Shown here: piece after piece, positions 1 to 46,564 of the stretch
Layout: the number at the start of each line of letters is the position of its first letter
Numbering within the stretch: position 1 is the first letter of the stretch
Assembly: GCA_036378675.1 (NCBI GenBank)
Contig: DASUWA010000042.1
Location: 1-46,564 of the forward strand
Source of the DNA: Acidimicrobiales bacterium
GTDB taxonomy: Bacteria; Actinomycetota; Acidimicrobiia; Acidimicrobiales; Palsa-688
Reading direction: 5' to 3'
DNA length: 46,564 nucleotides
Position numbers and translations under genes: made by a program
Notes under the pieces: model-generated
Told to the model about the DNA's origin: nothing
The model's input: only the letters and a program-made list of their open reading frames with translations
Databases searched by the model: none

Positions 1-212
1 ACGATCCTTCGCCGCCAAAGGGACGAAGAACCCGCCTGGAGTGCACGATAGGCGGTGAAAAGTGTCCTGATCTCGGCAGATTTCGGGTGATACCCAGCTA
101 AGTTCCCGCTTTTTCCGTGTTTTGACGGTTGCTCCGTGAGCCCGGCGCAGGTTTGGGGTAGGGCATGTTCGCCGTCGTCGGAAGACAACTCTTAGCTGGG
201 AGGACTTTGATC
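1..212 (+). promoter_or_regulatory. structured leader region upstream of the BNR protein
   Basis: No gene is visible here. The stretch holds a stem-loop with arms CCGCCT (32-37) and AGGCGG (50-55), directly followed by GTGAA, and a small hairpin GGGT-GAT-ACCC (85-95) followed by AGCTAAG. The order of these elements resembles parts of the ydaO/yuaA cyclic-di-AMP riboswitch, but a good P1 helix and several conserved blocks are missing, so this is only a weak suspicion. A TTGACG hexamer lies at 122-127 without a convincing -10 at the right distance. The window begins inside this region, so upstream sequence is unseen. Confidence 0.2.
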
Positions 213-1502
213 GTGAGTGCCGCAAGAAAGAGGGGTTTCGTACCTCGCGTCGTCGCTGGCGCGGCCGTCCTGGTCGCAGCAAGCGTCAGTTCCTTATTGG
301 CTCATACTTCCGCTGGCGCTGCGCCGACCCTGAGCTTCGCCGCACCGGTCCAAGTCGGCACGGGCGGGAGCGAACCGGGCATCGTGCAGTCGCCCGACGG
401 CAACCTGTTCATCAATGCTCCCGACGGGCTGCTTTCGAACGGCACGTCACCGAGCTTCGTTTTCAAGTCGAACGCTCAAGGTCTGAGTTGGACGCTCACC
501 CCGCCGGGCGCGAGGGCCAACAATCCTGGCGGAGGCGACTCGCAGATCGCGGTGGATCCAGCGACGGGCACGCTCTCCATGATCGACCTGTGGCTCGGCA
601 GCGCGACGGCTTCGGTCTCGACCAACGACGCCAGCACATGGACCTCCCAACCCGCCGGGGGTCATCCCGTCCAGGACCGCCCGTGGATCGCATCCGCGGG
701 TGGCGGGATCGTGTACGAAGCGACCCATGCGGTGCCCGCAGGTATCGTCGTTGAGAAGTCCACCGACAACGGGTTGGCATACGGTCCCGGTGTCCTGGCT
801 GCGACAGCCGCGGACCAGACCGGTTGCGTTTGCCCACCTGGAAACATCATCGCCCAGGGCGGCGGCGGCTTCCTCGGGACGACCGACAAGGTTGGAGTCG
901 TGTACGCAACCTCTACCGGGGGCGTTAACTTCGCCCACTCGGCCAACGGTGGAACCACCTGGACGAACACGTCGATCCAGGCCGCCAGCAGCAACACCAC
1001 CAACTCCGCGTTTCCGGTCGTCGCCAACGCCGGAGGGAACCGGCTCTACGCCACCTGGCTGAACGAAACAGGAAATTCGAGCGTCGTCGCGTTCAGCACA
1101 TCCGCGGACTGGGGCAACACTTGGTCATCACCGACGACCATCGTCTCTTCTGGCACATCCGTGTACCCCTGGGTTGCGGGCAGCGGAACCACAGTCGCCG
1201 TGTCGTTGTACAACACGCCGTCGGCCTCGGCAACGCCGGACGGAGTTCCTTCCAACGCGCAATGGTTCGAGTCGGCTCTGAAGAGCACCGACGGCGGGAC
1301 GACCTGGTCCTCCGTCACGACCGCCGACCCGACGCCGGCCAAAACCGGCCCGGTTTGCACCGGAGGAACCAACTGCAGCGCCAACCGCGAGTTGGGGGAC
1401 TTCCAGACCGACACCCTCGACTCCGCTGGGCACGTCGATCTCAGCTACGTGCGAGTGCCATCGGCGGGAGTCGAGGACGTCGAGTTCGTCCAAGGCACCT
1501 AG
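213..1502 (+). CDS. secreted BNR/Asp-box repeat protein (sialidase-like beta-propeller)
   Basis: A 429-residue secreted protein of unknown substrate. The start chosen is the GTG at 213, because GGGAGG (198-203) lies 9 bases before it; the ATG at 165 has no ribosome site. The N-terminus has basic residues, then a hydrophobic stretch ending in an SAGA-type cleavage region, so it is a signal peptide. The mature part carries about six Asp-box-like motifs of the S-x-D-x-G-x-T-W type (for example STDGGTTW and SANGGTTW), each marking a beta-propeller blade as in sialidases and related exo-glycan proteins. I do not see a clear catalytic arginine triad, so sialidase activity is not claimed. The stop codon overlaps the stop of the convergent thiolase by 4 bases. 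Confidence 0.75.
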   Translation: MSAARKRGFVPRVVAGAAVLVAASVSSLLAHTSAGAAPTLSFAAPVQVGTGGSEPGIVQSPDGNLFINAPDGLLSNGTSPSFVFKSNAQGLSWTLTPPGARANNPGGGDSQIAVDPATGTLSMIDLWLGSATASVSTNDASTWTSQPAGGHPVQDRPWIASAGGGIVYEATHAVPAGIVVEKSTDNGLAYGPGVLAATAADQTGCVCPPGNIIAQGGGGFLGTTDKVGVVYATSTGGVNFAHSANGGTTWTNTSIQAASSNTTNSAFPVVANAGGNRLYATWLNETGNSSVVAFSTSADWGNTWSSPTTIVSSGTSVYPWVAGSGTTVAVSLYNTPSASATPDGVPSNAQWFESALKSTDGGTTWSSVTTADPTPAKTGPVCTGGTNCSANRELGDFQTDTLDSAGHVDLSYVRVPSAGVEDVEFVQGT

Positions 1503-2728
1503 GCGGCTTCGAGGAGCAGCGCGACTCCCTGTCCCGACCCGACACAGACACCCAGGATCCCGTACCGGGCCTGGCGCTTCTTGAGCTCCGTCGCCAGGGT
1601 CAGGACGTACCTGGTGCCTGAAGCCCCGAACGGATGGCCGATAGCAACCGCGCCGCCGTTCGGGTTCAGCTTGTCGTCCGGCACCTCGAATCCGTCCAGC
1701 TGACGTGGCAGTTCCCGCAGCACGCCAAGTGCCTGGGCGGCAAACGCCTCGTGGACCTCCCAAATATCGATGTCTTCCGGCGAAAGTCCAGCCCGCTCGA
1801 GTGCCCTAGCCATGGCGAAGGCGGGAGCGATCCCCATGATCTGAGGATCCAGGGCGTGGGTCGCCGACGCCACCACCCGAGCCATCGGGGCGACCCCCAG
1901 CGATTCCGCGGCTGCTCCGCTGGCCAGGACGATCGCGCTGGCGCCGTCGTTGAGCGCCGAGGAGTTCCCGGCGGTCATCTGCGTCGTGTTCGGTTGGGGC
2001 GCAAGCTTGGCGAGCTTCTCGGCCGTGGTGTCACCTCTGATTCCCTCATCGTTCTCGAACAGCCGGGCCGGTTCGTTCCTGGTCGCCTCGATCTTGACCG
2101 GGTGGATCTCCAGGGCGAACCTGCCGGAGTCGCGCGCCGCCGCCGCGTGCTGGTGCGACCGGAGGGCGAACGCGTCTATCTCCTCGCGAGAAAGCTTGTA
2201 GAGATCGGCGACGTTCTGGGCCGTTCGGATCATGTCGATGTAGGCGTCTCGAGCAAGCAAGGTGGGATTCGGGGGTCCTCCGGCGCCAGCCCACATCGTG
2301 TCCAACAGGAACACGGGCCCGCGCGGGCTGAACGGGGCGTCACCCTTCATGTACGCCCACCCTGACCGGGACATCGACTCGACGCCCGCCGCCAGTCCGA
2401 CTCCCATCTCGCCCGCGCGGATGGCGTGGGCGATGTTGATCGCCCCGCTGAGCGACGACGCGCAGAACCGGTTGATCGTCACTGCCGGAACAGAATCCGG
2501 GAACCCGGCCGCGAGCGCACCCCATCTGGCGACATCGCCCATGCCCTCGTGGGCGACGTTGACGCACCCGGCGGTTATGTCCTCGATCCGCTCTAGCGGC
2601 ACGCCGACCTTCTCGCAGGCGGCCACCATCGTTTGGCCGAGTAGATCGTCGGTGCGAAAGTGCGATAGCGATCCGCCGTAGCGCCCGAAGGGCGTGCGCA
2701 CTCCACCGAGGATGAAAGCGTCGCTCAT
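1499..2728 (-). CDS. thiolase family acetyl-CoA acyltransferase
   Basis: A 409-residue thiolase, the usual family length, which condenses or cleaves acyl-CoA in the cytoplasm (beta-oxidation or acetoacetyl-CoA formation). The start is the ATG at 2728, giving MSDAFILGGVRTPFGR, the family N-terminus; an earlier in-frame start adds 22 residues with no homology-like pattern. The nucleophilic cysteine is C89 in NRFCASS, the catalytic histidine sits in GGAVAIGHPFGASG, and the second cysteine in CVGSGQG near the end. NRFCASS has serine where many degradative thiolases have glycine. No partner enzyme of fatty-acid oxidation is adjacent, so the physiological direction cannot be decided. It ends in a 4-base CTAG overlap with the stop of the BNR gene. 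Confidence 0.9.
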   Translation of the reverse strand: MSDAFILGGVRTPFGRYGGSLSHFRTDDLLGQTMVAACEKVGVPLERIEDITAGCVNVAHEGMGDVARWGALAAGFPDSVPAVTINRFCASSLSGAINIAHAIRAGEMGVGLAAGVESMSRSGWAYMKGDAPFSPRGPVFLLDTMWAGAGGPPNPTLLARDAYIDMIRTAQNVADLYKLSREEIDAFALRSHQHAAAARDSGRFALEIHPVKIEATRNEPARLFENDEGIRGDTTAEKLAKLAPQPNTTQMTAGNSSALNDGASAIVLASGAAAESLGVAPMARVVASATHALDPQIMGIAPAFAMARALERAGLSPEDIDIWEVHEAFAAQALGVLRELPRQLDGFEVPDDKLNPNGGAVAIGHPFGASGTRYVLTLATELKKRQARYGILGVCVGSGQGVALLLEAA

Positions 2729-2814
2729 ATGAATCAGCTTTACACGGACAGACGCCTTACGGGACTGAAGAAATAGGCGCCCTTGGGCGTTCAAACTGCT
2801 GGCGGGCCGGGCGT

Positions 2815-2834
2815 GGCGTAGTGGCTACTACGCC
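2815..2834. promoter_or_regulatory. perfect 8-bp inverted repeat between divergent genes
   Basis: GGCGTAGT (2815-2822) and ACTACGCC (2827-2834) are perfect complements around a GGCT loop. The repeat lies between the divergent thiolase (start 2728) and the zinc-ribbon gene (start 2861), 26 bases upstream of the latter. It may be an operator or an mRNA hairpin at the 5' end of the rightward transcript; no U-tract follows, so a terminator is unlikely. Confidence 0.45.
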
Positions 2835-2860
2835 GGAGAAGTGTTAGTGCGAGGTTTGGT

Positions 2861-3355
2861 TTGAACTGCAGGATCTGCGGAGATGCCCTCGACCCCCGAC
2901 GGGTCGAGTTGGGCTACGACTATTGCTTGAAGGAAGAGTGCCAGCGGCTTTGCCTCAAGGGCGTGAAGCTGGCGTCCGTGGGCGTGAACAAGGCCGCGGA
3001 CTATTACATGAGCGCCGAGGAAGTGGCAGGGCCGCATCTGCCGCCCCCGACCTCCAGTGATACCAGCGAGCCGGCACCGCCCGAACCCAGCGACGCGGGT
3101 GAAGCGCCACCGGCGCAGCCAGGAGTAAGAGACGGCCGGCGCCCCACCACGACGCTCGAGCGGCTCCGTGCCCTCGAGTCGAAGCTGGACCGAGACCTGA
3201 AACGAAGCTTCGAGCGCTTCGAGCGAGGGGACATCACGTCGGGCGAGATGGAGCGAGAGTGCGACCGGCTGACCGCCGCCTTCAACCGGGTTGTGATGGC
3301 GGAGAACATCCGGTTCCGCTCGATGCTGCGGCCTCGGCGCGCTCGTACGCGGTAG
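2861..3355 (+). CDS. small zinc-ribbon-like protein of unknown function
   Basis: A 164-residue protein I cannot assign to a known family. It starts at a TTG with GAGG 6 bases upstream. The first 30 residues contain CRIC, then CLKEEC and a further cysteine, a likely zinc-binding site. Residues about 50-95 are a proline-, serine- and acid-rich linker, and the last 65 residues are highly charged and probably a long helix (RALESKLDRDLKRSFERFERG). The layout of a short metal-binding head, a flexible linker and a helical tail suggests a nucleic-acid or protein adaptor, but this is inference. It stands alone between the thiolase and the oxidoreductase operon. Confidence 0.6.
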   Translation: MNCRICGDALDPRRVELGYDYCLKEECQRLCLKGVKLASVGVNKAADYYMSAEEVAGPHLPPPTSSDTSEPAPPEPSDAGEAPPAQPGVRDGRRPTTTLERLRALESKLDRDLKRSFERFERGDITSGEMERECDRLTAAFNRVVMAENIRFRSMLRPRRARTR

Positions 3356-3405
3356 CTCCCCTGGCCAGGTTGACGCTCGGCAGGTGAAGCCGAGCAGCCC
3401 TTGGC

Positions 3406-3411
3406 TACGGT
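3406..3411 (+). promoter_or_regulatory. -10 hexamer of a leaderless promoter (LLM oxidoreductase)
   Basis: TACGGT (TANNNT) ends exactly 6 bases before the GTG start at 3418, and there is no Shine-Dalgarno in between. This predicts a transcript that begins at or next to the start codon. No good -35 box is seen. Confidence 0.5.
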
Positions 3412-3417
3412 TGCCGT

Positions 3418-4323
3418 GTGGCCGACCAGCGCAAAGTACGAGTTACCCTGCGATTGCCGATCGCATCTGAACCCGGTTCCGATCCCGCCTCCCTGATCGA
3501 CCTCGCTCGGCGGGCAGAGGCAGCGGGTTTCGGCGCGGTGTCGCTCTCCGATCACGTGGTGATGGGACCGCGTGCGGACCGGTACCCCTGGGGCGACTTC
3601 CGGTTTCCCCCCGAGGCTCCCTGGAATGAACCGCTTACCATGCTGACTGCGATCGCCGCGTCAACCACGGGCATCCAGCTGACCACCGGCATCGTGATCG
3701 TCCCATTGCGACCGGCGGTCCTCCTCGCGAAATGGGCCGCCACCATTGATGTCGTGTCGAACGGCCGTCTCGAACTCGGTGTCGGGACAGGCTGGCAGAT
3801 GGAGGAGTTCGACGCGCTGGGGGTCGATTACTCCCTCAGAGGGCAGATGCTCACCGACGCCATTGGTGCCTGCCGGGCTCTGTGGACCGGCTCGCCTGCG
3901 TCGTTCCATTCCCCCACCGTCGATTTCGACGAGATCTGGTGCGATCCGAAGCCGGTGCAACCGAATGGGGTTCCGGTGCTGTTCTCGGGAACGCTCAACC
4001 AACGCAACAAAACGCGCATCGTGGAGCTGGGCGATGGCTGGATCCCGATCATGACCGAACGACGGCCGGGCATCGCGGCGGGCGTTCAACAGCTGCGCGA
4101 ATTGTTCGAAGCTGCGGGCCGCGACCCGGGAGATCTGCGCGTTCGGTCAACCGCGCGGGTCGGGTCGACAATCAGCGAAACCCTCGAGAAGTCCCAGGCA
4201 CTGGTCGACGTGGGGGTCAACGACATCGATGTTCCGCTCAGCGCCCTCCATCAAGTCGGGGTCGACGACTTCTTCGCCGATGCACAATCCGCGCTGAAGG
4301 AGGCCGGATGGGCGAGCCGCTAA
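3418..4323 (+). CDS. LLM-class F420-dependent oxidoreductase
   Basis: A 301-residue luciferase-like monooxygenase-fold enzyme. The fold is seen in RAEAAGFGAVSLSDHVV near residue 35, in TTGIVIVPLRPAVLLAKWAATIDVVS in the middle, and in GRLELGVGTGW, the pattern typical of actinobacterial TIGR03619-like F420-dependent oxidoreductases. Such enzymes use deazaflavin F420 (some use FMN) to reduce or oxidise a still unknown substrate. It is the first gene of an operon: its last 16 bases overlap the SnoaL-like gene, followed by an SDR. That grouping suggests the three modify one cyclic or terpenoid/steroid-like compound, which is inference. Translation probably begins on a leaderless transcript. Confidence 0.85.
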   Translation: MADQRKVRVTLRLPIASEPGSDPASLIDLARRAEAAGFGAVSLSDHVVMGPRADRYPWGDFRFPPEAPWNEPLTMLTAIAASTTGIQLTTGIVIVPLRPAVLLAKWAATIDVVSNGRLELGVGTGWQMEEFDALGVDYSLRGQMLTDAIGACRALWTGSPASFHSPTVDFDEIWCDPKPVQPNGVPVLFSGTLNQRNKTRIVELGDGWIPIMTERRPGIAAGVQQLRELFEAAGRDPGDLRVRSTARVGSTISETLEKSQALVDVGVNDIDVPLSALHQVGVDDFFADAQSALKEAGWASR

Positions 4324-4766
4324 CCGACTCCGACCTGATCGAGCTCCGGCGGCTGGTCGACGCGTACGCCGACGCTGTTGACCGCAAGGACGAGAGCCGC
4401 TTGCTCAGCTTGTTCACGGGTGACGGTGTTCTCCGGGTCCAAACCGACGAGGGACCCATCGAGAACGAGTGGGCGGGACCAGCGCTTCCCAACTCTTACG
4501 AGCCGTTGCAGCCCTACCAGCGGACATTCCACCACGTCGGAGGTGCGGTGTTCGAGGCGGACGACGGCGGCGCATCGGGCAGGGTCCACTGCATGGCGCA
4601 CCACTACCAAAAGACGAGCAACGGCCCGGTCGATCTGGTCATGATGATCCGTTACCACGACCGCTACTCGGTCCAAGCAGGAGCATGGCGCATCGCCGAA
4701 CGCCGGGTGGCGATTGAGTGGACCGAGTTGCACCCAGCTCATCCCCTGCGTCGTCCGCGGCGATGA
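4308..4766 (+). CDS. SnoaL-like / NTF2-fold protein
   Basis: A 152-residue NTF2-fold protein of the SnoaL-like group. The start is the ATG at 4308, with GAAGGAGG at 4296-4303, four bases upstream and inside the preceding gene. The N-terminal helix pattern ELRRLVDAYADAVDRKD followed by LLSLFTGDGVLRV is the hallmark of these polyketide-cyclase/dehydratase-like proteins, which either act on small cyclic compounds or bind them. Longer in-frame extensions upstream overlap the oxidoreductase and look non-coding. The stop TGA overlaps the ATG of the following SDR (ATGA), so the three genes are translationally coupled. The substrate is unknown. Confidence 0.85.
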   Translation: MGEPLTDSDLIELRRLVDAYADAVDRKDESRLLSLFTGDGVLRVQTDEGPIENEWAGPALPNSYEPLQPYQRTFHHVGGAVFEADDGGASGRVHCMAHHYQKTSNGPVDLVMMIRYHDRYSVQAGAWRIAERRVAIEWTELHPAHPLRRPRR

Positions 4767-5623
4767 CGGTCGCTTTCGTTACCGGTGCCAGCAGGGGTAT
4801 CGGCGCCGCGTGTGCCGTCGCGCTCGCCCGTGCCGGCTTCGACACCGCGCTCGCAGCTCGCACGGAAAAAGAAGGCGCGGGAGTGCTTGAAGGCGATCTG
4901 CTCGGAAATCGAGAGGATGCTCAGATCGCAGGAAGCCTTCAGTCGGTCGGGTCGGTCATCGAGGGGCTCGGCCGGAAGGTGCTGAAGGTTCCTATGGACG
5001 TTTCGGATCTCTCTTCGGTGGAGTCCGCTGTCGATCGCGTGCACGACGAATGGGGACGCGTTGACGTAGTCGTCAATGTGGCCCACTACCGGGGACCCGG
5101 CTACGACGGCCCTCTGCTTGGGACGCCGCTTGACGTCGTGGAGCGCACGCTTGTCGGGGACATCCTGGCGCCTCTCCTCATCCTGCAGAAGACTGTTCCC
5201 GGAATGATCGAGCGGGGTTCCGGAACTGTCGTGAACATGTCGTCCTACGTCGCAGCCAGCAACCCGCCTGGTCCCGCCGGCCGCGGCGGGTGGGGTCTTC
5301 CCTACGCGGTCGGCAAGGGCGGGTTCGACCGCATTGCCGGGGTCCTTGATGCCGAGGTCGGCGACCGCGGCGTGGTGGTGTACAACGTGGAGCCCGGGCT
5401 TACCGCTTACGGGGAGCGACTGGTCGTACAGCGCCAGCAGTACCCGTGGGCGGACATCAACGAACCGGAACCGATCGGCGAGGCCGTGGCATGGCTGGTG
5501 GCCCACCCCGAGGAGGCAAGACCCCTTCGAGGCAAGCGTATTCACCTGCCAAAGATCGCGCGAGACATCGGAGCCATTCCGCCGCAGACGGCCGGCTCAT
5601 CAGGCTCGGACCGTCCGGGTTAG
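4763..5623 (+). CDS. short-chain dehydrogenase/reductase
   Basis: A 286-residue classical-type SDR. The nucleotide-binding TGASRGIG is at residues 8-15, the catalytic serine in NMSS, and YAVGK supplies tyrosine and lysine. NVAH stands where NNAG is usual, so the structural motif after beta-4 is altered. An insertion of about 25 residues (rich in G, E, D and L) follows the first dinucleotide-binding segment. The start at 4763 is chosen for its ATGA overlap with the SnoaL-like gene; a longer reading frame has no support. It is the last gene of the operon and its stop overlaps the hxlR stop by 4 bases (TTAG). Confidence 0.85.
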   Translation: MTVAFVTGASRGIGAACAVALARAGFDTALAARTEKEGAGVLEGDLLGNREDAQIAGSLQSVGSVIEGLGRKVLKVPMDVSDLSSVESAVDRVHDEWGRVDVVVNVAHYRGPGYDGPLLGTPLDVVERTLVGDILAPLLILQKTVPGMIERGSGTVVNMSSYVAASNPPGPAGRGGWGLPYAVGKGGFDRIAGVLDAEVGDRGVVVYNVEPGLTAYGERLVVQRQQYPWADINEPEPIGEAVAWLVAHPEEARPLRGKRIHLPKIARDIGAIPPQTAGSSGSDRPG

Positions 5624-6252
5624 CCACTCGCGTGGAGGCGCTGCAACACCGACGAATCGCCCTTCGACCGCAGGCCCCGCCGCCGCGCTTCCCCGATCGA
5701 CAGCCGACCTGACAAGACGCCCAGCATCAACGACGGCGGCCCCTCGAGCACAAGATCCGGCGATGAACCCGCGCCCAGGCGCGTGTTGACCTCTCCGCCT
5801 GTCACCTCGATGACAGCGGGTCCATCCTCGGTTCTCACCTCGATCTCCAGCGGACCGCCACCTGGGTCGCTGTCCGAGAGGAACTCGGACACTGGAAACG
5901 TCAACCAGTGGTTCCGGAACTCTTCATCACCGGTGGGCTGGATCATGAAACGAACTCCCCAACGCCCGAGTGCCCTGATCGCCGGTTCGAGCTCTCTTCC
6001 GTCGTCTGTGAGGTGGTAAAGCGTCGTCGCAACCGGGGGCGGTGCCGCCTCCCTCCTGACCAATCCAGCGGTCTCCAGTTCGCGGAGACGCTCGGTGAGC
6101 AAGTTGGTTGCGATCCCGGGTAGCCCGTTCACCAAATCGGTGTACCGGCAGCCCCCGCGAATCAGGAGCTCCCGGACAATGAGCAGCGTCCATCGATCGC
6201 CAACCACGTCAAGCGCCTTTGCCACCGAGCAGTACTGGCCGTAGGAACGCAT
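5620..6252 (-). CDS. HxlR-family regulator with SCP2-like C-terminal domain
   Basis: A 210-residue regulator. Residues about 5-100 are a HxlR winged helix (YCSVAKALDVVGDRWTLLIV, then RYTDLVNGLPGIATNLLTER and a wing ending at YHLTDDGREL). HxlR proteins are about 110 residues; here a second domain of about 100 residues follows, ending in SLMLGVLSGRLSIGEA, which resembles the sterol-carrier (SCP2)-like lipid-binding domain found in some actinobacterial HxlR proteins. It may sense a hydrophobic ligand. It is divergent from the MFS efflux gene with an 80-base gap, so it probably controls that pump and itself. A TAGACT hexamer 6 bases before the ATG predicts a leaderless transcript. Confidence 0.85.
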   Translation of the reverse strand: MRSYGQYCSVAKALDVVGDRWTLLIVRELLIRGGCRYTDLVNGLPGIATNLLTERLRELETAGLVRREAAPPPVATTLYHLTDDGRELEPAIRALGRWGVRFMIQPTGDEEFRNHWLTFPVSEFLSDSDPGGGPLEIEVRTEDGPAVIEVTGGEVNTRLGAGSSPDLVLEGPPSLMLGVLSGRLSIGEARRRGLRSKGDSSVLQRLHASG

Positions 6253-6258
6253 GAGCGG

Positions 6259-6264
6259 AGTCTA
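6259..6264 (-). promoter_or_regulatory. -10 hexamer of a leaderless promoter (hxlR-type gene)
   Basis: Read on the minus strand this is TAGACT, followed by CCGCTC and the ATG at 6252. No Shine-Dalgarno is present. The -35 region is not recognisable. Confidence 0.5.
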
Positions 6265-6296
6265 TCCGGATGTGACTAGAGATACACACGTTCTTG

Positions 6297-6311
6297 CTTG
6301 ACTTTTTCAAG
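6297..6311. promoter_or_regulatory. inverted repeat over the -35 box: candidate HxlR operator
   Basis: CTTGA (6297-6301) and TCAAG (6307-6311) form an inverted repeat with a 5-base spacer that covers the -35 box (6298-6303) of the efflux gene. A regulator bound here would block RNA polymerase. That the HxlR protein is the binder is inferred from its divergent position. Confidence 0.45.
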
Positions 6312-6326
6312 GACGACGGCTAGAAC
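6298..6326 (+). promoter_or_regulatory. promoter of the MFS efflux gene, leaderless
   Basis: TTGACT (6298-6303), a 17-base spacer and TAGAAC (6321-6326) form a sigma-70-type promoter. The -10 ends 6 bases before the ATG at 6333, so transcription should begin at the start codon. No ribosome-binding site is seen, which agrees with leaderless translation. Confidence 0.65.
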
Positions 6327-6332
6327 CGACGT

Positions 6333-7928
6333 ATGCGCTCGAAGGCCGTCGTCCTGACCTCGTTGCTGCTGGCATCCTTCGCGATCAATCTCGACACCAC
6401 GATCGTGAACGTCGCATTGCCATCGCTGGTTCGGGAGCTGCATGCGACGACGACCCAACTGCAATGGGTCGTGGACGCTTACAACCTGGTGTTTGCAGCC
6501 CTGCTGCTGACTTCGGGAAGCTTGTCGGACCGGTTTGGGAGAAAGGGCATGCTCCTGGCGGGGTTGGGCGTGTTCGGGCTCGCCAGCCTGGTGGGTGGTT
6601 TCACCGATACTCCGGCTGAGCTCATAGCCGCCCGAGCGGTGATGGGGCTTGGGGCCGCGATGATCTTTCCCGCCACCCTTTCGCTGATCGCCAACGTGTT
6701 CACGGAACGTCGTGAGCGTGCGGCCGCGATCGGTTTGTGGGGGGCAAGCGCCGGCGTCGCCATAGCCCTGGGCCCGATCGTGGGCGGCTGGCTGCTCGAG
6801 CATTTCTCGTGGTCGAGCATCTTCTACGCGATGGCCCCCGTAGCCGCCGTCAGTGCGGCACTCGTAGCCATAAGTGTCCCAACGTCGCGGGACCTGAAGG
6901 CTCCTCGGGTCGACCTCGCAGGTTTCGTCCTGTCCACTGCGGCGATGGCGGTCGTCGTGTACACGATCATCGAAGCGCCCGACTACGGGTGGGCGAGCTC
7001 AAGGAGCGTGGCGGGCTTCGCAGGGGCAGCGGTGCTGTTCGCCTTGTTCATCGGCACCGAGCGCAGGAGCGCGGCTCCAATGCTCGACGTGCGGCTGTTC
7101 CGCAACCTCCGCTTCACCGCCGCCAGCGGCTCGGTAACGGTGGCGTTCTTCTCGCTCTTCGGCTTCATCTTCTTGATGACCCAGTACTTCCAGTTCATCC
7201 GCTCTTACGGTCCACTTTCGACGGGCGTTCGGCTGCTCCCGGTTGCCACATCGGTCGCGGTCGGATCGGTTATCGGCACCCGCATGGCGGTGCGAGTAGG
7301 GACGAAGCTCGTCGTAACCGTTGGGCTGCTCGCCGTCGCCGCCTTTTACGCCTGGGTCGCGAGCGTTATCTCCCTCACTACCGGTTACGGAACGATCGCC
7401 GCGCAAATGGTCCTGTACGGGATCGGGATGGGATTCACCTCGGCTCCGGCGACGGAATCGATCATGGGAGCGGTCTCGAAGGACAAGGCGGGGGTCGGCT
7501 CCGCTGTCAATGACGCCACCCGGTTGCTCGGAGGAACGCTTGGGGTCGCCGTCATAGGTTCGGTGTTCTCCTCGTTATACGGCCGCCGGCTGTCGGCTCG
7601 TCTCCCGGCGCGCTTTCCGGCGGCTCTGTCACACGCAGCCCACCAGTCCATCGGCGCCGCACTAACCGTCTCGTCCCGTTTGAACGCAGCGGGACGGCCC
7701 GCGCTCGGGAATGCGGTGCATCACGCAGCATCGAGCGCTTTCATCCATGGACTGATCGTGGGGTGCGTGGTGGCGGGAGGCGTGGCCGCGGCGGGTGCGC
7801 TCGTAGCCGCTCGCTTCTTGCCGGCCCAACCGCCCACGGTCGCCGATGTTGACACCATCACTACGGCCGCTCCCGAGATCGCCGATCCCGTCCGAGGGGA
7901 CCTCGGTTCGATCGCCCTGGAATCCTGA
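6333..7928 (+). CDS. DHA2-family MFS multidrug efflux transporter (14 TM)
   Basis: A 531-residue inner-membrane proton-driven efflux pump of the EmrB/QacA (DHA2) type. The first segment contains NLDTTIVNVALPSL, with the membrane-embedded aspartate of the family; motif A is GSLSDRFGRKG in the loop after TM2, and the antiporter motif is seen around LGPIVGGWLLEHFSW. Length and hydrophobic pattern fit 14 membrane segments. The C-terminal tail is short and acidic. It is divergent from the HxlR gene and likely controlled by it through the inverted repeat over its -35 box. The exported compound is unknown; the neighbouring oxidoreductase operon may make or modify it, but this is a guess. Confidence 0.92.
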   Translation: MRSKAVVLTSLLLASFAINLDTTIVNVALPSLVRELHATTTQLQWVVDAYNLVFAALLLTSGSLSDRFGRKGMLLAGLGVFGLASLVGGFTDTPAELIAARAVMGLGAAMIFPATLSLIANVFTERRERAAAIGLWGASAGVAIALGPIVGGWLLEHFSWSSIFYAMAPVAAVSAALVAISVPTSRDLKAPRVDLAGFVLSTAAMAVVVYTIIEAPDYGWASSRSVAGFAGAAVLFALFIGTERRSAAPMLDVRLFRNLRFTAASGSVTVAFFSLFGFIFLMTQYFQFIRSYGPLSTGVRLLPVATSVAVGSVIGTRMAVRVGTKLVVTVGLLAVAAFYAWVASVISLTTGYGTIAAQMVLYGIGMGFTSAPATESIMGAVSKDKAGVGSAVNDATRLLGGTLGVAVIGSVFSSLYGRRLSARLPARFPAALSHAAHQSIGAALTVSSRLNAAGRPALGNAVHHAASSAFIHGLIVGCVVAGGVAAAGALVAARFLPAQPPTVADVDTITTAAPEIADPVRGDLGSIALES

Positions 7929-7993
7929 GTACTCAACGTTCGGGTCTGTTATCTTGCAGCCCGATTGCCGGTCCTGATGACGGCGCTTAGGGG

Positions 7994-8023
7994 TTGACGG
8001 GCTGTAGCCTGTTGTTGGATACT
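7994..8023 (+). promoter_or_regulatory. promoter of the Nramp leader transcript
   Basis: TTGACG (7994-7999), an 18-base spacer and GATACT (8018-8023) form a good sigma-70-type promoter. Transcription would begin near 8030, about 30 bases before the leader peptide start and about 400 bases before the transporter start, giving an unusually long 5' leader. Confidence 0.6.
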
Positions 8024-8061
8024 CCGTCTCGACGTACGTTTGATCCCGAGGAGGTGACCAG

Positions 8062-8109
8062 ATGAAATCAGACCCTCCCAGTACCTGGCGCCTCCGACCC
8101 GCGCTCTGA
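8062..8109 (+). CDS. 15-residue leader peptide upstream of the Nramp gene
   Basis: The ORF reads MKSDPPSTWRLRPAL and stop. It is preceded by GAGGAGGTGA (8048-8057), a near-full match to the 16S anti-Shine-Dalgarno, with 7 bases between GGAGG and ATG; no stronger ribosome site occurs in the window. An acidic residue followed by two prolines at positions 4-6 recalls MgtL of Salmonella ([17 protein letters not shown]), the leader peptide through which low Mg2+ or proline controls mgtA. Because the downstream gene is a probable divalent-metal transporter, a role in metal- or proline-dependent control is plausible. The peptide itself probably has no function once released. The mechanism is inferred. 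Confidence 0.6.
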   Translation: MKSDPPSTWRLRPAL

Positions 8110-8208
8110 CGAACGTTTCACGCTGACACAGCCGAGAACGTGAGGCGCTCCTAGAGCGAATTTGTATGTCGCGTTCGGCGCGGTGGTCGGAGTCGCGCTT
8201 TCAACTGT

Positions 8209-8225
8209 TGGCGGTTTAGCCGCCA
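8209..8225 (+). other. stem-loop in the Nramp leader
   Basis: TGGCGG (8209-8214) and CCGCCA (8220-8225) pair perfectly around a TTTAG loop, about 100 bases after the leader peptide stop. No U-tract follows, so it is not a classical terminator; it may be part of a regulatory fold. Confidence 0.45.
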
Positions 8226-8259
8226 TTCGGCCTTGATCCCATTGCGAGTCGCAACCTCT

Positions 8260-8285
8260 GACGCGCGCGTGTCGTGAAGCGCGTC
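8260..8285 (+). other. stem-loop in the Nramp leader
   Basis: GACGCGC (8260-8266) and GCGCGTC (8279-8285) pair perfectly around a 12-base loop, just upstream of the ribosome site (AAAGGAAA, 8293-8300) of the second upstream ORF. It could control access to that site. Confidence 0.45.
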
Positions 8286-8305
8286 TAACCGCAAAGGAAA
8301 CGCTC

Positions 8306-8434
8306 ATGTTCCGCTTGATAGCCGTGATTGATTCTGTTTGTCCACTTCTGGTGCCTGATTCGTGCCGCGCCCACGTTGCCACGGAGCTTTCGGATCGGTC
8401 GCCTCGCCACGTGATGGGAGGTGGGAGGCGATGA
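8306..8434 (+). CDS. 42-codon upstream ORF coupled to the Nramp gene
   Basis: An ORF of 42 codons beginning MFRLIAVIDSVCPLL and ending MGGGRR. AAAGGAAA lies just before it with suitable spacing, and its stop TGA (8432-8434) overlaps the transporter start ATG (8431) in the ATGA manner typical of translational coupling. The product has a short hydrophobic N-terminus and no recognisable domain. Together with the leader peptide at 8062 it makes a two-ORF leader. It may be a coupling device and not a functional protein; codon use was not scored. Confidence 0.4.
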   Translation: MFRLIAVIDSVCPLLVPDSCRAHVATELSDRSPRHVMGGGRR

Positions 8435-10065
8435 CGACTTCCACCACCAACCCCACCGTGAGGGGTGCCGCCGTCCTCGACACCGAGCATCTCGGCGACA
8501 TACGCGGGGCGCTTGGCAGCATTCCGCGCGGCGACACTGCGGCGCGCCCGGGGCTGTCGGCGAAGATCAAGACGCTCCTCGCGATCGTCGGGCCGGGACT
8601 GATCGTGATGGTCGGCGACAACGACGCAGGCGCTTTCGGTACGTACACCCAGGCCGGACAGAACTACGGCACGCGCCTCCTCTGGACTCTGCTGTTGCTT
8701 GTCCCCGTGCTGTACGTGAACCAGGAGATGGTCCTCCGTCTCGGAGCCGTGTCCGGAGTGGGCCACGCCCGACTGATCCTCGAGCGCTTCGGCAGGTTCT
8801 GGGGAGCGTTCAGCGTGATCGACCTGTTCATCTTGAACGCGCTCACGATCGTCACCGAGTTCATCGGCGTGACGCTCGCAGCCGGTTACCTCGGATTGCC
8901 CAAGATCCCTTCGGTAATCCTCGCCGCTGCCGTCATCGTCGGAGCGGTTAGCACCGGCAGTTTCCGCCGTTTCGAGCGGATCTCCATGGCGCTGGTGGCC
9001 GGGTCGTTGATCTTGATCCCGGTCTATCTGATGGTTCACCCGTCGGTATCGGCGATGTCGAGGAGCTTTGTGGTCCCGGGTCTGCCCCAGCACGCCCAGC
9101 TCTCGACGGTAATGCTCCTGATCATCGGGATCGTCGGAACAACGGTTGCTCCATGGCAGCTGTTCTTCCAGCAGTCGTATGTCATCGACAAGAGGATCAC
9201 CCCTCGCTTCATCAACTACGAGCGGGTTGACCTGTGGATCGGAATCGCGATCGTGGTGATCGGCGCGGCTGCGATGTTCGGATTCTCTGCGGCGGTGTTC
9301 GCCGGACACCCGGAGTTCGGCAACTTCACGGATTCCGCAGGGGTGGCCGCTGGGCTCGGAAAGTACGTGTCGCGTATTGCGGGTGACCTCTTCGCGATCG
9401 CGTTGCTCGACGCGAGCATCATCGGTGCTGCAGCGGTGGGTCTGGCAACCGCTTACGCCAGCGCCGACGTCCTCGGCTTCAACCATTCGCTGCATCGTCC
9501 GGTCTCGAAGGCGAAAGGGTTCTACGCCTGCTACGGCGGACTGATGGCCGTTGCCGCTGTCCTGGTGCTCGTCCCCGGTGTTCCGCTCGGACTGCTGACC
9601 GAAGGCGTGCAGACCCTTGCCGGCGTCCTCCTGCCCAGCGCGACTGTGTTCCTGTTGCTGCTGTGCAACGACCGGGAAGTCCTCGGGCCGTGGGTCAACT
9701 CGCGCCGCACCAACCTGTTCACGTCGGCCGTGATCTGGCTGCTCGTGCTCCTGTCGATCATCCTGACCGCCGGCGTTCTCTTCCCGAGCATCACCGGCGG
9801 CCAGATCGTCGAGGTCCTTTTCGGAGGGAGCGCCCTCGGGCTTCTGATCGGTGGCTATCTCGCCCTTCGAGCGCGGCAGCGCCGGCGAATAACCGACCCG
9901 GCAGAGACGGAGGACAGGGACACCTGGCGCACGCCTGCCCTCCACCTACTGGCGAAGCCGATCATGTCGACCCAGCGCAAGATCGGGCTCATAACGATGC
10001 GGGGTTACCTGCTCCTTGCGTTCGGATTGGTGATCGTCAAGATCATCCAGGTCGCGGTGAAGTAG
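8431..10065 (+). CDS. Nramp-family divalent metal transporter, NRMT-like
   Basis: A 544-residue membrane protein of the SLC11/Nramp family with about 11-12 membrane segments. The start is the ATG at 8431, after GGGAGG at 8416-8421. In classical manganese/iron Nramps the metal site is made by DPGN in TM1 and by M-P-H in TM6. Here TM1 reads GDNDAGAF (residues 62-69), so proline and asparagine are replaced, and TM6 reads TTVAPWQ (237-243), so the metal-binding methionine is alanine and histidine is tryptophan. Loss of that methionine is known from Nramp-related magnesium transporters (NRMT), so Mg2+ or another hard cation is a reasonable substrate guess. The unusual leader with two upstream ORFs fits metal-responsive control. 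Confidence 0.85.
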   Translation: MTTSTTNPTVRGAAVLDTEHLGDIRGALGSIPRGDTAARPGLSAKIKTLLAIVGPGLIVMVGDNDAGAFGTYTQAGQNYGTRLLWTLLLLVPVLYVNQEMVLRLGAVSGVGHARLILERFGRFWGAFSVIDLFILNALTIVTEFIGVTLAAGYLGLPKIPSVILAAAVIVGAVSTGSFRRFERISMALVAGSLILIPVYLMVHPSVSAMSRSFVVPGLPQHAQLSTVMLLIIGIVGTTVAPWQLFFQQSYVIDKRITPRFINYERVDLWIGIAIVVIGAAAMFGFSAAVFAGHPEFGNFTDSAGVAAGLGKYVSRIAGDLFAIALLDASIIGAAAVGLATAYASADVLGFNHSLHRPVSKAKGFYACYGGLMAVAAVLVLVPGVPLGLLTEGVQTLAGVLLPSATVFLLLLCNDREVLGPWVNSRRTNLFTSAVIWLLVLLSIILTAGVLFPSITGGQIVEVLFGGSALGLLIGGYLALRARQRRRITDPAETEDRDTWRTPALHLLAKPIMSTQRKIGLITMRGYLLLAFGLVIVKIIQVAVK

Positions 10066-10084
10066 AGAAACGTCCCGAGTCGTC

Positions 10085-10108
10085 GAGAGCTAGTTCGAGC
10101 TAGCTCTC
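10085..10108. terminator. bidirectional stem-loop terminator between Nramp and padR
   Basis: GAGAGCTAG (10085-10093) and CTAGCTCTC (10100-10108) are perfect complements around a TTCGAG loop. It lies 20 bases after the Nramp stop and includes the TAG stop codon of the convergent PadR gene (10100-10102). Being symmetrical it can serve both strands, although long U-tracts are missing. Confidence 0.6.
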
Positions 10109-10666
10109 TGCGAGCATCTGGTAGAGCTTCTGACGGGCGTCCTTCAGAGCCTCGGTCGCCCGATCGACTAGAGCAGGGTCTCCGGCCGCCTGGACCTGCT
10201 TCGCAGCCAGTGCGAGTTGGGCCAGCGCGAGCCGGAGCGCCCTTCGCCCGGACAATCCCTCCGCGCCCTCCCACGGAAACTGGTCGTCCTCGGCGTTCTC
10301 CACTTCCGCGCGCCCGGTGTCAGTGAGCTCGTAGACCCGCTTCCCGCCGTCCTCGTGCGAGCGCAGGAGATCCTGCTCCTCGAGCATCTGCAAAGTCGGG
10401 TACACCGACCCTGGGCTGGGCCGCCAAAGACCACCGCTCTTCTCCTCGAGGCGTCCGATGATTTCGTATCCGTGGGCGGGGCCGTCGAGCAGCGCCCTGA
10501 GCAGGGCATTCCGGATGTCGCCGCGACGCATGCGTCCGCCGCGGCGGCCTCGAGCCCAGGGCGGGCCGAAGCCTTCGTCTCCCGACCAGGGTCCGTGCCC
10601 ATGTGCATGAGCGTGGGGTCCCCGGCCTCTTCCAGGAACGTCAGTGAAATGATTGAATCGTGTCAT
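10100..10666 (-). CDS. PadR-family transcriptional regulator
   Basis: A 188-residue PadR protein. The winged helix covers about residues 47-120: MRRGDIRNALLRALLDGPAH, then GYEIIGRLEE, SPGSVYPTLQMLEEQ and the wing ending RVYELTDTGR. The C-terminal helices (about 135-185) would form the dimer. A histidine-rich stretch, PHAHAHGHG, lies at residues 17-25 and may bind metal; this is seen in some PadR proteins whose names mention a His-rich N-terminus. A TAGAGT hexamer 6 bases before the ATG predicts a leaderless transcript, and an AT-rich palindrome just upstream is a likely site for autoregulation. A metal-responsive link to the neighbouring convergent transporter is possible but unproven. Confidence 0.88.
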   Translation of the reverse strand: MTRFNHFTDVPGRGRGPHAHAHGHGPWSGDEGFGPPWARGRRGGRMRRGDIRNALLRALLDGPAHGYEIIGRLEEKSGGLWRPSPGSVYPTLQMLEEQDLLRSHEDGGKRVYELTDTGRAEVENAEDDQFPWEGAEGLSGRRALRLALAQLALAAKQVQAAGDPALVDRATEALKDARQKLYQMLAES

Positions 10667-10672
10667 ATCACG

Positions 10673-10678
10673 ACTCTA
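10673..10678 (-). promoter_or_regulatory. -10 hexamer of a leaderless promoter (padR)
   Basis: On the minus strand TAGAGT is followed by CGTGAT and the ATG at 10666. The octamer TCGTGATA occurs twice here, 11 bases apart, so the promoter lies within repeated operator-like sequence. Confidence 0.5.
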
Positions 10679-10680
10679 TC

Positions 10681-10692
10681 ACGATATATCGT
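10681..10692. promoter_or_regulatory. 12-bp perfect palindrome, candidate PadR operator
   Basis: ACGATATATCGT reads the same on both strands and sits immediately upstream of the padR -10 box. PadR regulators bind AT-rich dyads of this kind near their own start, so autorepression is likely. It stands out in a GC-rich background. Confidence 0.55.
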
Positions 10693-10724
10693 TAAGTCGC
10701 ATTATTTTGGCCTCCGAAGCGACG

Positions 10725-10761
10725 AGAGCCGGCGACGGGTTTGGCACCCATCACCGGCTCT
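10725..10761 (-). terminator. long stem-loop, terminator of the phasin-like gene
   Basis: Two 16-base arms (10725-10740 and 10746-10761) face a 5-base TTGGC loop. On the plus strand two C/A mismatches interrupt the stem; on the minus strand these become G-U pairs, so the leftward RNA forms an unbroken 16-bp helix. It lies 53 bases after the stop of the minus-strand gene at 10814-11194. On the plus strand it is followed by TTTT, so some activity that way is possible too. Confidence 0.55.
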
Positions 10762-10813
10762 TTTGGTCGCGATCGGCGCTCTATCGCGAGCGCCACATAG
10801 ATAGTGGGCGGGC

Positions 10814-11194
10814 TCAGGCAGCCCGGCGGGACGGACGGGAGCGACGCTCCGCTCCACGTGGTCCCCGACTGTTCATGTTCCGGTCGGCTTCCAGTTCCGA
10901 CCAAGCTTCGGTCATCACCCGCTGGAATCCGGAAAGGACCTCGTAGAAGAGGCGCCTTTGGAAGTTGAGGGTCTGCTGCGCCAGCTCGAAGCTCAGATCG
11001 AGGAATCGTGCTGGCTGGCTGACTGCGATCGGCACTGCCGCGCGCATCAGCTCGGTGAAAGCGTGAACAGTGTCAGCGATGGCTTCTTCGCCGGTCGCTT
11101 CGCCGGATCGCAAAGAGTTGTAGACGCTTTCAATCGCGTCCGTGCTTTCATCGGCCGAGGGGCCTCGGCCAGTTGTCTCTGACGTAGTCGGCAT
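10814..11194 (-). CDS. small helical protein, phasin-like
   Basis: A 126-residue, mostly alpha-helical protein. AAAGGA lies about 9 bases before the ATG. Residues about 20-100 have the amphipathic pattern of phasin-type helical bundles (for example FLDLSFELAQQTLNFQRRLFYE followed by FQRVMTEAWSEL), and the last 20 residues are basic (RGPRGAERRSRPSRR). Phasins coat polyhydroxyalkanoate granules, but no PHA synthase is near, so only the fold-like resemblance is claimed. It could also be a membrane- or DNA-associated small protein because of the basic tail. It is followed by a strong stem-loop. Confidence 0.5.
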   Translation of the reverse strand: MPTTSETTGRGPSADESTDAIESVYNSLRSGEATGEEAIADTVHAFTELMRAAVPIAVSQPARFLDLSFELAQQTLNFQRRLFYEVLSGFQRVMTEAWSELEADRNMNSRGPRGAERRSRPSRRAA

Positions 11195-11260
11195 GGTCGC
11201 AGTCCTTTCGTGGGGCTACGAGTTGGTTATACCGAGGCTGTATTTCTGGTCGCCGACGTT

Positions 11261-11275
11261 TGGGGAAAGTCCCCA
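11261..11275. other. short inverted repeat between two minus-strand genes
   Basis: TGGGGA (11261-11266) and TCCCCA (11270-11275) pair around AAG. It lies between the gene at 11336-11563 and the phasin-like gene start, so it may end leftward transcription or act as an operator. A TATAAC hexamer on the minus strand between here and 11194 may be the -10 box of the phasin-like gene. Confidence 0.3.
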
Positions 11276-11335
11276 CGAAATTCAGTCGAACACGGGGTTA
11301 CGGCGGCGCGGCACGTTCGCCTGCCGTGATCGTGT

Positions 11336-11563
11336 TCAGCGCAAGTCGTGCTCGTCGTCGTCTTCGACGGTCTGCTCCTGCTCGAGGACGTCCGACTCTG
11401 ACGCCTCGAGGGGCATCCGGCGGGGGTACTCGATAGCCGACTCGTGCTCGTCATCGTCTGACGGCCACGGTGCCGATGACACCTCACGGTGTTGGTCGAG
11501 AGCGTCCGCCTCGGGGATGAACGAGTCCGACATCGGCCCCATGTTACGCCGGAATCGGCGCAT
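11336..11563 (-). CDS. small acidic protein with internal repeat
   Basis: A 75-residue acidic protein without membrane segments. PEADALDQHREV and EASESDVLEQEQTV look like two copies of one short motif, and a pattern of this kind recurs in small actinobacterial proteins that have no known function. The start is uncertain: the ATG at 11563 has no ribosome site, and the internal start giving MSDSFIPEADALDQ (11533) is as likely. The C-terminus is a run of aspartate and glutamate. It lies downstream of the large propeller gene on the same strand, with a gap of 21 bases, so they may be cotranscribed. Confidence 0.5.
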   Translation of the reverse strand: MRRFRRNMGPMSDSFIPEADALDQHREVSSAPWPSDDDEHESAIEYPRRMPLEASESDVLEQEQTVEDDDEHDLR

Positions 11564-11584
11564 CAGAGGGGGCCGATGCTCGTT

Positions 11585-13834
11585 TTAGACGCCCGTCGCC
11601 CCCACCATTGGGCGGTTCAGATGGGTGCCACCCTTGGACCCGTAGAACGGGGCGTTGAAGTTGAAAACTCCTCCATCGGACGCAACCAGCCAGTAGCCGT
11701 TCGTGCTCCTGTCGGTGGCCATCCCGATGATCGGGGCGTTGAGACGGATGGCGCCGGTCGACCCTAGGTAGGGAGCATTGAAGTTGAAGATCCCGCCGTC
11801 CGACGCCACCAGCCAGTAGCCCCCGGTCTGCGGGTCGGCGGACATGCCAACCATGGGTCGGTTCAGGCGAATCGCGCCAGTGGAACCCTCGTACGGAGCG
11901 TTGAAGTTGAAGATCCCACCATCTGAGGCAACCATCCAGTAGCCGCCGGTAAGTGGATCAGCAGCCATGCCCACGACGGGTTGGTTGAGGCGAATTGCAC
12001 CGGTCGACCCGTAGAACGGGGCGTCGCCGTACGTGAAGATCCCGCCGTCGGACGCAACCAGCCAGTAGCCGTTCCCGTCGGGGGTGGAGGCCATCCCGAC
12101 GATCGGTTTGTTCAACGGTGCGCCTCCATGCGAACCGAAGAAGCGGGCATCCCCGAAGGTGAACACTCCTCCGTCCGAGGCGACCAACCAGTAGCCGCCG
12201 CCGTCGGGGGTCATGGCCATGCCGACGACCGGCGAGTTGAGGACGATGTTGCCGGTCGAGCCGCAGTACGGAAGGTTGCCGAAGTTGAATAGCCCTCCGT
12301 CGCCGGCCGTCTCGTAGTAGCCGGTGGCGCGGCCGCTCGGCGCGTTGCAAGGCACTTGTACGACGGGAGGCGGTGTGCCGGCGTTACCGGTGAGCTGCGG
12401 GTCGTGGTGGAACTCGGGCCATGCGCCCTTCTCCGTGACGAGGCCGCCATTGGACCCGGCGACTTCGTAGTGCCGGATCTCGCCCGAGTTGCTGCCGTTG
12501 TAGCCGGCGATGGTGATGCCGATGAGACCGTTCGGGTCACGCGTGATTAGCGGCGTCGACTGGACCCCCACCCCTTGCTCGACCACTGCAACCTGGGCTC
12601 CGGTCCTGCCGTCGAGTACCACCACGCCGCCCGTCGTGCCGACGATGACGTCCTGGTAACCCTGATTGAAAAGATCGGCGGTCGCCGCGCCTCCGAAGAC
12701 GCCTCCGGGGACCGGCGTGCGCCAGATCACGCCTCCGTTGGCACCGTTGAGGGCGTAGACGCTTCCGCTTGCACCGTTGTTGTAGTCCGTACCTTGGACC
12801 ACTTCGAGCCCGCCGTTACCGAAAAGGTCAGCCAGCGCCGGGCTGCTGGACGTATCGCCGTCGAGACGGGTCTGCCAGGCTCGGTTGCAGTTCTTGTCGA
12901 TCGCGATGACGGTGTGGTTGTCCGAGTTGTTTATGTCCCGGGCGTCGTTGCCGGTGCCGGCGACCGCGCCATTCGCACCGCCGCCGAGGAACTGCCCGAC
13001 GGCCGGCGACGAGATCACGTCTTGGTTGGTGTTGTACTCGCAGAAAAGCCCTTGGTTCGGCTGCCCGAAGCCAGCGCTCCCCGTCGGGTGGAGGATCCGG
13101 ATGTGCCCGCCGTTGGTGTATTGCTGCCCGTAGGCGATGCCGGCCGTTGACGCACCGCCTTCGACGATCTGAGGCTGGCCGTTGCCCTCGATATCGGCGA
13201 TCGCGGCGGTCGAGAAGACCGTGTCAGCTTGGAACCAGGGGAACCCACCGATTTCCGCTCCGTTGGTCGCGTTATAAGCATCCTCGTTCTGACCCAAAGA
13301 AGGGGCGACGACGCCATTGGGGGCGACGCTGATGCCGGCGCTGACGCCGTGGGCCTGGTTGTTGTTCGTCGGGGGATCGTGTTCGATCTGGTGCCAGACG
13401 AGCCCGCCGCTGCCGTTGACCGCGTAGGTGCCGCCGCTGAACGGGGTGGCAGCGTTGCCGGCTCCGAAGTAGACCAGCCCTCCTGAGGTGGACGGAGGGG
13501 AGTCGACGGGGATACCGCCGGTGTTGAAGGGCCAGCCCGGGACGGCTCCGCCGGACAGGTAATAGGCATAGACGTGCCCGGCCCGGTCACCCACTACCGC
13601 GGCGGGGCCACCGGGAAGGTTGGCCACGACGGGTGACGACATCGCGATCGGATTGCCTGCGTCGCCGAGGGTGACCGACCAGGTCTGGTTGATGGACGGG
13701 AGGGCGCTCGCAGTCGGTACGCCCCCCGGGACGGTGATGCTGATCACCCAGGCTGCGGTCGAGACTGCGGCCCCTACCCCGAGGACCCTGTTTCTGCCGC
13801 CTACCCGCCCGCGCCGGTTCGTTCTGATTGTCAC
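11585..13834 (-). CDS. secreted PQQ/FG-GAP-like propeller protein with six C-terminal GYWLVASDGG repeats
   Basis: A 749-residue secreted protein. The start is the GTG at 13834 with AAGGAA 6 bases upstream; it gives a twin-arginine-rich basic N-terminus, a hydrophobic segment and an alanine-rich cleavage region (ASALPS). Residues about 40-480 are a first beta-propeller of the quinoprotein/FG-GAP type, shown by repeated SSPVVANL, SSPAVGQF, SSPALADLFGNG and AATADLF blade edges. A proline linker leads to six tandem repeats of 41-42 residues such as GYWLVASDGGIFTYGDA. The same six-repeat domain ends two other proteins in this window. No catalytic residues are apparent, so a structural or binding role outside the cell is likeliest. 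Confidence 0.8.
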   Translation of the reverse strand: MTIRTNRRGRVGGRNRVLGVGAAVSTAAWVISITVPGGVPTASALPSINQTWSVTLGDAGNPIAMSSPVVANLPGGPAAVVGDRAGHVYAYYLSGGAVPGWPFNTGGIPVDSPPSTSGGLVYFGAGNAATPFSGGTYAVNGSGGLVWHQIEHDPPTNNNQAHGVSAGISVAPNGVVAPSLGQNEDAYNATNGAEIGGFPWFQADTVFSTAAIADIEGNGQPQIVEGGASTAGIAYGQQYTNGGHIRILHPTGSAGFGQPNQGLFCEYNTNQDVISSPAVGQFLGGGANGAVAGTGNDARDINNSDNHTVIAIDKNCNRAWQTRLDGDTSSSPALADLFGNGGLEVVQGTDYNNGASGSVYALNGANGGVIWRTPVPGGVFGGAATADLFNQGYQDVIVGTTGGVVVLDGRTGAQVAVVEQGVGVQSTPLITRDPNGLIGITIAGYNGSNSGEIRHYEVAGSNGGLVTEKGAWPEFHHDPQLTGNAGTPPPVVQVPCNAPSGRATGYYETAGDGGLFNFGNLPYCGSTGNIVLNSPVVGMAMTPDGGGYWLVASDGGVFTFGDARFFGSHGGAPLNKPIVGMASTPDGNGYWLVASDGGIFTYGDAPFYGSTGAIRLNQPVVGMAADPLTGGYWMVASDGGIFNFNAPYEGSTGAIRLNRPMVGMSADPQTGGYWLVASDGGIFNFNAPYLGSTGAIRLNAPIIGMATDRSTNGYWLVASDGGVFNFNAPFYGSKGGTHLNRPMVGATGV
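11588..12322 (-). repeat. six tandem about 42-codon GYWLVASDGG repeats (propeller protein)
   Basis: Six in-frame units, the first divergent (GYYETAGDGG), each with the order GYWLVASDGG, a short strand ending FNFG or FNFN, GSTG, then LN-x-P-x-VGM. The units are also similar at the DNA level, which offers sites for unequal recombination. Confidence 0.85.
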
Positions 13835-13907
13835 GATGTATTCCTTCGGCATCCCGCCGGGCGCCCTTGACCTGCCTGCCGGCCGAAATTGTAGCGGTAG
13901 CAAGCAA

Positions 13908-13934
13908 AGGGCCGGCCCGCTAAGGGCCGGCCCT
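13908..13934 (-). terminator. GC-rich perfect hairpin terminator
   Basis: AGGGCCGGCCC (13908-13918) and GGGCCGGCCCT (13924-13934) pair perfectly over 11 bases around a GCTAA loop. It lies 36 bases after the stop of the minus-strand membrane protein gene and 74 bases before the start of the propeller gene. TTTGCTTG follows on the minus strand, a poor U-tract. Confidence 0.7.
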
Positions 13935-13969
13935 CCTCCTCAGACCCCGTTGAGGTTTTTGGCTGAGGA

Positions 13970-14740
13970 CTACGCCTCTCCGGCGGTCGGCGGGTTGCTC
14001 GAGCCGGCCTCCGTCCGAGGCATGGTGCCGGTCGGTGGTCCGGCGGTGTCGCTAGCAGCGGCGCCAGCGGCGGCGGCGGAGCCAGTGCCCATTGCGGTAC
14101 CGGCCATCATCGGGCCAGGGCCGGCGCCGGCGGACGCCTCGGTTGGCGCCGCCGGCGCCATGCCGGCATCCCCCTCGTGCTCCAGCACTACGCGCGGGTT
14201 GGCGATCCCAGCCTTCAGGGCCATTCCGCCGAGGATGGCAAGCAACACACCGGGGCCGAGGTTGGCGCCGATCTGGTTGATGAAGTCGTTGCGCGGGCTG
14301 CCGGTCGGTGCGAAAGCGGCCGACGACTCGAACCACCTGTAGGCGGCGGGGCCGATCACCAACCACGCGCCGGCGGCCATCGTGAGCAGCGCACCGATGC
14401 CGAGACCACCGCGTTTGCCGGCACCGCTCGCACCTATGGTTCCGAGCATCACCAGGCCGGCGAAAACGCCGACCGCACCGGGCACCAGGTGAAGAAGCCA
14501 GTTCTGCATCGTCCAGTCCCAGGCGTTGGTGGTGGTCGGGCGGAAGTCGAAGAGCGGTCCCACGAACACGGCGATCCCCGCCCAAGCGGCGAGAAGCAAC
14601 ACCCAGACGCCAACGCCGCCCGCTCCTAGCGGACGGGCAAAGGCACGGACGCCCGCAGTCGGGAGTGCTTCGACCCGGCGCCCGCGGCCGAAGGGACTGA
14701 ACCGCCGATGTCGCTGCGGATGATCGATAGCCCACGTCAT
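13970..14740 (-). CDS. four-TM membrane protein with Ala/Gly/Pro-rich tail
   Basis: A 256-residue integral membrane protein I cannot name. GGAAGGAG precedes the ATG at 14740; an ATG 5 bases earlier leads at once to a stop. Four hydrophobic segments are seen at about residues 43-63, 80-100, 115-137 and 160-180. The loop after the first segment contains FDFRPTTTNAWDWTMQNWLLH, rich in tryptophan. From residue about 190 the protein is low-complexity Ala/Gly/Pro/Thr, probably an exposed flexible tail. It is divergent from the small acidic gene at 14895. The function is unknown. Confidence 0.65.
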   Translation of the reverse strand: MTWAIDHPQRHRRFSPFGRGRRVEALPTAGVRAFARPLGAGGVGVWVLLLAAWAGIAVFVGPLFDFRPTTTNAWDWTMQNWLLHLVPGAVGVFAGLVMLGTIGASGAGKRGGLGIGALLTMAAGAWLVIGPAAYRWFESSAAFAPTGSPRNDFINQIGANLGPGVLLAILGGMALKAGIANPRVVLEHEGDAGMAPAAPTEASAGAGPGPMMAGTAMGTGSAAAAGAAASDTAGPPTGTMPRTEAGSSNPPTAGEA

Positions 14741-14894
14741 GACATGAACTCCTTCCAGGCAACACGTGCCGCCTGCACGCCTGCGGAATCAACTCATCTC
14801 AATTGTTCCCCTGACCAGCGAAATCCAACCGTGCCGCCTGGCCGGCGCAGCGGCTTACCCTGGGACCAGAACCCGAAAACGAGGAGGCGGTGCG

Positions 14895-15050
14895 TTGTCC
14901 CAAGACCCGGATCCGACCGTCCAGCGCGATGACAATCACGGGGACGACGACGGTGAAGACGATGAGGAAGAGTCCGACCTCGACGGCGAGGAATCGTTCC
15001 CGGCCAGCGACCCGCCGGCCCACTGGATGGGTGAGGACAAGCGCCGCTGA
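14895..15050 (+). CDS. 51-residue acidic protein with FPASDPP motif
   Basis: A small acidic protein starting at TTG 14895 with GAGGAGG (14881-14887) 7 bases upstream. It reads MSQDPDPTVQRDDNH, then a run of Asp and Glu, and ends EESFPASDPPAHW followed by a basic tail. The FPASDPP-x-W ending occurs in small proteins of many bacteria and has no established function. The conservation of the motif and the strong ribosome site are the reasons to call it a gene. It lies 46 bases before rmlC on the same strand. Confidence 0.65.
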   Translation: MSQDPDPTVQRDDNHGDDDGEDDEEESDLDGEESFPASDPPAHWMGEDKRR

Positions 15051-15084
15051 TCGGCGTGATGGGCGCCACCGCGACCAGGTCTCC

Positions 15085-15090
15085 TAGTCT
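15085..15090 (+). promoter_or_regulatory. -10 hexamer of a leaderless promoter (rmlC)
   Basis: TAGTCT is followed by exactly 6 bases and the GTG start at 15097; no Shine-Dalgarno is present. Confidence 0.5.
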
Positions 15091-15096
15091 CTCGCA

Positions 15097-15648
15097 GTGC
15101 CCAACATCTCCGAGTCCGACACCATCAAGGGCGTCTGGATCGTCGACCCGGACGGCCACGGCGACGAGCGTGGCCGGTTCTACGAGACCTACCGCCGGGA
15201 GTGGTTCCCGCTCGGTAGGGAGATGATCCAGGGCAACCGCTCCGACAAGGCCGCCGGCGCCGTGGTCGGCCTCCACTATCACCTGCACCAGGCGGATTAC
15301 TGGCTGTGCACCCGCGGAACCGCCAAGGTCGTGCTCCACGATCTGCGTGAGGGATCGCCCACCGACGCGGCCACCCTTCACCTCGAAATCAGCGGCGACA
15401 ACTGCCGCGGAGTGTTCATCCCGCCGGGAGTTGCGCACGGTTTCGCTTCGCTGACCGATCTGACCCTCACCTACCTGGTCGACGGCTATTACAACCCCGA
15501 CGACGAGCTGGGCGTCGCCTGGGACGACCCGGACGTCGGCGCCGACTGGGGCATCGCCGACCCGATCCTCTCCGACAGGGACAAGAAGAACCCCTACCGG
15601 GCGGATCTTCCGCCTGGCCGGCGCCCCTACATGGGGCTCCGCCGCTAG
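15097..15648 (+). CDS. rmlC: dTDP-4-dehydrorhamnose 3,5-epimerase-like protein
   Basis: A 183-residue cupin of the RmlC family, which epimerises dTDP-4-keto-6-deoxyglucose at C3 and C5 on the way to dTDP-L-rhamnose. DERGRFYETYR near residue 25, GLHYHLHQADYW near 60 (with the catalytic histidine), GVFIPPGVAHGF near 112 and the YLVDGYYNPDDELGVAWDDP segment with the catalytic tyrosine are all family landmarks. GLHYH replaces the more usual GLHYQ, so it may belong to an RmlC-like branch acting on another sugar nucleotide. rmlA, rmlB and rmlD are not in the window. It stands immediately before ubiA, which has its own leaderless promoter. Confidence 0.85.
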   Translation: MPNISESDTIKGVWIVDPDGHGDERGRFYETYRREWFPLGREMIQGNRSDKAAGAVVGLHYHLHQADYWLCTRGTAKVVLHDLREGSPTDAATLHLEISGDNCRGVFIPPGVAHGFASLTDLTLTYLVDGYYNPDDELGVAWDDPDVGADWGIADPILSDRDKKNPYRADLPPGRRPYMGLRR

Positions 15649-15658
15649 TGGTCACAGC

Positions 15659-15664
15659 TACCAT
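15659..15664 (+). promoter_or_regulatory. -10 hexamer of a leaderless promoter (ubiA operon)
   Basis: TACCAT lies in the 22-base gap after rmlC and is followed by exactly 6 bases and the GTG start at 15671. Confidence 0.5.
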
Positions 15665-15670
15665 TTAGCG

Positions 15671-16621
15671 GTGGCCAGGACGCTACGTTCACCGGCGGTC
15701 GCCGACGCGCTCGAGGCGCCGCCGCCAGAGGGCCGCCGCGGCTCGGTTGCCGCCGGACTGCTCCGGACGGCGCGGATCCGGCAATGGCCTAAGAACGTCC
15801 TCGTCTTCGCCGCACCCGGCGCTGCAGGCGTCCTGACCCCTGGCGCAGCGCTGTGGCGCACGCTTGTAGCGGTGGCGCTCTTCTGTCTGGTCTCGTCGGG
15901 GACCTACTTCCTGAACGACGCGCTCGACGTGCAGGCCGACCGGCTGCACCCCACCAAGAGATTCCGTCCGGTCGCCGCGGGAATCATCAGCGTGCGGACC
16001 GCGGTGATCGCGGGTGTCTCGCTCATGGCTGTCTCACTCGCCGCGGGGACCGCGCTGCGGTGGCGACTCGGCGTCGTTCTGGCGATCTACATAGCGGTCC
16101 AGTTCGCGTACAGCTTCTACTTCAAGCACCAGCCGATCTACGACCTGGCCGCAGTGGCCGCCGGGTTCGTTCTGCGGGCACTCGCCGGCGCGGTCGCCGT
16201 TCCCGTGCGGGTATCCCAGTGGTTCCTCATCGTTGCGACCTTCGGCAGCCTTTTGATGGTGACCGGAAAGCGCGTTGCCGAGCACGCGGAACTGGGCGAC
16301 GAGCGCGGGGCGCACCGGGCGACCCTCGACGAGTACAGCTCCACTTTTCTCCGCACCGTTCTGGCGATATCGGCCGCCTGTGCGATCCTCGGCTACTGCC
16401 TCTGGGCGTTCAGCTTCGAGACCGCGAGGGTCCACCATCAGCACGACCAGATCTGGTTCCAGCTGTCGATAGTCCCCGTGATGATCGCCCTGCTCCGGTT
16501 CACCTTCCTGGTCGAGGCAGGCAAGGGCGCCAAGCCGGAGGAGCTCGTGCTGGCGGACCGCCCGCTGCAGATGCTGGGGGTGGTGTGGGCGGTGCTGTTC
16601 GCCATCGGCGTTTATGGGTGA
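15671..16621 (+). CDS. ubiA: decaprenyl-phosphate phosphoribosyltransferase (UbiA family)
   Basis: A 316-residue polytopic membrane enzyme of the UbiA superfamily, like Rv3806c of M. tuberculosis. It joins PRPP to decaprenyl phosphate to make decaprenylphosphoryl-5-phosphoribose, the first committed step to the arabinofuranose donor. The metal-binding motif is [19 protein letters not shown] near residue 83, and the second aspartate-containing region is [20 protein letters not shown] near 153; about nine membrane segments are visible. The gene overlaps dprE1 by 8 bases, and dprE2 follows, which fixes the pathway assignment. In mycobacteria the orthologue is essential. Confidence 0.92.
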
Positions 16622-17984
16622 CACGCGCGCGGTAACAGGGTGGGGTCGCACCGCCCCGACGGTCGCTTCCGTGTCGGCTCCGACTCACCCGGAGGACCTC
16701 GCAAGGGCGTTGGAAAAAGTAGGACCCCGCGGCCTCATCGCCCGCGGTCTCGGCAGGAGCTACGGGGACGCGGCCCAAAACGCCGGCGGCGACGTCGTCG
16801 TCACCACGGCCCTGGACCGGGTTCTGGACATAGACCTCCAGTCAGGCCAGGTCCGGGTCGAAGCCGGGGTGAGCCTCGACAAGCTGATGCGCGTCATGGT
16901 GCCCCTCGGGTGGGGGCCGGCGGTCAGCCCCGGCACTCGACAGGTGACCGTCGGCGGCGCGATCGCATCTGACATCCACGGCAAGAACCACCATCGCGAC
17001 GGGACTTTCACGCGGCACGTCAAGTCGATGATCCTCGAGACGCCGGCTCTCGGTGAGATGACGGTCGGTCCCGACCAGGAACCCGATGTGTTCTGGGCGA
17101 CCGCGGGCGGCATGGGGCTGACCGGGTTGATAAGAGAGGCAACTCTTCAACTTCTCCCGATCGAAACCGGATACATGCGCGTCGACAGCGAGCGCTGCCC
17201 CGACTTGGACACAGTCATGCAACGCATGGCGGAACAGGATCAGGAGTATCGCTACAGCGTCGCCTGGATCGACTGCCTCGCGCGCGGCGCATCACTGGGA
17301 AGGTCGATCCTAGAGTTCGGCGAGCACGCCACGATCGAGGATCTTCCAGCGAGGAAGCGCGGTTCTTCTGCTCTGCGTTTCGACGCAGCCGAGCGTCTTC
17401 CCGCCCCGCCGTGGGCGCCTTCGGGCCTGTTGAACCGCTGGAGCATCGCGGCGTTCAACGAGATGTGGTTCCGCAAAGCGCGCAAGCGATCGGTAGGGCA
17501 TGTTGTCAGCGCGGCCGGATTTTTTCATCCTTTGGACATGGTCGGCGGATGGAACCGCATTTACGGTGCGCACGGTTTTCTGCAATACCAGATGGTCCTT
17601 CCCGACGGCGCGGAGGAAACCCTTCGGCATTCGATCGAGTCGCTGAGCGAGGCCCGATGCGCGTCGTTCCTTGCGGTGCTGAAGCGGTTCGGCGCGTCAA
17701 ATCCGAGTCCGTTGTCGTTCCCCCGGCCCGGTTGGACTCTTGCGCTGGACATTCCCGCGACGGCAACTGGTCTCGGCGAACTGTTGGACCGCCTGGACGA
17801 TGAAGTTGTCGGCGCCGGCGGGAGGGTGTATTTGGCGAAGGACTCGCGCTTGCGGCCTGATCTGTTCGAAGCGATGTACCCCGAGCTTCCGCGCTGGCGC
17901 GAGATTCGTCGGCGGTTGGACCCCGACCGCGTGCTTCGCTCCGACCTGTCGCGCAGGCTTGGACTTGACGAGGAGGAGAAATGA
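16614..17984 (+). CDS. dprE1: decaprenylphosphoryl-beta-D-ribose 2'-oxidase
   Basis: A 456-residue FAD-dependent oxidase of the VAO family that oxidises the 2'-hydroxyl of decaprenylphosphoryl ribose; DprE2 then reduces the keto intermediate to the arabinose form. The FAD site is seen in [13 protein letters not shown] (43-55) and [14 protein letters not shown] (114-127). The C-terminal part PLSFPRPGW ... YLAKDSR ... AMYP matches the mycobacterial enzyme. The residue aligned with Cys387 of M. tuberculosis, the target of benzothiazinone inhibitors, is Ala377 here; the lysine of KDSR is kept. It overlaps ubiA by 8 bases and dprE2 by 4 bases. Confidence 0.93.
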
Positions 17985-18745
17985 AGGACGCATTGGGTGC
18001 GGTGCAGTCGGTATTGGTGCTTGGCGGTTCGTCCGAGATCGGCACCACGATCGCAGCCAAGCTCGCTGCGCCCAGGCGCGCGACCGTCGTCCTTGCCGGA
18101 CGCAACCCCGCCTTGATGGAATCGGCGGTCAAGCAGGTCAGCGATGCGGGTGCCGGACGGGTCGAGACGTTGCGCTTCGACGCCCACGACACCGCCGACC
18201 ACGAGGCGATCATCGCCAAGGCCGCTGACTTGGCGGGAGGCGACCTGGACGTCGTGATCCTCGCGTTCGGTCTGCTGGGGGATCAGGAGACCGACGAGCA
18301 GGGTGGCGAAGGCGCGGTGAACCTCGCGTTGACCAACTACGTGGGAGTCGTGTCAACGGGTCTTGCCGCCGCGCGCGCTCTCAAGTCGCAGGGCCACGGG
18401 ACGCTCGTGTTCCTCTCTTCGGTTGCAGGCGAGCGGGTGCGCCGTGCCAACTTCATCTACGGGTCGTCGAAGGCGGGCATGGACGGCTTCGCCCAAGGCC
18501 TTGGGGACGCCATGGCGGGGACCGGTGTGCAAGTGCTGATCGTCCGTCCGGGGTTCGTCACGACAAAGATGACCGCCGGGATGAAAGAGGCCCCGTTTTC
18601 GACGACCGCCGACGCGGTGGCCGAGGCGACCGCGAAGGCCATTGGGTCGGGCAAGGAGATCATCTGGGTACCGGGCGTGCTGCGGCTGGTGTTCACTGCC
18701 TTCCGGCACCTGCCCCGCGTGGTGTGGCGCCGGCTGCCGATGTGA
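17981..18745 (+). CDS. dprE2: decaprenylphosphoryl-2-keto-ribose reductase
   Basis: A 254-residue SDR that completes the epimerisation begun by DprE1, giving decaprenylphosphoryl-arabinose with NAD(P)H. The cofactor site is [12 protein letters not shown] near residue 15, and the catalytic triad is in LSSVAG and [17 protein letters not shown] and the C-terminal [22 protein letters not shown] are typical of DprE2. The start ATG overlaps the dprE1 stop (ATGA), so expression is coupled; its own stop overlaps the GTG of the HAD gene. Confidence 0.93.
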
Positions 18746-19377
18746 GCTCCGACAACGTAGGCGTCGCCGCGTTCGACTTCGACGGCACGCTCGTCGACGG
18801 GGACAGTCTGCCCCGGTACCTCTCGCAGCTGCTCGGGCCTAGGCGGTTCGGGGCGGCTCTGGGGCGGTCGGTGCCGGCGATGTTGTCGGGCTATCGCGGC
18901 TCGGGGCGTGACGGGGCAAAGGCGGCGCTGCTCGAGCGGTCGGTCGCCGGGGTGCCCGTCGCCCACGCCACGACCGTCGGCGAGCGGTTCGCCGCGCAGC
19001 TCGCTAGCGAGATCAGGCCGGAGATGGTCGAGCGCCTCGCCTGGCACCACGACGCAGGGCACCGCACCGTGCTCGTGTCGGCGTCGCTCGCCCTCTACCT
19101 CGAACCCTTCGGGAAGCTAATCGGATTCGACGACGTGATCTGCACCCGGCTCGAGGTCGGTCCGGAAGGGCTGCTGACCGGGAGGCTTCAGGGAGAGAAC
19201 GTCCGGGCTGAGCAAAAGGCGCTCCAGCTCGGCCGGCTGCTCGGATCGGAACAAGTCACCATGTGGGCCTACGGGGACAGCCGGGGAGACAGGGAGATGC
19301 TCGCAATGGCCGACCACCCGACCCGCGTCCGCCGTGTCGGGAGGCGGCGGCAACTGGGCTTGAACGGCCGTTCCTAA
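18742..19377 (+). CDS. HAD-IB family phosphatase, likely part of the arabinose-donor pathway
   Basis: A 211-residue HAD hydrolase of subfamily IB (SerB-like). Motif I is FDFDGTLVDGD at the N-terminus, motif II is in LVSASLALYLEPF, and motif III/IV in WAYGDSRGDREMLAMAD. The GTG at 18742 overlaps the dprE2 stop (GTGA), so the protein is made together with the arabinose-donor enzymes. The UbiA product carries a 5-phosphate that must be removed before DprE1 acts; in mycobacteria a PAP2 phosphatase (Rv3807c) has been proposed for this. The HAD protein may take that role here, which is inference from gene order. Its C-terminus is basic. Confidence 0.85.
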   Translation: MSSDNVGVAAFDFDGTLVDGDSLPRYLSQLLGPRRFGAALGRSVPAMLSGYRGSGRDGAKAALLERSVAGVPVAHATTVGERFAAQLASEIRPEMVERLAWHHDAGHRTVLVSASLALYLEPFGKLIGFDDVICTRLEVGPEGLLTGRLQGENVRAEQKALQLGRLLGSEQVTMWAYGDSRGDREMLAMADHPTRVRRVGRRRQLGLNGRS

Positions 19378-19418
19378 CCGAGCGGAGAACGTTACCCTCT
19401 GAGCATCGAGGAGGAACC

Positions 19419-19601
19419 GTGAACGCTCCCACCTATCCGATCAACGTATTTTGGAGCGCTGAGGATGGTGCCTGGGTGGCCGACCTACCCGACCTCCGTT
19501 ATTGCTCGGCGACTGGGGATTCGCCCCACGAAGCAGTGGCGGAGGTCGAGGTGGCAATTGCGGTGTGGCTAGAGGCAGCTCGAAACCGTAAAGCAGTTTG
19601 A
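19419..19601 (+). CDS. HicB-like antitoxin domain protein, without HicA
   Basis: A 60-residue HicB-like protein. The GTG start at 19419 has GAGGAGG at 19408-19414. INVFWSAEDGAWVADLPDL and GDSPHEAVAEVEVAIAVWLEAA form the partial RNase-H-like fold of HicB antitoxins. No HicA toxin is next to it: only 51 bases separate it from the vapB-like gene, and the gene upstream is the HAD phosphatase. No DNA-binding C-terminal extension is present. It may be a solitary regulator or a remnant of a toxin-antitoxin pair. TACCCT (19393-19398) upstream may be a -10 box. Confidence 0.75.
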   Translation: MNAPTYPINVFWSAEDGAWVADLPDLRYCSATGDSPHEAVAEVEVAIAVWLEAARNRKAV

Positions 19602-19639
19602 ACGCGCCCTCTCCTTAGGGGAGCGTCGCAGCCCGCCAG

Positions 19640-19645
19640 TAGCAT
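19640..19645 (+). promoter_or_regulatory. -10 hexamer upstream of vapB
   Basis: TAGCAT is followed by 7 bases and the GTG at 19653, so the antitoxin message would be almost leaderless. Confidence 0.4.
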
Positions 19646-19652
19646 AGAGAAC

Positions 19653-19820
19653 GTGAGCATCCGCCACGCCGATCTCAGTGAACTCGAACACCCCAGCATC
19701 GCCGAACCCGAGACACGCAAAGCCCTCCGCGATTGGTGGGACCGCTGGGAACGCTTACCCGTCGTGAAACGGGACCGGCCCGCTGCCGAGGTGCTCTCAG
19801 AGGAACGCAAGCGCGACTAG
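19653..19820 (+). CDS. VapB-like antitoxin
   Basis: A 55-residue protein from GTG 19653 reading MSIRHADLSELEHPSIAEP at its start and DRPAAEVLSEERKRD at its end. The tail with AAEVL-x-EER is the kind by which VapB antitoxins wrap round the toxin. The N-terminal part does not show a clear ribbon-helix-helix motif, so DNA binding is unproven. Only 3 bases separate it from the PIN-domain toxin gene, the usual antitoxin-first arrangement. Confidence 0.65.
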   Translation: MSIRHADLSELEHPSIAEPETRKALRDWWDRWERLPVVKRDRPAAEVLSEERKRD

Positions 19821-19823
19821 CGG

Positions 19824-20252
19824 ATGCCTGTCCGCTACGTGCTCGACGCCTCCGCCGGCGTCGACATCCTCCAACGCACCCCCGAAGGCCAAGCACTCTC
19901 CTCCGTCATACGCGCCCAGAACGATGACGAACCCGAGCTTTGGACCGTCGAGCACTTCCATGTCGAAGTCGCCAAAGTCATCCGCAGAGACACCCTCGCC
20001 GGTGTCCTCGACGACAACGAAGCGATCCACCTCGTCGAAGTCCTCGCTGAGTGGCCCCTCACCGTCGTCTCCGTCGCCCCACTGCTCGTCGAAGCCTGGC
20101 AGCTACGCAACAACCTCACCGTCCACGACGCCCTCTACGTCGTAGCCACCCGCCGCCTCGAAGACGCCACCCTGGTCAGCAGCGACACCAAGCTCCCCAA
20201 CGCTCCCGGCGTCGATGTCCCGGTCATTACCCCCGATCGACTACCGAGCTGA
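19824..20252 (+). CDS. vapC: VapC-type PIN-domain ribonuclease toxin
   Basis: A 142-residue PIN-domain protein, the normal VapC length. The four acidic metal ligands are recognisable: D8 in YVLDASAGVD, the glutamate in EHFHVEVAKV, the aspartate in TVHDALYVVA and the one in LVSSDTKL. VapC toxins cut specific tRNAs or rRNA when freed from VapB. The gene follows the antitoxin gene by 3 bases, and its frequent CTC, GTC, CAC and CCC codons give it a different look from its neighbours, as expected for a mobile pair. Confidence 0.88.
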   Translation: MPVRYVLDASAGVDILQRTPEGQALSSVIRAQNDDEPELWTVEHFHVEVAKVIRRDTLAGVLDDNEAIHLVEVLAEWPLTVVSVAPLLVEAWQLRNNLTVHDALYVVATRRLEDATLVSSDTKLPNAPGVDVPVITPDRLPS

Positions 20253-20329
20253 GCGCTGACTCGGTCGGGCGACGACGGTGGGTGAAGATGAATGGACCGG
20301 GTCGGATTGGGCCAACCGTTCTCCACTGA

Positions 20330-21352
<1,023 letters not shown>

Positions 21353-21374
21353 CTCGGCCTCTACGCGGGTGGCG

Positions 21375-23234
21375 TTACTGGCCCTTGTGCGCGAACACGC
21401 CGAGGGCCTGCGAAGCCCATCCGCTGACCGTGGACGCCGGGTCGCCCATATACGGAGCGTCTCCGAAGCTGTAGACACGGCCACCGATGCTGGTCATCAG
21501 GTAACCGCCGCCGTCTGCGGTCGGGGATACGCCGCTGATGGTGTCGGAGACGCCTTCGCCGGGGAGTGAGCCGACGTAGCCGGCGTCTCCGAACGTGAAG
21601 ATCCCGCCGTCCCTCGCGACCAGCCAGTAGCCGCGACCGTCGGCAGTGGGCACCATCCCGACGACCGGCTGGTTCAGACGGATCGACCCGGTCGATCCGT
21701 AGAAGCCTGCGTCGCCGAACGTGAAGACTCCCCCGTCGGCGGCGACCAGCCAGTAGCCGCCGCCGTCCGGTGTGCTCGCCATGCCGACGACGGGCTTGTT
21801 CAGCCTGGTCGCGCCGAGAGATCCATGGAACGCGGCGTCGCCGAACGTGAAGATGCCGCCATCGCCGGCATATAGCCAGTAGCCCCTCCCGTCGTGGGTT
21901 GAGGCCATCCCGAGCACCGGGGCGTTGAGGCGCATCGCGCCGGTCGAACCGTAGAACGCCGCATCGCCGAACGTGAAGATGCCGCCGTCCTTGGCGACGA
22001 GCCAGTAGCCCGCTCCGTCATACGTCGGCGCCATGCCGATCACGGGAGCGTTCAGCGGCCTGCCTGCCATCGACCCGTAGTTGGGAGCGGATCCGAACGG
22101 GTACACGCCGCCAGTGTTGGCGACGACCCAGTAACCGTCGATGCCGCCGCTCGACCCGATGTTGGTGATGCAGAACCAGTCCGATTTCAGCCCCATCGCC
22201 CACTGGAATTGATCGCCGCTGATCGTCACGCGGCCGGAGGTTCCGCTGAGAACCATCTGGGTGACGCGGCCGCCCATGTCTCCGAGGCCGTTGCGGCCGG
22301 TGATGGCGATCGACTGCAACGTCCCCACCGATGGGAACGCCTGCTGGACCGAGCCTGTAGATATGGAGGCCGTCCAGTTGTGGTTGGGGTTCGAGGACGT
22401 CGAGTCGCCGCCGTCGACGACCGCAGGGAAGGCCCCGCCGGCGGTGTAGCCGCCCGTCGACGAGGAGAACTCGGTGAGGGCCACGCTCCCGACGGGCCTG
22501 GCGGACGGGTTGCCGGGTGCCCACACCCGCACCTGGCCGGCGGTGGTCGCTTCGGCTTGGTCGGAGTACTGGGTGTACGAGCTGTTTTCGACCGCGCCAG
22601 ACACGTCGGGGTCGCCGCTGTACACCTGGCATGAGGTCGTGTCGCAGATGGTGCCCGACCCGCTCCCGGTGTACGCCCACGCGTAGCTACGCGCGGCGAC
22701 GGCCTGGGCCTGAAGGGCCGCCTCTCCGTTGTACGCCCCCCACGATGCGGGGGACTCGGCGGGGACGACGCCCTTCACGTAGGCGTCGAGCGGGACGATG
22801 TTGATCGTCTGGTTGTTGCCCTGGACCTGGATGGAACCCTGAAATGCCCGCCAGCTGCCACCGGGCCATGCGACGGAGACGTCGCCGCTCGAAGGGGTGT
22901 ACGTCTGGCCTGCGGTGACAGTGTGAGTACCTCCCGAGTCCCTGACGGTGACGCTGCTCTGCCCGTCGAGCTCGACCAGATGGACGTTGATGTTGGGTGA
23001 GCCGACCGACCCCATCGTCGTCGACCCGTAGTAGTGGTCGAGGATCCACGTGTAGCTCTGCCCGGAGACCGCATATCCGTACGCGCCGTACTGTCCCATC
23101 CCCCGGCCGTGACCCCAACCGTGACCGGAGAGGTAGAGGGTTGCCGGAAGGGTCGAAGCCTGCGCGGGCTTGGCCCCGGGGAGGATGGCGAAGACCAGCG
23201 CCAGGGCAATCGTGATGTAGGGCAGGCGTCGCAC
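21375..23234 (-). CDS. secreted SpoIID/LytB-domain protein with six C-terminal repeats
   Basis: A 619-residue secreted protein. GTG 23234 is preferred as start, with GGAG 9 bases upstream, giving VRRLPYITIALALVFAILPG as signal peptide. The N-terminal half is a SpoIID-type domain: YLSGHGWGHGRGMGQYGAYG, NIVPLDAYVKGVVPAESP (its glutamate aligns with the catalytic one of SpoIID) and ALQAQAVAARSYAW. SpoIID is a lytic transglycosylase acting on stem-peptide-free glycan during sporulation; relatives in non-sporulating actinobacteria probably remodel the wall. The C-terminal part has six GYWLVA-type repeats, of which the last two are degenerate. The repeats may anchor the enzyme to the envelope. It is convergent with gmd, 22 bases apart. 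Confidence 0.88.
   Translation of the reverse strand: MRRLPYITIALALVFAILPGAKPAQASTLPATLYLSGHGWGHGRGMGQYGAYGYAVSGQSYTWILDHYYGSTTMGSVGSPNINVHLVELDGQSSVTVRDSGGTHTVTAGQTYTPSSGDVSVAWPGGSWRAFQGSIQVQGNNQTINIVPLDAYVKGVVPAESPASWGAYNGEAALQAQAVAARSYAWAYTGSGSGTICDTTSCQVYSGDPDVSGAVENSSYTQYSDQAEATTAGQVRVWAPGNPSARPVGSVALTEFSSSTGGYTAGGAFPAVVDGGDSTSSNPNHNWTASISTGSVQQAFPSVGTLQSIAITGRNGLGDMGGRVTQMVLSGTSGRVTISGDQFQWAMGLKSDWFCITNIGSSGGIDGYWVVANTGGVYPFGSAPNYGSMAGRPLNAPVIGMAPTYDGAGYWLVAKDGGIFTFGDAAFYGSTGAMRLNAPVLGMASTHDGRGYWLYAGDGGIFTFGDAAFHGSLGATRLNKPVVGMASTPDGGGYWLVAADGGVFTFGDAGFYGSTGSIRLNQPVVGMVPTADGRGYWLVARDGGIFTFGDAGYVGSLPGEGVSDTISGVSPTADGGGYLMTSIGGRVYSFGDAPYMGDPASTVSGWASQALGVFAHKGQ
21378..22136 (-). repeat. 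six tandem about 42-codon repeats (SpoIID protein)
   Basis: Six units; the first reads GYWVVANTGG, four follow the consensus closely up to GDAGYVGS, and the last (GYLMTSIGGRVYSFGDAPY) is diverged. Same domain as in the propeller protein and in the protease. Confidence 0.85.
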
Positions 23235-23369
23235 GCGAAAGAACTCCAATGTCGTCGGGTCCCCGCCCAGGGCCACTTGCCAGGAATTTCTCGGCGCGAT
23301 CGCGCAAAACCTGAAGAAAGGTTCGCGGCGACCAGCCCCGTCAGGCGGAGCGGGAGCGGTTCCCGGAGT

Positions 23370-24341
23370 TCAGCCGGTGGCTCTCGAGGTCCCGAACATC
23401 TCGTCGAGAGTGACGGGCTCCAGCTTCCTTTGAGCGATGATCGATTGGATCTGGCCGAACAGGTGGGTCACCGTCGGATGGTTGGCGTGACCGAGCATGA
23501 TCGTCCCGGGCCGCAGCCACTTGACCGCCTGGGCCATCAGGACCTGAGGAGTCAAAAGGGCGGCGTCACCGAAGCTGCCGTTCCACATGAGGATGTTGGT
23601 GAACCCGAGTTCGCCCGCGATCCCGTCCGAGTGCTGGTTGTGGCGGCCGAATGGTGGCCGGTACCAAGGGCGGGAGGTGATGCCGAAGGTCTTCTGTATC
23701 CACTCTTCGTTGCGCTCGAGCTCGCTTTTCAGCTTGCTGTCCGAGAGCCTGGTCACGTCCTGGTGGCTGTAGGTGTGGTTCCCGATCTGTACCTGACCAG
23801 TTTCGATCAACGATCTCAACGTGGACGCGTGCGGCTTCCACAGGTCGTTGTAGATCCCGTTGGGCGAGAAGGTGATGTGGATGCCGGAGCTCTCGGCGAA
23901 CGCGACGTAGGAAGCGACGCACCCGAGGCAGTAGCCGTCGTCGATGGTGATGGCGATCTGACTTGTCGTCTTGGGACCGTGGCTTATCGTCACCGGCGGC
24001 CCCGGGTTTGGTGCCGGGACGTTGTCCAGCTCTACAGCTGCGATCGCGGTAGTCGGAGGCGTGACTGGGGCGGCGCCGGCGTCCGCTGGTATGTAAGTGT
24101 CGGCCGCGGAGCCCGCCGGGAGCCCTTCGTCGGGTGGAGCGAGCGCCCCCGAGGTGTTCGCGAGCGACCCGGCCGCGGAACCTGGCGACGCCTCGAGGCG
24201 AGCCCCGACGGAATCGGCGCACGCGCCGAGCACAGATGCCACCCCGAGCCCGAGCAGGCCTAGGAAGCTACGCCGTCCCAGGGCGGCGTAGTCGCGGCAG
24301 CCTTGGCAGCCGCCATCAGGGTGGTCCCCCCCCTTACGCAC
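23370..24341 (-). CDS. polysaccharide deacetylase, Tat-type lipoprotein
   Basis: A 323-residue NodB-domain protein. GRRSFLGLLGLGVASVLGAC combines a twin-arginine-like export signal with a lipobox (LGAC), so it is probably exported folded and lipid-anchored. A Ser/Pro/Ala-rich linker of about 80 residues follows. The NodB motifs are ITIDDGYC (metal aspartate), GNHTYSHQD (two metal histidines), YRPPFG and IMLGHANH (catalytic histidine). A second aspartate normally sits next to the first (DDG), and it is present. The likely substrate is peptidoglycan or another N-acetylated glycan. The start GTG 24341 follows a TAGCCT hexamer by 9 bases. It lies between the SpoIID and protease genes on the same strand but with gaps over 100 bases. 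Confidence 0.88.
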   Translation of the reverse strand: MRKGGDHPDGGCQGCRDYAALGRRSFLGLLGLGVASVLGACADSVGARLEASPGSAAGSLANTSGALAPPDEGLPAGSAADTYIPADAGAAPVTPPTTAIAAVELDNVPAPNPGPPVTISHGPKTTSQIAITIDDGYCLGCVASYVAFAESSGIHITFSPNGIYNDLWKPHASTLRSLIETGQVQIGNHTYSHQDVTRLSDSKLKSELERNEEWIQKTFGITSRPWYRPPFGRHNQHSDGIAGELGFTNILMWNGSFGDAALLTPQVLMAQAVKWLRPGTIMLGHANHPTVTHLFGQIQSIIAQRKLEPVTLDEMFGTSRATG

Positions 24342-24368
24342 AGCGCCTAGAGGCTAGTGCCGTGGGCT

Positions 24369-24390
24369 GGTCGGCTGGTGGAGGCCGACC
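24369..24390 (-). terminator. hairpin after the protease gene
   Basis: GGTCGGC (24369-24375) and GCCGACC (24384-24390) pair perfectly around an 8-base loop, 53 bases after the protease stop. There is no U-tract on the minus strand, so it may be a Rho-assisted or structural end. Confidence 0.35.
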
Positions 24391-24442
24391 CGGGGACGTG
24401 GTCAATACGGCTCATCTGATCAGTGGTAGCGCGGGCGAGTTC

Positions 24443-26584
24443 TCAGTCCGAAGCGCTGACGACAGGTGCCGGCAGCGCCACCGCGCCGAGCGACCCGTAG
24501 AAGCGGGCGTCGCCGAAGTTGAACAGACCACCGTCCGTCGCGAATAACCAGTAGCCGTGCCCGCCCGGGGTCGTCGCCATGGCGACCACCGGCCGGTTGA
24601 GCACGATGTTCCCAGTCGACCCGTAGAAGCCGGCGTCCCCGAAGTTGAAGATGCCGCCGTCGGTCGCGACCAGCCAGTAACCCTGCCCGCTCGAGGTGGG
24701 CGACATCCCTACCACCGGTTTATTCAGGCGGATGTTTCCGGTCGATCCGTGGTAGCTGGCATTGCCGAACGTGAAGATCCCGCCATCTGCGGCGACCAAC
24801 CAGTACCCGCCACCGTCCGGCGTGCTGGCCATCCCGACGACCGGTTGATTGATGTGGCTTCCGCCCATCGAACCCAGGTACGGGGCGTTGAAGTTGAAGA
24901 TGCCTCCGTCGGATGCGACCAGCCAGTAGCCGCCTGTGGCCGGGTCCTCGGCCATTCCAACTATCGGCTTGTTGAGGACCCTATTCCCTGTCGATCCGAA
25001 GTAGCCGGCGTCGCCGAAGTTGAAGATCCCTCCGTCGCGCGCGACCAGCCAGTAGCCGAGACCGTCAGCGGATCTGGCCATGCCGACGACCGGCTTGTTC
25101 AGCGGGGAACCCGCCTTGTCACCTTCGAAGATCGAGGTCCCGAAGGCATACACCGCACCGTTTGACCCCGCCATGTCGTAACCGTTGAACCTGGTGGGCG
25201 GGTTCGACTCGGCCTGCAGCGCGGCCGGGACGTTGAGGACGCCTCCATAGATCGAATGGGTAGCCGGCGGCTGTGATCCGCTGTTCGGCCCGCATCCCCC
25301 GTTGCCGCCAGTCGGGCTGGCAGTCTGCTCCAGCAACTGGGTGATCTGAGGCCCGGTCAGGTTCGGCGCATGAGCGACCATCAGCCCAGCCGCGGCGGCG
25401 ACTTGCGGTGCCGCCATAGAGGTTCCGTCCAGGACGAAGTAGTCGTAATTTGTCGTCGCATTCCCCGTGCCGTTCCAAGTGGAGACGATGCCCATCCCGG
25501 GAGCCGCAATGTTCGCCGACGAACCCCATTGCGAGAAGCACAGGACCGTTCCGTTGTTGTCGGTCGCCGCGACCGAGAGAACTCCGGGGTAGGAGGCGGG
25601 GTAGGTCGGCGAGTCGTAACCGTCGTTCCCCGCTGCAGCAACCACTACCACGTTGTGGGCAAGCGCATACTCGACTGCCCGTTGCTCATCGGGATCCGGA
25701 CCGCACGCCCCGGGTTGGCCGATCTGGTCAGCGAAGGCGCACGAGTAGTTGGCCAGCGACATGTTGATTACCCGGTCGCCGGCGTCAACCGCGTCGTAGA
25801 TCGCCGTGGCCACATCGACGGTGTTTCCCTGCCCTTGGTCATCGAGCACCTTGAACATGTCGACGTTCAGGTTCCAGCCGAGGCTGGCCACGCCGGTGTG
25901 GTTGTCGGTGTCCGCTGCGATGATGCCGCTTACGTGGGTTCCGTGCCCAAGTACGGGATCCCCAGCCTGGCTCGGGTTGCCGCAGCCAGGGTCGTCGCCG
26001 GCGCACACGTTGACTGCGCTGCGAATCTTCCCGGCAAGGTCGGGGTTTTCATATCCGCCGGCTCTGGAGCCGCTCGCGGCCACCCCGCTATCGAGCACCG
26101 CGACGACTACACCGTTCCCTTTGGTGATGTCCCACGCCGCCGGTGCGCCGATCGTGTTGAGATAGGCCTGGTTAACCGGACCGGCCTCGGTGATGAAGTT
26201 GCCGTTGTTGTCGTAACCGCCGACCGGCGGTGGACAAAATGTCATGTAACACGGGTCATTCGGAGAAGCGGTGGCGTGGACGGGGCGGGCGATCGACGCG
26301 TAGCCGACGCCCCGGTCGCGTTGCAGCCGGGACAAGACGGATGAAACCTCAGAGGCCGGTACGCGCATCACGTATCGGTCGTGGGGGGCGACCTTTAGGC
26401 TCGTACCCGGTAGGCCGGCAAGGACCGAGGAAGCGCGGACGGCAGCGCTCTTCAACTGCACCACCACGGTCTCGTACGTGCCGGGCTCAGATTGCGCGGT
26501 CGCGCCGCCCGCCGTAAGGACGGGAATAGCGAGCGCCCCGCCAGCGAGCGCGGCTTGTACAACTCTTCGGATCCGGGGCCGCAC
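24443..26584 (-). CDS. secreted subtilisin-like serine protease (S8) with six C-terminal repeats
   Basis: A 713-residue exported protease. The start is GTG 26584, giving VRPRIRRVVQAALAGGALAI as signal peptide; longer reading frames run into the divergent glycosyltransferase gene. Residues about 35-105 look like an I9-type propeptide (YETVVVQLKSAAVRA ... HDRYVMRVPASEV). The catalytic triad is D in VVAVLDSGV, H in GHGTHVSGIIAAD and S in DGTSMAAPQVAAAAG, with the oxyanion asparagine in AAAGNDG. After a short linker come six repeats of the GYWLVASDGG type. The triad is complete, so the enzyme should be active. The shared repeat links it with the SpoIID and propeller proteins as a cell-surface set. 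Confidence 0.92.
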   Translation of the reverse strand: MRPRIRRVVQAALAGGALAIPVLTAGGATAQSEPGTYETVVVQLKSAAVRASSVLAGLPGTSLKVAPHDRYVMRVPASEVSSVLSRLQRDRGVGYASIARPVHATASPNDPCYMTFCPPPVGGYDNNGNFITEAGPVNQAYLNTIGAPAAWDITKGNGVVVAVLDSGVAASGSRAGGYENPDLAGKIRSAVNVCAGDDPGCGNPSQAGDPVLGHGTHVSGIIAADTDNHTGVASLGWNLNVDMFKVLDDQGQGNTVDVATAIYDAVDAGDRVINMSLANYSCAFADQIGQPGACGPDPDEQRAVEYALAHNVVVVAAAGNDGYDSPTYPASYPGVLSVAATDNNGTVLCFSQWGSSANIAAPGMGIVSTWNGTGNATTNYDYFVLDGTSMAAPQVAAAAGLMVAHAPNLTGPQITQLLEQTASPTGGNGGCGPNSGSQPPATHSIYGGVLNVPAALQAESNPPTRFNGYDMAGSNGAVYAFGTSIFEGDKAGSPLNKPVVGMARSADGLGYWLVARDGGIFNFGDAGYFGSTGNRVLNKPIVGMAEDPATGGYWLVASDGGIFNFNAPYLGSMGGSHINQPVVGMASTPDGGGYWLVAADGGIFTFGNASYHGSTGNIRLNKPVVGMSPTSSGQGYWLVATDGGIFNFGDAGFYGSTGNIVLNRPVVAMATTPGGHGYWLFATDGGLFNFGDARFYGSLGAVALPAPVVSASD
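24446..25183 (-). repeat. six tandem about 42-codon repeats (protease)
   Basis: Six units from GYDMAGSNG (divergent first copy) through consensus copies such as GYWLVASDGGIFNFNAPY to a last copy with GYWLFATDGGLFNFGDA. The pattern of a weak first copy and a full set of six is the same as in the other two proteins. Confidence 0.85.
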
Positions 26585-26592
26585 GACCGGAC

Positions 26593-26598
26593 ACAGTA
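26593..26598 (-). promoter_or_regulatory. -10 hexamer upstream of the protease gene
   Basis: On the minus strand TACTGT is followed by 8 bases and the GTG at 26584; no Shine-Dalgarno is visible. Confidence 0.35.
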
Positions 26599-26662
26599 GG
26601 TTACCGGACGACCCAGGAAAAACCGCCCCAGCCACAGTTGATCCTGAATTGTCGGGCGCTGG

Positions 26663-26668
26663 TACCGT
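26663..26668 (+). promoter_or_regulatory. -10 hexamer of a leaderless promoter (GT4 operon)
   Basis: TACCGT is followed by exactly 6 bases and the GTG at 26675. TTGATC (26638-26643) is a possible -35 box, at a long spacing of 19 bases. Confidence 0.5.
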
Positions 26669-26674
26669 TGCGGG

Positions 26675-27859
26675 GTGCCGGGACGGATCGCCTTCGTACC
26701 TCCCCGTTATGGTGCGGGAGTCGTCGGTGGGTCGGAGTCGTTGTCCCGGGAGATCGCCATCGGCTTGGCCGCTCGGGGATGGGACGTCGAGATCCTCACC
26801 ACCTGCGCCGTCGACCATTACACCTGGGCGAACGAGCTTCCTCCCGGCGTCACCCGGGAGGACGGGCTGGTAGTCCGCCGATTCGAGATGGTCCATCACT
26901 GGTCGCGGATAACAACCGAGGTGCAGCTAGCCATCGAGGCGAAGAAACCTTCGACCTTGGAGAACCAGCTCAACTGGCTCAGCGGGCGCTTCGCGGTGCC
27001 GGACCTCTTCCTCCACCTGCTTGTTCACGGCGCCGAGTACGACCATGTCGTGTTCTCCCCTTATCTGTTCTGGACCACGACCGTCTGCATGCCCCTCGTG
27101 GTTGAGCGAGCTGTCGTCATCCCTTGCCTTCACGACGAGGAGTACGCGCGCCTCGATGTGGTCAGGCCCGTCCTCCGCGATCCCCAGAAGGTCTGGTTCC
27201 TGTCCGAGCCGGAGCACGAGGTAGCCCACCGACTCGGACCCGTCGCTGAGCATCACGTGGTGACCGGCGCAGGGATCGATCCGCCTTCGTCTTACGATCC
27301 GGACGGATTCCGTAAGAAGTTCGGGATCAGCCGACCGTTCGCTCTCTACGCAGGCCGGCGGGAAGCGGACAAAGGTTGGGACTGGTTGTTGTCCACCTTC
27401 GCCGACGCATCTCGCACCGGCGGCCTGGACCTTGACCTGGTCACGATGGGTGTCGGAAAGGTCGTGGTGCCCCCCGAGTTGTCCGGCCGAGTGGTCGACC
27501 TCGGTTTTCTTTCCGATCAAGACCGCAACGACGCGTTGTCGGCGGCCGCTGTATATCTTCAGCCGAGCAAGATGGAGAGCTTCTCCCGATCGGTCATGGA
27601 AGCTTGGCTGGCAGGCACACCGGTCCTGGCGACGGCCGATGGCGAGGTCGTCGCGTGGCATTGCAAGCGTTCAGGCGGCGGCCTGACCTTCCACGACGCC
27701 CAAGGCCTGGCATCGGGGCTGAAGACGATTTGCGGATCCACGAATACCGCTGAGACGATGGCGTCGAAGGGTCGCGATTACGTTCTGCGGGAGTACTCCT
27801 GGTCAGTCGTGCTCGACCGGATGGAAGCCGAGCTGGAGTCGCCTGCTTGGCAACGGTGA
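26675..27859 (+). CDS. family 4 glycosyltransferase (GT-B)
   Basis: A 394-residue GT-B glycosyltransferase. The N-terminal domain begins RIAFVPPRYGAGVVGGSESL with the glycine-rich acceptor loop; the C-terminal donor domain has FALYAGRREADKGWDWLL and LQPSKMESFSRSVMEAWLAGTPVLA, with the E-x7-E-type arrangement of GT4 enzymes. These retain anomeric configuration and use nucleotide sugars in the cytoplasm. It is the first gene of a three-gene plus-strand operon with a hypothetical protein and a membrane protein, opening the polysaccharide region. The sugar is unknown. Confidence 0.88.
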   Translation: MPGRIAFVPPRYGAGVVGGSESLSREIAIGLAARGWDVEILTTCAVDHYTWANELPPGVTREDGLVVRRFEMVHHWSRITTEVQLAIEAKKPSTLENQLNWLSGRFAVPDLFLHLLVHGAEYDHVVFSPYLFWTTTVCMPLVVERAVVIPCLHDEEYARLDVVRPVLRDPQKVWFLSEPEHEVAHRLGPVAEHHVVTGAGIDPPSSYDPDGFRKKFGISRPFALYAGRREADKGWDWLLSTFADASRTGGLDLDLVTMGVGKVVVPPELSGRVVDLGFLSDQDRNDALSAAAVYLQPSKMESFSRSVMEAWLAGTPVLATADGEVVAWHCKRSGGGLTFHDAQGLASGLKTICGSTNTAETMASKGRDYVLREYSWSVVLDRMEAELESPAWQR

Positions 27860-28404
27860 TCATCGCGGGGAGCTACCCGCCCATACCAGTCCCGGCAGCG
27901 GATTCCACGTTGGACGCGGTTCGCCGCGCGCTCCGGGACGGGGAGATGATCAGCGTCGTTTCACCGCGACCGAGTGCCGCGCATTATTCAGTACCGCTGC
28001 TAGGGCCCTTCGCTGGACGCAGGCTGGACCGTCTCCGCCGGATGGAGCACGCGGAAAGGTTCGTCCTCGTCGTCGAGCCTGGCATCCCTTTTGACGAACC
28101 GGGCTCATCCACGCCTTTTGCCGAGCCACGTGCCATGCTCACGGCTCTGAGCCTTGCTCGCGCCATGCGCCGCTTTGACCACACGACGGTGATCGTGGCC
28201 GGCGACACTGGCGCACCGAGTCGGGCGGTCGGAATCATCACTTCCGCGGCGGATGAAGTGATCGATGATATTCGTGAGGGTCGTCCCCCTTCGGGGGTTA
28301 CCACTCGAGGTCCGTTGGAGATGAGGCCCCGGGACAGGGCTCGGCGGATCGTAGGCGGGGTTGCGAGAAGACTGCTCCGACGCGCGAGTAACAAGCATGC
28401 GTAG
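27847..28404 (+). CDS. hypothetical protein in a glycosyltransferase operon
   Basis: A 185-residue protein I do not recognise. It begins with MATVIIAGSYPPIPVPAADSTL, recalling the first strand and loop of GT-B domains, and has a possible Rossmann-like order (FVLVVEPGIPF, then TTVIVAGDTGAP). The length is about half of a GT4, so it may be an isolated N-terminal-like domain. The C-terminus is basic (ARRIVGGVARRLLRRASN) and may lie on the membrane. The TTG at 27847 has GGAG 8 bases upstream; the GTG at 27856 in a GTGA overlap is an alternative. It overlaps the preceding gene by 13 bases and the following one by 8. Confidence 0.6.
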   Translation: MATVIIAGSYPPIPVPAADSTLDAVRRALRDGEMISVVSPRPSAAHYSVPLLGPFAGRRLDRLRRMEHAERFVLVVEPGIPFDEPGSSTPFAEPRAMLTALSLARAMRRFDHTTVIVAGDTGAPSRAVGIITSAADEVIDDIREGRPPSGVTTRGPLEMRPRDRARRIVGGVARRLLRRASNKHA

Positions 28405-29809
28405 AGCCGCAACCATGCGCAGAGCCGCAATTCCACAGGTCGCTGTAGTACCCGCGCTCCTGGCCGTAATTGTCTTCGCTATCGACATGCTGTCGCCGAG
28501 CGGTATGACCGCCGACTCGCTACGCCAGGTGAGCACGGCCGTGGACCTGGTTCATCACCACACCATTGGTCTCGATCCGGTATGGCACTACCAGGTCAAT
28601 CCGCAAGTGGGGGTAACTTTCGTTCACCACCACGTATACCCTTACTTCCCCTGGGGTGGGGCCCTCTTCGCTGTCCCGTGGGTCATCGTCTACGACATCG
28701 CCCACAAGCTGGGTATCGGGCCGGGGTCGATCGCCCTCGTGAAGCAGGGTCACGACTGGCCGATTCAGGTCATATCCATGTCGACGGTGGTCGCTCTCAC
28801 GACGGTTGTCGTCTATCTGATTGCACTGCGGATGCTGGAGATCCAGCCCGTCTCCCGTCGCCGGGGCTGGGCCGCTGTGATCGCTCTCGGGTTTGCGTTC
28901 TGCACTCCCGCCTGGCCGATCGCGAGCCGATCGCTTTGGGAGCATGGACCCTCGATGCTGTTCTTGTCGTTGGCGCTTCTCTTTGCGTTGAGGGCTAGAC
29001 AGGGCGAGCGAGGGTGGACCGGGATGGGCGTGGCACTCGGATGCTCCTACGCGATGCGCCCGACCGACGCGATTCCGATTGCGGTCTTGGGGCTATGGGT
29101 GCTCGGGTGGCAACGTCGCCACGCCCTAAAGGTCATCGTCGGAGCCGTACCACCATTGGCGATCCTGTTCACCGTGGACTGGGTCGCTTACCGACAGCTG
29201 CTAACGCCGTACTACACGCAAGGCCAAGGTTTCCAGATCTCTTCGACGTTCCGCACCGCACTCGCCGGGAACCTGGTCAGCCCCGGGCGGGGCTTGTTCA
29301 TCTACGTCCCGCTCGTGGCGTTGTCGGCCTGGGGCCTCTGGATCCTGCACCGATCGGGACGCCTCGATCCCTTCTGGATCGCAGTGGCTTGCGTACCTGT
29401 CGTGCACTGGATCGTGATCTCGGCCTTCAAGCACTGGTGGGCCGGCGACAGCTACGGCAACAGGTTGTTCACCGACATGATGCCCTTCTTCGTCCTCCTC
29501 GCCATGCCCGCCTTCGAACACCTTGCTTCACGCCCTTTGAGGACACAGCGTGTCGCAACCAGCTTTGTTTCTGTTGCGGTCGTGTGGTGCCTGTTCGTGC
29601 AGGGACAAGGTGCCACGCTCCGTTCGGCGTGGTGTTGGAACAACGAGCCCACCGACGTCGATGTTCACTCGTCCAAGGTCTGGAGCTGGAGCGATCCTCA
29701 GTTCCTCCGCGGGGTTCGCAGAATCGTCTGGGGGCCGAACCGCCACTCGGAGCTGATCCGTGACGGGGTGGACAAGATCGGGTGTCCGGTCGAGCCGGTA
29801 CGACCTTAG
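28397..29809 (+). CDS. polytopic membrane protein, GT-C-like
   Basis: A 470-residue membrane protein with about ten hydrophobic segments. The first extracytoplasmic loop after TM1 is long and contains TADSLRQVSTAVDLVHHHT and VNPQVGVTFVHHHVYPYFPW, as in lipid-linked-sugar-dependent GT-C enzymes of the GT39/ArnT type; the C-terminal soluble segment is short. Family assignment is by topology and loop only. Two in-tandem 18-base copies begin the gene, each encoding MRRAA, so either ATG (28397 or 28415) may be used. It overlaps the previous gene by 8 bases, and its stop overlaps the convergent GT2 stop by 4 bases (TTAG). Confidence 0.6.
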   Translation: MRRAATMRRAAIPQVAVVPALLAVIVFAIDMLSPSGMTADSLRQVSTAVDLVHHHTIGLDPVWHYQVNPQVGVTFVHHHVYPYFPWGGALFAVPWVIVYDIAHKLGIGPGSIALVKQGHDWPIQVISMSTVVALTTVVVYLIALRMLEIQPVSRRRGWAAVIALGFAFCTPAWPIASRSLWEHGPSMLFLSLALLFALRARQGERGWTGMGVALGCSYAMRPTDAIPIAVLGLWVLGWQRRHALKVIVGAVPPLAILFTVDWVAYRQLLTPYYTQGQGFQISSTFRTALAGNLVSPGRGLFIYVPLVALSAWGLWILHRSGRLDPFWIAVACVPVVHWIVISAFKHWWAGDSYGNRLFTDMMPFFVLLAMPAFEHLASRPLRTQRVATSFVSVAVVWCLFVQGQGATLRSAWCWNNEPTDVDVHSSKVWSWSDPQFLRGVRRIVWGPNRHSELIRDGVDKIGCPVEPVRP

Positions 29810-30996
29810 ATACTTATTCCCTCGCGCGCGGGCCCAGCATCCCAAGTGGTGTCTGCATCGGCCCACCGGCGCCATATTTCGTCTGGGCTCACCTTCCAGC
29901 TCCTGCTGCTTTTGAGCCGAGAACCGATCGCCCACGGCAACTTCTCGACTAGATCGACCCGGGCTCTGGCGTCACCCAAATCGCGGAAAGCATTGATCGC
30001 AAGCTCTGCAGGGATCTTGAATGGCGCGTTTCGGAGGAGGGTGAGCAGGCGGTTCCGGGTCGCCAACCGGTTCACGAACAAGGCGGAACCGCCGCTGGTC
30101 GCTGAGTGCAGGTGCTCCACTTTGGCATGCGGTTCGTAGAGCACTCGCATGCCTCGCAGCCTCGCTCTCCAGCACCAGTCTGCATCTTCGTAGTACGCGA
30201 AGAACGGTTCGGCTAGGCCGCCGATTTCGTCGAATACTTCGCGACGCATCACCATCGCCGTAGCGCTGGCGAAGAACGGCTCCGAAGGGGTATCCCACCT
30301 GCCGTCATCGGGGGTCCCGTCGCCGATGTCGCCCAGGACCCCGTCGGACTTCATGTAACCGCCCGCCTTGTTCAGAAGGCGGCAGACTGGCCCGGGCCGA
30401 GCTGGATCACCGTTGATCAGAACCTCGTCCTCTGGCGTCGCGACAGGTACGTAGAAGGGTGCTCCAGGCACCGTCCACCGCCATTTCGGCGTCAACGGAT
30501 CGTCCCCTTGCTCCAGCGAATGAATTCCTGCGCCCAGAAGACGGTCGAGGGATTCCACGCCAGCCGCCGTCACCGAACGCAGCATCCGCCCCAATGAGCG
30601 ATGATCTGCCGGAGCATCGTGGCGATCTTCGAGAATGACCTCCCGGTACAGGCCGCGTCTGAGGACCTTCGGGACCACTGCGGCGACATCGGCACCTTTG
30701 ACGACTTGAAGGGACTGGTTGATCCAACCCGGATGAGGAAAGGCGTCATCGTTGAGCAACGCAATCACATCACCGCTCGATCGGCTGACCCCCAGGTTCA
30801 CTCCAGCAGCGAATCCGACGTTGCTCCTCAGTCCGATGACGGTGGCGTTGTACTTGGTGGCGATCGTCGAAGCCTCTGCCCGGTCCGAACCGTTGTCGAC
30901 CACCACCAGCTGATCAACTTGATCGGAGACCGACTTGAGGCACGCGTCCAGCCAGTTGTCAGGACGGTACGACAGGACAACTGCGGATACCGTCAC
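29806..30996 (-). CDS. family 2 glycosyltransferase (rhamnosyltransferase-like)
   Basis: A 396-residue GT-A enzyme. The start is the GTG at 30996, whose GTGA overlaps the stop of the upstream gene. SAVVLSYRPDNWLDACLKS and VVVDNGSDRAEA form the nucleotide-binding start, LRSNVGFAAGVNLGVS and ALLNDDAFP carry the DxD-like motif, and FFAYYEDADWCWRARLRG is the EDxDxxxR acceptor region typical of the rhamnosyltransferase-like GT2 group. An unusually long insertion of about 110 residues lies between the DxD and acceptor motifs. It is the last gene of the eight-gene polysaccharide operon. Confidence 0.88.
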   Translation of the reverse strand: MTVSAVVLSYRPDNWLDACLKSVSDQVDQLVVVDNGSDRAEASTIATKYNATVIGLRSNVGFAAGVNLGVSRSSGDVIALLNDDAFPHPGWINQSLQVVKGADVAAVVPKVLRRGLYREVILEDRHDAPADHRSLGRMLRSVTAAGVESLDRLLGAGIHSLEQGDDPLTPKWRWTVPGAPFYVPVATPEDEVLINGDPARPGPVCRLLNKAGGYMKSDGVLGDIGDGTPDDGRWDTPSEPFFASATAMVMRREVFDEIGGLAEPFFAYYEDADWCWRARLRGMRVLYEPHAKVEHLHSATSGGSALFVNRLATRNRLLTLLRNAPFKIPAELAINAFRDLGDARARVDLVEKLPWAIGSRLKSSRSWKVSPDEIWRRWADADTTWDAGPAREGISI

Positions 30997-33365
30997 GCCG
31001 GCGCCGGCCAAAGGTTCAACTCCGGTACCTGGGTCCAGATGCATCCGGCGGCGCGGCCGAATCCGTTCTCGCCCGCAAATGCGTGGGACTTCGCCACCAG
31101 GTCATTGTCGCCGGACAGGTCCAGAAGCTTGTCCAAGGCCAACGCCAGAACTTCCGGCGGGGCGTCCGGAGCCACCTTGGGAATGAAGGCGGGAAGCTCG
31201 GATTGTGGGCCAATCCTTGAAACCAGGGTCGGCAAGCCGTGTGCGACGCAATCAGCGACCGCCGCAGACGACTCTCCGTTCGAGTACTCGCGCAGCTGAA
31301 CGGCAGCCGCGGCGCAACGTAACCAGGATTCGTAGTCAGCGTCCGTCACTTCGCCGGTTATGGTCAGCCGACTTCTTACCTCTAGCTGCTCGGCAAGTGC
31401 TTCGATCTCATCCTTAAGCTGTTCCGAGACTGGTCCCACCAGAGCAAGGCGTGCGTTAGGACGGCGACGTGCCAACAAAGGCAGCGCCTCGACCAACGCC
31501 GATGGCCGCTTGACGGGATGAACCACCCCGAAGCTGCATACCAGGTCGCGATCCACCGATCCTGGATTGCGTTCAACCGGCCGAGGATAGGCAAACGGAC
31601 ACAGCCGAACTCGGTCCGACCATTCGGGACCGGCGTCCGCGCGCGCCAGCTCGAAGGCGAACTCGGAGTTCACGATCAGACTGTCGGCGAGCCGAGCGAC
31701 GTCTCGAACCATGGAAACGTCGGCGCGACTCATGGCCTCGAAGAGGTTCCCATCGAAAGTTAGGTCGGGCGACACGGAGTGGTACACACCGAGGACGGCC
31801 GCCTCTAATCCTTCAGGAACTGCGCCGCGGCTAACCCCGTGCACATACAGGCCATCCAGCCGAACATCGTGGGTGAGCACGTGTGCATGCAATCCGCCAC
31901 GGCGAAGCAGCTTCAACGCTCCACCGTGATATTCGCTGTTGCCGATCGCAAGCAAGACCGCGTCGTAACCCCCTACGGCCAGATCCCTGTGCTTGAGCTG
32001 GCTGTTGGAATGGAAAGAAAGGCTCGGAGACTCGCGGACGGGCTCGGTCGCTTGGATCGTCGTCTCGGCGAGGTCGCCGTCTACTGCGACCTCGATGTCC
32101 GCATAAGGCTCCATTGCTTCGGCCAGTCGCTGGCTGTAGTCTGCCACGCCCGTTCGGGCTGGTGGCCAGGGCGTCACCATGGCGATTCGTGGTCGTGGCC
32201 TCCATCGGTGCTGCGGAACCCCTGTGTCGCGGAGCAAGCCCTCGTAAACCTTCGCGCACTTGTCAGCTACATCCGACCATGTCGGAGTTGGGCGTTCTGC
32301 CCAGGCCAAAAGCTCGTCTCGCCGTGCCCGGTCGACGAGCGCTCTCGTAATCGCCTGAGCGATCGCAGTTGCATCCGTCGGATCGAATGTCGCGCCCGGC
32401 GCAACCAGTTCGGGCAGAGAAGAGGTCTCGGACGCAATCACCGGTGCGCCGCACGCGAGGGCCTCTGCAACGGGAAGTCCATATCCCTCGTATAGGGATG
32501 GATACACCGCCAGGTCTGCCGCCTGGTAGAGAACTTTGAGAGTGGTGTCGGGAACGAACCCGGTCAGGACGAGCCGATCCGCGATACCTAGCTGCGCAGC
32601 TCGCACCTCGAAGTGGTTCCGTTCGCTGGGCTTCAGACGACATACGAGGACCAGCTGCCATCCTTCGCGGACCGGTTCGGGCGTCGCCGCGTAGGCCTCC
32701 ACCAGCTTCTCCATGTTCTTCCGGGGTTCCACTGCGCCGTTGAACACGATGTAAGGCCCGGCGAGTTCAGGCACAAGAGCTTGAGCGGCTGCGGCCGCTT
32801 TCAAACGATCCTCTGCTGGACGAAAGTCCCCTGACGGTGCCGCGCCAACGACCGACACCTGCGACTCCGATAGACCGAGGAGACGTACGGCATCGGCAGC
32901 TGCGGAATCCGAAAGAGTCACCACGTGGTCTGCGGCCCGGACGAACTCTCGACGAGCCCGATAACGCCGGCGAACGCCGGGATCGCGAAGATAAGTATCG
33001 GAGAAGATCTCGGGAATGAGGTCGTACAGAGTCACCACGAGCCGCATGCCGCGTCGAGAGACCTCACGGGGCCAAAGCTCAGAAAGAGGAACGTCAAGCT
33101 CGAACGCCGACAGCACGTGGAACACTCCGCCACCGGCTGGCCACTCGGGGTTGTGCCCAACAGGGACGGATCCGATGAGCCCGTTCGGGAGTTCAACAGG
33201 CGGCAACCGAGGATTGAGCAGCACCTGTCTCACCAGGCCTGGATGTGCCTGAGCGACCGCCTCGGTGAACTCGAGAGCGTAGCGAGCGATGCCCCGGTCC
33301 CTGTATTGCGGACTCTGGGCGGCCTGCAGGTCTATTACGACGCCCGGGCCGGACGATCGGCTCAA
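30993..33365 (-). CDS. double GT4 glycosyltransferase fusion
   Basis: A 790-residue protein with two complete GT-B modules. Module 1 (about 5-380) has GIARYALEFTEAVAQ, YIVFNGAVEPRKNMEKLVEAY and VYPSLYEGYGLPVAEALACGAPVIASETSSLPE, very like mannosyltransferases of the WbaZ/mtfB type. Module 2 (about 390-790) begins IAMVTPWPPARTGVADYS and has VCSFGVVHPVKRPSALVEAL and EYSNGESSAAVADCVAHGLP. Two linked transferases could add two successive sugars, as in bifunctional O-antigen mannosyltransferases; that is inference. The start is a TTG whose TTGA overlaps the stop of the coiled-coil gene before it. The stop overlaps the next gene by 4 bases. Confidence 0.88.
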   Translation of the reverse strand: MSRSSGPGVVIDLQAAQSPQYRDRGIARYALEFTEAVAQAHPGLVRQVLLNPRLPPVELPNGLIGSVPVGHNPEWPAGGGVFHVLSAFELDVPLSELWPREVSRRGMRLVVTLYDLIPEIFSDTYLRDPGVRRRYRARREFVRAADHVVTLSDSAAADAVRLLGLSESQVSVVGAAPSGDFRPAEDRLKAAAAAQALVPELAGPYIVFNGAVEPRKNMEKLVEAYAATPEPVREGWQLVLVCRLKPSERNHFEVRAAQLGIADRLVLTGFVPDTTLKVLYQAADLAVYPSLYEGYGLPVAEALACGAPVIASETSSLPELVAPGATFDPTDATAIAQAITRALVDRARRDELLAWAERPTPTWSDVADKCAKVYEGLLRDTGVPQHRWRPRPRIAMVTPWPPARTGVADYSQRLAEAMEPYADIEVAVDGDLAETTIQATEPVRESPSLSFHSNSQLKHRDLAVGGYDAVLLAIGNSEYHGGALKLLRRGGLHAHVLTHDVRLDGLYVHGVSRGAVPEGLEAAVLGVYHSVSPDLTFDGNLFEAMSRADVSMVRDVARLADSLIVNSEFAFELARADAGPEWSDRVRLCPFAYPRPVERNPGSVDRDLVCSFGVVHPVKRPSALVEALPLLARRRPNARLALVGPVSEQLKDEIEALAEQLEVRSRLTITGEVTDADYESWLRCAAAAVQLREYSNGESSAAVADCVAHGLPTLVSRIGPQSELPAFIPKVAPDAPPEVLALALDKLLDLSGDNDLVAKSHAFAGENGFGRAAGCIWTQVPELNLWPAPA

Positions 33366-33640
33366 GTCGGTGAGCCGGCTCGGTCCAGGCGTTCTCTGAG
33401 CCGTACAACCTCTTGCGCCAGGGAGTTGACTTCGGCGGAAAGTCGGGTGAGGGTCCGTCCGATTGTTTCTGCCACCTCGTCGGCTGCGTCGCCCTGATCG
33501 CCGAGGATTCTCTCGACGTTCCCTATTCGGTCAGAGATTTGTTGGACCGATCGCTCGGCCGCGTCATCGGCGATCTCGCGAATCAGCCCCCCGAGCGCTC
33601 GGTCCCGCGCCGTGCGAAACGACGACTTTACCGATCCCAT
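33362..33640 (-). CDS. 92-residue coiled-coil protein
   Basis: A small protein with almost no sequence but helix: after a basic start (MGSVKSSFRTARDRALGGLI) residues about 22-88 show heptads, for example IGRTLTRLSAEVNSLAQEV. The ATG at 33640 lies inside the end of the DPM1-like gene (13-base overlap), and its stop overlaps the TTG of the double glycosyltransferase (TTGA). No membrane segment is present. Coiled coils in polysaccharide operons can act as molecular rulers or hold transferases together, as the coiled coil of WbdD does in E. coli O9a; its placement directly before a transferase fits such a role, but this is inference. Confidence 0.7.
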   Translation of the reverse strand: MGSVKSSFRTARDRALGGLIREIADDAAERSVQQISDRIGNVERILGDQGDAADEVAETIGRTLTRLSAEVNSLAQEVVRLRERLDRAGSPT

Positions 33641-34386
33641 GGTGGGAGTGTAACTGGGACCTTGGGCGCCTTCGCGGGTTGCCGAAGCCGTCGTTCGACG
33701 CCCCATTTCGTGACCAGCTTCAACGCTTCGAGGGCGATCGCGGTTGACATCTTGGATTCGCCTTGAGTGCGGTCGAGGAACCGGATCGGAGTCTCGGCGA
33801 TGCGTCCGCCGGCCGTGTGAACGAGGTAAGCCATCTCGATCTGGAAGCCGTATCCGTCCGCCTTCACCGAGTCGAGATCGATCTTCTCGAGGGTCTCGGA
33901 TCGGTAGGCGCGGAATCCAGACGTCAGGTCGCGCACCTTCATGCCGAGGAGAATGGCCGAGTAACGGTTGCCGCCCCAGGAGATCAGCCTTCGGTGGAAG
34001 CCCCACCTGGGAACCGACCCTCCTGGTACGTAGCGGGATCCGATAGCAAGTTCGTGGTGTGCGAGGAGCCCTAGCAGGACTGGTATTTCGCGGGGGTCGT
34101 GCGAGAGGTCGGCGTCCATTTCGATCAGCGCCTCGTACCCGTGATCCAGCCCCCACCGGAATCCTGCCCTGTAAGCGTCCCCAAGTCCCGCCTTCTGTGT
34201 CCGGCGAAGCACCGTGACTTCCCCGACCTCCGATCCGACTTTCTCGGCGAGGTCGGCGGTGGCGTCGGGACTCCCGTCGTCGACGACAAGAATGTGCGCG
34301 GAAGATTCAGCCTTGCGAGTCCTACGTAGAAGTTTCTCTATGGTCGGCCGCTCGTTGTACGTCGGAACGACCACCAGGGTCCGCAT
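33628..34386 (-). CDS. polyprenol-phosphate mannose synthase-like GT2 (DPM1 type)
   Basis: A 252-residue GT2 of the dolichol-phosphate-mannose synthase type. LVVVPTYNERPTIEKLLRR, ILVVDDGSPDATAD, YEALIEMDADLSHDP (DAD metal motif), AIGSRYVPGGSV and FLDRTQGESKMS are all signatures. The enzyme moves a hexose from a nucleotide sugar to polyprenyl phosphate on the inner face; the lipid-linked sugar feeds GT-C enzymes outside, and two GT-C-like proteins are encoded nearby (28397 and 38913). There are no membrane segments at the C-terminus. It can be transcribed from its own predicted leaderless promoter within the operon. Confidence 0.92.
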   Translation of the reverse strand: MRTLVVVPTYNERPTIEKLLRRTRKAESSAHILVVDDGSPDATADLAEKVGSEVGEVTVLRRTQKAGLGDAYRAGFRWGLDHGYEALIEMDADLSHDPREIPVLLGLLAHHELAIGSRYVPGGSVPRWGFHRRLISWGGNRYSAILLGMKVRDLTSGFRAYRSETLEKIDLDSVKADGYGFQIEMAYLVHTAGGRIAETPIRFLDRTQGESKMSTAIALEALKLVTKWGVERRLRQPAKAPKVPVTLPPWDR

Positions 34387-34392
34387 TCTTGG

Positions 34393-34398
34393 AGCCTA
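34393..34398 (-). promoter_or_regulatory. possible internal leaderless promoter (DPM1-like gene)
   Basis: On the minus strand TAGGCT is followed by exactly 6 bases and the ATG at 34386. The first three bases are also the TAG stop of the upstream GT4, so chance is more likely here than at other sites. Confidence 0.3.
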
Positions 34399-35496
34399 TC
34401 TGGATGCCAAAGATTCGGCTCGTAACCACCGGTTGACCTCGGACACCAGTTGATGCGACGTCTCGGAAAGCCGGAACTGGCCGGCTCGTGACCGGCCACG
34501 GGCGATCATCTTCATCCGATGGTCGGGATCGCGGAGAAGGTCGTCGACCGCATGGGCCACGTGTAACGGATCCTTGTCGTCGACTAGTACTGCGGCGTCG
34601 CCAACGGTCTCGGGGACCGCAGCGGCACGGAATGCCACGACCGGGACACCGGCAGCCATTGCCTCGAGGAGTGGGACGCAGAAGCCCTCATGCTCGGAGA
34701 GACAGACCAGGACGTCGGCACGCCGGTATTCCTCGAGCAGCTGAGGGAACGCCACGTTGTCCAGTTGCCGAACGGACCCTTCCAGGCCAAGCTCGACGAT
34801 CAGCCGCCGGACCGCTTGGAGGTAACGGTAAGACGAGGGCCCACCGACGAGCGTCAGCGTCGCATCCGGATCGATCAAGCGACGGTAAACCGCGAATGCG
34901 GCAACCACGTCGTGTTGGCACTTGTTGGGTGCGATCCGTCCCACGAATAGCCATCGCGAGCCCGCCCGCTCGCGCGCAGACGGGTTGTTGACAGAAGAGT
35001 CTTGGCCCAGCTGGTCGAAGGGTGTGAGATCGACGAGCAGGGGGGCGACGATCACCGAGCCGTAGCCCGCATCGACCAGTTCGTCGCGGTTGAAGGAGCT
35101 CGCCGCCAAGGCCAGGCTAGTGACCGGAGCGAGTTTGACCAGTTGTTCCCGAGCCTCGTCCAGCCTTCTCGCTATCCGTGGCTCCCAACGACGGAAGTAC
35201 TTCGACGGGCTGATGTTGTGGTAGTACGAAATGACCCGGGTGCCAGCTCGGTCACGGTCCTCGAGCCATCGTGTCATGGTGGAATCGGTGGAGAGGTGGT
35301 AGATGAGGACCGTGTCGGGTCCGTCCTTTGCGAAGTCCTCGTATCGCTTGGACTCCCCAGCCAATCTCTCGTCGATTCGGTCAGCCCAGATGTCGGAGTC
35401 GTAACCAGCGTCGCAAAGGGCATCCCGGACTCGGAGCACGTGGTTCCCGATCGCGTCGTGCTTCGCGAAGTCCGGAAGGCACTGATCGACCCTCAC
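34396..35496 (-). CDS. family 4 glycosyltransferase
   Basis: A 366-residue GT-B transferase. The N-terminal domain has MRVDQCLPDFAKHDAIGNHVLR and a VISYYHNISPSKYF segment; the donor domain has RWLFVGRIAPNKCQHDVVAAF and CLSEHEGFCVPLLEAMAAGVPVVAF, with both glutamates of the E-x7-E motif. The GTG start overlaps the stop of the coiled-coil gene before it (GTGA). It is the fourth gene of the wzm-wzt operon and probably extends the exported glycan. Confidence 0.88.
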   Translation of the reverse strand: MRVDQCLPDFAKHDAIGNHVLRVRDALCDAGYDSDIWADRIDERLAGESKRYEDFAKDGPDTVLIYHLSTDSTMTRWLEDRDRAGTRVISYYHNISPSKYFRRWEPRIARRLDEAREQLVKLAPVTSLALAASSFNRDELVDAGYGSVIVAPLLVDLTPFDQLGQDSSVNNPSARERAGSRWLFVGRIAPNKCQHDVVAAFAVYRRLIDPDATLTLVGGPSSYRYLQAVRRLIVELGLEGSVRQLDNVAFPQLLEEYRRADVLVCLSEHEGFCVPLLEAMAAGVPVVAFRAAAVPETVGDAAVLVDDKDPLHVAHAVDDLLRDPDHRMKMIARGRSRAGQFRLSETSHQLVSEVNRWLRAESLASR

Positions 35497-35924
35497 GATT
35501 TGCTTGAAGGGTCTCGATGTTGTGTGTGTTCGATGCGCTCGATCCGGGCGGCCAGATTGTCCAACCTGGCGTCCAGTTCCTTCGTCGAGGACTCGAGTCC
35601 GTCGAGCCGATCAACTATCTCGCTGCCTAGTCGGGTGAGTGCTTGCCCGAGGGCGGTCACCTGAGCAGCTACGTAGCGGATGTACCAACGAAGTAGCCGT
35701 TTTACCAAACGCTTGAGGTACCTGGCGGCGACGTCCGGTGAGTCGGTCGGAACTTCGACATCGATGTCGGTCAGATCTTCGGCGTCCGCTAGGGCGTCTC
35801 GGGCGGCTTGAGGTCCGGCCTCACGGACGGCGAGGCGCCCGGCTGCCCGCCGTACTTCTTCGACGTATCGCCGATCCAACTCGCCAAGATCCCGCAACCG
35901 GCTCTCCGCTGAATCGTCGCTCAT
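35493..35924 (-). CDS. 143-residue coiled-coil protein next to wzt
   Basis: A small protein starting at ATG 35924, whose ATGA overlaps the wzt stop. Residues 1-75 are charged and partly disordered. Residues about 78-100 (RYLKRLVKRLLRWYIRYVAAQV) form a basic amphipathic or membrane-grazing helix, and 100-140 are a coiled coil with clear heptads (LGSEIVDRLDGLESSTKELD, then LDNLAARIERIEH). A basic helix plus coiled coil between an O-antigen ABC transporter and a glycosyltransferase is what one expects of a scaffold or chain-length part. No enzyme motif is present. Confidence 0.7.
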   Translation of the reverse strand: MSDDSAESRLRDLGELDRRYVEEVRRAAGRLAVREAGPQAARDALADAEDLTDIDVEVPTDSPDVAARYLKRLVKRLLRWYIRYVAAQVTALGQALTRLGSEIVDRLDGLESSTKELDARLDNLAARIERIEHTQHRDPSSKS

Positions 35925-37132
35925 TCGGTTACGAGGTCGCCGATTCGCCACTTCGGGGATAGCGAGACAACGCCGGCGTTTTCAACTAGGGGACCTCGAT
36001 CGACGTCGAACCGGAGCACGTTCTGCCGAACGTCGTATGGGTGCATGCAGTGGTAATCGTGCAACGAAACGGTCAGGTCGTAAGAACCTGGCAGCAAAAC
36101 AACCGGGTCAAAATTGATATCGACGTGGCCCGAACCGTGCAACTTCTCGGGGACGCATCCGGCGTCACGACTCGAGGGGGCGGTCACCTGAAAACCCTCG
36201 AGAGTGGAGATAGAGAACCCGAAAACGGGCGTGTCGATCGGCGAGTCGATCTGATACTCGAGTCGGAGTGTCGCCGGCTCGCCCGAGCGAATCGTCGTGG
36301 TCTGATCTCCATTCCCGGCCACAAAGGCCACGCCGGTGATCCGCCCCTCGCCCGAACCCCAACGTGTGTGTCCGTCTTCGTCTAGCTGGCGATCTGAGTG
36401 GATGGTTCCGGTGTAGCTCTCGATTACTTCCCGGGGGTTACCGATTTGCATGACCTGTCCGTGCGAGAACCACGCCACTCGATCGCAGAGGTTCTGGACT
36501 GCGTACAAGCCGTGGCTGACAAGCACGATGGTCTTGCCGGCTTGCTTGAGCTGGGCAAACTTCTCGTTGCACTTTCTCTGAAAGGCCTCATCGCCTACCG
36601 CAAGGACTTCGTCGACGAACAACACATCCGGGTCGACGTTGATGGCGACGGAGAACCCGAGGCGGACATACATGCCGGAGGAGTAGTTCTTCACCGGTTC
36701 GTCGATGAACTGGTGAATACCTGAGAAGTCGACGATGTCGTCGAACCGCTTCCGCAATTCCTTCTGCGACAGTCCGAGTATCGCGCCATTCAAAAACACG
36801 TTCTCACGACCGGATAGCTCCGGATGGAAGCCCGCTCCCAGCTCGAGGAGAGCCGAGACTTTGCCTTGAACGCCGACACTGCCGCGATCTGGCCTGAGGA
36901 TCTTCGTGAGGCACTTCAGCATCGTGCTCTTGCCCGATCCGTTCTCTCCGATTAGACCGAACGTCTCGCCTTGATACACGTCGACCGATACATCTCTGAG
37001 TGCCCAGAAATCTTCGGAAACGGTTCGACGACCTCGTACAAGGGCGGCCTTGATCGAGTTGTTCCGCTCGTGAACGAGCTTGAACTTCTTCCAAACTCCG
37101 TCTGCCTGGACGGCGATCGGCCGGTCGCTCAC
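35921..37132 (-). CDS. wzt: polysaccharide ABC transporter ATPase with C-terminal glycan-binding domain
   Basis: A 403-residue ATPase of the Wzt/TagH type. The start is GTG 37132 in a GTGA overlap with wzm. Walker A is GENGSGKST (62-70), the signature is YSSGMYVRLG (150-159), Walker B is VLFVDEVLAVGD (170-181), and the switch histidine is H207. Such transporters are recognised by the long N-terminal lead (VWKKFKLVHERNNSIK). Residues about 245-403 are a beta-sandwich like the C-terminal domain of Wzt O9a, which binds the capped end of the glycan before export. Its presence predicts that the exported chain carries a terminal modification. Confidence 0.93.
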   Translation of the reverse strand: MSDRPIAVQADGVWKKFKLVHERNNSIKAALVRGRRTVSEDFWALRDVSVDVYQGETFGLIGENGSGKSTMLKCLTKILRPDRGSVGVQGKVSALLELGAGFHPELSGRENVFLNGAILGLSQKELRKRFDDIVDFSGIHQFIDEPVKNYSSGMYVRLGFSVAINVDPDVLFVDEVLAVGDEAFQRKCNEKFAQLKQAGKTIVLVSHGLYAVQNLCDRVAWFSHGQVMQIGNPREVIESYTGTIHSDRQLDEDGHTRWGSGEGRITGVAFVAGNGDQTTTIRSGEPATLRLEYQIDSPIDTPVFGFSISTLEGFQVTAPSSRDAGCVPEKLHGSGHVDINFDPVVLLPGSYDLTVSLHDYHCMHPYDVRQNVLRFDVDRGPLVENAGVVSLSPKWRIGDLVTE

Positions 37133-37944
37133 AGTTCCTCGGCCAACCCACCCTCTAGCCGGTTGAACACCCACCTTCCGATAAGGAACGTCCCCACGGC
37201 AAACGCTACGAAATAAAGAAGCTCGAACGGACCGGGATAGGTGCCCTGGTAGAGGGTTGCGCGGAATGAGAGGGCTGCGTCGGTCATCGGGTTGAGTTTC
37301 AGTAGGTCAATGACCCAGGTTTTGGCGGAGCTTCCCAGCGTCGCGAACGAGTAGACGATCGGCGTCATGAAGAACCAAACGAGGAACAGGATCCCCATGA
37401 AGTGCTCAATGTCCCGGAAGTACACGTTTAAGGCGCTCAGCGCCAAGCCGAGCCCCAGCGCGAAGACAGCAACGACAAGGATGAGAAATATGGTCACTGG
37501 GAGGTAAGGAATCGCCCGCCAGTCGCCAAATGCCAGGAGCGCCACTATCAAGAGCGACATCTCGATGGCGTGCGACACAAGGTTGCCCATCACAACCGAA
37601 GCAGGCAACAACTCCCGCGGAAAGTAGGTCTTCTTGATCAGGTTGGCGTTACCGGTCAAGCTCCCGATGCTGCCCATAACGCTGCTCTGGAAGTAGCTGA
37701 ACGGCAACATGGCGCAAAGCAGAAAGAGGGCGTACACGTTAAGACCGCTGGGCTCGGCCTTAAGGATTTTGACGTGCATGAAGTACTTGAATACGACTGT
37801 ATAGACGACCAGGTAGACAACCGGGTTGACTAGGGACCAGCCCCACCCGAGCGCTGATCGTTTGTACTTGGACCGCAGCTCTCTAAGCGTCAGATTCGAC
37901 AGTAATTCGCGATGGGAGCGGTAATCCGCAATGGTCGCGCTCAT
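37129..37944 (-). CDS. wzm: polysaccharide ABC transporter permease
   Basis: A 271-residue inner-membrane protein with six membrane segments of the ABC-2/Wzm-TagG type. TLRELRSKYKRSALGWGWSLVNPV is the N-terminal amphipathic coupling motif, and FFMTPIVYSFATL lies before the last segments. With Wzt it forms the pump that moves a lipid-linked glycan across the membrane. GAAG lies a few bases before the ATG. It is the first gene of the eight-gene operon that runs to 29806; a 12-base palindrome lies 22 bases upstream. Confidence 0.93.
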   Translation of the reverse strand: MSATIADYRSHRELLSNLTLRELRSKYKRSALGWGWSLVNPVVYLVVYTVVFKYFMHVKILKAEPSGLNVYALFLLCAMLPFSYFQSSVMGSIGSLTGNANLIKKTYFPRELLPASVVMGNLVSHAIEMSLLIVALLAFGDWRAIPYLPVTIFLILVVAVFALGLGLALSALNVYFRDIEHFMGILFLVWFFMTPIVYSFATLGSSAKTWVIDLLKLNPMTDAALSFRATLYQGTYPGPFELLYFVAFAVGTFLIGRWVFNRLEGGLAEEL

Positions 37945-37965
37945 AGTTTCTTCAGCGTCTGCGCA

Positions 37966-37977
37966 TGACTTAAGTCA
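37966..37977. promoter_or_regulatory. 12-bp perfect palindrome upstream of the wzm operon
   Basis: TGACTTAAGTCA reads the same on both strands and lies 22 bases before the wzm start. It is an AT-rich dyad in a GC-rich surround and well placed for an operator of the polysaccharide operon. The rest of the 37945-38088 gap holds a TAGCAT hexamer on the minus strand near 38020 that may be a -10 box; nothing else is seen. Confidence 0.45.
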
Positions 37978-38088
37978 GCAGAGAGCACGCTCCCGAACAT
38001 CGTCACCACCGATTAATGCTAGCCGATAGGCCCTTCCAAACCCGGTCGACAGAGGGGCGGCGGGCTGCCCCGACCGCTTAACCTCGGA

Positions 38089-38700
38089 TCACTTGGCCTT
38101 GGGCTCGGCGACGTCCGCAGCGGTTTCGATCACCGCGTCTATGAACCCATAGTCCTTGGCCTCTTCGGCCGTGAACCAACGGTCACGATCCGAGTCCGCC
38201 TCGATCCGCTCCACGGGCTGTCCGGTGTGGTAAGCGATGCGCTCGGCCATCATTCGCTTCAGATACACGATCTGCTCTGCCTGAATCGCGATATCGGCGG
38301 CCTGGCCGCGCGCTTGTCCCGAAGGCTGGTGCATCAGAATCCGCGAATGAGGAAGCGAAAAACGCTTACCTTTTGCCCCCGCACACAGCAAAAACTGCCC
38401 CATTGATGCGGCCAAGCCAAGACAGACGGTGGACACGTCACAGGGGACGAATTGCATGGTGTCGTATATGGCCAGTCCAGCCGTAACCGAGCCCCCGGGT
38501 GAGTTGATGTACAGGCTGATGTCGCGATTCGAATCCTCTGCGGCTAGAAGGAGGAGCTGGGCGCAGATCAGGTTGGCGTTGGCGTCGTCAACCTCGGTGC
38601 CTAGGAATACGATCCGCTCCCTTAGCAGGCGTTGATAGATGTCGCTCGACCGGTCGCCGGCGAACTGGGCGGTAGCAATCGGAAGGGGCGTGCTGGACAT
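38089..38700 (-). CDS. clpP: ATP-dependent Clp protease proteolytic subunit
   Basis: A 203-residue ClpP, the normal length. The catalytic triad is serine in GLAASMGQF, histidine in LMHQPSG and aspartate in [27 protein letters not shown] and the N-terminal [16 protein letters not shown] are typical. ClpP forms a fourteen-subunit chamber that degrades proteins fed by ClpX or ClpC. Actinobacteria usually have a clpP1-clpP2-clpX cluster; here a single gene stands between a polysaccharide operon and a tRNA gene, so it may be an extra paralogue. A TACCCT hexamer 6 bases before the ATG predicts a leaderless message. Confidence 0.95.
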
Positions 38701-38706
38701 GGGAGC

Positions 38707-38712
38707 AGGGTA
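38707..38712 (-). promoter_or_regulatory. -10 hexamer of a leaderless promoter (clpP)
   Basis: On the minus strand TACCCT is followed by GCTCCC and the ATG at 38700. No ribosome-binding site is present. Confidence 0.5.
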
Positions 38713-38762
38713 CCCGCTTGCTGTAGCAAGGTGCTCGCCCTATGGAGTCGTCAGCCTGGAAC

Positions 38763-38768
38763 TAGAGT
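38763..38768 (+). promoter_or_regulatory. -10 hexamer of the tRNA-Leu gene
   Basis: TAGAGT lies 9 bases before the mature 5' end of the tRNA. A convincing -35 box is not seen. Confidence 0.35.
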
Positions 38769-38777
38769 TCAAAGGCC

Positions 38778-38859
38778 GCGGGCGTGGCGAAACTGGCAGA
38801 CGCGCCAGGTTTAGGTCCTGGTCCCGAAAGGGGTGGAGGTTCGAGTCCTCTCGCCCGCA
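38778..38859 (+). tRNA. tRNA-Leu (anticodon UAG)
   Basis: The acceptor stem is GCGGGCG (38778-38784) with CGCCCGC (38852-38858) and discriminator A. The anticodon stem CCAGG/CCTGG encloses the loop TTTAGGT, giving anticodon TAG, which reads CUA and other CUN leucine codons. A long variable arm (CCCGAAAGGGG), typical of class II tRNAs, follows. The T-arm is GGAGG-TTCGAGT-CCTCT with one G-U pair. CCA is not encoded. The polysaccharide genes to its right look richer in A and T than those to its left. Confidence 0.95.
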
Positions 38860-38912
38860 CACAAGTCAGATAGGTCTGGGCGACCTGGTCGTGACTCTAC
38901 AGTGTTGCGGCA

Positions 38913-40403
38913 ATGCCGAGACATACCGCCGCCTTGCGCCTGGCCTCGTCAACTTGTGAGGGCGAAGGTGGCGTCTCCCCTTTGTCCCGGACGGGATGGT
39001 GGATCGCTGCTCTGGTTTTCGGAGCCGCTGCGTTGCTTGAAGTGCAAGGTCAACGAGGATTCCAAGTCGATGACGTCGGCATCTTCTATCGGTATGCCGA
39101 AAACCTAGCCTCGGGTCACGGCTGGACTTACAACCTAGGTCGGCACGATCCAGGCGGAATAACTTCTCCCCTATACGTCATTTTGCTGGCATTGCTTTCG
39201 AAGCTCGGATTTACAATCCCAGGCGCGGCGACTCTGATCTTTGCGATCGGAACCGGTGGTGCCTCGGTGCTTCTGTTTCGATCAATGAGCAAAGTAGGCC
39301 ACCCAATAGGGGGGCTGAGTGCCGGAATTCTCATCGTAACCTCGCCGTGGCTCGTTGCGGTTCGCGGTATGGAATCTGCGTTGATGCTGGGTTTGCTGGC
39401 ACTATCAGTTTGGCTTTACCTGGAAGACAGATATATTCCTTGTGGCTTCGCCCTTGGATTTCTGGTACTCACGCGTCCCGACTCAATCTTTTTCGCTGTG
39501 TCTTTGGGCCTGTACCACCTTGTTCGCAAGCGGCAAATACCCTGGCGAATCGTTATTCCAGCCAGTGGGGTCGTTGGCGTTTGGATTGTCTACGCGGCCA
39601 TCGCCGTCGGAGTGATTGTGCCGGACACCCTTAGGTCCAAGATCGACGAGTCGCGAATTATCGACCCTCACAGTGCTCACGAATTCTTCCGAGGCTTCTG
39701 GCAAGACCCGACCTTTGAGGGGTTTCGGGTTTGGGCTGCGATGGTGGGCGGCCTCGCAGTTGTTGGCGTTGCTGCTTTCTTCTGGCGCCGTTGGAAACTC
39801 GATGCCGTCGTCACCACACTCGTTCTCGGCTCAGCCCTCCTCCTGCTCTTCTACGACGTCATTCTGAACCTTGCCCAGTGGTGGATCTGGTACTACGTAC
39901 CGTTTGTGTACACAATCTGTGCTCTCGCTGGGCTGGCAACGGAAGGGCTCTTAACCGCCTCTCTGAATCGATTACACAAACAGTCCATAGCGACAGCACT
40001 CCTACTCACGATCGTCGTCTCAGTGACCGGTGTTACTTCCACACCGCGAGGCTGGCAGCAGCTGAGGGCGAGCTACATTCTGGCTGCCACCTGGGTGCGA
40101 GCACACTCGTTTCGCGAGGACTCAGTTGCTTCTTCCGAGATCGGCTTGATCGGATGGTATTCGCAACGACGCATGATCGATTCCCTTGGATTATTTACTC
40201 CGTCTCTAGATGAAGAATTCGTACACCACAGATGGCTGTACTGGGTAAGGCATTATCCGCCAACTTTCTACATCGTTCCTGTTGGCGGTGGATGGCCATG
40301 GGACGTTGCGCTGGAGAAGCAACAATGGTTCGGTTCTACATTTATTCTGTGCTATCGGTCACCAGCAGCTCTGGTCTACCGTCGGATAGCACCTGTGCAA
40401 TAG
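38913..40403 (+). CDS. polytopic membrane glycosyltransferase, GT-C (AftB-like)
   Basis: A 496-residue protein with about ten membrane segments. After TM1 the loop VDDVGIFYRYAENLASGHGWTYNLG, with its two aspartates, followed by GGITSPLYVILLALL, is the pattern of the GT-C family that includes the mycobacterial arabinofuranosyltransferase AftB and other enzymes using polyprenyl-phosphate sugars. The C-terminal part after the last segment (residues about 385-496) is a soluble domain. The arabinose donor made by the DprE1/DprE2 operon in this window could be its substrate, which is inference. TACAGT at 38898-38903 may be a -10 box 9 bases before the ATG. The gene looks less GC-rich than the left half of the window. 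Confidence 0.7.
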   Translation: MPRHTAALRLASSTCEGEGGVSPLSRTGWWIAALVFGAAALLEVQGQRGFQVDDVGIFYRYAENLASGHGWTYNLGRHDPGGITSPLYVILLALLSKLGFTIPGAATLIFAIGTGGASVLLFRSMSKVGHPIGGLSAGILIVTSPWLVAVRGMESALMLGLLALSVWLYLEDRYIPCGFALGFLVLTRPDSIFFAVSLGLYHLVRKRQIPWRIVIPASGVVGVWIVYAAIAVGVIVPDTLRSKIDESRIIDPHSAHEFFRGFWQDPTFEGFRVWAAMVGGLAVVGVAAFFWRRWKLDAVVTTLVLGSALLLLFYDVILNLAQWWIWYYVPFVYTICALAGLATEGLLTASLNRLHKQSIATALLLTIVVSVTGVTSTPRGWQQLRASYILAATWVRAHSFREDSVASSEIGLIGWYSQRRMIDSLGLFTPSLDEEFVHHRWLYWVRHYPPTFYIVPVGGGWPWDVALEKQQWFGSTFILCYRSPAALVYRRIAPVQ

Positions 40404-40725
40404 ATATACGTTAGATATGGGCCCTCGATCACGATGTAGTGAACGGAGCCGGGCCAATGCTCCGGGTTGACTTCCAATAAGTCGTCTATCCGAGGAAGGA
40501 AACATCTCTTGAGGAATCGACGAATCGGAGACTGCAATTCCCAACGGATCCGGCCGCAGAACCATGGGGCCGACGCGCGGATGATCGGGCTTTGGGGACT
40601 CAGAAGAAGATAGGGAGGCAGACCTCGGCGCGGAGTCTGGCAGGCCTTAGCCAATTAGCATCAGAATCGATGCCGTCGACGCCAGCTAGACGATACTAGG
40701 GCGTATTTCTCGGGGACCGGTTGCG
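40404..40725. other. intergenic stretch with a hairpin and a doubtful minus-strand ORF
   Basis: About 320 bases without a supported gene. A hairpin CGGAGC (40444-40449) / GCTCCG (40459-40464) lies 40 bases after the upstream stop and may end transcription. A 92-codon minus-strand frame (40376-40654) overlaps the end of the upstream gene, has no ribosome site and no recognised domain; it may be a decayed fragment, with the more protein-like part near PRIDDLLEVNPEHWPGSV. No promoter for the downstream gene stands out. Confidence 0.35.
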
Positions 40726-41061
40726 GTGGACGATCATGAAGCTGACATGGAATCTGTGGAGTTGCGACTAGCTTCGCTATCAGATCGACTTTCTGAGCGA
40801 TCGCGCAGAGTCGAGGATCTGGAATCTGAGACAGAGTTTCTTGTGGCCAAGCTCGCGCACCAGGCAGCGATCTTCGAGGAGAAGTTGTCAGCCCTGAATC
40901 ACGAAAATGAGGTAATGGCTGCGGTCCAGGTAGCGCAACTAAACGATCTTCGTGCAGAACTCCAGGCCATCAGGAACACCTGGTCTTGGAGAGTGACCAG
41001 GCCTCTCCGATTGGTCCAGGAGCGTCGAATGAGAGGGCGCTCCGAAGCAGCACCCGATTGA
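40726..41061 (+). CDS. coiled-coil protein ending in a glycosyltransferase-type WSWRVTRPLR motif
   Basis: A 111-residue protein. Residues about 7-90 are a continuous coiled coil (ELRLASLSDRLSERSRRVED and following heptads). It then ends NTWSWRVTRPLRLVQERR, a motif of the S-WR-T-PLR kind found in many multi-domain glycosyltransferases and O-antigen methyltransferases between a coiled coil and the next domain. Here the coiled coil and motif stand alone as a gene, 12 bases before a GT2-GT4 gene, as if split from it. The first GTG start lacks a good ribosome site, so the N-terminus is uncertain. Confidence 0.65.
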   Translation: MDDHEADMESVELRLASLSDRLSERSRRVEDLESETEFLVAKLAHQAAIFEEKLSALNHENEVMAAVQVAQLNDLRAELQAIRNTWSWRVTRPLRLVQERRMRGRSEAAPD

Positions 41062-41073
41062 TCGGTCGAATCA

Positions 41074-43047
41074 GTGGATGATGTAAACACACCCTCGACT
41101 GCCTTCGCCGTCTCAGTCGTCATGACTGTCTCCAGCGATTTAGACGCCGCGGTTGAGAATGCCGCGCGCATGGTTGAGATAGATGGAGACCTCATAGCCG
41201 AATTCATCTGCGTTGATCGGAGCCCCGCGAGGGCCTCTGAGCGCGTGCATAACTCGCGAGGCCGGGGCCCATTCCAGTTCCTCGCGTTAGGTCCTGACAG
41301 GAGCATCGGAGAAGCCGGGAACTTAGGGGTCGAGACAACGTCAAGTGACCTAGTCCTGCTACTGGACGATCAGGTAGTCGTGGAGCCGCACTGCATAGAA
41401 CGCCTCGGCCAAAGCCTGCTGGGTCATGCTAACTACGGCGCTGTCGGACCTGTGATTCTCGACCAGTACGGTCAGGTCCAGGAGATTGGTGGCCGTGTAT
41501 CGAGGAACGGCGAAATTGTTCAGATCGGGGGAGGATCCGACTGGTCCGAAGTTCGACTAAGCAATGATTTGGCCGTCGATTATTGCTCGGCGTCGTGTCT
41601 CCTGGTCAGAAGGAATGAATTCATTCGGGTGGGCGGCTTCTCCTTCGAATGGGAGCTCGGTGGTTACGAAGACGTCGATCTCTGCCGGCGGCTCCGGCAG
41701 GAAGTCGGACCGGTCGTCGTGAATCCGCTCGCCCATGTTGTCCGAACCCACGCGGGAGGCACGAGACGACCTGAGGTAGAAGCCGAAGCCAATCGACTTC
41801 TCTTCGTCACCAAGTGGCAAGATCACAAATCGACTCTCCTCACCCGCGTTACAGAAGATGTCCAAACCGGCTCATGCCGAGTCGATCGCACAGAACCAAC
41901 AGAACCCGGGACTGAAGATAGCCTCACCAGCGCAAGGGATGTTCGGCCCGGTGGCAGTGCGCTTCTCTATACGCCTTATGAATTCGTGCCCGGCGGCGGT
42001 GAACGTTTCCTCCTTGAGCTCGCGTCAGTCCTTTCTGAGAACCTTGGGCAGCGAAATGTCCACATGGCCTTCCCCTTCCCCTACAGCAATCTCCGAATGC
42101 GCCAGATCAATGACGCATTAGGAATGTCCACCTCGATCCGTGCTACGACGCTGGGAAGTTCGGTCGCCGAAACTTGCGACATAATGGTGGTCCTCGGAAA
42201 CCAAATAGTCCCTCCAGTAGCCGGGCGCGGGAAACGGCTAAATATTTTCATCTGCCAGTTCCCGTTTGAGGCTCCGGAGGAAGAGATCCGCTCCCGAGCG
42301 GGGTACCTTGCGACATTTGACGAGATATGGGTCTACTCGCAATTCGTGCGCCGTTACGTAAGCGGTTACCTCCGCCTGTTGGACCTCCCTGCGACCAGCG
42401 TGCGGGTGGTATATCCGCCGGCGACACTCCCAACGCCCGCCAGGTTGCCGAGTTGGCCCGATCGGAAATTGGTTCTCTCTGTTGGACGATTCTTCGAGGG
42501 AGGTCACAACAAACGCCAGGACGTGGTGATCGAGATCGTCAAGCGGCTCTCTCAGAAACACGGTGCGCCAATTTCCTTGGCGCTTGGGGGCTCGCTACAC
42601 GCCACTGCAAGCTCACGAGCTCGTTTCAATGAGCTCGTCGAAATGGCCAAGGGGTGCGACTGTCGCTTCTATCCGAATGCCAATCGCCAGGAACTCTTGG
42701 ACCTGTACGCACAGTCGGGGGTCCTGATCCACGCGGCGGGCTATCAGGTTGACAAGTTTGCGCACCCCGAAGGCCTTGAGCACTTCGGCATCGCTCCTGT
42801 GGAAGCGGCGAGCGTCGGATGTATACCACTGGTTTACGACGAAGGCGGGCCGGCGGAGGTCATGGATCTTCTTGGCTGCCCCACCACTTTTCACTCGATT
42901 CCCGAGGCTGTTGACCAACTCGCTGGTCTACTTGCCGATCCAAACGGCTCCGCGGCGTTGAGCGAGGAGCTCATTCGGAGATCGACTACTTTCTCCACAG
43001 GCATGTTTCGAACTCGAGTAAACGAGGCCCTGACGAGCCTTCTGTGA
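41074..43047 (+). CDS. GT2-GT4 fusion glycosyltransferase
   Basis: A 657-residue two-module enzyme. The N-terminal GT-A domain (about 10-260) has VSVVMTVSSDLDAAVENA, LVLLLDDQVVVEP with the DD metal motif, and FSFEWELGGYEDVDLCRRLRQ. After a linker of about 35 residues the GT-B domain (about 295-657) begins ALLYTPYEFVPGGGERFLLE and has LVLSVGRFFEGGHNKRQDVV and HFGIAPVEAASVGCIPLVYDEGGPAE, characteristic of GT4. The GT2 DxD region reads LDDQ, which is normal for this group. It is preceded by the stand-alone coiled-coil protein and faces the five-domain protein, ending 11 bases from its stop. Confidence 0.87.
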   Translation: MDDVNTPSTAFAVSVVMTVSSDLDAAVENAARMVEIDGDLIAEFICVDRSPARASERVHNSRGRGPFQFLALGPDRSIGEAGNLGVETTSSDLVLLLDDQVVVEPHCIERLGQSLLGHANYGAVGPVILDQYGQVQEIGGRVSRNGEIVQIGGGSDWSEVRLSNDLAVDYCSASCLLVRRNEFIRVGGFSFEWELGGYEDVDLCRRLRQEVGPVVVNPLAHVVRTHAGGTRRPEVEAEANRLLFVTKWQDHKSTLLTRVTEDVQTGSCRVDRTEPTEPGTEDSLTSARDVRPGGSALLYTPYEFVPGGGERFLLELASVLSENLGQRNVHMAFPFPYSNLRMRQINDALGMSTSIRATTLGSSVAETCDIMVVLGNQIVPPVAGRGKRLNIFICQFPFEAPEEEIRSRAGYLATFDEIWVYSQFVRRYVSGYLRLLDLPATSVRVVYPPATLPTPARLPSWPDRKLVLSVGRFFEGGHNKRQDVVIEIVKRLSQKHGAPISLALGGSLHATASSRARFNELVEMAKGCDCRFYPNANRQELLDLYAQSGVLIHAAGYQVDKFAHPEGLEHFGIAPVEAASVGCIPLVYDEGGPAEVMDLLGCPTTFHSIPEAVDQLAGLLADPNGSAALSEELIRRSTTFSTGMFRTRVNEALTSLL

Positions 43048-43058
43048 ACGCGGCCGAT

Positions 43059-46000
43059 TTACTCGTCGAGGACCTTTTCGTGTTTTCGAGCCACGACCCA
43101 TATTCCTGACGCGACCGCTTTCAGCGAGTCATGATCGACGAGCTCATCCAGTGACGAAAGACGGCTCCGCCACTCCTCCCTCTCGACGGCATCCATCTTG
43201 TCGGTAATGCCGGCTGCGTCCATGATCCAATTGATCGTGAATGAAAGTGGCCCAAACCAATCTGACTCTTCGATGGAGCACGATTCCTTGAAGAGTTCTT
43301 CGGTGCCCCAGCCGGTCATATTGTAAAAGTGGTAGGGCACGGCGTGCAACGGCTGCATGAATGCAACCTCGGTCAGAATTAGGCCACCTGGCTTGCATAC
43401 CCGGATCATCTCTTGTGCAACGGCACGAGGATTCGCCAAGTGCTCAAACACCGCCTGGCTCAAGACCAGGTCAAAGGTGCTGTCGTCGAATGGAAGCCGA
43501 TGCAGGTCGGCACGCAGGTCGGCGCCCTCGTAGGGCAAGAATTCCAGGTTCAAGTGATTGGGTCGGCTCGACCTGCGGTCTCCACCACCACATTCCAGGA
43601 TTAGCTGGGTCGAATCGCACTGAGAGAGGTGTCGAGTGATCCGCTCGCTATAAGTGTTGGCTCGAGCGAACGGGGCCGCACCCGAAAAGCGCAATCCAGA
43701 TTGTCTCGGTGCGAGTAGGACGAGTTCATCAACGTGGACATATGAGGCGGGCTCGAGCTTGATCACCTTTAGAACAATCTCGTGCGTCGCGAGCTCAAGA
43801 TCACTTTGGATATCTATAATCCGGCTGACCGAACCCAGAGTCGCCCGAGTGTCGAGGACGTGTGTTACGCGGCCGTCCACGATGACTTGCAGCGAACCGC
43901 CATGCTGATGATCGACGAGCCTCAGGCGAACATCGGTGCAGGGGCCACGGTAGGTGAGTGTCGCGCCCAATTCGGATGACGTCCAACAGTCAGGATGAAC
44001 GTTCCAGCCATCCGCCACCATCTCGTCACTGCGTCCAGAAATCCGGTATTCGCCAATCTCTCCCACGAATCGTGTTGGGGCCGGATCTGGTGGCTGCGAA
44101 ATAGGCTCCACCTCGGCAAACGTGATCTGGAAATTATCGATCCTGGCGACGTTCACCGAACAAGTCGGGCACCGCAGCGTTCCAGTCTTGACGCGACCGT
44201 CCTCGGTAGCAACGATGCTAATGACGTTCAGCAGTCCCCGGCACTGGGTGCACCGCAGAGCGTCGAGCAGTAGACGCTGCCGATCGGCCGCGACTTTAGT
44301 CCAGGGATGAATTTCCAATGACAGGTCCTCGGTGACTACTTCATTTCGCTGCTGGGGAACCCCTTCGAGGAGAGCTTGCACCGACGCTGCGACGCGTGCG
44401 GCCATCTGAGTGTCGGTGAACTTCTCCTCGTACGATCGACGGCCGTGGGCTCCCATCGATGCTCGAAGATCGGGGTCGTCGATCAGGCAACTCAGCGCCG
44501 ACGAGAGTGCGATTGTGTCGTCTGGTGGAACAAGAATTCCATCCAGGCCATCCCGTACCACCGAGATGACTCCATTTACCAAGCTCGACACCACGGGCTT
44601 CCCAAACCGCATCGCTTCGAGGTTGACCAAGCCGAACGACTCGAAGCGCGATGGGGCGACGAAGATGTCGCATCGTGCGAACGCTGCGATCAATTCGTCG
44701 TCCGCTATAGGCCCGAGGAACCGAACCTTTTGTTTCACGTCCGGAGGCTGACTGGATAGAAACTTCTCTTTGTAAGTGATCCCGTCAGGAGCGGGAGTTG
44801 AGTCATCTCCCGCAAGCGTGAACCGGACTTGCGGATGGCGAGCACAAAGCGCAGGAATAGCGGCCAACAGGGTGTCGATACCTTTGCGAGGCTCGAGTCG
44901 TCCGACGAAGAGAACCTCTACCCATTCATCCGAACCTATGCTCGGGGGAAGGTCGAGATCCGGAAGTCCTAGAGGGGCTAAACCGCGCTTCCAGCTCGGG
45001 ATTTGGGTCCCGTATAGGCGTTCCAACTCGTCAAACGTCGACGGGAAGGCGGCCATCACCAGGTCTGTAAGCTCATAGGTAGTACGATCCGCGTCAGCGA
45101 TTGCTCGCACGGATGCGTGACTTACATCGATTCGCGGATCGCTAGCTGCGACGGCAAGGATCGGGGTATATGCGAACAGAACCGACCTGAAGTGACGGTC
45201 GCCGACTACCGCAAGCCCTTCGGCATCCCAGTTGGGCAATTGCACGGCATCGACTCGATTAAGTCCATCTAGGCGTCTCAACTCATCAAGCACCGAACCC
45301 GACCAGTTCCATAGTTCGTCCGGCAGGTCGGGGACTGGAGACACTCCTTGATCGGTAGAAACGATCCGATGAACCCAAACTCCCTCTTCAAAGTCCACCG
45401 TGTTGTGGCCCGAACGACTGGCGGTGATGACATGGACGGTGTGGCCCTCAGACGCCATTGCCGTGGCGAGAGTGTGGTGGGCCCGTCCAATTCCATGGAC
45501 GGTGCCGGGAGGATATTCCCGGGTGACGATGCAGTAGCGAAGCCTTCGAGAGTACGGCTGGACTGTGGGGAAGCGAAGAAAATCGGCACTCCGTTCCTCA
45601 AACCAACGCTTAGGTCTGGTTCGAGCAGGTTTGGCTGCCCACTCATGCGCCAACCTCCACCCTTCGATCACGTCGACATCGAACTGGTGGAGCGACTGCG
45701 AAGCGGCTCGCCCCGCTTGAACGTGGTTCTCCAGATCCGCTCGTCGGCTCTTCGCAAACTGTGAGAAAGCCTCGGCCATCTCTAGCTCGTTGGACCTCTT
45801 AAGGCCGTGACGAATCGAAAAGTAAACGCGGCTGAGGATAACTCCGCGGTAGTCGACCGTCACACGGCCGTCATTGCGAATGTCGCTCGGAAGGAACTTG
45901 TGGTGAACGACGCCACGAAATTGTGGCAACACCCGATACCCGCGATCAATCAGCCGAACGCAGACATCGGTTTCGTCGAGATAGAAGGCGTAGGTTTCGT

Positions 46001-46556
46001 CGAATCCGCCTATTTCGACCAAGCGTTCGCGGACGAAGAGGCTGTTAGTCCCCATCGGGTACGGGAAAATCGGGGTGTCGGGGTGATCGAGATAATCGAG
46101 TCGCCGCGGTTCGAGTCCGACAGAGAAATCGCCCCAGCGATCAGCGAGGTTGTACAGGGCTTGAAAGCGGTGGCCTGAGTGGTCCATGACACAGCCGCCA
46201 GTTGCGGCCACCTCAGGATCAGAGAATGCCTCGATCAGATCGTCGAGCCAGCTCGCGTCTGGAAGCGCGTCGTCGTCAATGAACGCGACGATTGCGCCTG
46301 TAGCCGCGGCAATGCCGAGGTTCCGCGATGCCGACAGATTCCGCTCTGTGGTCAAGACAACCTTGATCTTCCCCTCGTACTGATCCAGAACGTCGCTGGT
46401 CTGGTCCGTACATGGCCCAGCGACGACGACGACCTCGAACGTCGAATAAGCGAGATGCTCTAAGGCTCTGAGAGTATTTCTCAGTGAGGCCGCTCGGTTA
46501 TAGGTACATATGATGACGGATACGAGCGGCTTGGTCACGCTTCTGTTGCCGCACAC
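43059..46556 (-). CDS. five-domain GT2-GT4-zinc ribbon-beta sandwich-methyltransferase protein
   Basis: A 1165-residue protein whose true start may lie beyond the window end; the GTG at 46556 and the GTG at 46538 (VTKPLVSVIICTYNR) are candidates. Domains in order: GT2 (about 8-250; SVIICTYNRAASLRNTL, AFIDDDALP, FYLDETDVCVRL); GT4 (about 340-745; YCIVTREYPPGTVHGIGR, VEVLFVGRLEPRKGIDTLLA, PSRFESFGLVNLEAMRFGKP); a Trm112-like zinc ribbon with two CxxC pairs (about 765-800); a beta-sandwich of carbohydrate-esterase or CBM type (about 835-950); and a type-11 methyltransferase (about 980-1165; LILECGGGDRR, LRADLHRLPFDDSTFDLVLS). The SAM loop is ECGGG, not the usual DLGCG type. It could add sugars and then methylate the chain. 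Confidence 0.85.
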   Translation of the reverse strand: MCGNRSVTKPLVSVIICTYNRAASLRNTLRALEHLAYSTFEVVVVAGPCTDQTSDVLDQYEGKIKVVLTTERNLSASRNLGIAAATGAIVAFIDDDALPDASWLDDLIEAFSDPEVAATGGCVMDHSGHRFQALYNLADRWGDFSVGLEPRRLDYLDHPDTPIFPYPMGTNSLFVRERLVEIGGFDETYAFYLDETDVCVRLIDRGYRVLPQFRGVVHHKFLPSDIRNDGRVTVDYRGVILSRVYFSIRHGLKRSNELEMAEAFSQFAKSRRADLENHVQAGRAASQSLHQFDVDVIEGWRLAHEWAAKPARTRPKRWFEERSADFLRFPTVQPYSRRLRYCIVTREYPPGTVHGIGRAHHTLATAMASEGHTVHVITASRSGHNTVDFEEGVWVHRIVSTDQGVSPVPDLPDELWNWSGSVLDELRRLDGLNRVDAVQLPNWDAEGLAVVGDRHFRSVLFAYTPILAVAASDPRIDVSHASVRAIADADRTTYELTDLVMAAFPSTFDELERLYGTQIPSWKRGLAPLGLPDLDLPPSIGSDEWVEVLFVGRLEPRKGIDTLLAAIPALCARHPQVRFTLAGDDSTPAPDGITYKEKFLSSQPPDVKQKVRFLGPIADDELIAAFARCDIFVAPSRFESFGLVNLEAMRFGKPVVSSLVNGVISVVRDGLDGILVPPDDTIALSSALSCLIDDPDLRASMGAHGRRSYEEKFTDTQMAARVAASVQALLEGVPQQRNEVVTEDLSLEIHPWTKVAADRQRLLLDALRCTQCRGLLNVISIVATEDGRVKTGTLRCPTCSVNVARIDNFQITFAEVEPISQPPDPAPTRFVGEIGEYRISGRSDEMVADGWNVHPDCWTSSELGATLTYRGPCTDVRLRLVDHQHGGSLQVIVDGRVTHVLDTRATLGSVSRIIDIQSDLELATHEIVLKVIKLEPASYVHVDELVLLAPRQSGLRFSGAAPFARANTYSERITRHLSQCDSTQLILECGGGDRRSSRPNHLNLEFLPYEGADLRADLHRLPFDDSTFDLVLSQAVFEHLANPRAVAQEMIRVCKPGGLILTEVAFMQPLHAVPYHFYNMTGWGTEELFKESCSIEESDWFGPLSFTINWIMDAAGITDKMDAVEREEWRSRLSSLDELVDHDSLKAVASGIWVVARKHEKVLDE

Positions 46557-46564
46557 TTCCAGAG

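Follow-up and report, generated by a model that had tools for sequence, protein, structure and literature searches.

What does a single bacterial protein do that joins two glycosyltransferases, a zinc ribbon, a β-sandwich and a methyltransferase? The question is raised by a gene at the end of the window, by which we mean the whole stretch of DNA that was analysed: the entire contig C42 (46,564 bases) of a 75-contig genome. The fused gene lies on the minus strand at 43059-46556 and encodes 1165 amino acids from a GTG at 46556; its frame is open to the contig end (46562), which it touches, and stops at 43059. A preliminary description made from the sequence had called this combination unusual and had suggested one machine that extends and then methylates a glycan.

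Domain composition of the fused protein

The domain order of the 1165-residue protein was found to be GT2, GT4, a two-CxxC ribbon, a jelly roll resembling a carbohydrate-binding module (CBM) and a class I methyltransferase (MT2). The GT2 domain (45891-46520, minus strand; residues ~13-222) matched Pfam PF00535 over residues 13-177 with an E-value of 8.5e-26 and 91.3 bits against a cut-off of 23.3. It carries YLDETD at 192 and IDDDA at 93, which we take to be the DxD-type motif of GT2. The GT4 domain (44379-45536, minus strand; residues ~341-726) matched PF00534 over residues 547-707 (E 2.2e-35, 122.2 bits against a cut-off of 26.4), while its N-terminal half matched PF13439 more weakly at residues 355-517, below the cut-off of that profile. 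ESFGLVNLE at 639 is presumably the E-x7-E motif of GT4. Both domains therefore carry the profile and the motif of their class.

The C-terminal domain is a class I SAM methyltransferase (MT2; 43074-43679, minus strand; residues ~960-1161) with GGGDRR at 990 and QPLHAVP. It matched PF08241 (Methyltransf_11) over residues 1014-1061, only the C-terminal half of the profile being covered (E 8.4e-13, 49.2 bits against a cut-off of 21.2). The MT2 motifs, GGGDRR included, were invariant in all seven aligned copies, two of which are near copies of each other. The methyltransferase part of the structural model gave Z ~12-14 against class I methyltransferases (VIA-align), so that the predicted fold agrees with the profile and the glycine-rich loop. 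A sequence search of the PDB (E 1) returned 46 chains, almost all of them aligned to the methyltransferase part, and the substrates of these enzymes are diverse, including those of LahSB and 6uv6 (molecule named D-glucose O-methyltransferase). Among the 25 listed of the 73 NCBIfam families matched, none reached its cut-off.

The zinc-ribbon-like segment (44112-44282, minus strand; residues ~759-815) was recognised in the sequence by C769, C772, C796 and C799. Pfam at E 1 gave no match of any kind, Trm112p included, to the ribbon and sandwich of the window protein. The Trm112p profile scored 14.3-16.2 bits, below its cut-off of 22, in all three stand-alone relatives scanned, and a PDB sequence match over the ribbon (6zxw, 0.0036) gave a weak hint. 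The ligands were CxxC/CxxC in the window, CxxC/CxxH in all five stand-alone copies compared and CxxC plus one Cys in the two fused relatives L077 and L078 described below. Four conserved ligands are not shared by all members, and because the fourth ligand varies, it is doubtful that every member binds zinc. In Trm112-ribbon methyltransferases, too, the ribbon precedes a class I methyltransferase; the window protein differs in having a jelly roll between the two. Among relatives from the phylum, L088 was read by eye as a plain ribbon-methyltransferase, and L085-L087, also read by eye, have another N-terminal domain followed by CxxC pairs and a methyltransferase. In view of these forms, MT2 looks like a ribbon-methyltransferase that gained a jelly roll.

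The jelly roll itself (43692-44066, minus strand; residues ~831-955) was assigned from model m7f9ef881904d and its structure matches. A fold from the single sequence (pLDDT 35) was useless, and the model from a seven-sequence alignment was used (mean pLDDT 70). In this model the sandwich is all-beta and among the best parts, with pLDDT 69-93 (blocks 81-190 of the model) and 51-75 for the ribbon blocks. VIA-align superposed 123 residues on the mannan esterase CEX 6hfz with Z 16.6 and an rmsd of 2.1; the aligned range in 6hfz (116-374) spans two domains. The matches to CE2 2waa (Z 14.1, aligned range 7-123), CBM35 2w1w (Z 12.3) and CBM36 1ux7 (Z 12.0) are clear. Together, the four structures were matched at Z 12.0-16.6 over 108-123 residues, as expected of a jelly roll. 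The window sandwich thus shares its predicted fold with CBM35, CBM36 and the N-terminal jelly rolls of CE2 but differs from them in sequence, with 10-15% identity in the alignments quoted and no Pfam match of its own. Foldseek also matched the sandwich to MiXBM 7ehg, which the sequence profile touches at E 0.069, a weak hint, and Pfam CE2_N appeared at E 0.05 in one relative only. Judging from the model, the sandwich is carbohydrate-binding-module-like. The order and the carbohydrate-binding-like sandwich of the preliminary description were thus borne out, the former by Pfam for GT2, GT4 and the methyltransferase, by the cysteines and by the predicted jelly roll.

It might be argued that the C-terminal half acts on a nucleotide sugar, a lipid carrier or a small glycolipid, and that the fusion does no more than bring enzymes of one cluster together. 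The varied substrates of the PDB methyltransferases that MT2 resembles, LahSB and 6uv6 among them, would allow this, and Trm112-type partners serve many substrates. However, the jelly roll, a CBM-type domain lying between ribbon and methyltransferase, suggests that the substrate is a glycan oligomer or polymer, and we consider this explanation unlikely.

Completeness, recurrence and rarity of the fusion

GT2 starts ~12 residues from the protein start in the window and ~6-10 residues from it in the relative L011 and in gene A of genome G423 (see below). As the N-termini of these relatives lie at about the same place, the window protein is probably complete, though its frame runs to the contig end; a fragment of a longer protein is disfavoured, since GT2 of the relatives likewise starts close to the N-terminus. 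No recognisable domain was found upstream of GT2 in any of the seven relatives with GT2-GT4. The frame in genome G242 has ~95 extra N-terminal residues, overlapping wzt.

A profile from a five-sequence alignment was searched against genome contigs and yielded seven loci, of which L080, L081 and L083 were taken as the same records as G277, G336 and G423, and L079 and L082 as near copies of L083. In L077 (Acidimicrobiaceae bacterium MAG) and L078 (Centralia_MAG_42), a single frame holds all five domains in unchanged order; it measures 1219 and 1213 codons from stop to stop, respectively, or 1183 and 1209 amino acids from the first start codon. Identity to the window protein was 40% over 1197 columns for L077 and 39% over 1217 for L078; between L077 and L078 it was 67% over 1209 columns. 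An assembly or frameshift artefact merging two neighbouring genes, which the preliminary description had named beforehand as fatal to its claim, is suggested by the position of the window frame at a contig end and by relatives with two genes. The same stop-free single frame in two other actinobacterial MAGs, at that distance from each other, rules out such a merger for the architecture, and an artefact is extremely improbable. By segment, window and L077 were identical at 49% in GT2, 43% in GT4, 16% in the linker, 37% in the ribbon, 28% in the sandwich and 51% in the methyltransferase. With the same order in both relatives, these values indicated conservation of the fusion but not of the linker.

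The fusion is seldom met in the samples searched. When the full protein was searched against 61 genomes (its own and 60 relatives; at most ~11 candidates scored per genome), only G019 besides its own matched across GT2 and GT4, through a 744-residue gene without the C-terminal half (42% identity over residues 13-724); the best matches of the other genomes had E-values of 1.2e-27 or weaker. A 421-residue C-terminal query matched 60 of 61 relatives, and among the matches listed all except the window's own lay within the methyltransferase, beginning no earlier than query residue 206. The profile of the C-terminal module (ribbon, sandwich and MT2) was matched at about full length in 5 of 395 genomes of the class, the window's own included, and in the methyltransferase only in four more; in the phylum it was matched in 1 of 396 genomes, the window's own, with four others in the methyltransferase only. 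A single-sequence contig search with the module returned 30 stretches and no relatives, and a plasmid search with ribbon and sandwich returned no matches. Ribbon and sandwich together matched 10 of 395 genomes of the class at E 0.01; nine of ten loci beside the window's own were inspected (L057 was left out and L053 gave no alignment), and the only true homologue was L054.

The split form in related genomes

Four genomes from the taxonomic order of the window genome (G277, G336, G423 and G242) were found to carry the parts as two overlapping genes, A and B. This split system has all five window domains, with the order kept within each piece, and differs in its two genes and in what gene A adds: gene A comprises GT2-GT4, a DUF4214-like region, a heptad-rich region and a second methyltransferase (MT1), and gene B comprises ribbon, sandwich and MT2. 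DUF4214 was above the cut-off in G277 and G336 and below it in G423 (three gene A copies scanned). For the four gene A copies, 0, 0, 2 and 19 of 300 shuffles scored as high in heptads as the region itself. At all four loci gene B starts within the last 4 nt of gene A (counted by hand from the start codon in G242). An apparent second fused copy in G242, an open frame of 1202 residues, was instead a stand-alone gene B, with gene A in another frame.

Split and fused forms are collinear, with identities of 37-40% in the glycosyltransferase part and 27-35% in the C-terminal module; the alignment for gene B of G277 covers 410 columns (E 2e-42). Trees of the two parts each set fused and split forms apart at 100/100; both trees are unrooted, with long-branch warnings and a long window branch, and give no direction between fusion and fission. 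The preliminary description had proposed looking for the same order elsewhere and for the domains as separate genes in relatives: single-frame copies in L077 and L078 answered the former, and genes A and B in four genomes of the same order the latter.

MT1 and the redistribution of parts

In L077 and L078 the fused gene has a small gene directly upstream, which in its C-terminal half is a homologue of gene A's MT1, with 34-39% identity in L077 and 29-33% in L078. By sequence comparison, the parts are dealt out either as (GT2-GT4-helical-MT1)+(ribbon-sandwich-MT2) or as (helical-MT1)+(GT2-GT4-ribbon-sandwich-MT2), the helical part of the small genes being putative. The heptad scores of the small upstream proteins were reached in 7 (L077), 91 (L078) and 48 (L011) of 300 shuffles. 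In an alignment read by eye, MT1 of both L077 and L078 departed from residues common to the four gene A copies at the acidic position of GDxRxLPF and in the EHxxEHF motif; in L078 the GxG loop was changed as well. Since the neighbouring MT1 has these changes, MT2 would be the intact methyltransferase of the pair in both loci. Pfam matches in ten ORFs near the two fused genes were limited to generic methyltransferases and histidine kinases, and several of the ORFs were spurious.

The window contig stops at the place expected for an MT1-type gene, and a search for MT1 homologues in the genome of the window and in G019 was negative. The C-terminal module was not found in the G019 genome either; because G019 has a GT2-GT4 gene without it, the pathway can do without MT2. 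Upstream of this gene, G019 has a 164-residue ORF of helical look and then a GDP-mannose-dehydratase-like ORF (named by eye).

Exporter genes

The window also contains possible export partners on the minus strand: a Wzm-type ABC permease (37129-37944; PF01061, E 9.5e-15) and a Wzt-type ATPase (35921-37174) with a Wzt_C glycan-reading domain at 35966-36370 (PF14524, E 1.2e-24). The fused gene lies ~5 kb from wzm/wzt on the same contig with two genes of the other strand between, and no operon is obvious. In the split form, each of the four genomes had a single Wzt_C match at a threshold of E 0.001, which lay just upstream of gene A and thus beside the biosynthetic gene in all four; the Wzt_C gene was directly upstream in three, and one ORF called by a greedy script intervened in G336. 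The sole Wzt_C match in the L078 genome was on another contig than the fused gene, and none was found in the L077 genome.

Comparison with known systems

According to PMC9445017, ABC-transporter glycans that depend on a terminal change receive a cap at the growing end, which may be a methyl group, a methyl phosphate or a special sugar; such caps, methyl caps among them, are recognised by the carbohydrate-binding domain of Wzt. WsaE of the Geobacillus stearothermophilus S-layer glycan consists of two glycosyltransferases and a 2-O-methyltransferase; wzm, wzt and wsaE overlap (PMC2943079). Methylation by WsaE is reported in review to have been independent of chain length in vitro. The window protein resembles WsaE in combining two glycosyltransferase domains and an O-methyltransferase in one polypeptide. 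Compared by description only, WsaE differs in its N-terminal methyltransferase, and the available part of its description does not mention a ribbon or a CBM-like sandwich.

According to PMC11231755, the modules in Klebsiella are distributed in varying ways among single-module and multimodule proteins; the paper gives O7 ORF6 as methyltransferase-kinase-CBM-coiled coil-GT2-GT2 and states that no chain-binding domain had been identified in terminators besides ORF6. ORF6 of Klebsiella pneumoniae O7, together with WbdD and WbbB, has in common with the window protein a methyltransferase, a CBM-like domain and glycosyltransferase modules united in one protein, and an ABC-transporter-dependent pathway. 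By description only, ORF6 differs in its kinase, coiled-coil ruler, C-terminal GT2 pair and methyl-phosphate cap, whereas the window protein begins with GT2 and GT4, contains a ribbon, gives no Pfam match to a kinase and leaves no space for a ruler in its linker. The last point follows from a crude script, by which the linker between GT4 and ribbon lacks any run of 35 residues free of proline in the window protein, L077 and L078. The coiled coil that lies between polymerase and terminating domain in WbdD/WbbB-type terminators was accordingly not detected by this script in the fused form; in the split form, gene A has its heptad-rich region.

The term unusual can therefore be kept for the exact domain order, of which no description was found in the open-licence papers searched, but not for the joining of a polymerase to a methyltransferase, which was already known. 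The protein is a polymerase-methyltransferase fusion, a known kind; its order, with ribbon and sandwich, is new.

Proposed function

We propose that the fused enzyme extends and methylates one cytoplasm-made envelope glycan for Wzm/Wzt export, with MT2 most likely capping the non-reducing end, a proposal to which we give an even chance of being right. GT2 and GT4 would add sugars to the growing chain, and the jelly roll would hold the chain near the C-terminal methyltransferase. MT2 would then O-methylate a chain sugar, most likely at the growing (non-reducing) end, and the methyl group would serve as a cap that stops growth and is read by the Wzt_C domain. The ribbon would most likely be structural, a Trm112-like support for the methyltransferase. 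The sugar substrates, the choice between cap and internal methylation, the role of the ribbon and the partnership with the window's Wzm/Wzt are matters that we infer. The single extending and methylating machine of the preliminary description remains, on our analysis, the best reading: the fused parts correspond to overlapping neighbour genes behind a Wzt_C exporter gene in four relatives, and WsaE is a documented precedent for extension and methyl capping in one polypeptide (PMC2943079).

Several observations count against the proposal: the linker of the fused protein has no stretch for a coiled-coil ruler by the crude script, the fused genes lie apart from wzm/wzt where these were found, the search of the window's genome gave no MT1 homologue, and G019 has a GT2-GT4 gene without the module. 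In the split form MT2 may act otherwise, because gene A already has MT1 behind its heptad-rich region, the usual place of a terminator. In the same pathway, MT2 could methylate internal sugars of the chain, or sugars of an adaptor region, and the MT1 protein or another enzyme could end the chain. This is possible but rather less probable than not: MT2 is joined straight to polymerase-like glycosyltransferases without a ruler, and in the systems reviewed in PMC11231755 a coiled coil carries the terminator at its distal end, but MT1 of L077 and L078 has changed motif residues where MT2 is intact. Capping is favoured over internal methylation, although the MT1 of gene A is genuine support for the latter. 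A bolder form of the capping proposal is a capping polymerase without a ruler, in which a clamp presenting the chain end to MT2 would set the chain length and the former MT1 would have decayed to a scaffold; we regard this form as improbable.

Collectively, the fused and split forms tie a ribbon-sandwich-methyltransferase protein, to which the family searches assigned no specific name, to an exporter and a pair of glycosyltransferases. This link gives the protein a testable function. It would extend the modular polymerase-terminator logic of enterobacterial O antigens and the Geobacillus S-layer glycan, with a putative chain-binding domain added, to little-studied actinobacteria.

In the genomes of loci L077 and L078, where the same five-domain order occurs in single frames, we inspected the copies of the second methyltransferase, MT1, that adjoin the fused genes (L077, positions 5607-6635; L078, positions 5572-6561). 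The alignment, read by eye, suggested that both copies are catalytically degenerate. Each of the two genomes also carried an additional MT1 paralogue (loci L095 and L096), and these loci further contained a frame with weak GT4 likeness. In the split form, gene A of L061 and L074 matched DUF4214 in the segment that separates GT4 from the heptad-rich stretch. Three relatives in the phylum (L085, L086, and L087), also read by eye, showed an N-terminal domain followed by a cysteine ribbon and a related methyltransferase, an order that differs from that of the fused protein.

In the window, a second two-domain GT2-GT4 protein (41074-43047, + strand; 657 aa) neighbours the fused gene, tail to tail. 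The Wzm/Wzt glycan cluster includes a 790-aa protein with two GT4 stretches (30993-33365, - strand) and a ClpP-type protease gene immediately preceding wzm (38089-38700, - strand). A 496-aa protein (38913-40403, + strand) showed weak likeness, scoring below the family cut-off, to the AZOBR_p60025 cell surface glycopolymer family.
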